Assembly (NCBI RefSeq): GCF_001511835.1
Contig: NZ_LN997848.1
Location: forward strand, 3,500,001-3,564,000
DNA from: Magnetospirillum sp. XM-1
GTDB taxonomy: Bacteria; Pseudomonadota; Alphaproteobacteria; Rhodospirillales; Magnetospirillaceae
DNA length: 64,000 bases
Direction: 5' to 3'
Within the stretch, counting starts at the first letter, position 1. Each line of letters starts with the position of its first letter. Below, one piece after another: positions 1 through 64,000 of this stretch. The translations under genes were made by a program, and so were the position numbers. Below the pieces are notes generated by a model. That model saw nothing but the letters and a program-made list of their open reading frames with translations, was not told the origin of the DNA and ran no database searches.

Positions 1-300
1 GGCCAGCACGATGGCCGCGCCGATCAGGGCGGTCCCGGTCATCACATGCCCGGCCACCAGGGCCTGCAGCACCATCAGGGGATCGGTCAGCGGCAGCACG
101 CCCAGCGTCAGGCTCGACGCCAGATTGCCCTTGGCGATCCACACGCCCCACAGCGGGCCGGTCAGGAACACGGCGACCACCAGGGCCTGGGACAGGCGCC
201 GGGCCAGCAGCCACTTGTTGGCGGCCAGCCAGCCCTTGGCGGCCACCGCCGAGGCGCCGGGATCAACGAGGCCGGAATGAGCGGTCTTGGTCGCGCTCAT
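1..300 (-). CDS. napH: NapH, quinol dehydrogenase membrane subunit (partial, N-terminus only)
   Basis: The first 100 residues are present and the rest lies beyond the left edge. The visible part begins [10 protein letters not shown] and has a hydrophobic helix around residues 38-55 ([17 protein letters not shown]) and another near 80-100, matching the start of the NapH membrane ferredoxin family. NapH with NapG passes electrons from quinol toward the periplasmic nitrate reductase. Its start codon overlaps the napG stop by 4 bp (ATGA), so the two are translationally coupled. The identification rests on position after napG and on the membrane pattern; the iron-sulfur motifs lie outside the window. 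Confidence 0.85.
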
Positions 301-1124
301 GGCTTGAACTCCTTGAAGCCGCCATCGGGGCGCTTCTCAAGCTTGTAGGTGCCGCCCGGCGTCATCTCGACGCCCTCCATGCCGCGCACCTGCACCTCGG
401 GGCTGGGTTCGACCAGCGAGGCGCCCGCCTTCTTCTTCTCTTCCCAGCCCAGGCGGTAATGCCGGCCCAGCTGGCCGGTGGCCAAGGCGTGCGGCAGGAC
501 CTTGATGGCCGCCTCGTCCAGCACGCAGGCCCGCTCGCACTTGCCGCAGCCGGTGCATTTGGCCGAATGCACGGTGGGAATGAAGAAGGCGTGCTTGGCG
601 GTGCGGGTGTTGTGGCTGAGCTCGAGCGTGATGGCCTCGCCGATGCGCGGGCAGACGCGATAGCAGACGTCGCAGCGTAAGCCCAGGAAATTCAGGCAGG
701 TCTCCTGGCCGACCAGGACGGCCACGCCCATCTTGGCGTTCTTGATGTCGGTCAGCCCCTTGTCCAGCGCGCCCGTCGGGCAGGCGGCGACACAGGGGAT
801 GTGCTCGCACATCTCGCAAGGGACCTTGCGGGCGTTGAAGAAAGGCGTGCCCAGCGCCGGGCCGTCGCCCACGTCCGACAGCTTCAGGGTGTCGTAGGGG
901 CAATCCTTGACGCACAGCCCGCAGCGGACGCAGGCCGAAAGAAAATCCTTCTCGGCCACCGCGCCGGGCGGCCGGAGCGCCACCGCCTCGGCCTTGCGCC
1001 GGGCGGGAATGGCAAGCAAAGCGCCAAGCAGCCCGACCGTACAGGCGCCCTTGACCGTTCCGGCCAGCACGGCTCGCCGGTTGTGGTCCACAGCATCCCC
1101 ACCTGTCTTGTGGTGCTTGGCCAT
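297..1124 (-). CDS. napG: NapG, periplasmic ferredoxin-type quinol dehydrogenase subunit
   Basis: A 275-residue protein with a twin-arginine-like leader (Arg16-Arg17, then a hydrophobic stretch to about residue 40) and four cysteine clusters for [4Fe-4S] centres. The first is C65-x2-C68-x2-C71-x3-C75; the others are [14 protein letters not shown], a CDVCYRVCP cluster, and [11 protein letters not shown]. Length and cluster order fit NapG. It lies between napA and napH, 70 bp after napA and overlapping napH by 4 bp. It should relay electrons from NapH to the NapC/NapB/NapA chain in the periplasm. A strong hairpin separates it from napA. Confidence 0.93.
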
Positions 1125-1144
1125 GATTGGCTTCTCCGATGGTT

Positions 1145-1183
1145 GGGACCGCCCGCCCCGCCTTGGGCGCTACGGGCGGTCCC
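1145..1183 (-). promoter_or_regulatory. Perfect hairpin between napA and napG
   Basis: Arms gggaccgcccg (1145-1155) and cgggcggtccc (1173-1183) are perfect 11-bp complements with a 17-nt loop. On the transcribed (minus) strand no U-run follows, so it is not a typical intrinsic terminator. It may protect the napFDA message or reduce expression of napGH. The structure is seen directly; its role is inferred. Confidence 0.6.
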
Positions 1184-1194
1184 TTCCCTCTTCC

Positions 1195-3678
1195 TTAGGC
1201 CTTGGTCACCTTGACCGCGCACTTCTTGTAGTCCGTCTCCTTGGAGATCGGGCAAGTGGCGTCAAGAGTGAGCTTGTTGACCAGCTGGCTTTCGTCGAAG
1301 AACGGCATGTAGACCAGCCCCTCCGGCGGCTTGTTACGGCCACGGGTGTCGATACGGGTGGTCACCTCGCCGCGCCGGCTGGCGATCTTCACCACGTCGC
1401 CGTTGCGCAAATTGCGCTTGGCGGCGTCGTTGGGATGCATGTACAGCACGGCGTTGGGCACCGACTTGTGCAGTTCCGGCACGCGACGGGTCATGGACCC
1501 CGAATGCCAGTGCTCCAGCACGCGGCCGGTGGACAGCCACAGGTCGTACTCCTTGTCCGGCGACTCGGCGGCCGGAGCGTAGGGCAGCGCGAAGATCCAG
1601 GCCTTGCCGTCGGGCTTGCCGTAGAACTTCACACCCTCGCCCGCCTTCACGTAGGGGTCGTAGCCCTCACGGAAGCGCCACAGGGTCTCCTTGCCGTCGA
1701 CCACCGGCCAGCGCAGGCCGCGGGCCTTGTGGTAGGTCTCGAACGGCGCCAGATCGTGGGCATGGCCGCGACCAAACTGGGCATATTCCTCGAACAGGCC
1801 CTTCTGGACGTAGAAGCCGAACGCCTTGGACTCGTCGTTGTCGTGACCGGCCTGCAGCTCGGCCAGCGGGAACTTATCCACGGCGCCGTTCTTGTACAGG
1901 ATGTCGAACAGCGTCTTGCCGCGCACTTCCGGCTTCTTGGCGATCAGTTCCTCCGGCCACACTTCCTCGACCTTGAAGCGCTTGGAGAACTCCATCAGCT
2001 GCCACAGATCCGACTTGGCCTCGCCCGGAGCCTTGACCTGCTGACGCCAGAACTGGGTGCGGCGCTCGGCGTTGCCGTAGGCCCCTTCCTTCTCCATCCA
2101 CATGGCGGTGGGCAGGATCAGGTCGGCCGCCAGCGCGGTCACGGTCGGATAGGGATCGGACACCACCACGAAATTGGCGGGGTTGCGGTAGCCCGGATAC
2201 CCCTCCTCGTTCATGTTGGGCGCGGTCTGCATGTTGTTGGTGCACTGGACCCAATAGGCGTTCAGCTTGCCGTCCTTCAGCATGCGATGCTGCAGAACCG
2301 CGTGATAGCCAATCTTGGGGTTCAGCGTGCCGGCCGGCAGCTGCCACAGCTTCTCGGTGATCTCACGATGCTTGTCGTTCATCACCACCATGTCGGCGGG
2401 CAGGCGGTGGGCGAAGGTGCCCACTTCGCGGGCCGTGCCGCAGGCCGAGGGCTGGCCGGTCAGCGAGAACGGGCTGTTGCCCGGCTCGGAGATCTTGCCC
2501 ATCAGCAGATGCACGTTGTAGATCATGTTGTTGACCCACGTGCCGCGCGCGTGCTGGTTGAAGCCCATGGTCCAGAACGACACGATCTTCATCTTCGGAT
2601 CGGCGTACATCTTGGCCAGGGCTTCCAGCTTGTCGGCGGGAACGCCCGACAGCTTGGACACCTTCTCCAGGGTGTATTCGGACACGAAGGCCTTGAACTC
2701 GTCGAAGGTCATCGGGTCGGACTTGTCCGGAGTGGCCGCGTTGGCCTGATCCTTCTCGAGCGGATTGGTCGGACGCAGGCCATAGCCGATGTCCGTCACG
2801 CCCTTCTTGAAGTTGACGTGCTTCTCGATGAACTCCTTGTTATAGGCGTTCTTCGAGATGATGTAGTGGCAGATGTAGTTCAGGATCGCCAGATCGGTCT
2901 GGGGCGTGAACACCATCGGCAGGTCGGCCAGCTCGAACGAGCGGTGCTCGAAGGTGGACAGCACGGCGACCTTGCAGCCCTCGTGGGTCAGGCGGCGATC
3001 GGTGACGCGCGACCACAGGATGGGGTGCATCTCCGCCATGTTGGAGCCCCACAGCACGAAAGCGTCGGTCTGCTCGATGTCGTCGTAGCAGCCCATGGGC
3101 TCGTCGATGCCGAAGGTGCGCATGAAGCCGGCAACGGCCGAGGCCATGCAGTGGCGCGCATTGGGGTCCAGGTTGTTGGAGCGGAAGCCGGCCTTGTACA
3201 GCTTGGAGGCGGCGTAGCCTTCCCAGATGGTCCACTGGCCCGAGCCGAACATGCCGACGCGGGTGGCGCCGTCGGGCTTCTTCAGCTGCTCCTTCCACTT
3301 CTCCGCCATGATGTCGAAGGCCTGGTCCCACGTGATCGGCGTGAATTCGCCGTTCTTGTCGAACTTGCCGTTCTTCATGCGCAGCAGCGGCTTGGTCAGC
3401 CGGTCTTCGCCGTACATGATCTTGGACAGGAAGTAGCCCTTGATGCAGTTCAGGCCACGGTTGACGGGAGAATCGGGATCGCCCTGGGTGGCAACCACCC
3501 GGCCGTCCTGAACGCCCACCAGAACGGCGCATCCCGTACCGCAGAAGCGGCAGACACCCTTGTCCCAGCGGATATTGGCTTTTGCCGGCTGGGCGATGGC
3601 CGGCGTGGCGATCCCCGCAGCGGCAGCAGTGGCCGCGACGGCGTTCGCCTTAATGAAGTCGCGCCTGGTGAGGCTCAT
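1195..3678 (-). CDS. napA: NapA, periplasmic nitrate reductase catalytic subunit
   Basis: An 827-residue molybdopterin oxidoreductase, full length for NapA. It starts with a Tat signal (TRRDFIK, residues 4-10, then an Ala-rich helix to about residue 30). The [4Fe-4S] cysteines are C43, C46, C50 and C78. The likely molybdenum-ligand cysteine is C177 in NARHCMAS. It reduces nitrate to nitrite in the periplasm using bis-MGD molybdenum and the cluster. The start overlaps the napD stop by 4 bp (ATGA), consistent with NapD acting as its Tat chaperone. Expression is probably driven from the FNR-type site upstream of napF. Confidence 0.97.
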
Positions 3679-3989
3679 GAAACGGTCTCCCCTTCCAGAT
3701 CAAGATCAGAATCAAAGTGATGATAAACCAGGGACACATTCAGAATTCCCTGGATGTCGGTCAGGCTGGTAATCGTGGAACCCGCCCAGTTGCCTTCGGC
3801 ATCCTCGACGGTAACCACCATCCTGCCATCGTCGGTCATGGTGTGGACCTCGACGCCGGGAATCCGGCTGAGGGCATCATGAACCTCGTGCCGGCGCTCC
3901 GGCTTGACGTGAATCAACACGCCGCAGATGTTCTCCACCTGCTCCCTGGGCTTGGATTGCTCGGTGGCAACGAAGGTCGCGAGTCTCAT
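3675..3989 (-). CDS. napD: NapD, Tat-signal chaperone for NapA
   Basis: A 104-residue protein with the NapD pattern: [11 protein letters not shown] near residue 21, then two beta-alpha repeats around [18 protein letters not shown]. NapD binds the NapA Tat leader and holds export back until the cofactor is loaded. I chose the ATG at 3989 because a GAGGAAG ribosome site sits just upstream; a longer reading to 4070 adds 27 unrelated residues that overlap napF. It sits 10 bp after napF and overlaps napA by 4 bp. Confidence 0.92.
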
Positions 3990-3999
3990 CGTCTTCCTC

Positions 4000-4515
4000 T
4001 CAGGCTCGAACCAAAGGTGCCATGGAAAGCGCCCCGACCGGACAGGTCGAAACGCAAACTCCACAACCATTACAGGACTCGTCGGCGATCTCGGGCAGCA
4101 CGCGGCCGCCCGGCAAAGGCCTGAACTTGATGGCGCGGGACTCGCAGGGGTCGCCGCACAGGCGACAGGTCACGCCTTGAATGGAAATGCAGGCGGCGCC
4201 CAGGCGCGCCAGCACGGGCAGAGAGCCGGCGCCGTCGAACGCCTTGCGGTCAATGGCCGCCGGACGGCCGTCACGCGCCACGCACGCGGTATCGCAATCG
4301 CCGCAGAAGGTGCAGCCACCCCGGGTGAAATCCACCACCGGCCGGCCATCGGCACCCTTGACGAGAATGTGTTCGGGACAGGAGGTGAGGCAGGCGCCGC
4401 AACCATCGCAGGCAGCGGCGAAGGTATCGATGCTCCAGGGCGGACGAGGACCCGAAGGCGCCCGGCTTTCGGTCCGCCTCGTCAACAACGTCCGCCGGGA
4501 CATTAGCCCAGACAT
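4000..4515 (-). CDS. napF: NapF, ferredoxin-type maturation protein
   Basis: A 171-residue cytoplasmic iron-sulfur protein with three cysteine clusters: CDGCGACLTSCP, CTFCGDCDTAC and CNGCGVCVSTCP near the C-terminus, plus an extra CRLCGDPC group. NapF assists NapA maturation in the cytoplasm. The ATG at 4515 is preceded by a near-perfect GGAGGAG ribosome site 7 bp away, so it is preferred to the upstream ATG at 4575. It is the first gene of the operon napF-napD-napA-napG-napH. Confidence 0.93.
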   Translation of the reverse strand: MSGLMSRRTLLTRRTESRAPSGPRPPWSIDTFAAACDGCGACLTSCPEHILVKGADGRPVVDFTRGGCTFCGDCDTACVARDGRPAAIDRKAFDGAGSLPVLARLGAACISIQGVTCRLCGDPCESRAIKFRPLPGGRVLPEIADESCNGCGVCVSTCPVGALSMAPLVRA

Positions 4516-4600
4516 CGGAACTCCTCCCTCGGCAGGCCACCCCCTCTCCCCAGGGATGACGCCAGATGGCGGCAAAATGTCACTCGGCCCGATCGGGCGC

Positions 4601-4616
4601 TTTGACGTTGGTCAAA
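4601..4616 (-). promoter_or_regulatory. FNR/CRP-family dyad upstream of napF
   Basis: TTTGAC-GTTG-GTCAAA is a perfect dyad with the TTGAC-N4-GTCAA form of FNR-family sites (E. coli FNR consensus TTGAT-N4-ATCAA). Its centre is 93 bp upstream of the napF start. A class II arrangement (centre at -41.5) would put transcription start near 4567. It gives the nap operon its own oxygen- or nitric-oxide-responsive promoter, separate from the GGDEF-EAL gene behind it. Which family member binds is unknown. Confidence 0.72.
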
Positions 4617-4658
4617 AGACCCCAAGGAAGTGAGGGGAAAACTTACCGTAACGCGAGA

Positions 4659-6305
4659 TCAGGCGTGAATCAGGACCCTTTGCCGCATCATGCGCTCGAA
4701 CTCTTCGGCCGGCACTGGACGAGAGTAATAGAACCCTTGCACGGTGTCGCATCCATTGTTGCGCAGGAACATGATGTGCTCGGCGATTTCGGCACCTTCC
4801 GCCACCACCTCTAGGTTGAGACCGCGCGACAGGCCAATGATGGCCCGGGCGATCTCGGCGGTCTTGGGATTGGTGTCCACATCGGCGATGAAGGCGCGGT
4901 CGATCTTGAGAGTGGTGATGGGGAAGCGCCCCAGATAGCTGAGCGAGGAATAGCCGGTACCGAAATCGTCGATGGACAGCCCGACGCCCAGGTCGCGCAG
5001 CGCCTTCATCTTGCGCACCGCCGTATCCACGTCGTTCATCAGCATGCTCTCGGTGATCTCGAGCTCCAGCCATTTGGGATCGAGGCCGGAGGAGTCCAGC
5101 GCCTCGGTCACCGTCTCGATCAGGGTGCGCGAGCGGAACTGCCGCGCCGAAACGTTGACCGACACCTTCAAGGGATCGAAGCCGGCATCCTGCCACTTGC
5201 GGTTCTGCACGCAGGATTCGCGCAGAATCCAGGTGCCGATGGCCTCGATCTGCCCGCTTTCCTCGGCGACGGGAATGAACTCTCCCGGCGAGACCATGCC
5301 GCGCTCGGGATCCATCCAGCGGATCAGCGCCTCGGCGCCGACGATGGTGTCGCGGTCGGCGGAGACCTTGGGCTGGTAGAAGACCACGAATTCATCGTTG
5401 GCCAGGGCGCGGCGCAGGCGGCCCTCCAGCTCCAGCCTGGACTTGGCCTTGCGGTTCATGTCCTTGGAGAAGAACTGGTACTGGTTGCGGCCCGAGACCT
5501 TGGCGTAATGCAGCGCGTTCTCGGCATGCTTGACCAGCTGGGCGCTGGAATCGGCGTCCAGCGGATAGACGCTGATGCCGATGGAGAAGGTGATCACCAC
5601 CTCCTGCCCGTCCAGGGCGAACGGCTCCTTGACGGCGTTCAGCGCCTTTTCGGCGACGATGACGCTGTCGTCGGTGTCGGCGATGGCCATCACCAGGGCG
5701 AACTTGTCACCGTCCAGGCGTACCGCCGTGTCGGTCTCGCGCACGCACATCTTGAGACGGCGCGCCACCTCGATCAGCAGCCGGTCGCCGGCCCCGTGGC
5801 CCAACGCGTCGTTGACCAGGGTGAAGCGGTCCAGCCCCATCATCATCAGCGCCACCGAACCGCCGGTGCGGTTGGCCTGCAGCACCGCCTGGCCGATACG
5901 GTCGGCGTACAGGTCGCGGTTGGGCAGGCCAGTCAGCGAATCGTAGCCGAAGGTGCCGCTCTCGCCGTTGGCATCCTCGGCCACGGCGGGGCGCACCACG
6001 CACAGATAGCGATCGGGGAAGTCGGCGGCCGAGTTGATGGCGGCGGCGGTCACCTCGAAAGGGCGTTCCTTGCCGTCGGGGCAGGTGACCATGCCCTGCC
6101 AGCGGCCGCCCGCGCCGGGGTTCAGGGCCCGGTAGATCATGCCGGCCGCCAGGCGGGACACCTCGGCCCCGCCCGAGGAGGAAAAGCCCATCAGCGTCTC
6201 GAACGCCGGGTTCGAGCGCAGGGGATTGCCTTCTCCGTCGGCGATGATCACCGCGTCGCGAATGGAGTCGAGCAGGCCGTTGAGAAGCGCTTGGATATCA
6301 TTCAT
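4659..6305 (-). CDS. PAS-GGDEF-EAL cyclic-di-GMP phosphodiesterase
   Basis: 548 residues. An N-terminal PAS-like sensor covers about residues 5-115 (DSIRDAVIIADGEGN). A GGDEF domain follows at about 120-285, but its signature reads DGDKF near residue 199, so cyclase activity is doubtful. The EAL domain runs from about 300; EALIRW near residue 326 and DDFGTGYSS near 447 are intact. The likely activity is hydrolysis of c-di-GMP, with the degenerate GGDEF serving as a GTP-binding regulatory domain. No transmembrane segment is seen, so it is probably cytosolic. It lies upstream of, and on the same strand as, the nap operon. Confidence 0.9.
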   Translation of the reverse strand: MNDIQALLNGLLDSIRDAVIIADGEGNPLRSNPAFETLMGFSSSGGAEVSRLAAGMIYRALNPGAGGRWQGMVTCPDGKERPFEVTAAAINSAADFPDRYLCVVRPAVAEDANGESGTFGYDSLTGLPNRDLYADRIGQAVLQANRTGGSVALMMMGLDRFTLVNDALGHGAGDRLLIEVARRLKMCVRETDTAVRLDGDKFALVMAIADTDDSVIVAEKALNAVKEPFALDGQEVVITFSIGISVYPLDADSSAQLVKHAENALHYAKVSGRNQYQFFSKDMNRKAKSRLELEGRLRRALANDEFVVFYQPKVSADRDTIVGAEALIRWMDPERGMVSPGEFIPVAEESGQIEAIGTWILRESCVQNRKWQDAGFDPLKVSVNVSARQFRSRTLIETVTEALDSSGLDPKWLELEITESMLMNDVDTAVRKMKALRDLGVGLSIDDFGTGYSSLSYLGRFPITTLKIDRAFIADVDTNPKTAEIARAIIGLSRGLNLEVVAEGAEIAEHIMFLRNNGCDTVQGFYYSRPVPAEEFERMMRQRVLIHA

Positions 6306-6394
6306 GGATCACCGCCGGCGACAATCTTCCAAATTGCCACCGGATTCGCAATCTTCTTCTCGCCGCCATCTTTTGGTCATGCCAAGCTGCCGCC

Positions 6395-7315
6395 ATGACC
6401 TCAGCCATTCTCTATTCCGGACTCGGCCTCGACCGCGCCCACGCGGTCCGCCGCGGCGGCGACATCGCCGAACTCATGCGCCGCCCGGGCGCCCGCTTCA
6501 CCCTTTACTGGCGCGGCCGCCAGTTGGTGGCCGGCACCCCGCCCTCGGTCCGCTGGCTCGACCGCGCCTACGGCCTGCGCCTCGCCGAGGCGACGGCGGG
6601 CAATTGCCTGCTGCTGGGCGAGGATGCGTCGGGGCCGTTGCTGGCGCTCGACGTCTCGGGGCTGGAAGCCGACGAGAACGGGCCGGAAATGGGCGGCAAC
6701 TGGGTGTGGCTCCGCTCGGTGGGCGGATTGCTGCCCGCCCAGGATTCCGCCCTGCTGGCCTATGCCAGGGGCGTGCTGGTCTGGCGCGAGAAGACCCGGT
6801 TCTGCGCCACCTGCGGCGGCTCGCTGCTGGTCCAGGATTCCGGCCATTCGACCAAATGCGCCGCGCCGTCCTGCGGCGCCCTGCACTTTCCCCGCACCGA
6901 CCCGGCCATCATCATGCTGGTCACCGATCCAATGGGGCGCGCCCTGCTCGGGCGCCAGCCCGTATGGGCGCCCGGCATGTATTCCTGCCTGGCCGGCTTC
7001 GTCGAACCGGGCGAATCGCTGGAAGGCGCCGTGGCCCGCGAAGTGTGGGAGGAAGCCGGCATCGAGGTGCGCTCAACCACTTATGTAGCGAGTCAGCCCT
7101 GGCCCTTCCCCTCCTCCCTGATGATCGGCTTCAACGCCCTGGCGGACGGGGGCGAGCCGGTGGCCGACCCCCACGAGATCGAGGACGTCCGCTGGTTCAC
7201 CCGCGACGAGGTCCGCACCTTCGGCGAGGCCGACCGACCGGGCGCGGAAGGGCGCTTCCTGCCGCGCAAGGATTCCATCGCCCGCGTGCTGGTGAATGCC
7301 TGGCTGAAAGGCTGA
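6395..7315 (+). CDS. nudC: NADH pyrophosphatase / NAD-capped RNA decapping hydrolase NudC
   Basis: 306 residues in the NudC order: an N-terminal domain, a zinc ribbon (CATCGG then CAAPSC, about residues 137-160), and a Nudix domain. The Nudix box starts near residue 208 (GFVEPGESLEGAVAREVWEE) and matches GX5EX7REUXEEXGU. The downstream SQPWPFPSSLM is the NudC-specific SQPWPFPxS motif. The enzyme hydrolyses NADH and removes NAD caps from RNA. It is divergent from the GGDEF-EAL gene across 89 bp and convergent with the toxin gene. Confidence 0.95.
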   Translation: MTSAILYSGLGLDRAHAVRRGGDIAELMRRPGARFTLYWRGRQLVAGTPPSVRWLDRAYGLRLAEATAGNCLLLGEDASGPLLALDVSGLEADENGPEMGGNWVWLRSVGGLLPAQDSALLAYARGVLVWREKTRFCATCGGSLLVQDSGHSTKCAAPSCGALHFPRTDPAIIMLVTDPMGRALLGRQPVWAPGMYSCLAGFVEPGESLEGAVAREVWEEAGIEVRSTTYVASQPWPFPSSLMIGFNALADGGEPVADPHEIEDVRWFTRDEVRTFGEADRPGAEGRFLPRKDSIARVLVNAWLKG

Positions 7316-7318
7316 TCG

Positions 7319-7612
7319 TCAAGTCGCCGGTAACCGCCCGGGCCAAAGCCTTGCCCCGTGACGAAGAGCGAGGATATCGACAAACTCCTCCGTCACCCGA
7401 TAGGCGATGAGGAACGGCAAACCCGGCACCACCAGTTCACGGGCTCCTTCGACCAGCCCCTCGCGCCCCATATGAGAATGGACCGCAAGCCCGTCGGCCT
7501 GCGCCCGCAGCAATCGGATAACCCGCAAGGCGGCGGCAGTATCCCGCTCGGCGATATAGGCATGAATATCGCTCAGGTCCCTCAGGGCCGGCCGGGTCCA
7601 GCGCAGCCTCAT
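7319..7612 (-). CDS. ParE/RelE-family toxin
   Basis: A 97-residue basic protein with the ParE/RelE fold pattern: MRLRWTRPALRDLSDIHAYI at the N-terminus, GREGLVEGARELVVPGLPFLIAYRV in the middle, and ILALRHGARLWP at the end. The family poisons gyrase or cleaves mRNA on ribosomes; the sequence looks closer to ParE. It overlaps the antitoxin gene by 4 bp (ATGA) and is second in the operon, the usual antitoxin-first order. The catalytic class is not settled from sequence alone. Confidence 0.88.
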   Translation of the reverse strand: MRLRWTRPALRDLSDIHAYIAERDTAAALRVIRLLRAQADGLAVHSHMGREGLVEGARELVVPGLPFLIAYRVTEEFVDILALRHGARLWPGRLPAT

Positions 7613-7857
7613 TCCTTGGCTGCCGCTTCAAATCCCTTGAAAAGCGTATCGATCTCATCGGCGGAGGCGAAATCCCCCGCCTTGGCGGCCGCCAGCCCCG
7701 CCTGAACAGCCTCCACCCAGCGGCGCTCATCGGCCAGATAGCGATCGATGGCCTCGTTGACCACGAAATTGCGCGAGCGGTTGTGGGCCTGGGCCAAGCG
7801 GTCGATCTCGCTCAGCTTGGCCGCGTCGGTACGAATGGAGAAATTCTGTCCGCTCAT
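7609..7857 (-). CDS. ParD/CopG-type ribbon-helix-helix antitoxin
   Basis: An 82-residue protein. The N-terminal ribbon-helix-helix (QNFSIRTDAAKLSEIDRLAQAHNRSRNFVVNEAIDRYL, residues 4-41) should bind DNA as a dimer. The acidic, alanine-rich C-terminus (AGDFASADEIDTLFKGF) should wrap the toxin. A perfect inverted repeat begins 18 bp upstream of the start and is the expected autoregulatory operator. It is the first gene of the two-gene operon and is translationally coupled to the toxin. Confidence 0.9.
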   Translation of the reverse strand: MSGQNFSIRTDAAKLSEIDRLAQAHNRSRNFVVNEAIDRYLADERRWVEAVQAGLAAAKAGDFASADEIDTLFKGFEAAAKE

Positions 7858-7875
7858 GGCGCGGCTCCGCAGGGT

Positions 7876-7898
7876 CTATGATTACGTTGTAATCATAG
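7876..7898 (-). promoter_or_regulatory. Perfect palindromic operator of the toxin-antitoxin operon
   Basis: Arms CTATGATTAC (7876-7885) and GTAATCATAG (7889-7898) are exact complements with a 3-nt GTT spacer. The AT-rich block stands out in GC-rich surroundings, and a second GTAATC copy follows at 7899-7904. It lies 18 bp before the antitoxin start, where an RHH antitoxin normally represses its own promoter. Confidence 0.8.
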
Positions 7899-7925
7899 GT
7901 AATCAGCCCCCTTGAATCAACCCGC

Positions 7926-8819
7926 CTACCCCAGCAGGGCGCGGCGATCCTCCATGATGCGGCGCAGGATGGGGGTGAGGATCAGCTCCATGGCCAGCCC
8001 CATCTTGCCGCCCGGCACCACGATGGTGTTGCGCCGGCTCATCCACGAATCCTTCAGCATCTGCAGCAGGAAGGGGAAATCGACGCGGAAGCGGTCGGGC
8101 TTCCTGAAGCGGATCACCACCAGGCTCTCGTCGGCGGTGGGAATGTCGCGGGCGATGATGGGGTCCGAGGTGTCGACGATGGGCACCCGCTGGAAGTTGA
8201 TGTCGGTCAGCTTGAACTGCGGCACCACGTAGTGAACGTAGTCGTGCATGCGGCGCAGGATGGTGTCCATCACCGCCTCTTCCGAATAGCCGCGTTCTGA
8301 CGTATCGCGATGGATCTTCTGAATCCACTCCAGATTGATCACCGGCACCACGCCGATCTTCAGGTCCACGTGCTGGGCGACGTTGTTGTCCCTTGTCGCC
8401 ACGCAGCCGTGCAGGCCCTCGTAGAACAGGCAGTCGGTGTCCTCGGGCAGGTCCTCCCACGGGGTGAACTCGCCCGACGCCACGCCCAGATGGGCGAAGC
8501 GCGCCGCCTCTTCCTCGTTGTGAACGTAGAAGCGCCGCTTACCCCGCCCGGTGTCGCCGTAGGAGGCGAACAGCTCCTCGAGCTGGGGAAACAGGTTGGC
8601 CTCGGGGCCGAAATGGCTGAAGGTGCGGCGCCCGCCCCTTTCCGCCTCGCCCATGGCCTTCTTCATGTCGGCACGGTTATAGCGATGGAAGCTGTCGCCC
8701 TCGACCACCGCCGGCTTGATGCCCTCGCGGCGGAACATATGCTCGAAGGCTTCCTTGACCGTGCTGGTCCCCGCCCCCGACGAGCCGGTGACGGCGATGA
8801 CCGGATGTTTTCTCGACAC
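7926..8819 (-). CDS. cbbP: Phosphoribulokinase (form I, proteobacterial)
   Basis: A 297-residue kinase with the P-loop GSSGAGTST at residues 12-20 and the proteobacterial PRK motifs GDSFHRYNR and FSHFGPEANLF. It phosphorylates ribulose 5-phosphate to ribulose 1,5-bisphosphate in the Calvin cycle, making the substrate for the adjacent RubisCO. It follows cbbM on the same strand with 12 bp between them, so the two form an operon. Length matches the octameric bacterial enzyme. Confidence 0.96.
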   Translation of the reverse strand: MSRKHPVIAVTGSSGAGTSTVKEAFEHMFRREGIKPAVVEGDSFHRYNRADMKKAMGEAERGGRRTFSHFGPEANLFPQLEELFASYGDTGRGKRRFYVHNEEEAARFAHLGVASGEFTPWEDLPEDTDCLFYEGLHGCVATRDNNVAQHVDLKIGVVPVINLEWIQKIHRDTSERGYSEEAVMDTILRRMHDYVHYVVPQFKLTDINFQRVPIVDTSDPIIARDIPTADESLVVIRFRKPDRFRVDFPFLLQMLKDSWMSRRNTIVVPGGKMGLAMELILTPILRRIMEDRRALLG

Positions 8820-8831
8820 GATTTACCCCAC

Positions 8832-10211
8832 TCAAGCGGCGATGCGCAGGCGATCCCGCCAGCCGGGATACAGCCGATCGGCGTCGGACGCAAAGGATTC
8901 GAACGCACCCTTAAGTTCAGGGTGCCCCTGGGCGTAGTCCACCAGGTCGATTCCCGCCTGCCACGCCTCGTGGGCCTGGCGCAGCGACAGCGCGCCGGCG
9001 ACGGGGCCGTCCTTGTGGCCGAACGCGCCCCCGCCCGAGGTCTGGATGACGTTGGAATGGCCGAGATTGTCGAAGAATCCCGGCAGCCGCAGCGCGTTCA
9101 TGCCGCCCGAGATGATCGGCGTGCAGGACGCCATGCCGCCCCAATCCTGGCGGTAATGGGAGCCGTCGGCCAGTTGCCGTTCCAGCATGTAGGCCACCAT
9201 CTTCTCGTCGGGGGCGCCTTCCATCTTGCCATAGCCCATGGTGCCGGTATGGATGCCGCTGGCCCCGATCAGACGGGCCATCTTCATGTGGACCAGCACG
9301 GTGTAGCCGCGCTTGGACTGGCGCGAGGTGACGGCGCCGTGACCCGCCCGGTGATAGTGCAGGAAGGTGCCGGGGAAGTTGCGCCGGCAGGTGGTCACCG
9401 CCGTGGGACCGGCCACGAAGCCGTCCACCAGGAAGGCCACGTGGGAGGCATTCTCGCCGAAGGTCTTCAGGATGAATTCGCCGCGCGCGATCATCTCGGC
9501 CGGATCGTCGGCGGTAATGTTGGCGGAGAACAGCTTTGGCTGGCCGGTCTCGTCCTGGGCGCAGCGCATGGCATCGGCCACCAGGACCATGGTTTCCTTG
9601 AAGGGGGCGAAGACCTGGTTGCCCTGGGGCTCGTCGTTCTTGATGAAGTCGCCGCCCAGCCAGAACTGGTGGCAGGCGTCGGCGAAAGGCTTGGGGCGCA
9701 GGCCCAGCTTGGGCTTGATGATGGTGCCGACCACCATGCCGCCGTTCACTTGCGGACGGCCCAGCACCTTCCACATGTGGGAGATGTTGACCGCCGGACC
9801 GTCAAACAGCCGAAGGAAATCCGGCGGAACCCAGAAATCCTCCATCTTGGCGTGCTCCACGTCGCTCATGCCCTGGTTGTTGCCCACGGTGAGCGTCAGG
9901 AACGAGGCGATCATCGCCTTGCCGTCGATGATGTTGCGGTCGAACAGCTCCACCGGATAGGCGATCTTCATCAGCCCTTCCGCCTCGTCCACCGCATAGA
10001 CCAGGGCATCGACGCCACGGGTGAAGTCGTCGGTGGTGCAGACCTCCACATTGGTGCCGGTAGACGATTCGGCGGCGAAATGGGCCGCCGTCGCCACATA
10101 GCCGTAGCCGGCCCTGGGCCGCATGCGATAGGCGCACAGCACGTGGCGGCCGCCCCTGATCAGGTCTGCCTCGCGCAAGCCCAGATTCACATAGCGCTTC
10201 GACTGGTCCAT
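8832..10211 (-). CDS. cbbM: Ribulose-1,5-bisphosphate carboxylase/oxygenase, form II
   Basis: 459 residues, the length of form II RubisCO. Signature regions include [13 protein letters not shown] (active-site lysine), [11 protein letters not shown] (carbamylated lysine at about residue 191, as in the Rhodospirillum rubrum enzyme) and [13 protein letters not shown]. It fixes CO2 onto ribulose 1,5-bisphosphate and, as form II, needs no small subunit; none is nearby. The start MDQSKRYVN at 10211 gives the family N-terminus; an upstream ATG at 10298 would add 29 unrelated residues. No cbbR regulator lies beside it in this window. Confidence 0.97.
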
Positions 10212-10325
10212 GGCGCCGCAATCTCCCGGATGGTTCTGGGCATTCGCCCTTGTATTCGCGGACGCTACTATGGCCACTCCGGCACGGGGCAGGAACACCC
10301 ATAGGGGGAGTATGGGAAATTAGTT

Positions 10326-10377
10326 AGGTGGGACACGCCTACCCGTCAGGTGTGGGATGGGTGGGCGTGCCCCACCT
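10326..10377 (-). terminator. Long hairpin between the propeller gene and cbbM
   Basis: AGGTGGGACACGCC (10326-10339) pairs with GGCGTGCCCCACCT (10364-10377) with a single G-T wobble, and the stem extends inward by several pairs. It lies 40 bp after the stop of the propeller gene and 115 bp before cbbM. No clear U-run follows, so it could be a weak terminator, a stability hairpin, or a dispersed palindromic repeat. A shorter CCCATA/TATGGG inverted repeat lies beside it at 10298-10316. Confidence 0.5.
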
Positions 10378-10416
10378 GTCGCGCTCATAGCCCTGGCGGT
10401 GACGCCTGAGCTGCGT

Positions 10417-12192
10417 TCAGGACGAAAGGGGCTCCAGAGAGAAGGCGAAGCTCTGATACACATTGTCCCAATAGACATACAGCATGACCGGCCCATCATA
10501 GCCCGATGACGGCGGGTTGATGGTGAATGTCGCGGTCTGATCGGTCTCGCTCTCGGTCTCGGTGGACGAGCTGTTGGTCCACTCGAAATTGGCGCCGATC
10601 GCGGCGGTAACCTCCTCTCCCCCCTTCACGGTCGCATCCACGGAATAGGTAACACTGGTTTCCTGGGTTTGGGTCTGGGTCTCGGAATTGGAGAGGGTAA
10701 AACTTTCAGTGGGCGAGCCGGCTTCGTAGGTGAAGGTCTGGTTCAGCAGCAGGTAGCGGTTGGGATCGATGGTGCCGCCGGGCATGAACGGGTTTGTCGA
10801 AAGGATTGCGGCGTAGTCGGTCGGGGTCAGCCCGGCGGCGTCGAGAGTCTGCTGAACGTCCTGCGGCATGGTGCCCGGCTGGAGCAGCCAGCCGGCCTGG
10901 ACCCACACGATCTGCATGGTGGCGCCGGCCACACTCATCAGCCACTGCACATCACCGAACGAATCCGCGTAGATGTTGAGCAGTGGGTTGAGCCACAGGT
11001 AGAAGCCGTCATTTTGGTGGTCGATGCCGTCGTTATTCGGCCCCGAAAGGTCGATGGTGAAAGTCGTGCTCTTGTTGATGCTGACCGAGCTGGACGAGGA
11101 GGTTTCACTGGAGCAGCCAAAGCTTGCCTCGGCCGAAAAGGCACCGGTATCGACTCCGGCGGTGACGCTGTAGCCCTGCTGAAACGAATTGCCGGTGGAT
11201 ACGGTCGTGCCCGCCTGGCTTCCCTGGCTGTAGCTCACGGAGGAAGCCGTGCCGGCGGCACTGCCCGGCGGGGCGTAGATGACGCTGGTGACGATGTATT
11301 TGGGCGTCAGGGTCCCCGTCTGGATATCCACTCCCAGGAATGTCGGCCCGCCCTGCCCCGTCTGGCCGATCGAGCCGTTGGACGACCAGTTGATGCCGTC
11401 GGCGGAAGAACACTGAAGCAGGACCCCCGAATCGCTGTCGGCTCGAAAACCCACCCAGAGCAGGTTGTTGAAGGCGGTCAGGGTCGGAGCATAGGCCGTG
11501 GTCTGGTCAACCCAGTGATTGCCGGACCAATTCACGCCATCCGAGGAAATGCAGGTCAGCAATTCATTGGAACTGCTGTTGGCGACGAAGGCCACGACCA
11601 TCTGGCCGTTCAGCACGGCCACTGCCGGCGCGGTAAGGCTCGACTGATTAATGGGCGTGTTGCCCGACCAGTTGATGCCGTCGGGCGATGAGCAGACCAG
11701 CAGATCCTGAGAGGAACTGGAGGTGATGAACACGATATACAGCTGGCCGTTGAACGAGGTGAAATCAAACCCCCAGGTCGATTGATTCACCGGATAGAAC
11801 GGGGTCCAGTTGACGCCATCCGGCGACGACCCCACCCAGAGATCACTGCTGGTATCGGCATAGGCCAGCCAGAGGCGGCCATTGAACACTGTCAGCCTGG
11901 GCGACCTGAAGGACTGGCCGCCCACAACCATGTTGTTCGACCAATTCACCCCGTCCGGGGACGAGCACAGCAGCACCTGCGGATTGTTGCCGTTGCTGGC
12001 CACAAACGACACCCAGAACTGGCTGTTGAACACAGCCAGGTCCGGGATGGCCAGGGTCGTCTGGTCGGCTATATCGATGTTGGGCCCCCAGGAACACCCG
12101 TCCGGAGAAGCGCATAACAGCAAGGCGTTGCTATCGCTATCGGCGACAAAGGAAGCATATATCGCACTGTTGGTCGGCAGATTGGCAGACAT
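10417..12192 (-). CDS. Six-repeat beta-propeller protein with possible aerolysin-like C-terminus
   Basis: 591 residues of unknown function. Residues about 1-285 hold six repeats of roughly 46-48 residues, each with an Asp-box-like S-[PSA]-D-G-x-x-W turn (first at S29-W35), suggesting a six-bladed propeller of lectin or sialidase type. Residues about 320-591 are rich in Ser/Thr and contain two long alternating polar/hydrophobic stretches (around SVTAGVDTGAFSAEASF and SVTYSVDATVKGGEEVTA). These resemble the insertion strands of aerolysin/ETX-type pore formers. No signal peptide is seen. The ATG at 12192 has a GGAGGGG ribosome site; the ATG at 12207 falls inside that site's spacing. The gene is isolated and preceded by very AT-rich DNA, which suggests acquisition. 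The toxin reading is inference. Confidence 0.6.
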   Translation of the reverse strand: MSANLPTNSAIYASFVADSDSNALLLCASPDGCSWGPNIDIADQTTLAIPDLAVFNSQFWVSFVASNGNNPQVLLCSSPDGVNWSNNMVVGGQSFRSPRLTVFNGRLWLAYADTSSDLWVGSSPDGVNWTPFYPVNQSTWGFDFTSFNGQLYIVFITSSSSQDLLVCSSPDGINWSGNTPINQSSLTAPAVAVLNGQMVVAFVANSSSNELLTCISSDGVNWSGNHWVDQTTAYAPTLTAFNNLLWVGFRADSDSGVLLQCSSADGINWSSNGSIGQTGQGGPTFLGVDIQTGTLTPKYIVTSVIYAPPGSAAGTASSVSYSQGSQAGTTVSTGNSFQQGYSVTAGVDTGAFSAEASFGCSSETSSSSSVSINKSTTFTIDLSGPNNDGIDHQNDGFYLWLNPLLNIYADSFGDVQWLMSVAGATMQIVWVQAGWLLQPGTMPQDVQQTLDAAGLTPTDYAAILSTNPFMPGGTIDPNRYLLLNQTFTYEAGSPTESFTLSNSETQTQTQETSVTYSVDATVKGGEEVTAAIGANFEWTNSSSTETESETDQTATFTINPPSSGYDGPVMLYVYWDNVYQSFAFSLEPLSS

Positions 12193-12651
12193 CGGACCCC
12201 TCCGCATCTCTATTTATAATTGAATTTAATTAGGCTTGATCCTTATTGAGATTATGGCTCATATGCACACAACTTTTGAATCATTTTTAGTATATATAAA
12301 CCATCTTTCGGCATAGGCGTGCCGATGAGGACAACTCTCAATCATGGACTCCCGACCACCCCGTGGGGCCGGCGACGGCGCCTGAAGATGTTGGTATCCG
12401 AGCAGGAAGGGGGGAGCGCGTCTCTCGGACGGCCTCAAAGCATGACGTAACGAAATGGCCGCATCCGGGCGAAACTCTTCAGCCCGAGCGGTATCCGAAC
12501 CTTGAGAAAGCGAAGCTCTTTCCTGGCAGAAAAGACCCAGGGCGCTTCGGCTTAAAGCGGAAGCGCCCTGGGATTCTGGTTGTACGAAAACGCTCTGCCT
12601 CTTCAGGGGCTCGGACGCCACTCAGGTTTGAGAGTTTTCCGATTTTTCGAT
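12193..12651 (-). other. Gene-poor AT-rich spacer with promoter and terminator
   Basis: No convincing gene. The first 110 bp (12210-12310) are strikingly AT-rich and probably hold the promoter of the propeller gene: a TATAAA-like -10 (minus strand, near 12215-12222) lies about 15 bp before its ribosome site. The rest holds short reading frames on both strands without ribosome sites or recognisable products, plus the terminator at 12536-12572 for the hemN/deaminase unit. Confidence 0.6.
12524..12572 (-). terminator. Intrinsic terminator of the hemN-deaminase unit
   Basis: Arms cccagggcgcttc (12536-12548) and gaagcgccctggg (12560-12572) are perfect 13-bp complements with an 11-nt loop. On the minus strand the stem is followed by GTCTTTTCTG, a U-rich tract. 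It lies 80 bp after the deaminase stop. Confidence 0.75.
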
Positions 12652-13074
12652 TCAGCCCACCTTGACGCCGGATTCCTCGAACATCACCCGGGCGGTGTCG
12701 AATTCCTCGGCGGGCATGGAGGTGGTGCCGTCGCCCACGTGGATTTGCGCCACCCCGGCCTGGATCAGCGAACGGGCGCAGCGCGAGCAGGGATAGTGGG
12801 TGACGTAGACGGTGCAGCCCTTGAGGCTGACCCCCACCCGGGCGGCATGGGCCACCAGGTTTTCCTCGGCGTGCGAGGTCCACAGATACTTGGCCGGGCG
12901 CTCCATGCGCTCGGGCTTGTCCTCGACGCCCCTGGGCAGGCCGTTATAGCCGGTGGCGCGGATCTCGCCGTCGGGCCCCACCGCCACGGCGCCCACCTGG
13001 GTGCTGGGGTCCTTGGACTTGCTGGCGGCGTGCTTGGCAAAGCCCATGAAGTAGTCGTACCAGGCCATGGTCAT
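12652..13074 (-). CDS. dCMP/cytidine deaminase-family zinc enzyme
   Basis: A 140-residue deoxycytidylate deaminase-like protein. Zinc and catalytic residues are visible as H68-A-E70 (TSHAEEN) and P95-C96-S-R-C99. It would convert dCMP to dUMP for thymidylate synthesis; ComEB-type relatives have the same motifs, so the exact substrate is inferred. The start MTMAWYDYF at 13074 lies 4 bp after the hemN stop, with AGGCGG as ribosome site inside the hemN end, so it is translated from the hemN message. An in-frame extension to 13269 overlaps hemN and is not credible. Confidence 0.85.
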   Translation of the reverse strand: MTMAWYDYFMGFAKHAASKSKDPSTQVGAVAVGPDGEIRATGYNGLPRGVEDKPERMERPAKYLWTSHAEENLVAHAARVGVSLKGCTVYVTHYPCSRCARSLIQAGVAQIHVGDGTTSMPAEEFDTARVMFEESGVKVG

Positions 13075-13078
13075 CTTG

Positions 13079-14434
13079 TTACACCGCCTTGGAATGGCGC
13101 TGCTCGCCCGCCTTGAGATAGCGGTCGAAGGCGGCGCAGACGGCGCGCACCAGGGTGCGGCCCTCCTCGGTGACATGGATGCGGTGGCCAGCGACCTCGA
13201 CCAGACCGTCGGCCTGCAAAGGCGCCAGCGAGGCCAGTTCGGGGCCGAACTGCGAGCCGTCGGCGCCATGGCGGGCGGCGACCTTGTCCAGGTCGATTTC
13301 CAGGTCGCACATCAGCCGCTCGATGATCTCGCGCCGCAGGATGTCGTCGGGGCTGATGGCCACGCCGCGCGAGGTGGCGAGCTTTCCTTCGGCCATGGCG
13401 CGCTGGTAGGCGTGGACCTCGCCGTCGTTGACCACATAGCCCTGGGGCAGCGAACCGATGCCCGACGCCCCGAAGCCGATCAGGGTGGTGGCGGAATCGG
13501 TGGTGTAGCCCTGGAAGTTGCGGTGCAGCCGCTTTTCCTTCAAGGCGATGGCCATGGCGTCGTCGGGAGCGGCGAAGTGGTCGAGGCCGATCTGGACATA
13601 GCCCAGGGTCTCGGTCAGCAGCTTGCAGCCCTGTTCATACTGCTGCCAGCGGGTCTCGGTATCGGGCAGGGTGTCTTCCGGGATCAGCCGCTGGTGCTTC
13701 TTCATCCACGGCACGTGGGCATAGCCGAACAGGGCGACGCGCTTGGGCCTGAAGCCCCGCACCGCCTTGTCGATGGTGGCCAGCAGGCCGTCCAGGGTCT
13801 GGTGCGGCAGGCCGTAGATCAGGTCGATGTTGACCTCGGGCACGCCGTGCTTGCCCAGCCATTCCACCACCCGCTCGGTGACCTCGTAGGGCTGGATGCG
13901 GTTGATGGCCTGCTGCACCTTGTCGTCCAGGTCCTGCACGCCGATGGAGGCACGCGTCACCCCCGCCCCCGCCATGGCCTTGACATAGGCCTCGTCGGCG
14001 GTGCGCGGATCAAGCTCCACCGCCACCTCGGCGTCGGGCTTGAGGATGAAGCGGCTCTTCAACAGGTCGATGGTGCGGACGAAATCCCCGGACGAGAGAA
14101 TGGTGGGCGAGCCGCCGCCGAAATGGACGTGGCGCGCCGTCATGCGGGTGGGCAGCGCCTCGGCCACCAGTTCCACCTCGCGCCACAGGGCGTCCATATA
14201 GGCGGCGACGGGGGCATAGCGCTTGGTGATCTTGGTGTGGCAGCCGCAGAACCAGCACATCTCGGCGCAAAACGCGATGTGGAGGTAGAGCGACAATTCC
14301 AGCTTGGGATCGATCTCCCCCAGCCAGCCCCGGTAGGTCTCGGCCGTCACGCCGGGATGGAAATGCGGCGCGGTGGGATAGGAGGTGTAGCGGGGAACGC
14401 GAAGGTCGTACTTGGCCGCAAGATCGGGGCGCAT
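13079..14434 (-). CDS. hemN: Oxygen-independent coproporphyrinogen III oxidase
   Basis: 451 residues of a radical-SAM enzyme with the HemN cysteine motif C56-x3-C60-x2-C63-G-C65 and the preceding YLHIAFC. HFGGGSPT follows, and GVQDLDDKVQQAINRIQP is the family signature. It decarboxylates coproporphyrinogen III to protoporphyrinogen IX without oxygen, fitting the anaerobic nitrate respiration encoded at the left edge. The start MRPDLAAKYD (14434) matches family N-termini; an ATG at 14482 is possible but adds 16 residues without homology. The ribosome site is weak. No FNR box is visible directly upstream. Confidence 0.93.
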   Translation of the reverse strand: MRPDLAAKYDLRVPRYTSYPTAPHFHPGVTAETYRGWLGEIDPKLELSLYLHIAFCAEMCWFCGCHTKITKRYAPVAAYMDALWREVELVAEALPTRMTARHVHFGGGSPTILSSGDFVRTIDLLKSRFILKPDAEVAVELDPRTADEAYVKAMAGAGVTRASIGVQDLDDKVQQAINRIQPYEVTERVVEWLGKHGVPEVNIDLIYGLPHQTLDGLLATIDKAVRGFRPKRVALFGYAHVPWMKKHQRLIPEDTLPDTETRWQQYEQGCKLLTETLGYVQIGLDHFAAPDDAMAIALKEKRLHRNFQGYTTDSATTLIGFGASGIGSLPQGYVVNDGEVHAYQRAMAEGKLATSRGVAISPDDILRREIIERLMCDLEIDLDKVAARHGADGSQFGPELASLAPLQADGLVEVAGHRIHVTEEGRTLVRAVCAAFDRYLKAGEQRHSKAV

Positions 14435-14514
14435 CGTTTGGTATCCCGGAAAATTCGGCCCAAACCTACTCCTTGCTGCCATCCATTGGCAACACCGGGC
14501 GGCGTGGGGGTATT

Positions 14515-14552
14515 CGGACCAAAGCGAAAGGGGCGGCCGAACCGGCCGCCCC
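14515..14552 (-). terminator. Intrinsic terminator after accC
   Basis: GGGGCGGCCG (14530-14539) pairs with CGGCCGCCCC (14543-14552) around a 3-nt loop. On the minus strand the stem is followed by TTTCGCTTTGG, a U-rich tract. It lies 27 bp after the accC stop and closes the aroQ-accB-accC unit. Confidence 0.75.
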
Positions 14553-14578
14553 CTGGCAATTACCGCGACAGCCCCCGC

Positions 14579-15925
14579 TCAGGAGTGCTGCGCCACAAAC
14601 TTTTCCAGCCAGTGGATATCGTAGTCGCCGTTGACGAAATCGGCGTCCTGGACCAGCCGGTTGTGCAGCGGCAGCGTGGTCTTGACGCCTTCGATCACGT
14701 ACTCGCCCAGCGCCCGGCGCAGGCGCATCAGCGCCTCGTTGCGGGTGTTGCCGTAGACGATCAGCTTGGCGATCATCGAGTCGTAATGGGGCGGAATGCG
14801 ATAGCCGGCATAGAGGCCGGAATCCACCCGCACACCCAGGCCGCCCGGCGAGTGATAACCCTCGATCCGGCCGGGGCACGGGGTGAAGGTCTGCGGGTCC
14901 TCGGCATTGACGCGGCATTCCAGCGCATGGCCGGCGAAGCGCACGTCCGCCTGGGTGTAGCCCAGTGGCGCGCCGGCGGCGATGCGGATCTGCTCGCGCA
15001 CCAGATCGATGCCGGTGATGGCCTCGGTGATGGGATGCTCCACCTGCAGGCGGGTGTTCATCTCGATGAAGTAGAACTCGCCGTTCTCGTAGAGGAACTC
15101 GATGGTGCCGGCGTTGCGGTAGCCCAGCTTGGCGACGGCGTCGCAGGCGATCTTGCCGATCTTGGCCCGCTGGTCGGCGTTCAAGGCCGGCGACGGAGCC
15201 TCCTCCAGCACCTTCTGGTGCTTGCGCTGCAACGAGCAGTCGCGCTCGCCCAGATGCACCACGGCGCCGTAATTGTCGGCCAGGATCTGCATCTCGATAT
15301 GGCGCGGATGCCCGAGATACTTCTCCATGTAGACGTCGGCGTTGCCGAAGGCGGCCTTGGCCTCGTTGCGGGCCAGCTTCCAGGATTCGGCCAGCTCTTC
15401 CGGGTTGCGGGCGACCTTCATGCCCTTGCCGCCGCCACCGGCGGTGGCCTTGATCAGCACGGGATAGCCGATGGCGGCCGCCACTTCCAGCGCCTGCTCC
15501 TCGCTATCGATGGAACCGTCCGAACCCGGCACCACCGGGATGCCGGCGTCCTTGACCGCCTGCTTGGCGGTGATCTTGTCGCCCATCATGCGGATGTGTT
15601 CCGCCGTCGGGCCGATGAAGACGAAGCCGTGTTCCTCGACCATCTGGGCGAAGTCGGCGTTCTCGGACAAAAAGCCGTAGCCGGGATGGATGGCGTCCGC
15701 CCCGGTGATGGACGCCGCCGACAGAATCGCCGCCTTGTTCAGGTACGAATCGCGGGCCGAGGGCGGGCCGATGCACACGGCCTCGTCGGCGAGGCGCACA
15801 TGCATGGCGTCGTTGTCGGCGGTGGAATGCACCGCCACGGTGCGGATGCCCATCTCGCGGCAGGCGCGATGGATCCTGAGTGCGATCTCGCCCCGGTTGG
15901 CGATGAGGACCTTCTCGAACATCAT
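14579..15925 (-). CDS. accC: Biotin carboxylase subunit of acetyl-CoA carboxylase
   Basis: 448 residues, the normal length. It begins [20 protein letters not shown], has the ATP-grasp glycine loop GGGGKGMK, and carries [10 protein letters not shown] and the [16 protein letters not shown] catalytic segment. It carboxylates biotin on AccB with ATP and bicarbonate, the first step of fatty-acid synthesis. It follows accB by one base; either of two adjacent ATG codons (15925, 15922) could be used. Confidence 0.97.
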
Positions 15926-15926
15926 G

Positions 15927-16376
15927 CTATTCGATGATCAGCAGGGGCTCGCCGAATTCCACCGGCTGGCCGTCGGTCACGAAGATGCGGGTCAGCTTGC
16001 CGCCCCTGGGCGCCCGGATGGGATTGAACGTCTTCATGGCCTCGATCAGCATGATGGTCTGGCCTTCGGCGACCATGTCGCCGGGATTGACGAACTTGGG
16101 CGAGCCGGGCTCGGGCGCCAGGTAGGCGACGCCCACCATGGGCGAGGTCACCGCGCCGGGATGGTCGGCGTCGGACGCCGACGCCTGGGCCGGCATGGAG
16201 GCGGCATGGCCGACGACCGCCGGGGCGGCGTGGTGCACGGCCACCGGCGCCGCCTGACGGGCGACGCGGATACGCATCTCGCCGACGCCGTACTCGATCT
16301 CGGTGAGATTGGTTTCATCCAGCAGGGCCGCCAGGGTGCGGACCAGTTCGCTGTCGATGGGAGTCTTGTTGCCCAT
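15927..16376 (-). CDS. accB: Biotin carboxyl carrier protein
   Basis: 149 residues: an N-terminal helical part, an Ala/Pro-rich linker (about residues 48-80), and a C-terminal biotinyl domain with the biotinylated lysine K115 in EAMKTFN. It carries carboxyl groups between AccC and the transferase. Its ATG overlaps the aroQ stop by one base (TAATG), and accC starts one base after its stop, so the three genes are tightly coupled. Longer in-frame extensions run through aroQ and are not real. Confidence 0.96.
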
Positions 16377-16843
16377 TATGCCTCTGCATTTCCCTTGATC
16401 AGGCGGGCCAGCGCGTCGAGCGCCAGGATGTATCCGTGGCTTCCCAGCCCGCAGATCATTCCCTTGGCCGCCTTGGCCACGTAAGAGTGATGGCGGAACG
16501 AATCCCGCTGGTGAATGTTGGACAGGTGAACCTCGATGGCCGGAACCTCGGCCGCCAGCAGGGCGTCGAGAATCGCCACCGAGGTGTGGGTATAGGCCCC
16601 GGCATTGATGATGATGCCGGCGGCATGGCCCCGGCATTGCTGAATGCGGGTGACCAGTTCGCCTTCCATGTTGGTCTGCGAGAACTCCACCGCCAGGCCG
16701 AGCGATGCCCCATGGGTCCGGCAGGCGGCCTCGATGTCGGCAAGCGTCTCCGTCCCGTACAGCTCCGGCTGCCGGGTGCCCAACATGTTGAGGTTGGGAC
16801 CGTTCAGAATGCTGATTATGGGATCGGGCCTGTTTCTCACCAT
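16376..16843 (-). CDS. aroQ: 3-dehydroquinate dehydratase, type II
   Basis: 155 residues with the type II signatures [18 protein letters not shown] (residues 13-30, including the catalytic Arg/Tyr loop), [12 protein letters not shown] and [18 protein letters not shown]. It dehydrates 3-dehydroquinate in the shikimate pathway. Gene order aroQ-accB-accC is common in proteobacteria. The promoter should lie in the 147-bp divergent spacer before the binding-protein gene. Confidence 0.96.
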
Positions 16844-16990
16844 GGCAGGGTTTATAGCACGGGTCGGCCGCCGCGCAAGGCACAGAAGCGATCCACCCCA
16901 ATCCTTGGTCGGGGGTATGCATTCCTCCCTTGCCTAAGTCTTGGTCACTTGGCAAAAGTGATACAAATGGGGCGCGCATACAGGAAAACC

Positions 16991-17806
16991 ATGATGAGCC
17001 TGCGCAGGTTCGGGCTTGCATTCGGCGTAGCGGCAAGCCTGCTTGCCATGCCGGCAAGGGCGGAGACAGTACGCGCCGCCGGCACCGGAATCGGCATCGC
17101 CATGGTCCGGCTGCTGGCGGAGCAATATCGGCGCGACCATCCCGACACCCCCGTCTGGGTCCCGGAAAGCGTCGGCACCGCCGGGGCGGTCAAGGGGCTG
17201 GCCACGGGCAAGCTGGATGTGGGCATCCTGGCCCGCCCCCTTAAAGCCGGCGAGGTGGAGGGCGGCGCCTCGGTCCCCATCTGCCGCACGCCCCTGGTGT
17301 TCTACATCAACGCCGAGCGCCGTGACGTCGCGCTGAACCGCCGCGACCTTCCCGCCCTGTTCGCCAATGCCCTGCCGCCGTTCCCCGGCGGCGAGGTGCG
17401 CGTGCTGCTGCGTCCGCCATCCGATACAGGCTTCATCCGGCTGCTGGAGGCCTATCCCGACCTGGCTCCGACGGTGACGGCGGCCAGGGACGCCCGCGGC
17501 GCCGTCCTGGCACTCACCGACCAGGAGGCCATGGATGCGGTCGAGACCAGCCGCACGCTGCTGACCTTCGGCGCCTTCGCGCCCCTGCTGGCGGAAAAGC
17601 GCAAGCTGATCGCCGTCCCCCTGGACGGCGTGGCTCCCAGCCTGGAGACCCTGGAGAACGGCCACCGGCTTCCCGAGGTCCCCCTGGTCCTGGCCCTGCC
17701 GCCCTCGCCCTCGGCCCAGGCCAGGGCCTTCGTCGATTACGCCCGCTCGCCCGCCGCGTCCTCGCTGCTGCGCGCCAGCGGCTGCCTGCCCGTAACCGGG
17801 CCCTGA
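16991..17806 (+). CDS. Periplasmic PstS-like solute-binding protein paired with a kinase
   Basis: 271 residues with a clear signal peptide (MMSLRRFGLAFGVAASLLAMPARA, cut after about residue 24). The mature part resembles phosphate/molybdate-type binding proteins: GTGIGIAMVRLLAEQY, WVPESVGTAGAVKGLATGKLDVGILARP. AGGAAA precedes tandem ATGs at 16991 and 16994. No permease or ATPase is nearby. Instead its TGA overlaps the start of a membrane histidine kinase (TGATG), suggesting it presents a ligand to that kinase rather than to a transporter. The ligand is unknown. Confidence 0.75.
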   Translation: MMSLRRFGLAFGVAASLLAMPARAETVRAAGTGIGIAMVRLLAEQYRRDHPDTPVWVPESVGTAGAVKGLATGKLDVGILARPLKAGEVEGGASVPICRTPLVFYINAERRDVALNRRDLPALFANALPPFPGGEVRVLLRPPSDTGFIRLLEAYPDLAPTVTAARDARGAVLALTDQEAMDAVETSRTLLTFGAFAPLLAEKRKLIAVPLDGVAPSLETLENGHRLPEVPLVLALPPSPSAQARAFVDYARSPAASSLLRASGCLPVTGP

Positions 17807-19155
17807 TGCCCCACCGCGACACCAGCCGGGCCGTCGTCCAATCCGTCACCCGGGTGCGGCGGATGTTCACGTTGGGTCTGGTGACGGTGGGGTTCCTGTG
17901 GCTGTTCGTCATTCCCGCCTTCGATGTCTGGGAACGCTATAGCCGGGCCCGGGTCGAGGCGGAAATCCGTCTCGGCCTGGTGGCCGACCAGCTTTCCTCG
18001 TTCATCGCCGCCAATCTGGACATCTGGGAATTCGAAAGCGTCCGTCTGCCCTCGGTGGTGGCGGGCGTGCTGCGCGGCGGCACCAATCCGCCGTCGCGGC
18101 TGGCCTTCATCGACCTGGGCGGCACCATCAACGAATTTCCGGTCCGCGGCGAGGTGGGGCGCTTCAACCTCCATCTCGAGGATACCGTCACCGATGGCAA
18201 GCTGCCGGTGGGCCGCGTGGTGATGGAAGTGCCGCTGGACGAGGCGCTGCGGCCCGCCCTTCTGTCGGGCGGGCTGGGCCTTGCCTCCATGGCCCTGCTG
18301 CTGCTCCTGGCCCGGATGATCGGACGCAAGGCCCTGGACCGCTCGCTGGCGGTGATCGAGGAAACCACCGGCAGCCTGTCGCGGCGGGTGGACGAACTGG
18401 AAGAGGCCAGGACCCAGCTGGCCGCCCATTCGGCCCACTTGAAGATGGCCACCCAGGACATCACCCATGTGGCATTGCTGACCACCCACCACCTGCGCGA
18501 GCCGCTCAGGACCATCCTGTCCTACTCCCAATTGCTGGTGCGCTGGCACCAGACCGGCGCGGAAGGGGACGAGGGCATCGGCTACGTGGATTTTCTCAAG
18601 TCCGGCGTCACCCGCATGCAGGCGCAGTTGAAGGCGCTGTCCAGCTATCTCGGCCTGCGGGAGCGCGCCCTGGTTCCGGCCGCCGTTTCCCTGGAGGACG
18701 CACTCAAGGTCGCCGGACAAAGGCTCGACAACGCGGTCAGGCTGGAGTGGCGCCAGTTGCCCGAGGTGACGGCCGACGCCGAGATGATCGCCGACCTGTT
18801 CACCGAATTGCTGGCCCATGCCGTCCGCCATCGCCGCCCGGAGGCGCCGCCGGCCGTGTCCGTCAGGGCGCGCCCCCTGGACAGGGAGTGGGAAATCCGC
18901 TTCGACGACAACGGCCGCCCCATGGCCGAGCGCGACCCCGAACGCATGTTCCACCTGCTGGTCCACGCCGAGGGCGGCACCATGCATTCCGGTCTGGCGG
19001 CCGCCCGCCTGATGGCCTTCCTGCTGGGCGGGGCGCTGTGGGCCGAAGAGGGCGAGGATGGCCGGGGCGCCGTGCTGTGCGTCAGCCTGCCCGCCCAAAC
19101 CCTCGGCCGGCGTCAGGAGGCCGGCGCCAGAGCCGAGATGCTTTCCGCCGGATAA
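17806..19155 (+). CDS. Membrane sensor histidine kinase with degenerate ATP-binding domain
   Basis: 449 residues: a membrane helix at about 20-37, a periplasmic domain to about 158, a second helix at about 160-178, a coiled coil, and a phosphoacceptor domain with [12 protein letters not shown] (His near residue 228). In the ATPase domain the N-box reads [14 protein letters not shown], with His where Asn is expected, and the G2 region reads [10 protein letters not shown] instead of GLGL. Catalysis may be lost or altered. The start overlaps the binding-protein gene by one base. It is clearly paralogous to the kinase at 53165-54622, whose motifs are intact. No response regulator is adjacent. Confidence 0.8.
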
Positions 19156-19276
19156 GGCGGGCCGGATCACCGGCGATGCGCCGGGGGATTGCCTCGCGGG
19201 CGGCTCGGTGCCATGTTTCAGGCTCGAACGTGTACGGGGGCCCAGGCGCCCCTTGTTGGATGCAGGGACATCATTC

Positions 19277-20251
19277 ATGAAGCTGGTGATCAATGGCGAG
19301 GAGCGGAGCTTTTCCGCCACCATGACCGTCGAGGCCCTGTTGGGCGAATTGGGCGTCGATTCCCGCAAGGTGGCGGTGGAGCGCAATCTGGAGATCGTTC
19401 CCAAATCCTCCTACGCCCAGGTGGCGGTGAATGACGGCGACAAGCTGGAAATCGTCGCGTTCATCGGCGGCGGCTCGGATGCGGCCGATACCTTCACCGT
19501 GGCGGGCAAGACCTTCACCTCGCGGCTGCTGGTCGGCACCGGCAAGTACAAGGATTTCGAGGAAACCGCCGAAGCCATCGAGGCCTCGGGCGCCGAGATC
19601 GTCACCGTGGCGGTGCGCCGGGTGAACCTGTCCGACCCGTCCAAGCCCATGCTGGTGGATTACGTCAGCCCCAAGAAGTACACTTTCCTGCCCAACACGG
19701 CGGGCTGCTACACCGCCGACGAATCGGTGCGCACGCTGCGCCTGGCGCGCGAGGCGGGGGGCTGGAACCTGGTCAAGCTCGAGGTGCTGGGCGACCAGAC
19801 CACGCTCTACCCCAACATGCCCGAGACCCTGAAGGCCGCCGAGGCCCTGATCAAGGACGGGTTCGAGGTGATGGTCTACTGTTCCGACGACCCCATCCAG
19901 GCCAAGATGCTGGAAGACATGGGCTGCGTCGCCATCATGCCGCTGGGTTCGCTGATCGGCTCGGGCCTAGGCATTCTCAACCCCACCACCATCCGCATCA
20001 TCAAGGAGAGCGTGAAGGTCCCCGTCCTGGTGGACGCCGGCGTCGGCACCGCGTCCGATGCGGCGGTGGCCATGGAACTGGGCTGCGACGGCGTTCTGAT
20101 GAACACCGCCATCGCCCATGCCCGCGATCCGGTGCGCATGGCCCGCGCCATGAAGCTGGCCATCGAGGCCGGGCGGCTGTCCTATCTGGCGGGGCGCATG
20201 CCGAAGAAGAGCTATGCCGACCCCTCGTCCCCCACCTCCGGCCTCATCTGA
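19277..20251 (+). CDS. thiG: Fused ThiS-ThiG thiazole synthase
   Basis: 324 residues. Residues 1-66 are a ThiS sulfur-carrier domain ([22 protein letters not shown] style) ending in Gly64-Gly65-Gly66; ThiG starts about residue 72 with [23 protein letters not shown]. The ThiG Schiff-base lysine is in [11 protein letters not shown], and the glycine-rich phosphate-binding loops are present ([25 protein letters not shown]). Together they make the thiamin thiazole from deoxyxylulose phosphate. In free ThiS the terminal Gly-Gly is thiocarboxylated; here it is internal with no stop codon. The start at 19277 has AGGGA 8 bp upstream. Such fusions are known in some proteobacteria. Confidence 0.93.
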
Positions 20252-20264
20252 GGAGCCCGATACC

Positions 20265-20363
20265 ATGAACATGGAAGCCTTCCTCGACAACGTGATGGTC
20301 TACGGCTTCTGGATCGGCCTGGGCTTCGGGGCGTCCTGGCTGATTCGCAAGCTGGTCGGATGA
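20265..20363 (+). CDS. Small single-span membrane peptide (32 aa)
   Basis: A 32-codon frame starting at an ATG 13 bp after thiG, with AGGAG about 9 bp upstream (it overlaps the thiG stop). Its stop overlaps the start of the next gene in ATGA. The product has a hydrophobic segment (VMVYGFWIGLGFGASWLI, about residues 10-27) capped by basic residues RK, typical of a single transmembrane helix. Coupling on both sides argues for real translation. Function unknown. Confidence 0.6.
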   Translation: MNMEAFLDNVMVYGFWIGLGFGASWLIRKLVG

Positions 20364-21055
20364 GCCGCAACCTCGTCCTGCTGCCCGGCCTGCTCAACGA
20401 CCACCGGCTGTGGTCGGCCCAGGCGGCCGCCCTGGCCGGACTGGCCGAGGTGATGGTCGGCGACCTGACCCAGGACGATACGCTCGGCGCCATGGCCGGG
20501 CGGGTGCTGGCGGCGGCGCCCGCCACCTTCGCCCTGGCCGGGCTGTCCATGGGCGGCTACGTGGCCATGGAGATCATGCGCCAGGCCCCCCATCGGGTGG
20601 AGCGCCTGGCCCTGCTCGACACCACGGCGCGGCCCGATCTGCCCGAACAGACCCAGCGCCGCAAAGACGCGATCGAACTGGCCCGCGCGGGCGGCTTCGA
20701 CAAGATCATGCCGACCATGCTGCCCCTGCTGCTGCATCCCGACCATCTGAAGGACGAGGCCATCACCGGTCTGGCCAAGGACATGGCCAGAATGGTAGGG
20801 GCCGATTCCTTCGCCCGCCAGCAGGCCGCCATCATGGCGCGCCCCGATTCCAGGGATTCGCTGTCCGCCATCGCCTGCCCCACCCTGGTGCTGTGCGGCG
20901 CCGAGGATACCCTGACGCCTCCCGACCGCCATGACGAGATGGCGGCGCTGATCAAGGGGGCCCGGCGGGTGAACATCCCCCATTGCGGCCACCTGTCGCC
21001 CATGGAGCGGCCCGACGCGGTCAGCGCCGCGCTACGGGCGTGGCTGTCGCCGTAA
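20360..21055 (+). CDS. Alpha/beta hydrolase
   Basis: 231 residues with the alpha/beta hydrolase layout: an early LLPGLLNDHRLW oxyanion region, the nucleophile elbow GLSMGGY near residue 62, an acidic residue in LVLCGAEDTLTPP, and the catalytic histidine in IPHCGHLSPMERP. The substrate cannot be named; small esters are typical. It is the last gene of the thiSG unit, overlapping the small membrane peptide by 4 bp, and is convergent with the next kinase gene 4 bp away. Confidence 0.85.
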   Translation: MSRNLVLLPGLLNDHRLWSAQAAALAGLAEVMVGDLTQDDTLGAMAGRVLAAAPATFALAGLSMGGYVAMEIMRQAPHRVERLALLDTTARPDLPEQTQRRKDAIELARAGGFDKIMPTMLPLLLHPDHLKDEAITGLAKDMARMVGADSFARQQAAIMARPDSRDSLSAIACPTLVLCGAEDTLTPPDRHDEMAALIKGARRVNIPHCGHLSPMERPDAVSAALRAWLSP

Positions 21056-21059
21056 ATCC

Positions 21060-22382
21060 TCAGCCGCCAAGGGGAAAGCTCAAGGTGAAGGTGGCCCCCT
21101 GTCCGGGAGTGCTCGCCACCGAGGCCGACCCGCCGTGGCGCTCGACGATGCGCTTGACCAGATAGAGCCCCAGGCCGGTTCCCGGCGTGTGCTCCACCGT
21201 GCTGGAGCGGTAATATTTCTCGAAGACGCGTGGCAGATCCGCCGGCTCGATCCCCGCGCCATGATCGACCACGCGGACCATGGCCCTGTCCTCCTGCCGG
21301 CTTATCTGCACCTCGATGGAGGCCGAGGGCGGCGAATACTTGCTGGCGTTGCCCAGCAGGTTGGAGAACGCCACGGCCAGGAGGTCCCTGTCGCCGCAGA
21401 CGGTCACCGTCTCGGTTTGGGACAGGCGGATCGGCCGTGAAGGCGTCAGGTCCGTGATGTCCGTCACCGCCGATTCCACCAGGGCCCGGAGATCGACCGG
21501 CGTATGGCGGAATTCGCTGGAGGCGATCTCCAGCCAATCGTCGTCGGTCAGCATGTCGATCATGTGATCCATGCGCCGGACGGCGCGGAAGACCTTGTCG
21601 GTCTCGGTCCCGGTATCACCCTCGCCCTGGGACGTGAGCGCGAGGACCGAGGCGGCCCCCGAAATGATGCCGAGCGGAGTGCGGAATTCGTGGCTGACCA
21701 TGGCCATGAAGTTGCGTTGCTCCTGGACCGCCTTGCGCTGGATGTCGAGGGCGCTGCGGATCTGCCGGTTGGTTTCCTGCAGCGCCAGTTCCGTCCGCTG
21801 CAACCGGCCGATCAGCGCGCCGCGATTGGCGTGGAAGGTGGCGGCAGCGAAGAACAGGATGGTGCTGAGGCCGAGATTGCAGAGAACCGCAAACACCGTC
21901 TTGTGGGTCAGGTCGTAGAGTTCGGGAAAGACCTGCCCGAAGGCCGCCGCGACGGACATGGACACCAGGCCCGCGATGCTGACCGTCAGCCACGCCATCG
22001 TATCCCAGGAAAGCCCGAGCAGGATCACCGAGCAGACCGGAACCAGGAAGATCCAGTGGATGACCGGCGACGCGTCTCCCCCCGTCAGGGCGCTGTTGGA
22101 GAGGATGGCGACGAACAGGCAGTTGGCCAGGAACAGGTTGCCGGTCAGGCGATAGCCGCCGAAAGCGCGGAAAGAAGCCAGCAACGCCAGGATGATGATG
22201 AAACAGGCCGACATCAGGACCACGCCGACGGGATAGCCGATTCCCAGCGACACCATGACGTAGACCACCGAGTAGATGGAGGTGATCAGACAGATCTGGA
22301 TCATCAGGCGATCTTTGATCGCCTGATCGTCGGCCGCATCATGGCGGACCGGCAGAAGCCGCCTGACGATTTGTTCCATCAT
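21060..22382 (-). CDS. Multi-span membrane sensor histidine kinase
   Basis: About 440 residues. Five or six hydrophobic helices fill residues about 30-180, then a short coiled coil, a HisKA domain with MVSHEFRTPLG (His near 230), and an intact HATPase domain (N-box FSNLLGNASKYSPP, DHGAGIEP, GTGLGLYLVKRI). It should autophosphorylate on histidine in response to a membrane or redox cue. I favour the paired ATGs at 22382/22379 over 22442, which lacks a ribosome site. No response regulator is adjacent, so it is an orphan. Confidence 0.85.
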   Translation of the reverse strand: MMEQIVRRLLPVRHDAADDQAIKDRLMIQICLITSIYSVVYVMVSLGIGYPVGVVLMSACFIIILALLASFRAFGGYRLTGNLFLANCLFVAILSNSALTGGDASPVIHWIFLVPVCSVILLGLSWDTMAWLTVSIAGLVSMSVAAAFGQVFPELYDLTHKTVFAVLCNLGLSTILFFAAATFHANRGALIGRLQRTELALQETNRQIRSALDIQRKAVQEQRNFMAMVSHEFRTPLGIISGAASVLALTSQGEGDTGTETDKVFRAVRRMDHMIDMLTDDDWLEIASSEFRHTPVDLRALVESAVTDITDLTPSRPIRLSQTETVTVCGDRDLLAVAFSNLLGNASKYSPPSASIEVQISRQEDRAMVRVVDHGAGIEPADLPRVFEKYYRSSTVEHTPGTGLGLYLVKRIVERHGGSASVASTPGQGATFTLSFPLGG

Positions 22383-22466
22383 GTTCAGAAGGCGTCTCTC
22401 CCCGACCTCGAATACCCCGGCACGATACCGGGGATTCCCCATCTTGAGGAGAGGGATATTAATACT

Positions 22467-23096
22467 TCAGTCGAGCATGACCGTTCCCGGACAATTGTCG
22501 TTCCCGACCTCGGCGGCCGGGCATGGGATGGGCGAGAGTTCCTTGTCCAGGCAGATACGGATCTCCGCCAGCCTTTTTCCCCGGCACTTCACGGTAAGGG
22601 ATTGCGGCGGAACCGGCCAATTCCGCTTCAGATCGGACACCCGGATGCGCCCGCCCCCGCCGGCCCGGAGCGAAGGCGCCAGTCCGAAGGCCGCCACCGC
22701 CCGGTTGATCTTGTCGAAATACTCGTCCTGGCGGCTGGTGACGCACGATCCGTGCTTGTTCCATTCATGCTGGCGCAGCCCCGGGCCGATCATCACCCTC
22801 GACGCCTCGTCCACGGCGGCGGAGGGCCTGACCGGGTCCACCGCCTGACAGCATTGCGGCCATTGTCCCCCGGAATATTGCGGCCACAGCCCATGCACCA
22901 CGAAGCCGTATTCGGCGCCCGCGCCGCATTGCTGCGGGTTGCGGCGGCCGGCCTGGGTATCGCAAAAGGCCGGCGCCCAGGACAGGCTGAGCAGATAGTA
23001 GTCGAACCGCCCCGCGACGCCCCGCACCGGGCCGCACTGCTCAGCCCAGGCGGCGATGGGAAAAAGAAGTCCGGCAACGATCACGAGAATCTTCAT
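22467..23096 (-). CDS. Secreted ribonuclease T2-family protein
   Basis: 209 residues with a signal peptide (MKILVIVAGLLFPIAAWA, cleaved about residue 18). Both T2 active-site motifs are present: CAS I FVVHGLWPQ with His68, and CAS II HEWNKHGSC. Paired cysteines in the mature part would form disulfides. It should degrade RNA in the periplasm or outside the cell, perhaps for phosphate or nucleotide scavenging. It is on the same strand as the preceding kinase, 84 bp apart, and divergent from the unknown gene at 23227. Confidence 0.9.
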   Translation of the reverse strand: MKILVIVAGLLFPIAAWAEQCGPVRGVAGRFDYYLLSLSWAPAFCDTQAGRRNPQQCGAGAEYGFVVHGLWPQYSGGQWPQCCQAVDPVRPSAAVDEASRVMIGPGLRQHEWNKHGSCVTSRQDEYFDKINRAVAAFGLAPSLRAGGGGRIRVSDLKRNWPVPPQSLTVKCRGKRLAEIRICLDKELSPIPCPAAEVGNDNCPGTVMLD

Positions 23097-23226
23097 CCCA
23101 AGCCGTCCGTCTGGAGACCTTTCCGCTTGTTTACGATTGCCCGGCCTGGAAAGCAATCGGAGCGCGAATTACATTCTTAAGAAATGGATGATAACATCCG
23201 TGCCGGAATATTCGCCGAGGTGAGTG

Positions 23227-24000
23227 ATGACGGGCCGTGGGCCGGAACATCTGCGCAAGACCACCAACGTGGTCCTCGACGCCCTGGTCAGGGCGGCGGA
23301 ACAGGCGTTGCACGGCCACGCCATCGACATGCGCACCCTGGAAGCCCTGGTGGCCGAACTGAAGGATTCCGTCGCCTTCGACGATTTCTACCACCGCTCC
23401 TACCGCGAGCTGATGGAGGTGGTGGAAGGCGAAAACATGGAGCAGCGCCGTACCAACGCCTTCGGCCGGCTGATGCTGCACCCCCTGTCGTCGCTGTTCT
23501 CCGAAGACCGCCTGGACCGGGTGCTGATCCCCAACATCTTCTCGTTCCTGCACATGGTGCTGGGCGACGAGGAAGCGGTGGCCGCCGAGCGCTGCAACAC
23601 CATCGTCAAGACCTTGAAGGACGACCTGGGCGACCATTTCACCTGGGACGCCTTCTATGCCGATGCCGAGGCCAAGGTCATTCTGTGGCACGTCCTGGTC
23701 AAGATCGCAGCCTCGTTCAAGCGCTACGATCTGCGCAAGGACTGGTTCATCAAGCTGATGCAGTACCGTCCCACCACGGTCAGCCTGGCGTCCAACGCCT
23801 TCGTCACCAAGGAGCACAGCCCCTACGACGACCCGATCCAGTTCGGCGAGCGGGAGTTCTGCATGTTCTTCCACGCCATGTTCGATCCGCTGCAGAACCT
23901 GGACCGCAAGGACGAGGCCGCCTTCCACAAGGAATTCGGCACCGACCCCCACCACCTGATCGGCGGCTTCCTGGTCAATCTCGCCACCTGCGTGATCTAG
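23227..24000 (+). CDS. Conserved-looking protein of unknown function (257 aa)
   Basis: I do not recognise this family. It is a soluble, helix-rich, His/Asp/Phe-rich protein with no signal peptide and no membrane segment. Noticeable stretches are FDDFYHRSYRELMEVVEGE, DHFTWDAFYADAEAKVILWHVLVKI and REFCMFFHAMFDPLQN. The repeated His, Glu and Asp would suit metal binding, but no known motif fits. GAGGTG lies 6 bp before the ATG at 23227. It precedes rubrerythrin on the same strand by 92 bp. Codon use looks native. Confidence 0.7.
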   Translation: MTGRGPEHLRKTTNVVLDALVRAAEQALHGHAIDMRTLEALVAELKDSVAFDDFYHRSYRELMEVVEGENMEQRRTNAFGRLMLHPLSSLFSEDRLDRVLIPNIFSFLHMVLGDEEAVAAERCNTIVKTLKDDLGDHFTWDAFYADAEAKVILWHVLVKIAASFKRYDLRKDWFIKLMQYRPTTVSLASNAFVTKEHSPYDDPIQFGEREFCMFFHAMFDPLQNLDRKDEAAFHKEFGTDPHHLIGGFLVNLATCVI

Positions 24001-24092
24001 GGCTGGACCCTATCCATATTCCCCCCCGGACTCGGCTGCGATAGGATCCGCCCCGATCCGGCTTGGACCGGAACCGATCGAGGGGGAAAATG

Positions 24093-24593
24093 ATGACGAC
24101 CAACGACAATCTCGCCGCGGCCTTCGCGGGCGAAAGCCAGGCCAACCGGAAGTATCTCGCCTTCGCCGAGGCCGCCGCCAAGGACGGCCTGCCCGAGATC
24201 GCCAAGCTGTTCCGCGCCGTCGCGGCGGCCGAGACCATTCACGCCCACGCCCATCTCCGGGCCATGGGCGGTGTCAAGGCGACGGCCGAGAACCTGCGCG
24301 AGGCCATCTCCGGCGAGAAGCACGAATTCGAGGAAATGTATCCCGACTTCATCGCCACCGCCGAGGCCGAGGGCGCCCGTCAGGCGCTGCTGGCCATGCG
24401 CCACGCCATGGCGGTGGAGAAGGTTCACCACGGCCTGTTCCTGGACGCCCTGGCCGCCATCGAGGCCGGTCACGACTTGCCCGAGGGCGAGATCCACGTC
24501 TGCGCCATCTGCGGACACACGGTGATCGGCGAGGCGCCGGACCAGTGCCCGGTCTGCAACGCCAAGGCGGGAAAGTTCTCCGCGGTCGCGTGA
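24093..24593 (+). CDS. Rubrerythrin
   Basis: 166 residues. The N-terminal ferritin-like four-helix bundle carries diiron ligands (ESQANRKY, ETIHAHAH, EKHEFEEMY, EKVHHGLF). The C-terminal rubredoxin-like iron site is CAICGH...CPVCN. Rubrerythrin reduces hydrogen peroxide in anaerobes and microaerophiles. AGGGGGAAA precedes tandem ATGs at 24090 and 24093; spacing favours 24093. It probably has its own promoter in the 92-bp spacer and is convergent with the kinase that follows. Confidence 0.93.
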   Translation: MTTNDNLAAAFAGESQANRKYLAFAEAAAKDGLPEIAKLFRAVAAAETIHAHAHLRAMGGVKATAENLREAISGEKHEFEEMYPDFIATAEAEGARQALLAMRHAMAVEKVHHGLFLDALAAIEAGHDLPEGEIHVCAICGHTVIGEAPDQCPVCNAKAGKFSAVA

Positions 24594-24624
24594 TCGATTT
24601 TGGCCAACGGGCCGGGCGGCGATG

Positions 24625-26013
24625 TCAGCCCGGCCCCGACGGCGACCGAAGGGCCAGGCTCACCCGCGTTCCCCGCCCCACCTCGCTTTCCACCACCACC
24701 GAACCATCGTGCAGTTCGGCGATGGCCTTGACGATGGCCAGCCCCAGCCCGATGTGCCCGCCGCCGGTCTCGCGCGCCCGGTCGACGCGGAAGAAGCGGT
24801 CGAACAGCCGGGGAATATAGGTGGAGGGAATGCCGCACCCGGTATCGCTGACCGCGATCCGCACCAGATCCCCGTCGCGTTCGGCTTCCATGACGATCCG
24901 CCCGCCCGGCGGCGTGTAGCGCACCGCGTTGGCCACCAGGTTGATGACGGCGCGGCGCAGCAGCACCCGGTCGCCCTGGGCGTCGAGGCTGGGCTGGGAA
25001 GCGGAGACGGTCAGACTGATGCCGGCTTCCGCCGCCAGCGGGTCGTAGAACTCGCGCACCGCCTCCAATTCGGCGACGATATCCAGCGGCTCGCGGTTGA
25101 CGGTGACCGACTGGTTCTCGACGCGCGACAGAAACAGCAGGCGCTGGACCATGTCCGACAAGGCGGTCAGTTCCTCGCGCACCGATTCCAGCACCTCGCG
25201 GTATTCGCCGGCCGGCCGTTCGGCGGTGAGCGCCACGTCGATCTGGCTGGTCATGACGCCCAGCGGCGTGCGCAGTTCGTGGGCGATATCGTCGGTGACC
25301 TGCGCCACCCGGTCGAACGACACCTGCAGGCGGTCGAGCATGGCGTTGAAGCTGACGCCCAGGGGACGCAGCTCGTGGGGCAGGTTGCCCGCCTCGATAC
25401 GCCGGCCCAGGGTCGCCCCGCCGACCGCCCTGACCGTCTCGGCCAGATTCTGCAGCGGCCGGATGCCGTGGCGGACGATGTGGTAGCCCGCGAATCCGCT
25501 CAGGATCAGCGCCACCAGCGAGGCCAGCCACAGCCGTCCGCCGGTGGGGGCCAGCAGCCGGAATTCCGAGGCCTCCGACGCCACCTGGACGGTCATGGGG
25601 ACGTCGCCGCCGCTGGACCGGCTTACGACCCAATACTGGCGGTCAGACTGGCCGCGCACCAGGGCCGGCCGCCCGCCCATCGCCGCCCCCAGATCGGGAA
25701 ATTCGGCGCTCATGCCGTGGATCTCGGCCAGGGTCTTGCCGTCACCCCCCAAAATGCGGACCAGCCCCGGCGCATCGGCCGGTAACAGCACGGGCAGGCT
25801 GGGAGGTTGGCCCGAACCGGCGGCCATGCCCACCTTGAGCGCCAGGTACTCCGCCCGGGCGATGACATATTGCTCCTCCTGGGCGGACAGCACCGGCGCC
25901 AAGGTGAGATAGGTGAACACCGCCTTGGCCAGCAGGGTCGCCACCGAGGTGAAGATGAACAGAATGGTCAGGCGCCCGGCGATGGAGCGGAAGGCCCGGG
26001 GCAGCATGCTCAT
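24625..26013 (-). CDS. Sensor histidine kinase of an OmpR-type two-component system
   Basis: 462 residues in the heavy-metal/CusS-like layout: a first membrane helix at about 14-36, a periplasmic sensor to about 165, a second helix, HAMP ([25 protein letters not shown]), HisKA with [14 protein letters not shown] (His near 243), and an intact HATPase ([31 protein letters not shown]). It overlaps the response regulator gene by 4 bp (ATGA). The stimulus is unknown; the metal suggestion rests only on general similarity. Confidence 0.9.
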
Positions 26014-26684
26014 CCCGCGTCGTCCAGGGCGTAGCCGACACCCCGCACCGTCTTGATCAGGCGGCGCTCGAAGGGATCGTCTACCTTGATGCGCAGACGG
26101 CGGATATGGACGTCCACCACGTTGGAATCGCCGTCGAAATTCATGTCCCAGATCTGCTGGGCGATGTAATGGCGCGACAGGATCTCGCCCGGCCGCCGCG
26201 CCAGGAGATGCAGCAGGGCGAATTCCTTGGGCGTCAGGTCCAGACGGGTCTCGCCGCGAAAGGCGCTCATGCGGGCGGGCTCCAGCTTCAGGTCGCCGAC
26301 GGTCAGGACGTCGGGCTGGCGCACCGGACCGCGCCGCAGGATGGTCCTGATCCGGGCGAGGAGTTCGGCGAAGGCGAAGGGCTTGGGCAGGTAGTCGTCC
26401 GCCCCCAGTTCCAGGCCCTTGATGCGGTCGCTGACGCCATCGCGGGCGGTCAGGAACAGGGCCGGCACCTGCACTCCCCTGCCCCGCAGTTCCGACAGCA
26501 CGGACCAGCCGTCGCGCCCCGGCAGCATGACATCGAGGATAAGCAGGTCGTACTCGCTGATCAGCGCCATGCCCAGGCCGTCGTCACCGCTGGCCGCCAC
26601 GTCCACCACGAAGCCGTGCTCGCGCAGGCCCTTGGCGGTGAATTCGGCGATCTTACGCTCATCTTCAACCAGCAGGACCTTCAT
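26010..26684 (-). CDS. OmpR/PhoB-type response regulator
   Basis: 224 residues. The receiver starts [15 protein letters not shown], has the phosphoacceptor aspartate in [15 protein letters not shown], and ends with [12 protein letters not shown] winged-helix DNA-binding domain follows ([48 protein letters not shown]). GGGAG lies just before the ATG at 26684; an upstream in-frame start at 26777 has no ribosome site. It is the first gene of the two-component operon. Confidence 0.95.
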
Positions 26685-26846
26685 GGTTTCGCTCCCAGTC
26701 CCCTCTGAGCCAACTTTAATTCTGATGTCATGCTGGCGCAATCTGGCCCGTTTAAGCTTGTCCGCGCGATACACCAATGCGACATCGAACCATAGTGTTC
26801 ATGGCTGCGATTGATGCTCGCTTTTGTGATCCACTTTGTCCTCTGT

Positions 26847-26878
26847 GGCGCCTACCCTCGTGGTAGGCGCCCTTTTTT
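26847..26878 (+). terminator. Strong plus-strand intrinsic terminator with no plus-strand gene before it
   Basis: GGCGCCTACC (26847-26856) pairs perfectly with GGTAGGCGCC (26862-26871) around a 5-nt loop, followed by six T residues (26873-26878). Both flanking genes are on the minus strand; the nearest plus-strand gene ends 2.2 kb upstream. It may end a small RNA transcribed from the 160 bp before it. Confidence 0.8.
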
Positions 26879-26889
26879 CATGAATTCGG

Positions 26890-26922
26890 CACAAAACAGG
26901 GGCACCGGTTTCCCGATGCCCC
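26890..26922 (-). terminator. Terminator after actP
   Basis: GGGGCA (26899-26904) pairs with TGCCCC (26917-26922), with further CGG/CCG pairing inside. On the minus strand the stem is followed by TGTTTTGTG. It lies 24 bp after the actP stop. Confidence 0.6.
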
Positions 26923-26945
26923 CGCCTTGAGGTCGAATCCACGCC

Positions 26946-28631
26946 TTAGTGGCTGGCGGCGCCTTCGGCACCCAGGCCGGTCTCGGACCGGATGGACTGG
27001 GCTTCGTAGGCGGCGCGTTCGGCCTGGGCCTGCGGGCTGTTGTCCATGATGGAGAACAGCCAGGAGAAGAAGAAGGCCGCCGGCACCGAGAACAGGGCCG
27101 GATAGGCGAAGGGGAAGATCTCGGCCTTGAAGCCGAAGCTCTGCACCCACACGGCCTTGGACAGAACCACCATGATCACCGACATCAACAGGCCGACCAT
27201 GCCGCCGAGAACGGCGCCACGGGTGGTCAAGCCGCCCCAGAACATGGACAGCACCAGCACCGGGAAGTTGGCCGAGGCCGCGACCGAGAAGGTGAGCGCC
27301 ACGATAAACGCCACGTTCTGCTTCTCGAAGACCAGGCCCAGCAGCACGGCGACGACGCCGAGAGCGATGGACGAGATCTTGGAGACGGTCACTTCCTTAC
27401 CCTCGGTGGCCTGGCCGTGCATGATGACGCTGGCGTACAGGTCGTGCGAAATCGCCGACGCGCCCGCGAGCGTCAGGCCCGACACCACCGCGAGGATGGT
27501 GGCGAAGGCCACGGCCGAGATGAAGCCGAGGAACATGTCGCCGCCGATGGCGTGGGCCAGCCAGATGGCGGCCATGTTGTTGCCGCCCTTCAGGTCCAGG
27601 GCGCCGACGCCCTTGGTCAGGTACTCGGGATTGGTAGCCACCAGGGTGATGGCGCCGAAACCGATGATGAAGGTCAGGATGTAGAAGTAGCCGATGAAAC
27701 CGGTGGCGTAGAACACCGACTTCCTCGCCTCGCGCGCATCGGGAACGGTGAAGAAGCGCATGAGGATGTGGGGCAGGCCGGCGGTGCCGAACATCAGCGC
27801 CATGCCCAGCGAGATGGCGTCCACCGGATTGGTCACCAGGGCGCCGGGCGACATGATGGCAACCTTCTTGGGATGCACCTCGATGGCCTTGACGAACAGC
27901 TTCTCGAACGAGAAGCCGAAATGGCTCATCACGCCGAAGGCGATGAAGGTGGCGCCGCCCAGCAGCAGGCAGGCCTTGATGATCTGCACCCAGGTGGTGG
28001 CGACCATGCCGCCGAAGGTGACGTAGACCATCATCAGCGCGCCGACGATGATGACGGCGTACAGGTAGTCGAGACCGAACAGCAGCTTGATCAGCTGGCC
28101 GGCACCGACCATCTGGCCGATCAGGTAGAAGATCACGACGATCAGCGAGCCGGTGGCCGCGAAGGTGCGGATCGGCGTACGGGCAAGGCGATAGCCGCAC
28201 ACGTCGGCGAAGGTGTACTTGCCCAGGTTGCGCAGGCGCTCGGCGATCAGGAACAGGATGATCGGCCAACCGACCAGCCAGCCCACCGAGAAGATCAGGC
28301 CGTCATAGCCCGAACCGTACACCAGCGCGGAAATGCCCAGGAACGAAGCGGCCGACATGTAGTCGCCCGCGATGGCCAGGCCGTTCTGGAAGCCGGTGAT
28401 GCCGCCGCCGGCGGCGTAGAAGTCGGCGGCGGTCTTGGTGCGGCCCGCGGCCCAGTAGGTGATGCCCAGCGTCATCCCCACGAAGATCACGAACATGACG
28501 ATGGCATGCCAGTTGGTGGCCTGCTTCTCGGCGCCGCCCATGTCGGCGCCGGCCGCCAGGGCGGCGGTGGCCAGGAGCGCCGTGCCGCCGAAGGCGAGCG
28601 CGGACGCGATTGCGGTCTTGGTCGTCTTCAT
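26946..28631 (-). CDS. actP: Cation/acetate symporter ActP
   Basis: 561 residues of the sodium:solute symporter family. It starts with a signal-like helix ([16 protein letters not shown]...AALAAG), as in ActP, followed by about 13 membrane helices. Family segments include [20 protein letters not shown] and [17 protein letters not shown]. It imports acetate and other short carboxylates with a cation. The start at 28631 overlaps the yjcH stop by one base and has GAGGAAT upstream. The yjcH-actP pairing is the usual one. Confidence 0.95.
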
Positions 28632-28966
28632 CAGCGGGATTCCTCGATGATCTGGCGGTTCATTTCGTCGAACTCGCCATTGGCGCGATAGACGTAGATG
28701 CCGGTCAGCACGATGGCCGACAGGATGACGCCCACGCCGATGGGAAAGCCGATGGTCATCACCCCGGCAGCCGACATCAGGGTGCCGAGCCACGCCTTGT
28801 TGAAGGCGATGATCATGATGAAGCCGAAATAGATGGTGAGCATGATCACCGACAGCGTCCACGCAAAGGCGTTACGCTTGGCGACCAGCTCCTTGAACTT
28901 CGGATTGTTCCGAATGTGCTCGGCACTCGCGAGATTCGCGGCCGATGGCTTGCCATGTGAACTCAT
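28631..28966 (-). CDS. yjcH: DUF485 inner-membrane protein YjcH
   Basis: 111 residues with two membrane helices (about 35-57 and 65-90) and the DUF485 N-terminal pattern [16 protein letters not shown]. It is the usual partner encoded directly before actP and is thought to support acetate uptake; its molecular role is not established. GGAGGAG precedes the ATG at 28966. It is the first gene of the two-gene operon. Confidence 0.93.
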
Positions 28967-29026
28967 TAATGCTCCTCCCCTGACGTTGCATGGGTTGCCG
29001 CCGAGATTACGGTCGGCATTGTTGGA

Positions 29027-29055
29027 CGCCCCGTCCCCGTCGAACGGACGGGGCG
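29027..29055 (-). terminator. Perfect hairpin after feoABC
   Basis: CGCCCCGTCC (29027-29036) and GGACGGGGCG (29046-29055) are exact 10-bp complements with a 9-nt loop. It lies between the feoC stop and the yjcH start. No long U-run follows on either strand, so termination is likely but not certain. Confidence 0.55.
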
Positions 29056-29138
29056 AAACTCTTCAACGACAACGTACAGGAGGAAGATTGCGCCGAGATG
29101 ACGACAGGATTAACTCGGGCAGGGCAAAGGGTAGGACA

Positions 29139-29354
29139 TCACCCCACCCACTCGTATATTTCGTCCTGGCGAATATGGCAGTGGCAGCCGGCGGCGCAGG
29201 AGCCCGCATCCACCTGCCGGACGCGGTCCTTGGCGATCCAATGGCCGAGCATCTGCCGGACGGTATCGGGCGAAGTGTCGAAATGGGTGGCGATCTCGCT
29301 CAAGCCCGCCCGGTGACGCTCCATCAGATAGGCCTTCACCTCCACCAGGGTCAT
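29139..29354 (-). CDS. feoC: FeoC-like iron-sulfur winged-helix regulator
   Basis: 71 residues. The N-terminal winged helix (LVEVKAYLMERHRAGLSEIATHFDTSPDTVRQMLGHWI) is typical of FeoC, and CAAGCHCHI near the end could bind an oxygen-sensitive iron-sulfur cluster. FeoC controls or stabilises FeoB. The ATG overlaps the feoB stop by 4 bp (ATGA), so it is translationally coupled. Confidence 0.85.
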   Translation of the reverse strand: MTLVEVKAYLMERHRAGLSEIATHFDTSPDTVRQMLGHWIAKDRVRQVDAGSCAAGCHCHIRQDEIYEWVG

Positions 29355-31681
29355 GGGCGCGCTCCCGAAAGCGCGGCCAGCCGCCGCTCCCGCCCGCGCG
29401 CCACCAGCCACATCAGCCCGGCCGCCGACAGCGGCGCCATGGCGCAGGCGGCCAGCCATCCCAGCGACAGGGCCGGATGGGCGGCGAAGGTGGCGGCCTG
29501 ATAGGTCGCCACCGAGGCCGAGTAGCCCAGCAGCGACGTCCAGCCGACGGCAAAGGCCGTCCAGCCGCCGCCCGCCTCCTGGCGGATGGCGCCGAGCGAC
29601 GCGACGCAGGGCGTGTAGAGCAGGATCAGCACCATGTAGGCCAGCGCCCCGGCCATGCCGTCGAAGCGGGTGACCATGGCGCCGAACACGCTGTCCTTGA
29701 CCTTCAGCTCGGCGGCGGCCTCGGCGGACGAGCCGGTGAAGGACAAATCGAGGCCCAGGGGATCGCCCACCAACTGGGCCAGCCTGGAGAGTTTCTGCGG
29801 CACCGTCGCCGCCGCCGCCGCCAGCTTGTCGCCGATGCCGGCCTTGGCCTCTTCCAGCGCCACACCGCCGTCCTCGGCGCCGACCTGGGTGTAGAGCGCG
29901 TTCAAGGTGCCGACCACCGCTTCCTTGGCGAACACCCCGGTGAACAGCCCCACCGCCGCCGGCCAGTTGTCGTCGGTCAGGCCGATGGGCCGGAAGATGG
30001 GAGTGATGGCGCGGCTGACGGCGGCCAGCACCGAATCCCGGCTGTTTTCCTTGCCGAAGCTGAGATCGGTGCCCAGCGCGTTCAAGACGCTCAGCACGGT
30101 GACCAGCGGCACGATGAACTGCCCGGCGCGGAAGATGAACTCGGAGAGGCGCTGCCAGGCCTGCAGCATGACGGTGCGCGCCGTGGGCAGGTGGTAGGGC
30201 GGCAGTTCCAGCACGAAGGGCGAGGCCTCGCCCCGCAGCAGGGTGGCCTTCAGCACCAGGCCGGTGCCGACCGCGAAAACGATGCCCACCAGATAGAGGG
30301 AGAAGACCACGTTCTGGCCGCTCTCGGCGAAGAAGGCGGCGGCGAACAGGGCATAGACCGGCAGCCGCGCCCCGCAGGACATGAAGGGCGCCATCATGAT
30401 GGTCAGCACCCGGTCGCGGCGGCTTTCCAGGGTACGGGTGGCCATGATGGCCGGCACATTGCAGCCGAAGCCGACGATGAGGGGCACGAAGGATTTGCCG
30501 GGCAGCCCGATGGCCCGCATGGCGCGATCCATGACGAAGGCGGCGCGTGCCATGTAGCCCGAATCCTCCAGGAACGACAGGAACAGGAACAGCGAGCCGA
30601 TGATGGGCACGAAGGTGGCCACCGTCTTGATGCCGCCGCCGATGCCGCCCGACACCACGGCCACCAGCCATTCGGGCGCGCCGACGGCTCCCAGGACCAG
30701 GGCGCTGCCGTCGATGACCAGGGCCTCGGCGGCCATGCCGAAGAAGTCGATGAAGGCGCCCCCCACCTTGATGGTGAACAGGAACATCAGGTACATGGCG
30801 GCCAGGAAGACCGGCACGCCGAGGAAGCGGTTGAGCACCACCTTGTCGATGCGCCGGGTCATGGCCAGCGACACCTTGTGGGTCTGCTGCACCGCGGCCT
30901 GCATCACCGTGCCGATGAAGGTGTAGCGCCCATCGGCGATGATGATGTCCGCCTCCTCGCCGCATCGCGTCTCGATCTCGGCACGGTGGGCGTCGATCTC
31001 CGCGTCCAGCCGCCCCTGGGCCAGGGCGTCGGCGAAGCTGTCGCCCTCGATCAGCTTCAGCGCCGCCCAGCCGGAATCCACCTTGGCACGCGCCGCCGCC
31101 TCGGCCAGACGGGGGGCCAGGGCGTCGCGCGCGGCCGCCACCGCTCCGGCATGATCGGGCTGGACCTCGGGAACGCGGCGGGCCCGGCAGGCGGCGGCGA
31201 TGGCCGCCTTCAGATCGTCCACCCCCTTGCGCCGGCTGGCCACCAGCGGCACCACGGGACAGTCGAGGACGCGGGACAGGGCGTCGGTGTCGATATGGAT
31301 GCCGCTCTTCTCCGCCAGGTCCATCATGTTGACGGCCACCACCAGCGGAACCCGCATCTCCAGCAGTTGGGCGGTGAGGTAAAGGTTCCGTTCCAGGTTG
31401 TAGGCGTCGACGATGTTGACCACCACCTCCGGCTCGCCGGACAGGATGTAGTCGCGCGACACCCTCTCGTCCTCGGAGCCCTTGGAGATGCCGCCGATCA
31501 TGTAGATGCCGGGCAGGTCCACCAGGTCGTAATCCTGGCCGTCGCGGCGGTAGGTCCCGACCTTCTTCTCGACGGTGACACCGGGCCAGTTGCCCACTTG
31601 CTGGGTCGAGCCGGTCAGGATGTTGAACAGCGTCGTCTTGCCGCAATTGGGATTGCCGACGACGGCGACCACATGGGCCAT
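29351..31681 (-). CDS. feoB: Ferrous iron transporter FeoB
   Basis: 776 residues. An N-terminal G domain has G1 GNPNCGKT (residues 9-16), a switch region NWPGVTVE, and G3 DLPGIY. A helical GDI-like domain leads into a C-terminal membrane part with two Gate motifs (including SCGARLPVYALF) and about eight or more helices. It imports Fe(II) under low-oxygen conditions. It starts 3 bp after feoA and overlaps feoC. A strong iron demand fits the inferred Magnetospirillum-like host. Confidence 0.96.
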   Translation of the reverse strand: MAHVVAVVGNPNCGKTTLFNILTGSTQQVGNWPGVTVEKKVGTYRRDGQDYDLVDLPGIYMIGGISKGSEDERVSRDYILSGEPEVVVNIVDAYNLERNLYLTAQLLEMRVPLVVAVNMMDLAEKSGIHIDTDALSRVLDCPVVPLVASRRKGVDDLKAAIAAACRARRVPEVQPDHAGAVAAARDALAPRLAEAAARAKVDSGWAALKLIEGDSFADALAQGRLDAEIDAHRAEIETRCGEEADIIIADGRYTFIGTVMQAAVQQTHKVSLAMTRRIDKVVLNRFLGVPVFLAAMYLMFLFTIKVGGAFIDFFGMAAEALVIDGSALVLGAVGAPEWLVAVVSGGIGGGIKTVATFVPIIGSLFLFLSFLEDSGYMARAAFVMDRAMRAIGLPGKSFVPLIVGFGCNVPAIMATRTLESRRDRVLTIMMAPFMSCGARLPVYALFAAAFFAESGQNVVFSLYLVGIVFAVGTGLVLKATLLRGEASPFVLELPPYHLPTARTVMLQAWQRLSEFIFRAGQFIVPLVTVLSVLNALGTDLSFGKENSRDSVLAAVSRAITPIFRPIGLTDDNWPAAVGLFTGVFAKEAVVGTLNALYTQVGAEDGGVALEEAKAGIGDKLAAAAATVPQKLSRLAQLVGDPLGLDLSFTGSSAEAAAELKVKDSVFGAMVTRFDGMAGALAYMVLILLYTPCVASLGAIRQEAGGGWTAFAVGWTSLLGYSASVATYQAATFAAHPALSLGWLAACAMAPLSAAGLMWLVARGRERRLAALSGARP

Positions 31682-31683
31682 GA

Positions 31684-31917
31684 TCAGGCCCTGACCGCCT
31701 TCAGGATGGCAGCCTCGTCCTTGCGGAGCGTCAGGGTGAAGTTGCGCACGGTGATCTCCACCGGATCGCCCAGCGGCGCCACCCGGGTCACCGAGAACAC
31801 CGCGCCGGGCGTCAGCCCCATGGCCAGAAGCCGCTGGCGGTAGTCCCGCTCGCCCTTGGCGAAGCCCACCACGCGGGCCGTGTCACCGGGCTTCATCTCC
31901 TGCAGCGAAACGTCCAT
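31684..31917 (-). CDS. feoA: FeoA, SH3-like accessory protein
   Basis: 77 residues with the FeoA SH3-like pattern: MKPGDTARVVGFAKG, YRQRLLAMGLTPGAVFSVTRVAPLGDPVEI, FTLTLRKDEAAIL. It assists FeoB in Fe(II) uptake. The ATG at 31917 has GAGG about 9 bp upstream; an alternative GTG at 31938 is less likely. First gene of feoABC, with a recognisable promoter upstream. Confidence 0.93.
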   Translation of the reverse strand: MDVSLQEMKPGDTARVVGFAKGERDYRQRLLAMGLTPGAVFSVTRVAPLGDPVEITVRNFTLTLRKDEAAILKAVRA

Positions 31918-31968
31918 GGCCTTTTGCCTCGCAACCACAGATGCAAGCGCATCGCATCTTCATTCTCA

Positions 31969-31997
31969 GGCATAGACCATTAGAAAAATATGGTCAA
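31969..31997 (-). promoter_or_regulatory. feoABC promoter with internal palindrome
   Basis: On the minus strand, -35 TTGACC (31992-31997) and -10 TATGCC (31969-31974) are separated by exactly 17 bp. The spacer region contains the perfect inverted repeat GACCAT-N9-ATGGTC (31975-31995). A repressor bound there would block polymerase directly. A further GATGC-N4-GCATC dyad lies downstream at 31940-31953. I see no good match to the classical Fur box. Confidence 0.6.
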
Positions 31998-32013
31998 GGG
32001 TAGAGAAGACAGG

Positions 32014-32709
32014 TCAGCCCCGCCGTTGGGCCAGGATGGACCGGCGATGGCTGGCGTGGCCGATGTTTCCGGGCAGGGGCGAGGCGTCGAACCCGGCCTC
32101 GTTCAGCCGCGCCACGATTTCCTCGATGGTGTAGGAGGACAGGCCCAGGGTCTTGCGCCGCTGGTGGTAATTGGAATTGAAGGTGCGCAGCAATCCCCTC
32201 ACCGCCTCGACGAAGAACGCCTCGCGCCAGGCGAACCTCAACAGGGCGAGGACGTCGCCGGTGACGCTGTTGCTCGGGCTGAGGATGTCGCCGATGATCA
32301 GCTTGCCCCCCGGCTTGAGCACCCGGTGCAATTGCGCCAGCAGGGCGGGCAGGTCTTCACGCGGCAGGTACTGGATCACCGAGATGAGCAGCACCACGTC
32401 GCAGGTCCCGTCCAGGACGGACAGGTCGTCGGGCACCGCGATGCCGTCCAGATGGGAATAACGCTGGCGCAGCCTGGGCCGCCGCCCGCCGGCGGCGTCA
32501 TAGAGGAACACCGAGCCCCCCCTGGCGACGATGTCGGGGGCCATCAGCGCCTCGCCGCAGCCGAAATCCAGCAGGGTGAACGGGGCACAGGGAAGCAGCG
32601 GGGCTATTCCCGCAAACAACTCCCTGTAATGGGCCTCGAGATGACGGACCCCCGTATAAACCGAGACATCGCCGTCCCAGTAATCGATCCAGCCGCTCTT
32701 GTGGTTCAT
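32014..32709 (-). CDS. Class I SAM-dependent methyltransferase
   Basis: 231 residues with the Rossmann-type SAM-binding loop LLDFGCGEALMAPDI near residue 46, an acidic second strand (FLYDAAGG), CDVVLLISVIQYLPRED at motif II, and HRVLKPGGKLIIGDI at motif III. The substrate is not identifiable; the C-terminal part resembles small-molecule or lipid methyltransferases. It is a single gene, divergent from nagB across 134 bp. Confidence 0.85.
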   Translation of the reverse strand: MNHKSGWIDYWDGDVSVYTGVRHLEAHYRELFAGIAPLLPCAPFTLLDFGCGEALMAPDIVARGGSVFLYDAAGGRRPRLRQRYSHLDGIAVPDDLSVLDGTCDVVLLISVIQYLPREDLPALLAQLHRVLKPGGKLIIGDILSPSNSVTGDVLALLRFAWREAFFVEAVRGLLRTFNSNYHQRRKTLGLSSYTIEEIVARLNEAGFDASPLPGNIGHASHRRSILAQRRG

Positions 32710-32843
32710 TCATGCCCCCAACTTCCCAACGATCTTGGCGGGAAAGACCACCCCCGCGCAAGGGGAAGCTCGCAATAAAGGATGCATTTCCCATCAGGCC
32801 CCGTACACTGGTCATGGTGAAGAATTGATCAGGAGACGACACG

Positions 32844-33629
32844 GTGCGAGTGCTGATCGAAACCGACCCGCAAGCCGTCGCCCTGCGCGCCGCCGCCCTG
32901 GTGGAGGGGCTGGTCCGGTCCAAGGCCGGTTGCGTCATCGGCCTGGCGGCCGGCGCGACGCCGCTTGCCCTCTACGCCGAACTGACCGACCGGCGGCGAA
33001 GCCTCGATTTCTCGCGCGCCACGGTTTTCGGGCTGGATGAATATCTCGGCCTGGACGGCGCCCACCCCGCCAGTTGCGCCCTGACGCTTCGCGCCCATTT
33101 CATCGACAAGGCCGGCATATCGCCGGCGCGGACCCATCTGCTGGACGGCATGGCCCAGGGCGATCTCGCAGCCTATTGCGCCGCCTACGAGGAGCGCATC
33201 CGGGCCGCCGGCGGACTGGACCTGCAGATCCTCGGCCTGGGGGTCAACGGCCATATCGGCTTCAACGAGCCCGGTTGCGGCCTGGCCGGGCGCACCCGCC
33301 TGGTGGGCCTGCGCCGCAGCACGCGGGCGACCAACGCCCCCATCTTCGCCCCCGCCCCGGTGCCCGAGGCGGCCCTGACCACCGGAATCGGCACCATTCT
33401 CGAGGCACGCCGCATCATCTTGCTGGCCACCGGCCCGTCCAAGGCTGACGCCGTGGCCAAGATGGTCGAGGGGCCCGTCTCCGCCCTGGTCCCGGCCTCG
33501 GCCCTGCAACTCCACCCGGATGCCGTGGTGGTGCTGGACGAGGCGGCGGCGGCAGGATTGGCGCTGGCCAGGGACTATCGGGACGAAGCCGCCATCTGCT
33601 TGGAAAGAGGCGGAATCGCCGCCATCTGA
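32844..33629 (+). CDS. nagB: Glucosamine-6-phosphate deaminase
   Basis: 261 residues with NagB signatures: GLAAGATPLALYAELT, VFGLDEYLGLDGAHPASCALTLRAHF, and the active-site segment LGLGVNGHIGFNEPG. It converts glucosamine 6-phosphate to fructose 6-phosphate and ammonia. It starts with GTG at 32844, with GGAG 7 bp upstream. The GH4 glycosidase follows 30 bp later on the same strand, so the two probably form an amino-sugar catabolic unit. No nagA or sugar transporter is present here. Confidence 0.92.
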   Translation: MRVLIETDPQAVALRAAALVEGLVRSKAGCVIGLAAGATPLALYAELTDRRRSLDFSRATVFGLDEYLGLDGAHPASCALTLRAHFIDKAGISPARTHLLDGMAQGDLAAYCAAYEERIRAAGGLDLQILGLGVNGHIGFNEPGCGLAGRTRLVGLRRSTRATNAPIFAPAPVPEAALTTGIGTILEARRIILLATGPSKADAVAKMVEGPVSALVPASALQLHPDAVVVLDEAAAAGLALARDYRDEAAICLERGGIAAI

Positions 33630-33659
33630 GAATCAAGAATGACCTGGGAGGGTCGAACC

Positions 33660-34937
33660 ATGAAGAACATCACCAAGATCGCCTTTCTCGGCGCCGGCAG
33701 CATGTCGTTCGGGCTGTCCACCTTCCGCGACATGTTCTCCTCGGACACCCTGGCGGGGTCCACCCTGGTGCTGGTGGACCACGACCCGCAGGCCCTGGCC
33801 CGCATGAAGGACCTGGCCGAACGCATGAACGCCGAGGGCAAAGCCGGCATGATCATCGAGGCCACCACCGACCGCCGCGCCGCCTTCGACGGGGCTTCCG
33901 TGGTGATCAATTCGGTGGCCATCGACCGCATGCGGCTGTGGAAGATGGATTTCGAGATCCCCAAGAAGCACGGCATCCGCCAGACGCTGGGCGAGAACGG
34001 CGGACCGGGCGGGCTGTTCTTCACCATGCGCACCCTGCCGCTGATCTTCGAGATCACCCGGGACATGGAGGAGCTGTGCCCCAACGCGCTGTTCCTCAAC
34101 TTCTCCAATCCGGAAAGCCGCATCGTCCTGGCGCTGGGCAAGTACAGCCCCATCAAGTCCATGGGCCTGTGCCACGGCATCTTCATGGCGCGTGGCGCGC
34201 TGTGCCACATCACCGGCCAGTCCTGGCACGACACCGAGTGCTGGGGCATCGGCCTCAACCACTTCCAGTGGATGCTGCAGTTCCGCAACCGCTGGACCGG
34301 AGAGGACCTCTATCCCCTGCTGCGCGAGAAGGAGCCCTCCTTCGACCCCACCTTCCAGCCCTTCAGCCGCAAGATGTTCAACATCTACGGCCTGTGGCCG
34401 AGCTGCAGCGACGACCACATGGGCGAATACCTGGCCTTCGGCTGGGAGGGCGGCGAGGAGGGCCACGACTATGCCGGCGACGCCCGGGAAAGGGTGGAAC
34501 TGCAACAGACCATCGAGGGCGTTCTGAAGGGCGGGCCGCTGCCCGACGAGTGGAAGCATTCGGTGGGCGAGCGCACCAACGTGGTGGTGGACGGCATCAT
34601 CAACAACCGCCACCACTACCTGGAATCGGCGGTTCTGATGAACAACGGCACCATTCCCAACCTGCCGCCCGATCTGGCGGTGGAGGTCCCGGCCATCGTC
34701 GACGCGGCGGGCGTGCATCCGGTCTCGCTGGGGCCGCTGCCCGAACCCATCCAGAAGCTGGCGCTGGTCCAGGCCGGCGTGCAGCAATTGTCGGTGGAAG
34801 CCGCCGTCCACGCCTCGAAGGAACTGGCGCTGCAGGCCCTGCTGGCCGATCCGGTGGTCAACTCCTCGGACGCCGCCGTCAAGCTGCTGGACGAGCTGTG
34901 GGAGATAAACAAGCCCTATATCAGGAAGTGCGTTTGA
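33660..34937 (+). CDS. Glycoside hydrolase family 4 enzyme
   Basis: 425 residues. An N-terminal Rossmann fold binds NAD ([13 protein letters not shown], residues 5-17); GENGGPGG and [13 protein letters not shown] follow. The metal-ligand Cys/His pattern (GLCHGIF, and GLNHFQWM further on) fits GH4, which uses NAD and Mn(II) in a redox-assisted cleavage. It is closest in look to the alpha-galactosidase/alpha-glucosidase branch, but the substrate is inferred only from the nagB neighbour. GGGAGG lies 7 bp before the ATG at 33660. Its stop abuts the convergent kinase stop with no spacer. Confidence 0.9.
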
Positions 34938-37043
34938 TCACGCCTTCGGCAGGCTGAGGAAGAAGGTGGAGCCCTGCTCCACCTCCGACTCGACCCAGAT
35001 GCGCCCGCCATGGTGTTCGGCGACCTTGCGGCACACCGCCAGTCCGATGCCGGTACCCTCGTACTGCTCGCGGCTGACCATGCGCTGGAAGATGCCGAAC
35101 ACCTTGTCCAGGCATTCGGGATCGATGCCGATGCCGTTGTCCTGGACGGCGAAAAGCCATTCGTGCCCGGTATCGCGGCATGACACCTCCACCTGCGGAG
35201 CACGATCCGGCGGGCAGTACTTCACGGCGTTGCCGATCAGGTTCTGGAACAGGCGGGTCAGTTCGGAACGGTCACCCCGGACGGTGGGCAGGCCGTCGGC
35301 CACCTGGACCTTCGCCCCGGCGTCGCGGATGGCGATTCCAAGGTTCCTCAGCCCGTCGGCCAGCACCCCGTTGAGGTCGACGGGCTCCATGGAGGATTGG
35401 CGGCCGATGCGCGAGAACTCGAGAAGATCGGCGATCATGCGGTCGAGTCGCTTGGCGCCGTCGGTGGCGAAGGCGAAGTATTCCGAGGCTTCGTCGTCAA
35501 ACGCCGGCTTCAGCTTGCGGCGCAGCAATTCCATGTAGGAATTGATCATGCGCAGCGGCTGGCGCAGATCGTGGGAGGCCACATAGGCGAACTGCTCCAG
35601 CTCCTCGTTGGACTGCTTGAGTTCGGCCACCAGTTCGGCCACCCGCCCCTCGATCCGCTTGCGCTCGCTGATGTCTTCCTGCTGTCCGACAAAGCCGCGC
35701 AGCTTCCCACCTTCGTCGATGACCGGCGAGATGACCACCGAGGCCCAATAGGTACTGTCGTCCTTGCACCGGTTGAGCAATTCGCCGCGCCATTCGTTGC
35801 CGCCCAGGATGGTGCGCCACAACTCCGCATAGGTTTCGGGCGGCGTTTCCTCGGTCTTCTGAATCCGCGGGGTCTTACCGATCACCTCGTCCAGGCTGAA
35901 CCCCGTGAACCGGCAGAAGCTGGGATTGGCATAGTCGATCACCCCGTCGGGATCGGTGGTGATGATCATGTTGGGATTCTGGTCGACGGCCTCGGACAGG
36001 CGCCGCAACCAGGCCTCGCGCTCCAGGCTGCCCAGGTGCTTGAGCGAGAAGGCGAATAGCATCCCGCCCAGCCCCAGGGCGGCGATTCCCAGCCCGGTGA
36101 ACCAGGACAGCGTCCGGCGCCACCCGGCCAGGGCGCCTTCGCGGGTCACGGTCGCCACGGCCAGGACGGGGTAGCTGCGTCCCACGTTGTAGCCGATGAT
36201 GCGCGAGGAGCCGTCGAAGGGACTGACCCTCTCGTCATGTCCCGAGCGCTTGGCGATCATGGCCCCCAGGCCGGGAAACGCCCCCGGCTGCGTCTGGGCG
36301 AAAGCCTCGGTGAAGGGATAGCGATAGAGCGGCGCGCCGTCCAGGCGATGGATGGCGATGGTTCCGTCGGCGGGCAGGCGCAGGCGCTCGAACAGATCCT
36401 CGAAGCGGTTGACGCGCAGCGAAATGCCGATCACCCCTTGAAAGGACCCGTCCTCACCGCTGATGCGCTGGGTCAGGAAGAACACCCACAGCCCCGTGAT
36501 CTTGGACTGGGATAGCTCGCTGATGAACAGCTCGTCGCCCGGCCTGTCGCGATGAAAGGCGAAATAGGGCCGCATGGAAGCGTCGGCCTGGCGGGTGGGA
36601 TTGCTGACCGAGCTGGCCGAGGCGACACCGTTCGCGTTGACGAAGAACAGGGCGTGCAGAGGCTTGTCGGCCGGGTCGTCGCTGAACAGGTTGAGATGCG
36701 CCATGAACATCTCGTACCACGCGGTCTCGCTGAAGGCGTCGACCCCGCCGCGGGCCCGGATTTCACGCTGCAGCGAGGTCAGGATCGCCGCCTCGGAGCG
36801 GATGGTCGCCTCCACCTGCTCGGACAGGGCCAGGGCCAGGGTGCGCATGGAACGCCCCGTCTCCTCCATGGTGTAGCGCGGCCCCAGCCACACCACCACC
36901 AGATAGGCTATGACGAGAAAAAGGTTGGCGGAAACGAAGGCCGCGATCAGCCAGCGGCGCAGGCGCCCGAATCCGGGCGCCTCGGACTCGCCCTGCTCGA
37001 TTCTGCCCAACTCGATTCCGGCGACCGGCGGAACCACCCCCAT
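34938..37043 (-). CDS. dCache-PAS sensor histidine kinase
   Basis: 701 residues: a membrane helix at about 32-52, a large periplasmic dCache-like sensor to about 300, a second helix at about 308-330, a PAS/PAC domain (NPNMIITTDPDGVIDYANPSF style, about 345-460), a phytochrome-like HisKA with YVASHDLRQPLR (His near 491), and an intact HATPase (QNLIGNAVKYCPP, DNGIGIDP, GTGIGLAVCRKV). The ATG at 37043 has GGAG 6 bp upstream and puts the first helix at a normal distance; an open frame to 37208 has no better start. Orphan, divergent from the GT-C gene. Confidence 0.88.
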   Translation of the reverse strand: MGVVPPVAGIELGRIEQGESEAPGFGRLRRWLIAAFVSANLFLVIAYLVVVWLGPRYTMEETGRSMRTLALALSEQVEATIRSEAAILTSLQREIRARGGVDAFSETAWYEMFMAHLNLFSDDPADKPLHALFFVNANGVASASSVSNPTRQADASMRPYFAFHRDRPGDELFISELSQSKITGLWVFFLTQRISGEDGSFQGVIGISLRVNRFEDLFERLRLPADGTIAIHRLDGAPLYRYPFTEAFAQTQPGAFPGLGAMIAKRSGHDERVSPFDGSSRIIGYNVGRSYPVLAVATVTREGALAGWRRTLSWFTGLGIAALGLGGMLFAFSLKHLGSLEREAWLRRLSEAVDQNPNMIITTDPDGVIDYANPSFCRFTGFSLDEVIGKTPRIQKTEETPPETYAELWRTILGGNEWRGELLNRCKDDSTYWASVVISPVIDEGGKLRGFVGQQEDISERKRIEGRVAELVAELKQSNEELEQFAYVASHDLRQPLRMINSYMELLRRKLKPAFDDEASEYFAFATDGAKRLDRMIADLLEFSRIGRQSSMEPVDLNGVLADGLRNLGIAIRDAGAKVQVADGLPTVRGDRSELTRLFQNLIGNAVKYCPPDRAPQVEVSCRDTGHEWLFAVQDNGIGIDPECLDKVFGIFQRMVSREQYEGTGIGLAVCRKVAEHHGGRIWVESEVEQGSTFFLSLPKA

Positions 37044-37230
37044 GCTTCGCTCCACATTATCCAGCGGGTCGAATGTACAGGATCGCAGATATGGGGAAAT
37101 CACCTTATTACTCCCCAGGACCAAAGACATAATTTCCGCCAGGAAAGGAATCAGACAGGGAAATAACGGATGATCCCGGGCCGAATTGTTGCTACATCCC
37201 CGCCACACAGAATCGACACCCAGAGGGGCC

Positions 37231-38691
37231 GTGATCAGGACTGACGCCTACAAGCTGAGCGTGACCGGTCTCGCCATCCTGGCGCTCGGCCTGTTCGCCT
37301 ATCCCTGCCTGCGTGTCGGCACCGCCCTGGAAATCGACTACAACGAGGGTTGGAACGCCTATCAGCAGATGCGGGCCATGGCCGGGCTTTCGCTGTATTC
37401 GACCGACACCCCGCTGTTCGTCAACAACTACCCTCCCCTCTCCTTCTATCTGGTGGGAATGCTGGGAAGCCTGATCGGCGACATGGTGCTGGCCGGGCGC
37501 CTGCTGTCGTTGGCCGCCGTGGCCACCATCGCCCTGTCGGCGGCCATGGTGGCCCGCGCCGCCGGCACCCGGCGGGAAGACGCGGTGCTGTCCGGCGCGG
37601 CGGCGCTGGGCATGCTTTCGGGCTTCGCCACCGATTACGTCGGCGTCAACGACCCGCAATTGCTGGCCCAGGGCTTTCTGTGCGCCGGATTCGCCCTTTA
37701 CGTCGGCGGACGCGGCGGAGCGGCCCGCCTGCCCCTGGTCGCCCTGCTGTTCGCGGCCGGATTGCTATGCAAGCACAACGTCCTGGCCCTGCCGCTGGTG
37801 ACCACCGTCCATCTGGTCTGGCGGGGCAGCAACCGCGATCGCGCACTGTATCTCGGCACCGGCCTGGGTCTGGCGGCCCTGGCGCTGCTGGTCATCGAGG
37901 CCAAGTTCGGCAGCGACTTCTTACGGAATCTCCTGGCGTCGCGCCAATACGACCCGGCGCGCGGAATCATCCTCAGCACCGAGATGCTGGACCTGCTGCA
38001 GGCGCCCATCGCGGTCATCGGGCTGTTCACCCTGCTGGGCCGCCAGCGGGGAATCGTCGCCAAGCTGGGCGCCTATCTGGCGCTCGGGCTGCTGATCGCC
38101 ATCGGCTTTTCGGGGGGCGCCGGCGTCGACACCAACATCTTCTTCGACGCCATGATCGCCTGCGCCATGGCCGCCGGCCCGGCCGTCGCCTGGATGCGCG
38201 CCCGCCCCGGCGCCGGCCCCCGGGCCTGCGCCGCCCTGGCGCTGCTGATCCATGCCGGATTGCTGTTCCACATGCCCATCACCCTGGGACGGTTCGCGGT
38301 CGACATGGCCGGCGGCGAACTGAAGGAGCGCGAGGCCCTGTTCCTCGAGGACGTGGCCTGGCTGAAGGCCGTTCCCGGCCCGGCCATCTGCGAATCGCTG
38401 CTGCTGTGCCTCAGGGCCGGAAAGCCCATGTGGGTCGACGGCTATTCGGCCACCCAGGCGGTGATCAACGGCCGGGTGCCAGCCGATGCCCTGAGCGGCG
38501 TGCTGGCCCGCCACGAAGTCGCCGCAGTGCAGGTCGTCAGCCGGCGCGCCCATCCGGTCGACGACCCCAAGGGCGCCCAGTCCATACCGCCCCGCTTCAT
38601 CAACTTCCCCGACAACATGTTTGACGAGTTGGACCGCTCGTATACCCTGGCTCGGACCGGGATCACCGGCCGGTTCTATCTGCCCAGGTAG
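37231..38691 (+). CDS. GT-C-type polytopic glycosyltransferase or related membrane protein
   Basis: About 486 residues with 10-12 hydrophobic helices. The first periplasmic loop contains ALEIDYNEGWN, with the acidic D-x-x-E arrangement of GT-C enzymes that use lipid-linked sugars. A second loop has NNYPPLSFYL, a pattern typical of the family. A soluble C-terminal tail ends at YLPR. It probably transfers sugar from a polyprenyl phosphate donor to a cell-surface acceptor. The start is uncertain: GTG at 37231 has GAGGGG close upstream, while 37186 would be a TTG. Single gene. Confidence 0.65.
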   Translation: MIRTDAYKLSVTGLAILALGLFAYPCLRVGTALEIDYNEGWNAYQQMRAMAGLSLYSTDTPLFVNNYPPLSFYLVGMLGSLIGDMVLAGRLLSLAAVATIALSAAMVARAAGTRREDAVLSGAAALGMLSGFATDYVGVNDPQLLAQGFLCAGFALYVGGRGGAARLPLVALLFAAGLLCKHNVLALPLVTTVHLVWRGSNRDRALYLGTGLGLAALALLVIEAKFGSDFLRNLLASRQYDPARGIILSTEMLDLLQAPIAVIGLFTLLGRQRGIVAKLGAYLALGLLIAIGFSGGAGVDTNIFFDAMIACAMAAGPAVAWMRARPGAGPRACAALALLIHAGLLFHMPITLGRFAVDMAGGELKEREALFLEDVAWLKAVPGPAICESLLLCLRAGKPMWVDGYSATQAVINGRVPADALSGVLARHEVAAVQVVSRRAHPVDDPKGAQSIPPRFINFPDNMFDELDRSYTLARTGITGRFYLPR

Positions 38692-38764
38692 AAGCGGCCG
38701 CTGACGGCGGCAGGCGCCCGACGCAGAATTGCCGTCGGCCCTTTGATTGCGCTAGGCTGGGGTC

Positions 38765-39394
38765 ATGCGACCGCTCACCTCGGACCTCCTGCTGCGCGCC
38801 TATGCCTCGGGGATTTTTCCCATGGCGCGGTCGCGCGACGAAAACCGCCTGTACTGGATCGATCCGGAACGGCGCGGCATTCTGCCGCTGGAGGCTTTCC
38901 ACGTCTCGAAGAGCCTGCGCCGCACCCTGCGCGGCGGCCACTTCGACATCCGCTGCGACACCGCCTTCGAGACGGTGATGCGGGCCTGCGGCGAAGCCAC
39001 CGCCGACCGCCCCGAAACCTGGATCAACGAAGAGATCATCCGGCTGTTCGTCGAGTTGTTCGAGCTGGGCCTCGCCCACTCGGTGGAGGTCCGCCAGGAC
39101 GGTGAACTGGTGGGAGGGCTCTACGGCCTGGCCCTGGGGGGTGCGTTTTTCGGAGAAAGCATGTTCTCGCGCCGCACCGACGCCTCCAAGGTGGCGCTGG
39201 TCCATCTGGTAGCGCGGCTGCGCCATTGCGGCTTCCGCCTGCTGGATACCCAGTTCGTCACCGACCACCTGAAGCAGTTCGGCGCGGTGGAGATCCCCCG
39301 CGCCGACTATCAGAAGCGTCTGTCCGATGCCCTGGACGAACCGGCCCGCTTCAACCGCGACGCGTTCGTACCTTGGGAACTCGCCCTGGGTTAG
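38765..39394 (+). CDS. aat: Leucyl/phenylalanyl-tRNA-protein transferase
   Basis: 209 residues with all Aat hallmarks: LLLRAYASGIFPMA, LYWIDPERRGILPL, GGLYGLALGGAFFGESMFSR and LLDTQFVTDHLKQFGA. It adds Leu or Phe to N-terminal Lys or Arg, marking proteins for ClpAP through the N-end rule. It is convergent with the DUF2155 gene, overlapping it by 4 bp at the stops. The neighbourhood aat, DUF2155, NDUFA12 is typical of alphaproteobacteria. Confidence 0.96.
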   Translation: MRPLTSDLLLRAYASGIFPMARSRDENRLYWIDPERRGILPLEAFHVSKSLRRTLRGGHFDIRCDTAFETVMRACGEATADRPETWINEEIIRLFVELFELGLAHSVEVRQDGELVGGLYGLALGGAFFGESMFSRRTDASKVALVHLVARLRHCGFRLLDTQFVTDHLKQFGAVEIPRADYQKRLSDALDEPARFNRDAFVPWELALG

Positions 39395-39819
39395 CGCGCC
39401 TTGCCCCGGCAATCGAGAACCCAGATGTCGTAGACCGGGTGCTCCATGGCCGAGAGCGCCGGGCTGGAGGCGAACATCCAGCCACGGAACAGGGCCGCCG
39501 CCGGCTGGTCCTTGCGCAATTCCCAGATGTCGAGGAAGGCGGCGCTTTCCGGCTGGTCCTCGGGGCGGCGCTTCTTGCAGGCCCGCACGATGATCTCCAG
39601 CGCCCCCACATGCACCGGGGCGCCCACCGGGGCCTCCACCGTCACCACCCGGGCCGTCACCTTGTCGAGGCCCTGCAGCACCGCCGTGTCGAAGGACAGG
39701 TCGGTGCCGCTCATCTGGGGCGGGGCGGCAGGTGCGGCCGGAGGCGCGGCAGGCGGAGTCTGGGCCTGGGCCGCCACCGCCGTCAACAGCGCCATCGCCA
39801 GCAAAACTCGCCGCATCAT
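39391..39819 (-). CDS. DUF2155 secreted protein
   Basis: 142 residues with a signal peptide (MMRRVLLAMALLTAVAAQA), a short Pro/Ala-rich linker, and the DUF2155 core: DKVTARVVTVEAPVGAPVHVGALEI, RACKKRRPEDQPESAAFLDIWE, LFRGWMFASSPALSAMEHPVYDIWVLDC. The family is alphaproteobacterial and of unknown function. AGGAG sits 6 bp before the ATG at 39819, so it is preferred to 39825. Two conserved cysteines could form a disulfide in the periplasm. Confidence 0.9.
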   Translation of the reverse strand: MMRRVLLAMALLTAVAAQAQTPPAAPPAAPAAPPQMSGTDLSFDTAVLQGLDKVTARVVTVEAPVGAPVHVGALEIIVRACKKRRPEDQPESAAFLDIWELRKDQPAAALFRGWMFASSPALSAMEHPVYDIWVLDCRGKAR

Positions 39820-39887
39820 TCTCATCTCCTAGGTCCCGGGCGTCGCGAAGGCCGATCCTGCCTCTTCGCCCCCAGCCTGTCCACCGC

Positions 39888-40727
39888 TCAGCGCCGCCGC
39901 GCCACCACCAGGGCGATGCCGCCCAGCACCGCGACCGAGGCCAGGGCGAGGCGCAGGCTGAGCGCCTCGCCCAGCAGGGCCGCCCCGGCCAGCGCGGTGA
40001 TCACCGGCACGCTGAGCTGCACCGTGGCCGCCTGGGTGGCCGGCAGGCCGCGCACCGCCACGTACCACAGCGCATAGCCCATGCCCGAGGCGACGCCGCC
40101 CGAGGCCACGGCGTAAGCCAGCCCCATTGCATCCACCCGCGGCTCGCCCGCCACGGCCATCCCAAGGCAGGCCAGCGCCGCCAACGGCACGCCGCGCAGG
40201 AAATTGCCGGCATTGGCCGCCAGGGCGTCGGTTTCCTTGCGGCCGCGCAGGGAATAGACGCCCCAGGCGACACCCGCCACGATCATCAACCCCGCCCCCA
40301 CCGGCTCGGGCGCCGTGACGCCGGGCAGCAGCAGCGCCACCAGGCCGCCCAGGGCCAGCAGCAGGCCCGTCGACTGAAGCGGCCGCAACCGCTCGCCCGC
40401 CATCAGGCCGCTTCCGATCATGGTCATCTGCACCGCGCCGAACAGCAGCAGCGCGCCGGTCCCGGCCGACAGCGACAGATAGGCGAAGGAAAAGGCCACC
40501 GCATAGCCCACCAGGGCCAGGGCCGAGCCCCAATTGCCGCCCGAAGCCCCGCCTTGGCGCATCCGCGCCAGCAGGGCCAGCACCAGGGCGCCCGAGGCGA
40601 TGCGGATCAGGGTGAAGCTGGCGGGATCGATGGCGGTGTGGCGCAGCGCCTCACGGCACAGCAGGGAATTGGCGGCAAACGCCACCATGGTGATCGCCGT
40701 CAACCCCCAGGTGCGCGGCGTCACCAT
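39888..40727 (-). CDS. EamA/DMT-superfamily exporter
   Basis: 279 residues with ten hydrophobic helices and the two-repeat EamA layout; the first repeat starts WGLTAITMVAFAANSLLCREAL and the second about GAGLMIVAGVAWGVYSLRGR. Such proteins export amino acids or other small metabolites, but the substrate cannot be read from sequence. It follows the second mlaD gene by 10 bp on the same strand and may be its co-transcribed neighbour. Confidence 0.87.
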   Translation of the reverse strand: MVTPRTWGLTAITMVAFAANSLLCREALRHTAIDPASFTLIRIASGALVLALLARMRQGGASGGNWGSALALVGYAVAFSFAYLSLSAGTGALLLFGAVQMTMIGSGLMAGERLRPLQSTGLLLALGGLVALLLPGVTAPEPVGAGLMIVAGVAWGVYSLRGRKETDALAANAGNFLRGVPLAALACLGMAVAGEPRVDAMGLAYAVASGGVASGMGYALWYVAVRGLPATQAATVQLSVPVITALAGAALLGEALSLRLALASVAVLGGIALVVARRR

Positions 40728-40737
40728 CAGACCGGAC

Positions 40738-41217
40738 CTATTCCTTGGCGGCCGGAGCGGAAGGCGGCTGGTTGTCGGTGGTGGCCAGGAAGATCAGCTG
40801 GCCGACCATCTCCTCGATGGACTTGAAATTCTTGGACGGCCCCAGCGCGCCGCCGGCGGCGATCTTGGTCGCCGACTTGCCCGGCGTCAGCTTGACGAAC
40901 TTGCCGCCCAGCAACCCTTCCGACGAGACGCTGGCCACCGTGTCGGCGGGCAGGGTGACGCCGTGGGCGATGGAGAGCTTCACCACCGCGTCGTAGGTCA
41001 CCGGATCCAGGGATTGCGAGGCGACGGTGCCCACCTTGATGCCGTTGATCTTGACGTCGGCACCGGTATCCAGGCCTCCGACGCTGGCGAAGGTGGCCGA
41101 GATCTCGTAGCCCTCGATCTTCTTGATGTTGGCGTGGGTGTAGGCGAAGACCAGGAAGAAGCCCGCCACCGCCAGAACCACGGCCCCCATGATGGTTTCG
41201 ATCAGATTCCGTCCCAT
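40738..41217 (-). CDS. mlaD: MlaD-family lipid-transport protein (second copy)
   Basis: 159 residues: one N-terminal membrane helix (about 8-28) and a single MCE domain (YEISATFASVGGLDTGADVKINGIKVG, residues about 37-115, and SEGLLGGKFVKLTPG). MlaD hexamers shuttle phospholipids between inner and outer membranes with MlaEF. It lies 11 bp after another MCE gene. No mlaE, mlaF, mlaB or mlaC is in the window, so the ATPase and permease must be elsewhere. Confidence 0.9.
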   Translation of the reverse strand: MGRNLIETIMGAVVLAVAGFFLVFAYTHANIKKIEGYEISATFASVGGLDTGADVKINGIKVGTVASQSLDPVTYDAVVKLSIAHGVTLPADTVASVSSEGLLGGKFVKLTPGKSATKIAAGGALGPSKNFKSIEEMVGQLIFLATTDNQPPSAPAAKE

Positions 41218-41228
41218 GGCCTACCTGC

Positions 41229-41720
41229 TCAATTGGTGGTGGACGGCAGGGGCTTGTCGAGATAGCCGCGCTTGGCGCGGCCCTGCTGGATGATCATGTC
41301 CAGAAGGTCCTCGATGACCACCGCATCCTGGGTGTATTGGATTTCCGCGCCGGGTTTGAGCATCTGCTCGTCGCCGCCGGGCTTCAGTTCGATGAACTTG
41401 GCCCCCAGCAGGCCGTCGGTGTAGATCACCGCCGCCGTGTCGCTGGTGAGCGCGATGTCCTTGCGCAGCTGCAAGGTCAGGACGGCGCGGTAGCGTTCGT
41501 CCAGGGTCTGCTCGACCACCTTGCCCACGGCCGAGCCCGACAGGCGCACGGCGCTGCCCACGTTGATGCCGTCGGCGCGGTTGAAGCGGGCCTTCAGCAC
41601 ATAGCCGTCGCCGGTCTCGGCGCTCTTGCCGCCGATGGCGAAGGCCAGCATCAGCAGCGCGGCGCCGACCAGGACGACGGCGCCGCCCGTGATGGTATCG
41701 CGATCAACGCGGCTGACCAT
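41229..41720 (-). CDS. MlaD-family lipid-transport protein (first copy)
   Basis: 163 residues, again one helix (about 12-28) and one MCE domain (YVLKARFNRADGINVGSAVRLSGSAVG, TDGLLGAKFIELKPGG). It is related to but distinct from the downstream copy, so the pair arose by an old duplication and could form mixed hexamers. It is 26 bp downstream of the NDUFA12 gene on the same strand. Confidence 0.88.
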   Translation of the reverse strand: MVSRVDRDTITGGAVVLVGAALLMLAFAIGGKSAETGDGYVLKARFNRADGINVGSAVRLSGSAVGKVVEQTLDERYRAVLTLQLRKDIALTSDTAAVIYTDGLLGAKFIELKPGGDEQMLKPGAEIQYTQDAVVIEDLLDMIIQQGRAKRGYLDKPLPSTTN

Positions 41721-41746
41721 GCCCCCGTCCCCCCGTCAATCGGATA

Positions 41747-42097
41747 TCAGGGCTGCCACGCCTCGTAATCGCCGGTGGCGCGGTCGCGCTTGCCGCCGGC
41801 CAGATCGTGTCCGGGGGGCAGGTAAGCCCCGGCCGAGCCGGTCTTGTTGGGCTGGTGCGGCTGCTGCCAGGGCTGGCGCGCCACGTCGGTCAGAGGCTTG
41901 TCGGCGGTGTAGTGCAGCCAGGCGTGCCATTCGGGAGCGACGCGCGACGCGTCGACCTTGCCGTTATAGATCACCCAGCGCTTGGTGCGCCGGCCCTTGG
42001 CCTCGCTGCGCTCGGTGTAATAGCGGTTGCCCTCGGCATCGGTTCCAACCAGCTTGCCCTTGGCCCAGGTGAAAAGCAGGGTGCCCAGCGTCGCCAT
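41747..42097 (-). CDS. NDUFA12 homologue, complex I accessory subunit
   Basis: 116 residues with the NDUFA12 pattern KGKLVGTDAEGNRYYTERSEAKGRRTKRWVIYNG and EWHAWLHYTADKPL. It is an accessory subunit of alphaproteobacterial and mitochondrial complex I. The ATG at 42097 has GAGGA 5 bp upstream; the longer frame to 42145 adds 16 residues with no support. It heads a run NDUFA12-mlaD-mlaD-EamA. Confidence 0.93.
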   Translation of the reverse strand: MATLGTLLFTWAKGKLVGTDAEGNRYYTERSEAKGRRTKRWVIYNGKVDASRVAPEWHAWLHYTADKPLTDVARQPWQQPHQPNKTGSAGAYLPPGHDLAGGKRDRATGDYEAWQP

Positions 42098-42247
42098 CTC
42101 GATCCTCGCGAAACAAATGTCGGGCGGACTATAGGCAAAAGGCACCCTCCCCGTCCAGAGGGGTTAAGCACCACACTCCAATCCCTTGATCTGCGCCTGC
42201 GGGAGAGCCGCGGCACCACTAGGGATGCCATAATCCATAAAATTTGA

Positions 42248-42263
42248 ACACAATATGATGTGA
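42248..42263 (+). promoter_or_regulatory. Candidate NrdR box (weaker copy)
   Basis: ACACAATATGATGTGA resembles the 16-bp NrdR box (about ACACWATATATWGTGT), with the outer ACAC...GTG dyad kept. Its centre is 85 bp (about eight helical turns) upstream of the stronger box. Alone it would be doubtful; the second copy raises its credibility. Confidence 0.5.
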
Positions 42264-42332
42264 ATGACTCATGAAGATTCATTTGACGACGATGAACGGA
42301 ATGACATAGGCTGCGTCTCTGTCGAGGGAAGA

Positions 42333-42348
42333 CCACAAGATATTGTGG
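42333..42348 (+). promoter_or_regulatory. NrdR box upstream of nrdJ
   Basis: CCACAAGATATTGTGG has perfectly complementary six-base ends (CCACAA/TTGTGG) and matches the NrdR box core. NrdR is the ATP/dATP-sensing repressor of ribonucleotide reductase genes. The site is 110 bp upstream of the nrdJ start. Confidence 0.7.
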
Positions 42349-42457
42349 ACGACACGGGAGAAGGGGGGAGACGCGCCCGCAGCGGGGCGCCGACCGTCCT
42401 CTGCTGTGTCCGCTTCGGCAGGATCGTCCAGGGATCAAGCGGAGCAGAGGGGCCAAA

Positions 42458-45400
42458 ATGCGCGTCCAGCGTCACTACACCAAGTCCGGCGAAACCGCCT
42501 ACGACGGAATCGTGTTCCGCAAGGCGACCAGCGAGATCCGCAACCCCGACGGTTCGGTGGTGTTCTCCGCCGCCGACATCGAGGTCCCCGCCGACTGGTC
42601 GCAGGTGGCCTGCGACGTCCTGGCCCAGAAGTATTTCCGCAAGGCCGGCGTGCCCGCCAAGCTGAAGCGCGTCGCCGAAAAGGGCGTGCCCGACTGGCTG
42701 TGCCGCCACGAGCCCGATGCCGAGGCCCTGGCCAAGCTGCCCGAGAAAGAGCGCATCGTCGGCGAGAAGAGCGCCAAGCAGGTGTTCGACCGCCTGGCGG
42801 GCACCTGGACCTATTGGGGCTGGAAGGGCGGCTATTTCAACGCCGAGGACGACGCGCTGGCCTTCCGCGACGAGATGGCCTGCATGCTGGCCCGCCAGAT
42901 GGGCGCCCCCAATTCTCCGCAGTGGTTCAACACCGGCCTGCACTGGGCCTACGGCATCGACGGCCCCGGCCAGGGCCATTCCTATGTGGACTTCAAGACC
43001 GGCAAGCTGGTCCGCTCCAAGTCCGCCTACGAGCATCCCCAGCCCCACGCCTGCTTCATCCAGTCCATCGAGGACGACCTGGTCAATGAAGGCGGCATCA
43101 TGGATTTGTGGGTGCGTGAAGCCCGCCTGTTCAAGTACGGCTCGGGCACCGGCACCAACTTCTCGCGGCTGCGCGGCGAGGGCGAGAAGCTGTCGGGCGG
43201 CGGCCGCTCGTCGGGCCTGATGAGCTTCCTCAAGATCGGCGACCGCGCCGCCGGCGCCATCAAGTCGGGCGGCACCACGCGCCGCGCCGCCAAGATGGTG
43301 GTGGTGGACGTGGACCACCCCGACATCGAGAACTTCATCTCGTGGAAGGTGCGCGAAGAGCAGAAGGTGGCCGCCCTGGTGGCCGGTTCCCGCCTCGCCC
43401 AGCGCTGCCTGACCGAGGTGATGGCCGCCTGCCGCGAGTGGGACGGCCAGGACGGCGAGGCCCGCTTCGACCCCAAGATCAACAAGCGCCTGAAGAAGGC
43501 CATCATCGACGGCCGCAAGTGCGAGATCCCCGAGAACTACCTGCAGCGTGTCATCCAGTTCGCGCGCCAGGGCTATACCCAGATCGACTTCCCGGTGCTG
43601 GACACCGACTGGGATTCCGAGGCCTACCTGACCGTCTCGGGCCAGAATTCCAACAACTCGGTGCGCGTGGACAACGCCTTCCTGAACGCCGTGATCAATG
43701 ACGGCGAGTGGAACCTGAAGCACCGCAACTCGACCAAGATCGCCAAGACGCTGAAGGCCCGCGACCTGTGGGAGCAGATCGGCGAAGCCGCCTGGGCCTG
43801 CGCCGATCCGGGCATCCAGTTCGACACCACCATCAACGAGTGGCACACCTGCCCCGAATCGGGCCGCATCAACGCGTCGAACCCCTGCTCGGAATACATG
43901 TTCCTGGACGACACCGCCTGCAATCTGGCGTCCTTGAACCTGCTGTGCTTCCGTAACGAGGACGGCTCCTTTGACGTCGAGGGCTTCCGCCACGCCTGCC
44001 GGCTGTGGACCATGGTCCTCGAGATCAGCGTGCTGATGGCCCAGTTCCCCTCGCCCAAGATCGCCGAGCTCTCCTACGAGTTCCGCACGCTGGGCCTGGG
44101 CTACGCCAATGTGGGCGGCCTCTTGATGGCCGCCGGCATTCCCTATGACAGCGAGAAGGGCCGCGCCCTGATCGGCGCCATCACCGCCCTGATGACCGGC
44201 GAGTCCTACGCCACCTCCGCCGACATGGCCGAGGAGCTGGGCGCCTTCGAGGGCTTCGAGAAGAACCGCGCCGCCATGATGCGGGTGATCCGCAACCATC
44301 GCCGCGCCGCCCATGGCATGGGCACCGGCTACGAGGGCCTGTCGGTCACCCCGGTGCCGCTGGACGCCGCCAACTGCCCCGACGCGCCTTTGCTGGCCGC
44401 GTCCCGCCAGGCCTGGGACGAGGCGCTGGCCAAGGGCGAGAAGCACGGCTTCCGTAACGCCCAGGCCACCGTGGTCGCCCCCACCGGCACCATCGGCCTG
44501 GTGATGGATTGCGACACCACCGGCATCGAGCCCGACTTCGCCCTGGTGAAGTTCAAGAAGCTGGCCGGCGGCGGCTACTTCAAGATCATCAACCGCATGG
44601 TGCCCGAGGCGCTGGCCAATCTGGGCTACAACGAAGGCGACATCGCCGAGATCATCCGCTACGCGGTCGGCCATGCCTCCTTGCGCGGCGCGCCGCACAT
44701 CAACCACGACACCCTGAAGGCCAAGGGCTTCGACGATTCCATGCTGGACAAGATCGAGTCCCAGTTGGAAAGCGCCTTCGACATCAAGTTCGTGTTCAAC
44801 AAGTACGGCCTGGGCGAGCAGTTCTGCACCGAGACCCTGGGCATCCCCAAGGAGAAGCTGGACGACTACAGCTTCGACATGCTGGCCTTCCTGGGCTTCT
44901 CGCGCCAGGAGATCGACGCCGCCAACACCTACGTCACCGGCGCCATGACCCTGGAAGGCGCGCCCTTCCTGAAGGACGAGCACTTGGCCGTCTTCGACTG
45001 CGCGTCCCCTTGCGGCCGCATCGGCAAGCGCTTCCTGTCGGTGGACAGCCACATCCGCATGATGGCCGCCGCCCAGCCCTTCATCTCGGGCGCCATCTCC
45101 AAGACCATCAACATGGCCAACAACGCCACGGTCGAGGATTGCAAGAACGCCTACATGCTGTCCTGGCGTCTGGGCATCAAGGCCAACGCGCTGTACCGCG
45201 ACGGCTCCAAGCTTTCGCAGCCGCTGCAGGCCGCCTTGCTGGAAGACGCGGGCGAGCTGGCCGACGATCTGGCCGACGCCTCCATGGCGGCCCGCACCGA
45301 GATCGTCGCCGAGCGCATGGTGGAGCGGGTGATCTCCCAGGTGCACGCCCGGCGCAAGCTGCCCGACCGCCGCAAGGGCTACATCCAGAAGGCCATCGTC

Positions 45401-46129
45401 GGCGGCCACAAGGTGTATCTCCACACCGGCGAGTACGAGGACGGCAAGCTGGGCGAGATCTTCATCGACATGCACAAGGAAGGCGCCGCCTTCCGGGCCA
45501 TGATGAACAACTTCGCCATCGCCATCTCGGTGGGCCTGCAGTACGGGGTGCCGCTGGAGGAGTTCGTGGAGGCCTTCACCTTCACCCGCTTCGAGCCCTC
45601 GGGCATGGTGGAAGGCAACGACACCATCAAGATGTCGTCCTCCATCCTGGACTACATCTTCCGCGAGCTGGCCATCTCCTATCTCGGCCGTAACGACCTG
45701 GCCCATGTGGAGCCCGCCGACCTCACCCCCGACACCGTGGGCCGCGGCGCCCAGGAGAACCTGCCGGAGGCCGCCGTGGCCGCCGCCGCCGCCCAGCAGC
45801 TGGCGGTGGTCGAGAAGGTGGCGTCGCGCGGCTACGTGCGCTCGTCCAACCTGCTGTTCATGACGCGGGGCTCGGGCCCCACCTCGGTGTCGGCCGACAT
45901 CTCGGGCGGCGCCATGCAGCTGGCGGCCGCCGCCCAATCGGCGGTCAGCGTCGCGGTCAACGCCGAAGCCCTGATCCAGGAGTTCGACGCCCGCGCCGAA
46001 CAGATCCGCGCGGCGCGCATGAAGGGCTATGAAGGCGACGCCTGCCCCGAATGCGGCAACTTCACCCTGGTGCGCAACGGCACCTGCCTGAAGTGCGACA
46101 CCTGCGGCGGCACCACCGGCTGCTCCTAA
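42458..46129 (+). CDS. nrdJ: Adenosylcobalamin-dependent (class II) ribonucleotide reductase
   Basis: 1223 residues. An N-terminal segment precedes the catalytic ten-stranded barrel, with NSPQWFNTG near residue 153, [34 protein letters not shown] near 474, and the late [18 protein letters not shown]. The C-terminus is a Cys-rich zinc-ribbon-like tail ([26 protein letters not shown]) that regenerates the active-site disulfide. It reduces ribonucleotides to deoxyribonucleotides with adenosylcobalamin, with or without oxygen. AGCAGAGGGG precedes the ATG. Long antisense frames opposite it are composition artefacts. Confidence 0.97.
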
Positions 46130-46145
46130 ACCAAGCCAACCCGGC

Positions 46146-46182
46146 TATGCCGCGCACCATAGTTTGGCCGGTGCGCGGCATA
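46146..46182 (+). terminator. Perfect hairpin after nrdJ
   Basis: TATGCCGCGCACC (46146-46158) and GGTGCGCGGCATA (46170-46182) are exact 13-bp complements around an 11-nt loop, 16 bp after the nrdJ stop. No U-run follows. A second stem (GGGCCGGCTCTC at 46262-46273 with GAGAGTCGGCCC at 46278-46289, one wobble) lies between here and hamA. Chromosomal synteny probably ends in this spacer. Confidence 0.6.
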
Positions 46183-46350
46183 ACCTGGCCCAAACGAAGC
46201 AACAGCATGCCGCAGCCAGTTTTGAGGGACCGTTCTTTCCTCTCTTGGGGCCCTCATTTAAGGGCCGGCTCTCAACAGAGAGTCGGCCCAAAATTGGGGA
46301 ACAAATAGGGGGCGACCATTGGGACACTGGCTCGCGCTAGGAGGCAAGGC

Positions 46351-47130
46351 GTGGTGCAGTTCAATGATTGGTGCCTTTCGGTGGACGAGCAGATCGGCAA
46401 CCACTTCCGCAGGGTGATGACCGGCCAAGCCGCAAGCCTTCCGAATGGAATTCAGGCAACGGCGGCCGTCGTGCCGGGGCACTACGCGTCGGAAGAACAG
46501 GTGGCACGCGCACTCGCCCGTCTTGGAAAGTCGGCTGCGGCTGCGCTGGTCCAGGGCAAGCTCCCGACCACGAAGGCGATCCGCTCCGGGGATCTTGGCG
46601 AAATCTTCGCAACGGAATGGATTGATGCGCATAGCGGCGGCTATCAAGCTCCGATTAAGCGTCTGCGCTGGAAAGACCATCGCAACATGGCTATGCGCGG
46701 CGACGACGTCATTGGCATTCTGCAAGACGCCCAGACCCAGCGCCTCCATTTCCTAAAAACGGAGGCGAAGAGCCGCGCCAGCCTGACAGCCCAGGTCCTC
46801 ACCGAAGCCCGGGCCGGCCTGGACAAAGATGGTGGACTACCGTCTGCCCACGCGCTTTCCTTCATCTCGGCACGCCTTCTTGAGTTGGACAATCTGCCAC
46901 TCGCCGACGCGATCGATGACGCGTTGCTCAAGCATGGAATCCGGGCGGAAAACGTCCGACATCTGCTCTTCACCTTTTCCGGCAATGCGCCGGAGGCCTT
47001 GTTAACGGCCTCGCTGCAGTCTTACCGGGGACCAATCAATCAGTGGGGGATCGGCCTGCATGTAGAGGGGCACGCCGCCTTCATCGGCGCCGTCTATGAG
47101 CGAGTGATTGCCGATGCCAACAACGCCTGA
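46351..47130 (+). CDS. HamA/DUF1837-like nuclease of a Hachiman-type defence system
   Basis: 259 residues resembling the HamA/AbpA (DUF1837) effector family. The PD-(D/E)xK-type residues are visible in order: E84 in GDLGEIF, D118-D119 in MRGDDVIGI, and E138-x-K140 in FLKTEAKSR. The family cuts DNA non-specifically once released by its helicase partner. It starts with GTG at 46351 behind AGGAGG. It overlaps the helicase gene by 17 bp. Base and codon use look less GC-biased than flanking genes, consistent with transfer. Assignment is by motif pattern, not by a search. Confidence 0.72.
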   Translation: MVQFNDWCLSVDEQIGNHFRRVMTGQAASLPNGIQATAAVVPGHYASEEQVARALARLGKSAAAALVQGKLPTTKAIRSGDLGEIFATEWIDAHSGGYQAPIKRLRWKDHRNMAMRGDDVIGILQDAQTQRLHFLKTEAKSRASLTAQVLTEARAGLDKDGGLPSAHALSFISARLLELDNLPLADAIDDALLKHGIRAENVRHLLFTFSGNAPEALLTASLQSYRGPINQWGIGLHVEGHAAFIGAVYERVIADANNA

Positions 47131-49288
47131 GGCAATCGCGGCTGACATCGCAGAAGCGGCAACCGCCGGCTTTCGCGGCCGCCTTATTGCGCGCGGCCAG
47201 GCGCGCGCAATAATTTGGCGAGATGGCGTGCTTCCGCCCGACGCCCCGGCCTTTGCCCCGCAACTCAGCTACGACTTGCATTCCTACGGCTATGCCCTTC
47301 TCAACCTCGGCCTTCGCCTGCGTGAACTCGGCGGTAACGCTGCACAGGCGCGCACCGCCTTCGAGCAGGCGGCCACCGCCCTTGAGGCCGTGATCGCCAA
47401 GGGGAATCGCCAGGAGGCCGATCAGGACTTCCACTTCATCATTGCCGCAGCGAGCTATCATCTCGCGCATCTCTCCGCCCGAGCATACTCCCTGCTCGCG
47501 CTCGTAGAAGCCGACGAAAATTTCGCGAATACAGAACGGCTGCTTGCCCTTTTGATGCGGCGAAATTTCACCGCCCTGCGCGCCAATGTGCTCGACTATC
47601 GGGCATCTGGCCAAGGCAGCGATGCCCGAATTGCGGCCGCCATTCAGGCTAACCTCGATCAAGCCGAGGCAGATGCCGACTTGGCCTATGGCGACAGCGC
47701 GCTCCTCTTCGACGGACTCGACACGGCACTGACCGACGTCTTCATTGCGGCCATGTCGATATTCCTTCTTGCGCTGGAACGCGGCGAGAAGCCACTGCTC
47801 GATCAGGCGATGGAGCAGCTTCGGACAGGTCTCTCCATCTGCAGCGAGATGAATATGCTGCCGCAATGGTGGACGTATCGAATAGCGATCCACCTACTGT
47901 CGGACCTCTGGTCGAACACCTTCCATGAGAAGGTGCCGCTCCAGCCCGTTGGCAGCGAAGCAGCTGACTGGCCTCGAATGCGCGAGTTGTTCATCGCGCT
48001 ACTCCAACGGCGGGAGAAGGCTGAGGTCGACCTGTGGCCGTCACAGATCGAGGCAGCAACCCGCGCGGTGGACCAATCCGATGATTTAGTGGTATCGCTG
48101 CCCACCAGCGCTGGCAAAACACGCATCGCCGAGCTGTGCATCCTGCGCTGCCTCGCCGGCGGCAAGCGAGTGGTTTTCATCACGCCACTGCGCGCGCTGT
48201 CAGCGCAAACCGAAACGACCCTGCAGCGGACCTTCGGTCCGCTCGGCAAAACGATCTCGGCGCTCTATGGTAGCATCGGTGTAAGCGGCTTCGATGAGGA
48301 TGCGATCCGTGAACGCGATATCGTCGTCGCGACCCCGGAGAAGCTCGACTTCGCGCTCCGCAACGACCCGTCCCTTCTTGATGACGTCGGCCTGCTCGTC
48401 TTCGACGAAGGTCACATGATCGGCCTCAATGAGCGCGAGGTCCGCTACGAGGTGCAGATCCAACGGCTGCTTCGCCGCCCGGACGCGCACCAGCGCCGGA
48501 TCGTCTGCCTATCTGCAATCCTACCTGACGGCGACCAACTCGACGACTTTGCTGGGTGGCTGCGGCGGGATCACCCGGGCGGCCTGATCAAGCATGATTG
48601 GCGGCCGACCCGGCTGCGGTTCGGTGAGGTCGTCTGGTCATCGCCCACTGCGCGCTTGAACCTACGTGTCGGCGACGAGCGCCCCTGGGTCCAGCGTTTC
48701 CTTACAGGGAGCGCACCTCCGAACTGGGTGCCGCCAAAGAAGCGTCGTACCCGCCTTTTCCCCGGCGACCAGCGAGAACTCTGTCTCGCGACGGCCTGGC
48801 GGCTGGTCGAGGATGGACAGACTGTCCTCATTTTCTGCCCGGAGCGGCGCAGCGTCGAGCCATTTGCAGATGTGATCGTCGATCTCCATGAGCGCAGCGC
48901 GCTAAGCTCGTTGCTCGGGGCCGCTCCTGCCGTCCTCAACACAGCAATCGCCCTCGGCGAAGAGTGGCTCGGACCCGACAGCGCCATCCTCAAGTGCCTG
49001 CGCCTCGGCGTTGCACTGCACCACGGCGCCCTGCCTACGGCCTACCGCAAAGAAGTCGAGCGCCTGCTACGCGACAACGTCCTCAAGGTCACCATTTCGT
49101 CACCGACACTGGCGCAGGGGCTCAATCTGTCCGCCACCGCCGTCGTCATGCACTCTCTCCATCGCTATGGCGAACTGATCGATATATCCGAGTTCAAGAA
49201 CGTCATCGGGCGAGCCGGACGGGCCTATGCCCGCATTGCGGTGGCTGATACCATCACCTCGCGAATCGCATTTCTGAGAAACTCATAG
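47114..49288 (+). CDS. HamB-like superfamily 2 helicase, C-terminally truncated
   Basis: 724 residues. An N-terminal helical region (about 1-300) leads into a Ski2/Hel308-like helicase core: Walker A PTSAGKT (330-336), DEGH box F430-DEGH434, SAILPDG motif III, and motif VI VIGRAGRA (697-704). Only 20 residues follow motif VI, and these (YARIAVADTITSRIAFLRNS) are read from the antisense of a tniQ 3' region. Related helicases normally continue with winged-helix and ratchet domains. The ATG at 47114 lies inside the hamA end, so the pair is coupled. The protein is probably damaged, though the ATPase core is complete. Confidence 0.75.
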   Translation: MPTTPEAIAADIAEAATAGFRGRLIARGQARAIIWRDGVLPPDAPAFAPQLSYDLHSYGYALLNLGLRLRELGGNAAQARTAFEQAATALEAVIAKGNRQEADQDFHFIIAAASYHLAHLSARAYSLLALVEADENFANTERLLALLMRRNFTALRANVLDYRASGQGSDARIAAAIQANLDQAEADADLAYGDSALLFDGLDTALTDVFIAAMSIFLLALERGEKPLLDQAMEQLRTGLSICSEMNMLPQWWTYRIAIHLLSDLWSNTFHEKVPLQPVGSEAADWPRMRELFIALLQRREKAEVDLWPSQIEAATRAVDQSDDLVVSLPTSAGKTRIAELCILRCLAGGKRVVFITPLRALSAQTETTLQRTFGPLGKTISALYGSIGVSGFDEDAIRERDIVVATPEKLDFALRNDPSLLDDVGLLVFDEGHMIGLNEREVRYEVQIQRLLRRPDAHQRRIVCLSAILPDGDQLDDFAGWLRRDHPGGLIKHDWRPTRLRFGEVVWSSPTARLNLRVGDERPWVQRFLTGSAPPNWVPPKKRRTRLFPGDQRELCLATAWRLVEDGQTVLIFCPERRSVEPFADVIVDLHERSALSSLLGAAPAVLNTAIALGEEWLGPDSAILKCLRLGVALHHGALPTAYRKEVERLLRDNVLKVTISSPTLAQGLNLSATAVVMHSLHRYGELIDISEFKNVIGRAGRAYARIAVADTITSRIAFLRNS

Positions 49289-50175
49289 GCGCTGTCCCCC
49301 TTTCGATAAAGAAGCCAGGTGTGAAGGGTTCCAAAGAAAGCGTTTGCACCGGCCGCGTTCTTGCCCTTGGGCCAATGCTCCATGCCGGCACGAAGGGCGG
49401 CGCGAAGAGCGTCTTGACCGGCGCTGAGGATGTCGAATCCGGTAGTTTCCACCTCGCGTCGCTGATCATCGGAGAGGTGCTTCAGGCCTGCCCTGGGGCC
49501 AAAGCGGAGGAATGTACCGATGACTAGGCTGGCCTGGGGGACGGCATAGAAAGGTAAAGCATCAACCAATTCGTTGATCGCCGGCTTGGTGGCGCTGAGG
49601 CGTGCATGGAGATAGCACTCCAACTCGGTTGGTACTCTCCGTTCAGCAGTATCCAATTGGTGTTCGATCTCCCGAAGGAAGGGCTGAATTCGGGAGGCAA
49701 AATCGTGGAATTCAGCAGCCCGCCAATGTGCATTCTTGGGCCGAATATCGGCAGCGACCAGGGCGACGTGGTGCTCGACGCAGATCGAGACCGGGGTAAG
49801 GAGCCAAGCCGTCCGGCCGGCGGGGGCTGCTGCGCCAGCATCACCCCACCGGGAAAGATCGGCTGCGACGCAAGCCGGACACACCATGAGTTGGTTCATA
49901 GAGCGTCGGAGGGCGGGCTCGATCAGGTTGTTTCCGCAGGCGTAGTCGAATCCGTCAAACCTTAGGGCACAGGACCGTAGTTGCTCGATATCGGCCCCAC
50001 CGAGGTTCGCGAGCTGTAAAAGGGCCTCGTCAGTGCCGGTGATTACGTCGCGAAACGCAAAGCCCATGTCGCGGCAAAATTCCCCAACGGACGGGCACCG
50101 GTTCCTATGGGCGAGACGTGAGCAGAAGCTGGTGGCACTTTCGCCGGGGAGAAGGGGGACGCGGAGCCTGAGCAT
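49225..50175 (-). pseudogene. tniQ: TniQ N-terminal half
   Basis: 316 residues in frame, starting MLRLRVPLLPGESATSFCSRLAHRN, the typical TniQ opening. A zinc-binding region follows (MVCPACVAADL and later SICVEHHVALV). TniQ directs transposition target choice in Tn5053/Tn7-type elements. Relatives continue into a C-terminal helix-turn-helix half, which is missing: the frame ends just after AIREVMVSATA, exactly where it runs into the hamB end on the other strand (64-bp overlap). The missing half appears at 50740-51657 on the plus strand. It starts 2 bp after the tniB frame ends, the normal arrangement. Confidence 0.72.
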
Positions 50176-50177
50176 GG

Positions 50178-50658
50178 TCAGTTTCCCTCCCTTGTTGGGT
50201 CAACTCGAAGGCGGGAGTTCTCTGGCCTGATCTCGTGCCACCTGGGCGACAAGAAGATGTTTTCCGAGCGTTCGCAGCTTCGTTCAGCCGCGTAGGCTGC
50301 CGCAAAATCACCGACCAGGATCGAGCCGTCGTAATCGGGGCGCTCGGCCGCCTGCAGGACATGGTCGCGGCGCGGTAACGCAAAGGATCGCCTCCTTAAG
50401 GCCGGGAATCGAATCGATTGCCCGCTCAATCGCCCAGGTTTTGCCGGTGCCGGAGGCTCCGATGACCGCCAGTATCCGTCCTTCAGGGTGTGCGCCAGAC
50501 AGTGAGGCAATGGTACCGTCCACCCATCGCTTCACCTCGCCGCTGAGCGTCTTGTCCCGCAGGGTCGTGATATAGCGACCGTACAGCCGGCGAGACAGGT
50601 CGAAACGCTGGTGTCGGGCAGAGTCCATGGTGTTAATCAAGTGTTCAAGGTCGTCCAT
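50178..50658 (-). pseudogene. tniB: TniB/TnsC-like AAA ATPase, internally deleted
   Basis: The 5' part (50658 to about 50390) starts MDDLEHLINTMDSARHQRF behind AGGAGTG and contains Walker A GASGTGKTWAIERA. The frame then breaks: this frame stops at 50308, while the frame that ends just before tniQ covers the 3' part (50178 to about 50400). Total length is about 480 bp, against roughly 900 bp for a typical tniB, so an internal deletion with frameshift is likely. The Walker B region is not visible. Confidence 0.65.
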
Positions 50659-50663
50659 GGTGG

Positions 50664-50763
50664 TCACTCCTGCATCCAGTCGTCGGGGCAGCCAAATTCG
50701 CTGTCTGCCACGTCGGGCTTGACGAGGTTCCGCCGCTGATCGAATGGGGCGGCAAACGAGCCG
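50664..50763 (-). pseudogene. Possible 3' tail of a tniA transposase
   Basis: An open frame of about 33 codons ending 5 bp before the tniB start reads ...FDQRRNLVKPDVADSEF... and stops at TGA (50664-50666). In Tn5053-like elements tniA ends directly before tniB, so this is probably the last part of tniA. It is too short to identify by sequence alone; the call rests on position. Confidence 0.35.
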
Positions 50764-51657
50764 ATTTACGGGATCATCCCAGGCAATGAGCGTCTGCGAT
50801 CCGTTCTGACGGCCTCGGAAGAAACAGGGATGCATCCGAAGCGGCTTCAGCGTCTGCTCGTTTCCACGGGAGTGCTGAACGCCGATGCCGCCCATCTCAG
50901 CGCCCACAAGGCCACTTTCCTCGCCGACGACAGAACTTCCAGCATCCTCGCACGGATACTTCGCTGCCTCCCCAAAGGTGCAGCAGGAAAATACGTCAAC
51001 ACACCCCGCATCCAATTCGATCTGCTGCATAAGGCCGGGATTGTCACCCCGTTCATCAAGGCGGGTGGCGTACTGAAAGACCATGGGTTTGATAAGCGCG
51101 ACTTGGATATCTTTCTCGAACGATTGACTGCGCGAGCCCGCAGCCCCGTCCCCGAAAATATCGACGTCGCCCAAATCCCGACTGCTGCGAAACGGGCCAA
51201 CTGCTCGACGGTAACGGTGGTCCGTATGATCCTCGACGGCACATTGGACCGCATATACCGCCAAGCGGACATCGCTGGTTTCATGTCGATCTTGGTCGAT
51301 CCCAAGGAAATTCAGGCAGCACTGCTTAAGCCTGAACGCACCGGCCTCTCCATTAGCCAAGTCGAAGCACGAATGCGGTGGACGCGAAATGTTATATGCG
51401 GGTTGACCAGAAACGGGAGGCTCCCTGCCGGCAGCGCCCACAACCCCGTAACAAAACGCATTCAGATGATCATCGAGCCAAAAGATCTGGACGAGTTCGA
51501 TACGAAGTATGTGTCACTGTCCACCCTAAGCAAGGAGAAGCGATTGTTTCCGGGCACCGTCAGGGCTTGGTTGGGGGGCCTCGGTATCGAGCCTGCGTTT
51601 GATCCAAAGGCAGTTGGGGCCACGTTCTATCGCCGTGCCGAGCTGCCCACGGCCTGA
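50740..51657 (+). pseudogene. TniQ-like C-terminal half, lacking its N-terminus
   Basis: Open in frame from 50740 (after a TGA at 50737) to 51657; the first ATG is at 50830. The reading PGNERLRSVLTASEETG runs directly into MHPKRLQRLLV with no ribosome site, so homology starts upstream of any start codon, as in a truncated gene. Later parts have two helix-turn-helix-like stretches (AKRANCSTVTVVRMILDGTLDRIY, LSKEKRLFPGTVRAWLGGLGI). It looks like the missing second half of the tniQ at 49225-50175, now on the opposite strand. A good terminator follows. Confidence 0.6.
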
Positions 51658-51678
51658 GATCATCCGAGTACCGCCATC

Positions 51679-51715
51679 TGGCGCATCACGTGGATATGTG
51701 GTGCGCCATTTTTTT
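51679..51715 (+). terminator. Intrinsic terminator after the TniQ C-terminal fragment
   Basis: TGGCGCATCAC (51679-51689) pairs with GTGGTGCGCCA (51698-51708), with one G-T wobble, followed by seven T residues. It lies 21 bp after the stop at 51657. Confidence 0.8.
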
Positions 51716-51918
51716 ACTCATACCAGATATAGCTGGACGACCGCATGGCTTTTGACGCATTCTGCGGCGGTCAGTTGATTCGTTTCGGCCAGATTTAGCT
51801 ACGCGGCCACCATCCAGACCATTAAAAATCAATGGGTTATCTGGACACCTGAGGCATATTATGGTGTGCCTCACACCGGCGCGGATTCGAACTTAATCTC
51901 CTCGATCCGCGTAACGAA

Positions 51919-51955
51919 GGGCCGGCCCTCCCCCGGGGGCCGGCCCCATTTTTTT
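51919..51955 (+). terminator. Strong plus-strand intrinsic terminator
   Basis: GGGCCGGCCC (51919-51928) pairs with its copy at 51937-51946, then A and seven T residues (51949-51955). No plus-strand gene lies between the previous terminator and this one, so it may close a non-coding transcript or be left over from a gene displaced by the island. Confidence 0.75.
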
Positions 51956-51969
51956 GCCCGCCGCCTTGG

Positions 51970-52010
51970 GGCGGACAAAGAAAAGACCCCAGCCCGGGCG
52001 GGTTGGGGTC
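51970..52010 (-). terminator. Terminator of the 59-residue gene
   Basis: GACCCCA (51985-51991) pairs with TGGGGTC (52004-52010) and CCC (51993-51995) with GGG (52000-52002), separated by one mismatch on the minus strand. TTTTCTTTG follows on that strand. It lies 28 bp after the stop at 52038. Confidence 0.65.
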
Positions 52011-52037
52011 AATGAAGGGGGGAGAGTTCCCGCCGGT

Positions 52038-52217
52038 TCAGGCGGCTTGCCGAGAGTGACGCTCGGCGATGGGAGCCAGGATGTTGACCATTCCCGGATA
52101 GAGCACCATCAGGCGCTCGGCCTCGGCCCGGGCCAGTTCGCCCTCGACGTCCCGGCCATCGGCCTCGGCCTCGAGATGGGACAACAGGTCACGCACATCC
52201 TTCAGATTGAATGTCAT
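52038..52217 (-). CDS. Small protein of unknown function (59 aa)
   Basis: A 59-codon frame starting MTFNLKDVRDLLSHLEAEAD and ending HSRQAA. It is acidic and largely helical, with heptad-like Leu spacing that could form a coiled coil. Support comes from an excellent GGGAGGGGG ribosome site just before the ATG and a matching terminator after the stop. No family recognised. Confidence 0.65.
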   Translation of the reverse strand: MTFNLKDVRDLLSHLEAEADGRDVEGELARAEAERLMVLYPGMVNILAPIAERHSRQAA

Positions 52218-52430
52218 GCCCCCCTCCCATCGTTCTTCGACCTATTGATCCTAGCATCGGAGGGCGGAAAGGGACGCCCCACAACTCGTATCAGATTTAC
52301 ATGAAATATGACGAAAGTAAGCGCCCCGCCCCAGGACGTAGGTGATTGCACGTACACATCAAATTCGCTACCGTCGAATCGGTCCTCCGTCATCGTTGGA
52401 GGCGATGCGGGACCGAGTGGGGATGGAGCA

Positions 52431-53165
52431 ATGTCGGTTCATGCCGCCAGATTGATGGCGATCCTGGCCCTGTGCCTGTTCCTGGGAGGAACGGCGGCAG
52501 CCGAGCCGGTTCGCTTCGTCACCATCGACACCGCGCCTTGGGCCAGTGTCGAGCCGAAATCCGGCAAGGCGGAGGGTGTGTTTCCGGACATCGTCGCCGA
52601 GCTGAGCCGGCGGACCGGCCTGGACATCCAGATCGAGCTTCAGCCCTTCGCCCGCATCCCCCGCGAGTTGGAGACCAGCCGCCAGGACTGCACCATCCTG
52701 ATCTGGAACGAGCAATGGGCGCCGTTCATGGTTCAGGGCGAGGCGATCTCCAGCCATCCGGTGGGCGTGATCGCCCGCACGGGCCTGCGCCTGCGCTCCC
52801 ATGAGGATCTGCGCGGCCTGTCGGTCTCGGTGCTGCGTGGCCTGCCGCTCGGGCCCCGCTTCGATGGCGACGATTCGGTCCACCGGCAATACGACACCGA
52901 TTATCTCCAGGGCCTCAACAAACTGGCCCATGGCCGCGTCGACGCCGTGGCGGGCGCCTTGCCGACCATCGCCTTTTTGGCGGAGCAGAACGGGCTGGCC
53001 CGGCATTTGGGCGAGAGCCTGGAGCTGACCCAGATGCTGCTTCGCTTCCAGTGCGCCAAGGGATCGCGCCGCCTGGAGGTCATGCCGGCGATCAATGCCG
53101 CCATCCGCGCCATGATCGCCGACGGCAGCATCGAGCGCATCAAGGCCAGCCGGGATTATCACTGA
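52431..53165 (+). CDS. Periplasmic SBP_bac_3-type binding protein paired with a kinase
   Basis: 244 residues with a signal peptide (MSVHAARLMAILALCLFLGGTAAA) and a family 3 amino-acid-type binding fold: VRFVTIDTAPWASVEPKSGKAEGVFPDIVAEL, LRGLSVSVLRGLPLG, NKLAHGRVDAVAGALPTIAFL. GGGGA lies 7 bp before the ATG. No transport genes adjoin. Its stop overlaps the start of a membrane kinase by one base (TGATG), the same arrangement as the pair at 16991-19155. It probably senses a small polar ligand. Confidence 0.78.
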   Translation: MSVHAARLMAILALCLFLGGTAAAEPVRFVTIDTAPWASVEPKSGKAEGVFPDIVAELSRRTGLDIQIELQPFARIPRELETSRQDCTILIWNEQWAPFMVQGEAISSHPVGVIARTGLRLRSHEDLRGLSVSVLRGLPLGPRFDGDDSVHRQYDTDYLQGLNKLAHGRVDAVAGALPTIAFLAEQNGLARHLGESLELTQMLLRFQCAKGSRRLEVMPAINAAIRAMIADGSIERIKASRDYH

Positions 53166-54622
53166 TGCGGGACTCCGTCGGCCTCGCCGCATCCGGACGC
53201 AGGACAGGGCTGGCGACCCGGCTGCTGCTTCTGATTCTGGGCTTCAGCTCCCTGATCACCCTGATTTCTACGGCGGCCCAGCTCTATGTGGACTACCACC
53301 GCGACGTGGTGGCCATCGAGGGCCGCCTGAACGAGATCGAGCGCGGCAGTCTGGACAGCATCGCCGTCAGCCTGTGGAACGTGGACACAGAGTATCTGCG
53401 GCTGCAGCTGGAAGGCCTGCTGCGGCTGCCCGACATGCGGTCCCTGGAGGTCCGGGAAATCGGCGAGGGCCTGCGCTCGCCCATCGTCCTGGCCATGGGA
53501 AACCCGGCCGGGGCCCACGTCATCAGCCGGACCATGCCGCTGACCCGCACCGACGAGCGGGGAACCCGGCAGTTGGGAGTCATGGTCGCCACGGCCAGCC
53601 TGGACGGCGTCTACGCCCGCCTGGCCGACCGGGTGGCGCTGATCCTGCTGTCGCAATTCATCAAGACGCTGATCGTCTCGGCCTTCATCTTCTACATCGT
53701 CCATCTGGTGGTGACCCGCCACATCACCGCCATCGCCGCCCATTTCCGCACCATGGGCACCGAGGCGGATTCGCCGCCGCTGAAACTGGCCCGGCGGGGG
53801 CGGCGCGACGAACTGGCCGAGCTGGTGGATTCGTTCAACGCGCTCACCGTCAACCTGCACGAAAGCTACGCCCAGGTCTCGCGCAGCAATGCCAGGTTGG
53901 AGGCCGCCCAGACACTGGCCGACACGCGGGCGATCAAGCTGGAGGAGGCCAATGGCGAATTGCGGCGCCTGGCCATGGTGACCGCCCACCACCTGCAGGA
54001 ACCGCTGCGCCCCATGGCCATCAGCGCCCAGCGCATCCAGCGGCGAATCGCCGCAGACGAGACCGAACTGATGGAATGGTGCGCCTCCATCACCGAGGGA
54101 ACCGCGCATCTCGGCGCCTTGCTGCGCGATTTCCAGCGTTACGTGGCCGCCCTGACCGAGGAACCCAGGCTGGAAACCTGCGACATGGCCCAGCTTGCCG
54201 CCCAGGCCCGCGCCAAGGCCCTGGAACGGGGAGGAACCGAAGCGCGGATCGACCTTTCCCCCCTGCCCGCCCTGATCGCTGACAAACGGATGATCTCGCA
54301 GGTGCTGGACGAGCTGTTCGACAACGCCCTGCGCCATGCCCGCCCAGGCGTTCCGCCGGCCGTAAGCCTCTCGGCCGTTCGCGGCGACGATTGCTGGGAA
54401 TTCACGGTCAGCGACAACGGTCCGGGCTTCGATCCCGGCATCGTCGACAAGGTCCTGGAGGTCTTCGAGGTGACCCACGGCCGGGCCCCCGACCATACCG
54501 GCCTGGGCCTGCCCATGTGCCGGGCCATCCTGCGCGCCCATGGCGGGCGCGTCATCGTCGAGCCCTCGCCGTCGGGCGGGGTGGTGCGGTTCAGCCTTCC
54601 GGCCCCAATGGCGCCTACCTGA
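53165..54622 (+). CDS. Membrane sensor histidine kinase (intact paralogue)
   Basis: 485 residues: a membrane helix at about 18-40, a periplasmic domain to about 155, a second helix at about 160-180, a HAMP-like linker, a phosphoacceptor domain with VTAHHLQEPLRPM (His near residue 277), and an intact ATPase (N-box LDELFDNALRHARP, SDNGPGFDP, HTGLGLPMCRAI). The ATPase region aligns closely by eye with the degenerate kinase at 17806. No response regulator adjoins. It overlaps the convergent binding-protein gene by 8 bp. Confidence 0.85.
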   Translation: MRDSVGLAASGRRTGLATRLLLLILGFSSLITLISTAAQLYVDYHRDVVAIEGRLNEIERGSLDSIAVSLWNVDTEYLRLQLEGLLRLPDMRSLEVREIGEGLRSPIVLAMGNPAGAHVISRTMPLTRTDERGTRQLGVMVATASLDGVYARLADRVALILLSQFIKTLIVSAFIFYIVHLVVTRHITAIAAHFRTMGTEADSPPLKLARRGRRDELAELVDSFNALTVNLHESYAQVSRSNARLEAAQTLADTRAIKLEEANGELRRLAMVTAHHLQEPLRPMAISAQRIQRRIAADETELMEWCASITEGTAHLGALLRDFQRYVAALTEEPRLETCDMAQLAAQARAKALERGGTEARIDLSPLPALIADKRMISQVLDELFDNALRHARPGVPPAVSLSAVRGDDCWEFTVSDNGPGFDPGIVDKVLEVFEVTHGRAPDHTGLGLPMCRAILRAHGGRVIVEPSPSGGVVRFSLPAPMAPT

Positions 54623-55373
54623 CTCCCCGCTCCGCCCCGGTCCGGGCGATGATCTCGGCCACCAGGCGGGCGTTCTTGCCCAGCCATTCATCGAACTCGG
54701 CGACGATCTCGGGGGCCTTGACCGAGGACAGGCGGTAACTGTCGGCCGCATGGGGGAGATTGGGGGCGAAGGCCAGGTTTCCCGCCAGACCGGAAATGGA
54801 ATCGGCGGCGTTGAGGGCCACCGCCACATTGCAGTAGGCGCCGTCGACGCGCTTGGTATGGACCTGGCGCAGCAATTGCTCGAACGACGAATTCTCCTTC
54901 AGCTCCACCGCGCCCGATTTCAGGCGCTCGCCCCAGGCGAAGGGCGTGAAGCCGGCGATGGTGCCCAGGCTGTGAATGGCTTCCGGACCTTGGGACAGCA
55001 CCTCGCGCCGGACGATGGTTCCGTCGATGTAATGGATCACCGGCTTGGAAAACGCGGTGGTCCGCCCCTGGCGCAGGGCCGGCTGCCAATCGGGCGAATC
55101 GGGAAATTTGAGGTCGATGCCGCCGTGGTTCAGCTCGGCGTAAAGCCGCTTGACCGGCAGGGCCTGGAACGTCAGCCGATGCCCCCCCGCATTGGCGAAG
55201 GCGTCGAGAATCTCCCGCGCCGCCCCTTTGAACTGGCCGTCGATGACGCCGTAGACCGGGGAATAGTCGATGGCTTCGACGCCCACCACCAGATCGCGGG
55301 CCCGTGCCGGCGCTCCCACCAGGCATAACAGGGCGACGGCGGCGATACCGCCTCTTACCGATCTGAACCACAT
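54615..55373 (-). CDS. Periplasmic binding protein, SBP_bac_3-like
   Basis: 252 residues with a signal peptide (RGGIAAVALLCLVGAPARA) and a binding-protein fold: LVVGVEAIDYSPVYGVIDGQFKGAAREILDAFANAGG, VKRLYAELNHGGIDLKFPDSP. GGGGAG lies 9 bp before the ATG at 55373, which is better spaced than the ATG at 55382. No permease adjoins. It converges on the kinase at 53165 with 8 bp of overlap and may serve as an alternative ligand-binding partner, which is inference. Confidence 0.75.
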   Translation of the reverse strand: MWFRSVRGGIAAVALLCLVGAPARARDLVVGVEAIDYSPVYGVIDGQFKGAAREILDAFANAGGHRLTFQALPVKRLYAELNHGGIDLKFPDSPDWQPALRQGRTTAFSKPVIHYIDGTIVRREVLSQGPEAIHSLGTIAGFTPFAWGERLKSGAVELKENSSFEQLLRQVHTKRVDGAYCNVAVALNAADSISGLAGNLAFAPNLPHAADSYRLSSVKAPEIVAEFDEWLGKNARLVAEIIARTGAERGVR

Positions 55374-55528
55374 GCACGTCATCTCCCCAACAGAGCGGGC
55401 GAATTGAAGCACGCCGCCCCCCAGGTGATCAACAGTGACGAAACGTCACGGCCTTGACCGTTGTCAACGCCGGGGGGCCGCTGCCACAATTAGGGTCCGC
55501 CCCAAGCAAGGGGGCGAACGGAGAATCC

Positions 55529-56002
55529 ATGCTGAACAGAGTTGTCGCGGCGATCCTGGTCCTGCTGTCCATGGCGCCGGCTGCCGCCTCGGCCGACCCC
55601 CGCCCCTTCCTCCGCGGATCGTGGCAGACTCTGCTGCAGGCCCATGCCGGGCGGCCGCTGGTGGTGCATTTCTGGTCCCTGACCTGCGCCCCCTGCCTCG
55701 CCGAACTGCCGCAATGGCGCGAGACCGCCAGGAACGCCGGCATGGACGTGGTCCTGGTCACCACCGACCCGCCCGAGGACACGCCGAAGGTGGAACGCAC
55801 CCTGAAACGGGCCGGCCTGGACAAGGTGGAAAGCTGGGGCTTCGCCGATTCCTTCGTCGAGAAGCTCCGCTTCGAGATCGACCGCGAATGGCGGGGCGAA
55901 CTGCCCCTGACCATCCTGGTCTCGGCCTCGGGCAAACGGGAATCCCGGACCGGAACCCTCAGCCGCCAGGACATCGAGTCCTGGCTGGCTCAAGCTCGCT
56001 GA
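55529..56002 (+). CDS. TlpA/ResA-like periplasmic thioredoxin
   Basis: 157 residues with a signal peptide (about 1-22), a thioredoxin fold, and the redox motif C53-A-P-C56 in FWSLTCAPCLAELPQW. The cis-proline region is RGELPLTILVSASG. It probably reduces disulfides in the periplasm, for example in cytochrome c maturation or protection of metal sites; the partner is unknown. GGAG precedes the ATG at 55529. Single gene. Confidence 0.88.
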   Translation: MLNRVVAAILVLLSMAPAAASADPRPFLRGSWQTLLQAHAGRPLVVHFWSLTCAPCLAELPQWRETARNAGMDVVLVTTDPPEDTPKVERTLKRAGLDKVESWGFADSFVEKLRFEIDREWRGELPLTILVSASGKRESRTGTLSRQDIESWLAQAR

Positions 56003-56015
56003 CCGGGCCAGTTGA

Positions 56016-56249
56016 TCAGGCGTTGGGGCGCCAGCCGGCCACGAAGCTGTCGATATCGCTGATGCCGATATCCTTCAGCTCGCGATGATCCAGCCCGGCC
56101 AGTTCATCGCGCAGGCGGGCCCGCTCCATATGCAGGGCCAGGGGGGCGACGATGCGGCTGTCCAGGAAGCTGGCGGCCAGACCCAGGAGGGTGCGGCCCT
56201 CGGACACCGGAGAGGGAGCGCAAGGCCGGACGGTGGGGGAAAGGGACAT
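56016..56249 (-). CDS. DUF1127 small basic protein
   Basis: 77 residues ending in the DUF1127 motif: RARLRDELAGLDHRELKDIGISDIDSFVAGWRPNA. Family members are small arginine-rich proteins, some linked to phosphate and carbon metabolism through RNA interactions. AGGTG lies just before the ATG. It is convergent with the TlpA-like gene and divergent from ridA. Confidence 0.88.
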   Translation of the reverse strand: MSLSPTVRPCAPSPVSEGRTLLGLAASFLDSRIVAPLALHMERARLRDELAGLDHRELKDIGISDIDSFVAGWRPNA

Positions 56250-56412
56250 GGGACACCTGCTCTTGAATGACTTCAAGAAGCATATGGAACCATTGTGCGC
56301 CGCAACAATCCCCATGATTGCATGGCCCCATGCCGGCAACGCAGGCGTGGATGACAGGCGGGTCGGCAGGCGATAGTCTGTCCGCCCCACCACCACCTGT
56401 CAGGAGCGGAGA

Positions 56413-56880
56413 ATGAGCGGCCCCATCAGCCAACGCCTGAAGCAGCTGGGCATCGAGTTGCCCACCCCGCCGGCCGCCGTGGCCAATTACGTGCCCTTCG
56501 TGCAGACCGGCAACCTGGTGTTCATTTCCGGCCAGTTGCCGCTGGAAAACGGCAAGCTGGCGGTAACCGGCAAGCTGGGCGACAGCGTTTCCATCGAGGA
56601 CGGCATCCGGGCGGCGCGGCTGTGCGCCATCAACCTGCTGGCCCAGGCCCGCGCCGCTTCCGGCGGCGATATCGAGCGCATCCGGCGCCTGGTGCGACTG
56701 ACCGCCTTCGTGGCCTGCACGCCCGCCTTCACCGACCAGCCCAAGGTGATCAACGGCGCCTCGGACCTGATGGCGGAGGTGCTGGGCGAGGCCGGCCGCC
56801 ACGCCCGCGTCGCGGTGGGCGCGCCGTCCCTGCCGCTGGACGTGGCGGTGGAGATCGAGGGGATCTTCGAGCTGGGCTGA
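56413..56880 (+). CDS. RidA/YjgF-family enamine/imine deaminase
   Basis: 155 residues of the RidA family, the slightly longer subgroup. Key features are YVPFVQTGNLVFISGQLP, VRLTAFVACTPAFTDQPKVINGASDLM, and the terminal EIEGIFEL. Members hydrolyse reactive 2-aminoacrylate-type enamines. The catalytic arginine of RidA proper (RxxxxxxxLP near the end) is not obvious here, so activity may differ. GGAG lies 6 bp before the ATG. Confidence 0.85.
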   Translation: MSGPISQRLKQLGIELPTPPAAVANYVPFVQTGNLVFISGQLPLENGKLAVTGKLGDSVSIEDGIRAARLCAINLLAQARAASGGDIERIRRLVRLTAFVACTPAFTDQPKVINGASDLMAEVLGEAGRHARVAVGAPSLPLDVAVEIEGIFELG

Positions 56881-56896
56881 TCCGGGAACCGGGCGG

Positions 56897-58024
56897 TCAG
56901 GCGGCGGTTTCGGCCAACAGCACGTCGCCGCAGCCGATCACCCGGTCCTTGCCCGATTGCTTGGCGGCGTACATGCGGTGGTCGGCGCGCTCGACCAGTT
57001 CGTTCCAGCTTTCGGTGCCGTCGGCGATGCGCTCGGCCACTCCGATGGAGGCGGTCAACGGCCGTCCGTCGGGACGCATGCCCAGGCCGGCCGAGCGCAG
57101 ACGGGCGACGGCGATGGCGGCCCCCGCCGGATCGGTGTTGGGCATCACCGCCAGGAATTCCTCGCCGCCCCAGCGGATCAGGATGTCGCCCCGGCGCAGC
57201 ACCTTGCGCAGCGAGGTGGACGCGGCGCGCAGCGCGTTGTCGCCTTCCTCGTGGCCGTACTTGTCGTTGATGGACTTGAAGTTGTCGAGGTCGACGAAGG
57301 CCAGCGACAGCGGAATCTTCGAGCGCATGGCGGTGACGAATTGCTGCACCAGCATTTCCTCGCCCACCCGGCGGTTATAGGCCCGCGTCAGGCCGTCATG
57401 GGACGACTGGTCCACCAACTGGCTCATGAAGTGCAGTTGGCTCATGCCCGACAGGGTCGCCACCATGGCCAGCAGCAGCAAAAGCCACTGGGCGCCCAGA
57501 TGGGACGCGAAGGGCAGCAACTGATACCCCAGAACGCCGGTCAGGAAATAGGCCACCACCAGCGGCAGACCCAGCAGCGCGCCTTCCAGGGCGGTGATGG
57601 GAAACACCGACAGGCCCGCCACCATGACGAAGGGCAGGAAGGCGTAGCCGGCGGCGATCACCTGCTGCGCCGGATCGTTGATGGCGAACTGGGCCAGCAG
57701 CGGATGGCTGATCAGGAAGAACACGGTGGGAATGGTCAACAGCCACACCAGCCCCCAGCGGGCCACCGCCACGCTGTCCGAACCGCGATAGGACAGCGCC
57801 AGCAGCACGAAGGCGATGGACGCCATCACGCGCAGCGCCGCCAGATACATGGCCAGCGTGGTTTCGAAGATGATCAGGTCGACCGGAATCCACAACGGCG
57901 TCAGCACGGCGAAGGTCGCCGCCACCAGCCGGACGCGCGACAGGATCAGAAGCGAACGGCGGCGTTGGACGAAGGCTGACTGGCGGGTGGGCAGGAATAG
58001 ATCGAAGATTTCTGACATCGTCAT
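56897..58024 (-). CDS. Membrane diguanylate cyclase
   Basis: About 375 residues: six hydrophobic helices in residues about 30-200, then a GGDEF domain starting SSHDGLTRAYNRR, with the active GGEEF signature near residue 287 and DLDNFKSINDKYGHEEGD before it. The I-site RxxD is present as RRGD five residues or so before the signature, so product inhibition is possible. It should make c-di-GMP in response to a membrane signal. The start is uncertain between ATG 58024 and 58018; no strong ribosome site is seen. TTTATAAC direct repeats lie upstream at 58053 and 58065. Confidence 0.88.
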   Translation of the reverse strand: MTMSEIFDLFLPTRQSAFVQRRRSLLILSRVRLVAATFAVLTPLWIPVDLIIFETTLAMYLAALRVMASIAFVLLALSYRGSDSVAVARWGLVWLLTIPTVFFLISHPLLAQFAINDPAQQVIAAGYAFLPFVMVAGLSVFPITALEGALLGLPLVVAYFLTGVLGYQLLPFASHLGAQWLLLLLAMVATLSGMSQLHFMSQLVDQSSHDGLTRAYNRRVGEEMLVQQFVTAMRSKIPLSLAFVDLDNFKSINDKYGHEEGDNALRAASTSLRKVLRRGDILIRWGGEEFLAVMPNTDPAGAAIAVARLRSAGLGMRPDGRPLTASIGVAERIADGTESWNELVERADHRMYAAKQSGKDRVIGCGDVLLAETAA

Positions 58025-58257
58025 TCCGGAGAACACGATACCCAGAACCTTCTTTATAACGGCTTTTATAACAAGCACGTCGCGCCTTCCTTATACCCTT
58101 TGCGCACCAGGGCTGACGGTAATGCGGTACTGGAATCGTTGCAAGGAAAACTACTTCCTTGGGGTATGCCCCCGAGACGAAGAGAAACATGCTTTCGTTT
58201 GTCCCCACCTTCCATTTGCTGCCCACCTTTTATCTGCCGATTGACGCACCCCCGGTT

Positions 58258-58281
58258 AATTCGGTATTACGATACCAAATT
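58258..58281 (+). promoter_or_regulatory. Palindromic operator overlapping the paaI promoter
   Basis: Arms AATTCGGTAT (58258-58267) and ATACCAAATT (58272-58281) match in 9 of 10 positions as an inverted repeat with a TACG centre. A -35 TTGACG (58241-58246) and a -10 TATTAC (58265-58270, 18-bp spacer) overlap it, and paaI starts 30 bp downstream. A TetR-type repressor such as PaaR would fit; identity is not established. Confidence 0.6.
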
Positions 58282-58310
58282 GGGCGATAGACCCGCGGGA
58301 GTGAAACACG

Positions 58311-58766
58311 ATGCCCCACAGGGCAACCGAGGACAGCCAGCGCCAGGCCCTGGCCGAGCGCGTCGGCGAGGCGTTCAGCCAGCGCGATACCGCATCGCGC
58401 CTGCTGGGCATCGGGCTGGACGAGATTCGTCCGGGCTATGCCCGCCTGTCCATGACCGTGACCGGCGACATGCTCAACGGCGTCGGCATCTGCCACGGCG
58501 GCATCACCTATACCCTGGCCGACACCGCCTTCGCCCACGCCTGCAACGCCTATAACCGGATGGCGGTGGCGCTGTCTTGCACCGTCACCTACCCCGCCGC
58601 CGCTCGGGCGGGCGACCATCTGGTCGCCGAATGCCGGGAAATTCACCGCAAGGGCCGCAACGGCACCTACGACTGCACCGTCACCACCCAGACCGGCGAG
58701 GTGGTCGCCCTGTTCCGCGGCCAGTGCCGCATCCTCGAAGGCCATATCGTCGAAGGAAATCCATAG
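58311..58766 (+). CDS. paaI: PaaI-type hydroxyphenylacetyl-CoA thioesterase
   Basis: 151 residues of the hotdog thioesterase family with the PaaI signature GDMLNGVGICHGGITYTLADTAF and SCTVTYPAAARAGDHL. It rescues CoA from dead-end intermediates of phenylacetate degradation. GGGAG precedes the ATG. The stop is immediately followed by the paaJ start, so the genes are one unit. Confidence 0.93.
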   Translation: MPHRATEDSQRQALAERVGEAFSQRDTASRLLGIGLDEIRPGYARLSMTVTGDMLNGVGICHGGITYTLADTAFAHACNAYNRMAVALSCTVTYPAAARAGDHLVAECREIHRKGRNGTYDCTVTTQTGEVVALFRGQCRILEGHIVEGNP

Positions 58767-59969
58767 ATGACCGAAGCGCTGATCTGCGACTACACCCGCA
58801 CCCCCATCGGCCGCTACGCCGGCGTGCTTTCGGGCGTTCGCACCGACGATCTGGCCGCCCACCCCATCAAGGCGCTGATGGCGCGCCATTCCGGGCTGGA
58901 TTGGAACCTGCTGGACGAGGTGGCCTACGGCTGCGCCAACCAGGCGGGCGAGGACAACCGCAACGTGGCGCGCATGGCCCTGCTGCTGGCCGGCCTGCCC
59001 TTCTCCATCGGCGGCACCACACTTAACCGCCTGTGCGGATCGGGCATGGACGCGGTGGGCTACGCCGCCAGGGCCGTGATGACCGGCGAGGCCGAGCTGA
59101 TGATCGCCGGCGGCGTGGAAAGCATGAGCCGCGCGCCCTTCGTCATGAACAAGGCCGACAGCGCCTTTTCCCGCGACGCCCGCATCTACGACACCACCAT
59201 CGGCTGGCGCTTCGTCAACGCCCAGATGGAGAAGGCCTACGGCACGGATTCCATGCCGGAGACCGCCGAGAACGTGGCCGAGCAGTTCAAGATCGCCCGC
59301 GAGGACCAGGACGCCTTCGCGCTCCGCTCCCAGGCCAAGGCCTCGGCGGCGCAGAAGAACGGTCGCCTGGGCCAGGAGATCTCTCCCGTCACTCTGCCCG
59401 CCCGCAAGGGCGACCCGGTGGTGGTGGCCAATGACGAGCACCCGCGCGAGACCACCATCGAGACCCTGGCCAAGCTGAAGGCGCCGTTCCGCGCCGGCGG
59501 CTCGATCACGGCGGGCAACGCGTCGGGCGTCAACGACGGCGCGGCCGCCCTGCTGATCGCCTCGCCGGCCGCCGCCAAGGCCCATGGCCTGACCCCCATC
59601 GCCCGCATCCTGGGCATGGCCACCGCCGGCGTCGAGCCGCGCGTCATGGGCATCGGCCCGGTGCCGGCCACCAACAAGCTGCTGGCCCGCCTGGGCCTCT
59701 CACTGGCCGACATCGACGTCATGGAGTTCAACGAGGCCTTCGCCGCCCAGGCCCTGGCCTGCACGCGGGCGCTCGGCCTCGCCGACGACGATGCCCGCGT
59801 CAATCCCAACGGCGGGGCCATCGCGCTCGGCCATCCGCTGGGCATGACCGGGGCGCGCATCGTCGGCACCGCCGCGCTGCAGCTGGCCCAGACCGGCGGC
59901 AAGCGGGCTCTGGCCACCATGTGCATCGGCGTCGGCCAGGGCATCGCCATGGTCATCGAGAAAGTTTAA
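58767..59969 (+). CDS. paaJ: 3-oxoadipyl-CoA/acetyl-CoA thiolase
   Basis: 400 residues, a full-length thiolase. The nucleophilic cysteine is C90 in [10 protein letters not shown]; the other signatures are [23 protein letters not shown] and CIGVGQG. It cleaves 3-oxoadipyl-CoA to succinyl-CoA and acetyl-CoA at the end of the phenylacetate and beta-ketoadipate pathways; PcaF is the near-identical alternative name. It sits directly between paaI and paaK, which supports PaaJ. Confidence 0.93.
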
Positions 59970-60028
59970 CCTGTAACTGTCCTGGCGGAGACCCCGACAG
60001 AGGGTCCCGCCGCTTCGGGAGGATGTTT

Positions 60029-61357
60029 ATGTCTAAGACCGCTCATCGCCGCGTTCCGCCGGCCAAGGAACTGCTCGACCCCATCGAAATCGCCAGCCGC
60101 GACCAGATTTCCGCGCTGCAGACCGAACGCATGAAATGGTCGCTGACCCATGCCTACAACAATGTCGAGCACTACCGGAAGAAGTGCCAGGACAAGGGCG
60201 TCCATCCCGACGACTTCAAGGAATTGAAGGATCTGGCCAAGTTCCCCTTCACCACCAAGTCGGACCTGCGCGACACCTACCCCTTCGGCATGTTCGCCGT
60301 GCCCATGGATGACGTGGTGCGCGTCCACGCCAGCTCGGGCACCACCGGCAAGCCCACCGTGGTCGGCTACACCCAGAACGACATCAACATGTGGGCCAAC
60401 GTCATGGCGCGGTCCATCCGCGCCGCCGGCGGCCGCCGCCAGGACAAGTGCCACGTCTCCTACGGCTACGGCCTGTTCACCGGCGGCCTGGGCGCCCATT
60501 ACGGCGCCGAGCGCCTGGGCTGCACCGTCATCCCCATGTCGGGCGGCCAGACGGAAAAGCAGATCCAGCTGATCATGGACTTCAAGCCCGAGCTGATCAT
60601 GGTCACCCCCAGCTACATGCTGGCCATCGCCGACGAGATGGACCGCATGGGCATCGACACCAAGACCTGCCCGCTGCAGGTGGGCATTTTCGGCGCCGAG
60701 CCCTGGACCGGGGCCATGCGCGAGGAAATCGAGGCCCGCATGGGCATCGAGGCGGTGGACATCTACGGCCTGTCGGAAGTGATCGGCCCCGGCGTCGCCT
60801 GCGAATGCGTCGAGACCAAGGACGGCCTGACCCTGTGGGAAGACCATTTCTATCCCGAGATCATCGATCCCCACACCGGCGAGGTGCTGCCCGACGGCTC
60901 CATGGGCGAACTGGTGTTCACCAGCCTCTCCAAGGAAGCGCTGCCCATCATCCGCTACCGCACCCGCGACCTGACCCAGCTGCTGCCGGGCACGGCGCGC
61001 TCCATGCGGCGCATGGGCAAGATCACCGGCCGGTCGGACGACATGCTGATCATCCGGGGCGTCAACGTCTTCCCGACCCAGATCGAGGAGCTGATCCTCA
61101 AGGATTACCGCCTGGCGCCCCACTACCAGCTGGAAGTCACCCGCGACGGCCATCTGGACTCGGTGACGGTCAACGTGGAAGTGCGTGCCGACCAGCCCTA
61201 CGACGACAGCGCCCTGGTGGCCGCGTCCAAGGACCTGCAGCACCACATCAAGTCCTATATCGGTATCAGCACCAAGGTGAACGTGCTGGCCCCCAACTCC
61301 ATCGAGCGCTCCATGGGCAAGGCCCGCCGCGTGATCGACAAGCGGCCGAAGGCGTAA
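60029..61357 (+). CDS. paaK: Phenylacetate-CoA ligase
   Basis: 442 residues of the adenylate-forming family. The nucleotide-binding loop HASSGTTGKPTVVGYT starts near residue 100; DIYGLSEVIGPG is motif A5, and the family C-terminal domain has TGRSDDMLIIRGVNVFPTQIEE. It activates phenylacetate to phenylacetyl-CoA. GGGAGG lies 7 bp before the ATG at 60029. The oxygenase genes paaABCDE and paaG/Z are not in the window, so the pathway is split or incomplete here. Confidence 0.95.
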   Translation: MSKTAHRRVPPAKELLDPIEIASRDQISALQTERMKWSLTHAYNNVEHYRKKCQDKGVHPDDFKELKDLAKFPFTTKSDLRDTYPFGMFAVPMDDVVRVHASSGTTGKPTVVGYTQNDINMWANVMARSIRAAGGRRQDKCHVSYGYGLFTGGLGAHYGAERLGCTVIPMSGGQTEKQIQLIMDFKPELIMVTPSYMLAIADEMDRMGIDTKTCPLQVGIFGAEPWTGAMREEIEARMGIEAVDIYGLSEVIGPGVACECVETKDGLTLWEDHFYPEIIDPHTGEVLPDGSMGELVFTSLSKEALPIIRYRTRDLTQLLPGTARSMRRMGKITGRSDDMLIIRGVNVFPTQIEELILKDYRLAPHYQLEVTRDGHLDSVTVNVEVRADQPYDDSALVAASKDLQHHIKSYIGISTKVNVLAPNSIERSMGKARRVIDKRPKA

Positions 61358-61364
61358 GGATAAG

Positions 61365-61419
61365 GGCCCCCTCCCCAACCCTCCCCCCAGCGTCGCTGGG
61401 AAGGGTCGGGGTGGGGGCC
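61365..61419. terminator. Long bidirectional hairpin between paaK and the MgtC gene
   Basis: A near-perfect stem of over 20 bp: GGCCCCCTCCCC at 61365-61376 pairs with GGGGTGGGGGCC at 61408-61419, one mismatch inside, and pairing continues through ACCCT/AGGGT and CCCAGC/GCTGGG to a tiny loop near 61392. It sits between convergent genes and should block read-through both ways. Confidence 0.7.
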
Positions 61420-61424
61420 TCCAA

Positions 61425-62117
61425 TCAATCGCCCGTCGGCGACACCCGGAACTCCAGCACGTCGCCCAAACCGCGCAATCCGGCCACCAGCTGTTCCACG
61501 TTGTCGCGGTCAGCGGTGCGGATCACCATCTTGTATTCGAACACCGAGCCGCCCTCGCACAGGCGGTAGCTCATGTTGGAGATGGTGAAGCCGTGGCCTT
61601 CGATCAGGCCCTTCACCTCGGCCTCGGGCATGGCCTTGTCGCGGGCGAAGCGCAGCAGGTGGTGGGCGTAGAACTGCGACGGCATGCGGTATTCCACCAT
61701 GCGGAACAGCGCCAGGGTGGCCACCGTCACCACTGTCGCCGCCACCGCCGGGTAATAGAACCCCACGCCGAACAGAATTCCCAGGGCGGCGGTCATCCAG
61801 ATGGAGGCGGCGGTGGTCAGGCCGCGCACCGTCAGGCCTTCCTTGAAGATCACCCCCGCCCCCAGGAAGCCGATGCCGGTCATGATGCCCTGGGCCATGC
61901 GGGTGGGATCGGTGCGCACCGTCTCCATGGGCACCACGCCCAGCCATTCCCACTGATAGATGGTGACCAGCATCAACAGGGCGGAGGCGACGCAGACCAG
62001 CGCATGGGTGCGGAAACCGGCGGGACGGCCGTGAAAGCTGCGCTCGGCCCCGACCAGGCTGCCGGCGGCCCAGGCGCTGCCGAGATGAATGGCGATTTCC
62101 AGATGCTGCGGATTCAT
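61425..62117 (-). CDS. MgtC/SapB-family membrane protein
   Basis: 230 residues: four or five membrane helices with the MgtC pattern LGSAWAAGSLVGAERSFHGRPAGFRTHALVCVASALLM and GIGFLGAGVIFKEGLTVRGLTTAASIWMTAALG, then a cytoplasmic ACT-like tail. The family is tied to growth in low magnesium and to regulation of ATP synthase. GGAGGAA lies 5 bp before the ATG at 62117. Single gene. Confidence 0.9.
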   Translation of the reverse strand: MNPQHLEIAIHLGSAWAAGSLVGAERSFHGRPAGFRTHALVCVASALLMLVTIYQWEWLGVVPMETVRTDPTRMAQGIMTGIGFLGAGVIFKEGLTVRGLTTAASIWMTAALGILFGVGFYYPAVAATVVTVATLALFRMVEYRMPSQFYAHHLLRFARDKAMPEAEVKGLIEGHGFTISNMSYRLCEGGSVFEYKMVIRTADRDNVEQLVAGLRGLGDVLEFRVSPTGD

Positions 62118-62258
62118 CCGTTCCTCCATAAGGCTGGGAACGGAAGAATTGTTGCACTTTTATGACAGCAGAAAAATCAGCCAAAAGCGATATCGGAATG
62201 ATGTCGTATCACTATCGGCCGAAACGGGTGGGAGGCGCGTGGCCTCCCACCCGGCACG

Positions 62259-63245
62259 TCACATGGGCTTGAGGCCCAGCTTGCCGAACAGGCTCTTGTC
62301 CTGGCCCGGAGCGGCGTTCTTGGCGGTCAGCAGCTTCTGGCCGCAGAACACCGAATTGGCGCCGGCCAGGAAGCACAGCGACTGCATCTCCTCGGTCATG
62401 CCTTCGCGGCCGGCCGACAGGCGGACGAACGACTTTGGCATGGTGATGCGGGCCACGGCGATGGTGCGGATGAAGTCGAAGGAATCGGGACGCTCGGCAT
62501 TGGCCAGCGGCGTGCCCTGGATGGGGATCAGCAGGTTGATCGGCACGCTGTCGGGATGCTTGGGCATGTTGGCCAGCGTCTGGATCATGCGGGCGCGGTC
62601 GGTCCGCGTCTCGCCCAGTCCGACGATGCCGCCCGAGCAGACGTGCAGCCCGGCGTCGCGCACCACGTCCAGGGTGTCCAGGCGGTCCTGGAAGGTACGG
62701 GTGGTGATGACCTCGGAGTAATGCTCCGGGCTGGTGTCGATGTTGTGGTTGTAGTAGTCGAGGCCGGCTTCCTTCAGGCGCTGGGCCTGCCACTTGTCCA
62801 GAAGGCCGAAGGTGGCGCAGGTTTCCATGCCCAGCGCCTTGACGCCCTCGATCATGGCCACCGCCACCTCGAAATCGTCGCCCTTGGGGCCGCGCCAGGC
62901 GGCGCCCATGCAGAAGCGCGACGCGCCCTCGTCCTTGGCCTTGCGGGCGGATTCGACCACCTCTTCCACCGCCAGGAGCTTTTCCTTCTCCAGCCCCGTG
63001 GCGTAGTGGGCGCTTTGCGGGCAGTAGGAGCAATCCTCGGGGCAGGACCCGGTCTTGATGGAGATCAGGCGCGACACCTGGACGCGGTTGGCGTCGAAAT
63101 TGGCGCGATGCACCGTCTGGGCCTGAAACATCAGGTCGTTGAAGGGAAGCGCGAACAGCGCCTCGATTTCTTCGGTGCTCCAGTCGTGCCGGAGCCCGTC
63201 GTCCTTCGCCGCCATGTCAACTGCTGCCTGAGCCGTCACCGCCAT
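62259..63245 (-). CDS. bioB: Biotin synthase
   Basis: 328 residues of a radical-SAM enzyme with C68-x3-C72-x2-C75 in [13 protein letters not shown]. BioB signatures [26 protein letters not shown] and [11 protein letters not shown] are present. It inserts sulfur into dethiobiotin using its auxiliary cluster. It is divergent from bioF across 91 bp. Biotin made here loads AccB encoded at 15.9 kb. Confidence 0.96.
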
Positions 63246-63262
63246 GTCCTCTTATGATGCCT

Positions 63263-63290
63263 TGCGGGGGCCGCAATGTAGTCCCCCGCA
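63263..63290. promoter_or_regulatory. Inverted repeat in the bioB-bioF divergent spacer
   Basis: TGCGGGGG (63263-63270) and CCCCCGCA (63283-63290) are exact 8-bp complements with a 12-nt centre, 18 bp upstream of bioB. It could be a shared operator or an RNA hairpin in either leader. It does not match the BioR site TTATnnATAA. Confidence 0.45.
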
Positions 63291-63336
63291 TGCGCCCTTT
63301 GCAACAGGAGCGAAAACCCTCTATCAAGTCGCGGTG

Positions 63337-64000
63337 ATGATGGGCCTGGACGACAGCATCGGACACTTTCTCGACGGCCTGGACCAGGCCGGGCGCAAGC
63401 GGGTCTTGCGTCCGGTCGAGCCCCTGCCCGCCGGCCGCGTGCGGGTCGGCGGGCGCGAGCTGGTCAACTTTTCCTCCAACGATTATCTCGGCCTGTCGCG
63501 CCACCCGGAAGTGGTGGAGCGTTCGCGGCGCTGGCTGAACGAATTCGGTGCCGGTTCGGGCGCCTCGCGCCTCGTCACCGGCCATCTGGCCGCCATGGAG
63601 GCGCTGGAGGCCAAGATCGCCCGGGCCAAGCAGACCGAGGCCGCCCTGATCCTGGCCAGCGGCTGGCAGTGCAACGCCTCGGTGCTGCCCGCCCTGCTGG
63701 ACAAGGCCCTGTGGGGGGCCGAGCCCCTGGTCTTCGCCGACAAGCTGATCCACGCCAGCCTGCATGCCGGGCTGGAACTGTCGGGGGCGCGGCGCTACCG
63801 CTATCGCCACGACGATTTCGACCACCTGGAAAGCCTGCTCGCCGCCCATGCCGGCAAGCCCGGCCCGCGCTTCATCGTCACCGAGACGGTGTTCTCCATG
63901 GACGGCGACGTCACCGACATGGCGGCGCTGGCCGCCCTGGCCCGGCGCTGGGACGCCTTTCTCTACGTGGACGAGGCCCACGCCACCGGCGTGCTGGGGC
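63337..64000 (+). CDS. bioF: 8-amino-7-oxononanoate synthase (partial)
   Basis: The first 221 codons are present and the rest lies beyond the right edge. Family features: LVNFSSNDYLGLSRHPEVV, FGAGSGASRLVTGHLAAMEALE, ASGWQCNASVLPALL, and DEAHATGVLG at the edge, which holds the PLP-contacting Asp and His. The PLP lysine is outside. It condenses pimeloyl-ACP with alanine in biotin synthesis. Tandem ATGs at 63337 and 63340 are possible starts; no strong ribosome site is visible. Confidence 0.92.
   Translation, partial: MMGLDDSIGHFLDGLDQAGRKRVLRPVEPLPAGRVRVGGRELVNFSSNDYLGLSRHPEVVERSRRWLNEFGAGSGASRLVTGHLAAMEALEAKIARAKQTEAALILASGWQCNASVLPALLDKALWGAEPLVFADKLIHASLHAGLELSGARRYRYRHDDFDHLESLLAAHAGKPGPRFIVTETVFSMDGDVTDMAALAALARRWDAFLYVDEAHATGVLG

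Follow-up and report, generated by a model that had tools for sequence, protein, structure and literature searches.

As described in PMC12278908, the helicase HamB of an intact Hachiman system restrains the nuclease HamA until damaged DNA is met, whereupon HamA degrades the DNA of the cell. The likely DNA-binding cleft of HamB is built from its winged-helix and C-terminal helical regions, the chain ends in an OB-like fold, and defence is abolished by deletion of either HamA or HamB or by mutation of the active site or the helicase site (PMC12278908). The same report proposes AbpAB, whose proteins share a distant HamA/HamB kinship, as a Hachiman variant in which AbpA combines an N-terminal Cap4-like nuclease domain with an inactive HamA-like domain (PMC12278908). 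Both Hachiman itself and its carriage as cargo by Tn7-like transposons are already known; in the defence-system table for Tn7-like transposons of PMC8649781 it has a count of 43.

The Hachiman locus of Magnetospirillum sp. XM-1 most likely represents defunct defence cargo: we consider it very probable that a Tn7-like remnant behind nrdJ carries the Hachiman pair and that a later rearrangement broke both hamB and the tns genes, leaving the pair defunct. The features of the locus, numbered within the window (the whole 64,000-nucleotide stretch of DNA that was analysed), are given below with the basis for each in parentheses.

42458..46129, plus strand: nrdJ, class II (B12-dependent) ribonucleotide reductase (Pfam Ribonuc_red_lgC, Ribonuc_red_2_N and TSCPD)
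46141..46145, no strand: left-hand CCGGC of the 5-bp target duplication (comparison with the unoccupied site of genome G011)
46146..46289, plus strand: transposon left end with hairpins and the motif GCGCACCATAGTTTGGCC at 46152-46169 (end-to-end similarity; presence behind nrdJ elsewhere)
46351..47130, plus strand: hamA, DUF1837 nuclease, complete (PADLOC and Pfam matches, HamA of 8VX9, active-site residues)
47108..49288, homologous part to ~49228, plus strand: hamB', Ski2-like helicase, 3'-truncated (profile, 8VX9, DNA homology)
49228..50175, minus strand: tniQ 5' part (TniQ domain), inverted and broken at the hamB junction (PF06527; alignment to the TniQ of genome G237)
50176..50663, minus strand: tnsC remnant lacking ~500 bp near 50360 (aligned to G237 tnsC at the DNA and protein levels)
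50664..50705, minus strand: tnsB, last ~13 codons (alignment to the 3' end of G237 tnsB)
50756..51657, plus strand: tniQ 3' part, opposite in direction to the 5' part (alignment to the TniQ of locus L126 and of G237)
51658..51875, minus strand: transposon right end; read inwards, its outermost bases are TGTGAGGCACACC (empty-site alignment, end-to-end similarity)
51876..51880, no strand: right-hand CCGGC of the 5-bp target duplication (comparison with the unoccupied site of G011)

The hamA frame starts with GTG, encodes 259 residues and overlaps the hamB' frame (46351-47130 and 47108-49288, respectively). Profile searches place its product in the Hachiman family, with a match to the PADLOC HamA model over the whole length (E 9.2e-117) and to Pfam PF08878 (HamA) at 41.1 bits (cut-off 25), the sole Pfam family to pass its cut-off. 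The nearest PDB structure is HamA of 8VX9, the HamAB complex of E. coli ECOR31, to which residues 1-258 are matched together with the D-E-K catalytic residues (PMC12278908); E138 and K140, altered in the E138A,K140A form 8VXY (PMC12278908), are aligned. The residues from which the original prediction had recognised a DUF1837-like first gene (E84, D118/D119, E138 and K140) are all there: none of the 66 relatives compared, retained from 75 HamA matches by cut-offs of 60% for identity and 90% for coverage, differs at E84, D119, E138 or K140, and position 118 holds D in 55 of them and E in 11. At the 89 columns conserved among these 66 relatives XM-1 HamA shows 0 departures, and the protein, as encoded, is full length with its nuclease site intact. 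Relatives of HamA at E <= 0.001 number 1,870, the best 120 of which were listed.

The second gene likewise bears out the Ski2-like helicase and the overlap that had been predicted, with PTSAGKT at residues 332-338, DEGH at 433-436 and every helicase motif up to motif VI in place. HamB' scores 1,246 bits against the PADLOC HamB model (reported E 0), with residues 3-708 covering profile positions 1-697 of 1,163, and its nearest PDB structure is again 8VX9, where it matches HamB residues 1-709 of 1,174. A housekeeping helicase, which would have refuted the prediction, was considered and rejected: among NCBIfam models of the Hel308 type the highest score is 177.6 bits, below the cut-off of 887, vs 1,246 for the HamB model. 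The AbpAB-like label, by comparison, has to be dropped, since unlike AbpA the XM-1 HamA stands alone at 259 residues with an intact active site, no Cap4-like fusion and HamA as its only Pfam family; the match of the helicase to AbpB (8zue) is weak and confined to residues 626-706. As for the notion of a defence pair, the two-gene Hachiman layout is borne out, but the term was overstated for a HamB without its C-terminal ~40%, a truncation that the first reading missed: the second frame has no natural end.

HamB homology ends at ~49228, just past helicase motif VI, and DNA homology to intact hamB breaks off at 49226-49229 in all 71 loci aligned past 49000 (79 loci aligned); the last ~18 residues of the hamB' frame, up to the stop at 49288, are antisense tniQ sequence. 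Comparison with the PADLOC model and 8VX9 shows that HamB' comprises the Ski2-like core and the N-terminal HamA-binding bundle but is incomplete, without profile positions past 697 of 1,163 or, in contrast to ECOR31 HamB, an equivalent of residues ~710-1174. Judging by the domain order along the published HamB chain, the lost ~40% should correspond to the winged-helix, C-helical and OB regions. A search for the missing 3' part found nothing within the 64-kb window, nor did one in the XM-1 genome, run without a positive control. Profile searches would nonetheless call a complete Hachiman system at this locus, a likely annotation error that our analysis corrects; such a call would mislead, as the sensor helicase appears to have lost its DNA-binding part.

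With the cleft-forming and OB regions gone, the XM-1 pair probably no longer defends. HamA would stay bound to HamB', which keeps the N-terminal bundle that binds it, or be insoluble, and in either case inactive. It is conceivable, though very improbable, that the locus is a functional Hachiman despite its short HamB, the 708-residue part sufficing both for sensing DNA damage and for releasing HamA. The full set of active-site residues, the helicase motifs up to VI and the open, conserved frames are consistent with such a system; against it stand the length of HamB elsewhere (frames of >1,050 residues in 71 of 79 related loci, 735-1,030 residues in four, and four running off contigs), the described contribution of the winged-helix and C-helical regions to the DNA-binding cleft (PMC12278908), and the coincidence of the hamB break with the rearrangement that destroyed the tns genes. 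Nor do we give much credence to HamB' having been retained as a holder of HamA, binding and restraining the nuclease in a truncated pair that is tolerated or selected. The HamA-binding N-terminal region is present and conserved, HamB alone is described as soluble and as solubilising HamA, which alone is not (PMC12278908), and ectopic Hachiman expression is described as mildly toxic (PMC12278908), all of which would suit a holder; yet HamA mutants that block the function of the complex are described as leaving cells viable (PMC12278908), which suggests that HamA needs activation by HamB. Defunct cargo remains our preferred reading, and one point against it is how little the coding sequences have decayed: besides the 0 of 89 in HamA, comparison of HamB' with 64 relatives gives two clear departures (Q106 and M291) among 339 conserved columns, three further listed departures resting on two sequences each. 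This near-absence of decay in hamA and the hamB stump implies that the break is recent or that the stump is still useful or constrained.

The two genes lie within a Tn7-like remnant of 5,730 bp (46146-51875) inserted just behind nrdJ. In eight of the 16 other genomes of the genus the site is empty, the nrdJ end lying <=30 bp from the terminator that starts at ~51876 in XM-1. Against G011, a close relative, homology on the left ends at 46145 and on the right begins at 51876, with five shared base pairs, CCGGC. The Hachiman pair is tied to a mobile element whose site is cleanly empty in G011. Both the 5-bp duplication (CCGGC on either side), also a trait of Tn7-like elements with defence cargo (PMC8649781), and the terminal repeats that mark a Tn7-like element are present. 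The outer 23 bases of the two ends, compared in register and inverted, agree at 16; of 127,954 places, 4 attain this level, both element ends counted among them. The two 200-bp ends give a local alignment score of 52, which was not equalled in 2,000 first-order resamplings or in 630 other window stretches; the repeats are imperfect, the outermost bases being TATG at the left end and TGT at the right. The change in base composition noted earlier is confirmed, as the insert has a G+C content of 0.606 vs 0.656 for the window and falls below each of 59 stepped 5.73-kb windows. So too is the placement of the island downstream of nrdJ, but what had been taken for neighbouring transposon remnants belongs with the Hachiman genes to one and the same element. 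In the genus, no further copies of the transposon part were found beyond its own copy and pieces of 31 and 26 bases, and the 64-kb window holds no RNA families or tRNAs as an integration site.

Homologues of tniQ and tnsC are both present in the element and both broken. The minus-strand tniQ 5' part passes the cut-off of PF06527 (TniQ) and matches residues 1-315 of G237 TniQ at 54% identity, while the 3' part, which contains a 275-residue open reading frame (50830-51657, plus strand), is 53% identical to the C-terminal part of the same protein. Because the two parts correspond to the N- and C-terminal parts of a single TniQ in both L126 and G237 (624 residues), tniQ was evidently split by an inversion: its broken 5' part meets the 3' end of hamB' tail to tail at ~49228, and the junction of its 3' part with tnsB falls between about 50706 and 50755. 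Queries with L126 TnsA and TnsB match nothing in window positions 46001-64000, the only trace of tnsB being the ~13-codon tip recovered by alignment to G237. TniQ has no other relative in 17 genomes of the genus, and relatives of the tniQ 3' part occur in one other of 317 genomes of the order and one other of 385 genomes sampled from the class.

The family membership, the truncation point, the split tniQ, both ends, the duplication and the empty sites in relatives are legible in the sequence itself, and the order of the rearrangement events is our reconstruction from it. A Tn7-like transposon of the TnsABC and TniQ type would have landed behind nrdJ in a Magnetospirillum ancestor, duplicating 5 bp and carrying the Hachiman pair between its left end and the tns genes. 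A later rearrangement would then have deleted the 3' ~40% of hamB, tnsA, nearly all of tnsB and ~500 bp of tnsC, and turned round a segment made up of the tnsB tip, tnsC and the tniQ 5' part, splitting tniQ and bringing that part tail to tail with hamB. As no complete tns gene is left at the locus, the remnant is presumably unable to move by itself. In comparison with Tn7-like elements that carry defence cargo (PMC8649781), relatives of the XM-1 element share the TnsA, TnsB, TnsC and TniQ set and, in L126 and G237, cargo upstream of tnsA; the XM-1 remnant differs in having no complete tns gene and in its site behind nrdJ.

That site may have a wider significance. Of 317 genomes of the order, 11 carry the 18-base left-end motif with at most one mismatch, a single time each (a reversed control pattern was found once), and in 10 of the 11 it lies 19-25 bp after the nrdJ stop codon; in the eleventh, G303, the 3-kb locus contains no nrdJ. 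On account of this placement nrdJ looks like a candidate attachment site for the TniQ group of XM-1 and G237, with cargo that varies and is often defence-related, and the finding points to Tn7-like elements with defence cargo landing at the 3' end of nrdJ. We lean towards a more general proposal, in which a small TniQ/TnsD Tn7-like subfamily would home, within this alphaproteobacterial order, to the nrdJ 3' end with exchangeable, often anti-phage cargo, its left-end hairpins replacing the nrdJ terminator. In the openly accessible literature searched, we found no mention of nrdJ as a Tn7-like site; 'nrd' is absent from the main text of the review PMC11406308 and 'ribonucleotide' from that of PMC10293859.

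Strong hairpins are predicted in the left-end stretch (z-score of folding -3.9), which suggests that it may be kept as, or be, the nrdJ terminator, and part of it could indeed serve as such. Taken further, the whole stretch would be a native 3' terminator of nrdJ with the element inside native sequence, and the nrdJ 'site' a location shared by chance, a reading that we regard as unlikely. It draws on the occurrence of the stretch once per genome behind nrdJ, even where no tns genes follow, a pattern that also weighs against the preferred account: no tns genes were detected downstream of nrdJ at E <0.4 in 11 genomes, several of the stretches being short (G006, G007, G011, G016, G031, G033, G038, G048, G052, G053 and G054), and no right ends with matching duplications stood out in the eight left-end genomes G006, G016, G007, G052, G053, G033, G054 and G031. 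A native terminator is, however, hard to reconcile with the patchy distribution of the stretch, found within the genus only in XM-1, G006, G007 and G016 while eight others run directly into another terminator, or with the exact 5-bp duplication at its outer edge and its in-register likeness to the right end. Furthermore, the closest tniQ-bearing element, that of G237, sits directly behind the left-end motif, there in two tandem copies. The stretch (46146-46289) is also 84-91% identical over ~133-149 bases behind nrdJ in G006, G016, G033, G047, G052 and G053, a likeness across genomes above that expected for an intergenic stretch.

An attachment site at nrdJ is also suggested by G237, which belongs to another family of the order, holds the closest relative with open tns genes and is, with XM-1, where TniQ elements were found behind nrdJ. 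Its order is nrdJ, the left-end motif twice in tandem (the second copy with two differences), a 1,442-residue gene, tnsA, tnsB, tnsC, tniQ and more cargo. TnsA, TnsC/TniB and TniQ score above their Pfam cut-offs; the Pfam matches of TnsB lie below theirs, and TnsB matches Methylobacterium TnsB at a tblastn E of 1.4e-99. G237 TniQ is identical to that of Rhodospirillaceae bacterium BRH_c57. The G237 and XM-1 elements share the left-end motif, the nrdJ site and a TniQ 53-54% identical over both parts; they differ in that G237 has open tnsA, tnsB, tnsC and tniQ frames and other cargo, with NACHT, MkoC-like and PD-T4-7 families past tniQ. No HamA or HamB match was found in the 35 kb searched there, and no right end of the element. 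The 1,442-residue protein between nrdJ and tnsA (locus L158, 7500-11825, minus strand) matches no Pfam or PADLOC family at E up to 0.001. At four loci with TniQ of ~26-31% identity, nrdJ was absent from the 19-25 kb covered. Twelve other TniQ relatives reach 46% identity or more.

Behind the motif in other genomes the content is mixed. G006 has Avs3a in two frames, G052 a weak Avs4 match and G053 a HEPN protein (PADLOC candidate family; Pfam below cut-off). What counts against a pure defence hotspot is the content in G054 (an RTX protein), in G007 (an IS110 transposase), in G033 (no family match) and in G016 (only a marginal LmuB match). The overlapping frames of G006 (locus L129, 4887-11140, plus strand) cover positions 3-781 and 813-2090 of the 2090 in the Avs3a profile, together most of its length, as in a split or frame-shifted Avs3 gene.

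Tn7-like carriage was also considered as a rule for XM-1-like Hachiman loci and rejected, tns genes being found within flanks of <=8 kb in one of 79. That one, in Salipiger mucosus (locus L050, 15621-18106), has TnsA and TnsB relatives ~5.5 kb downstream of the HamB match. On the Methylobacterium radiotolerans plasmid pNYY1_1 (L126, 1-13821), tnsA, tnsB, tnsC and tniQ are immediately preceded by CBASS genes, so the cargo is placed as deduced for the XM-1 element.
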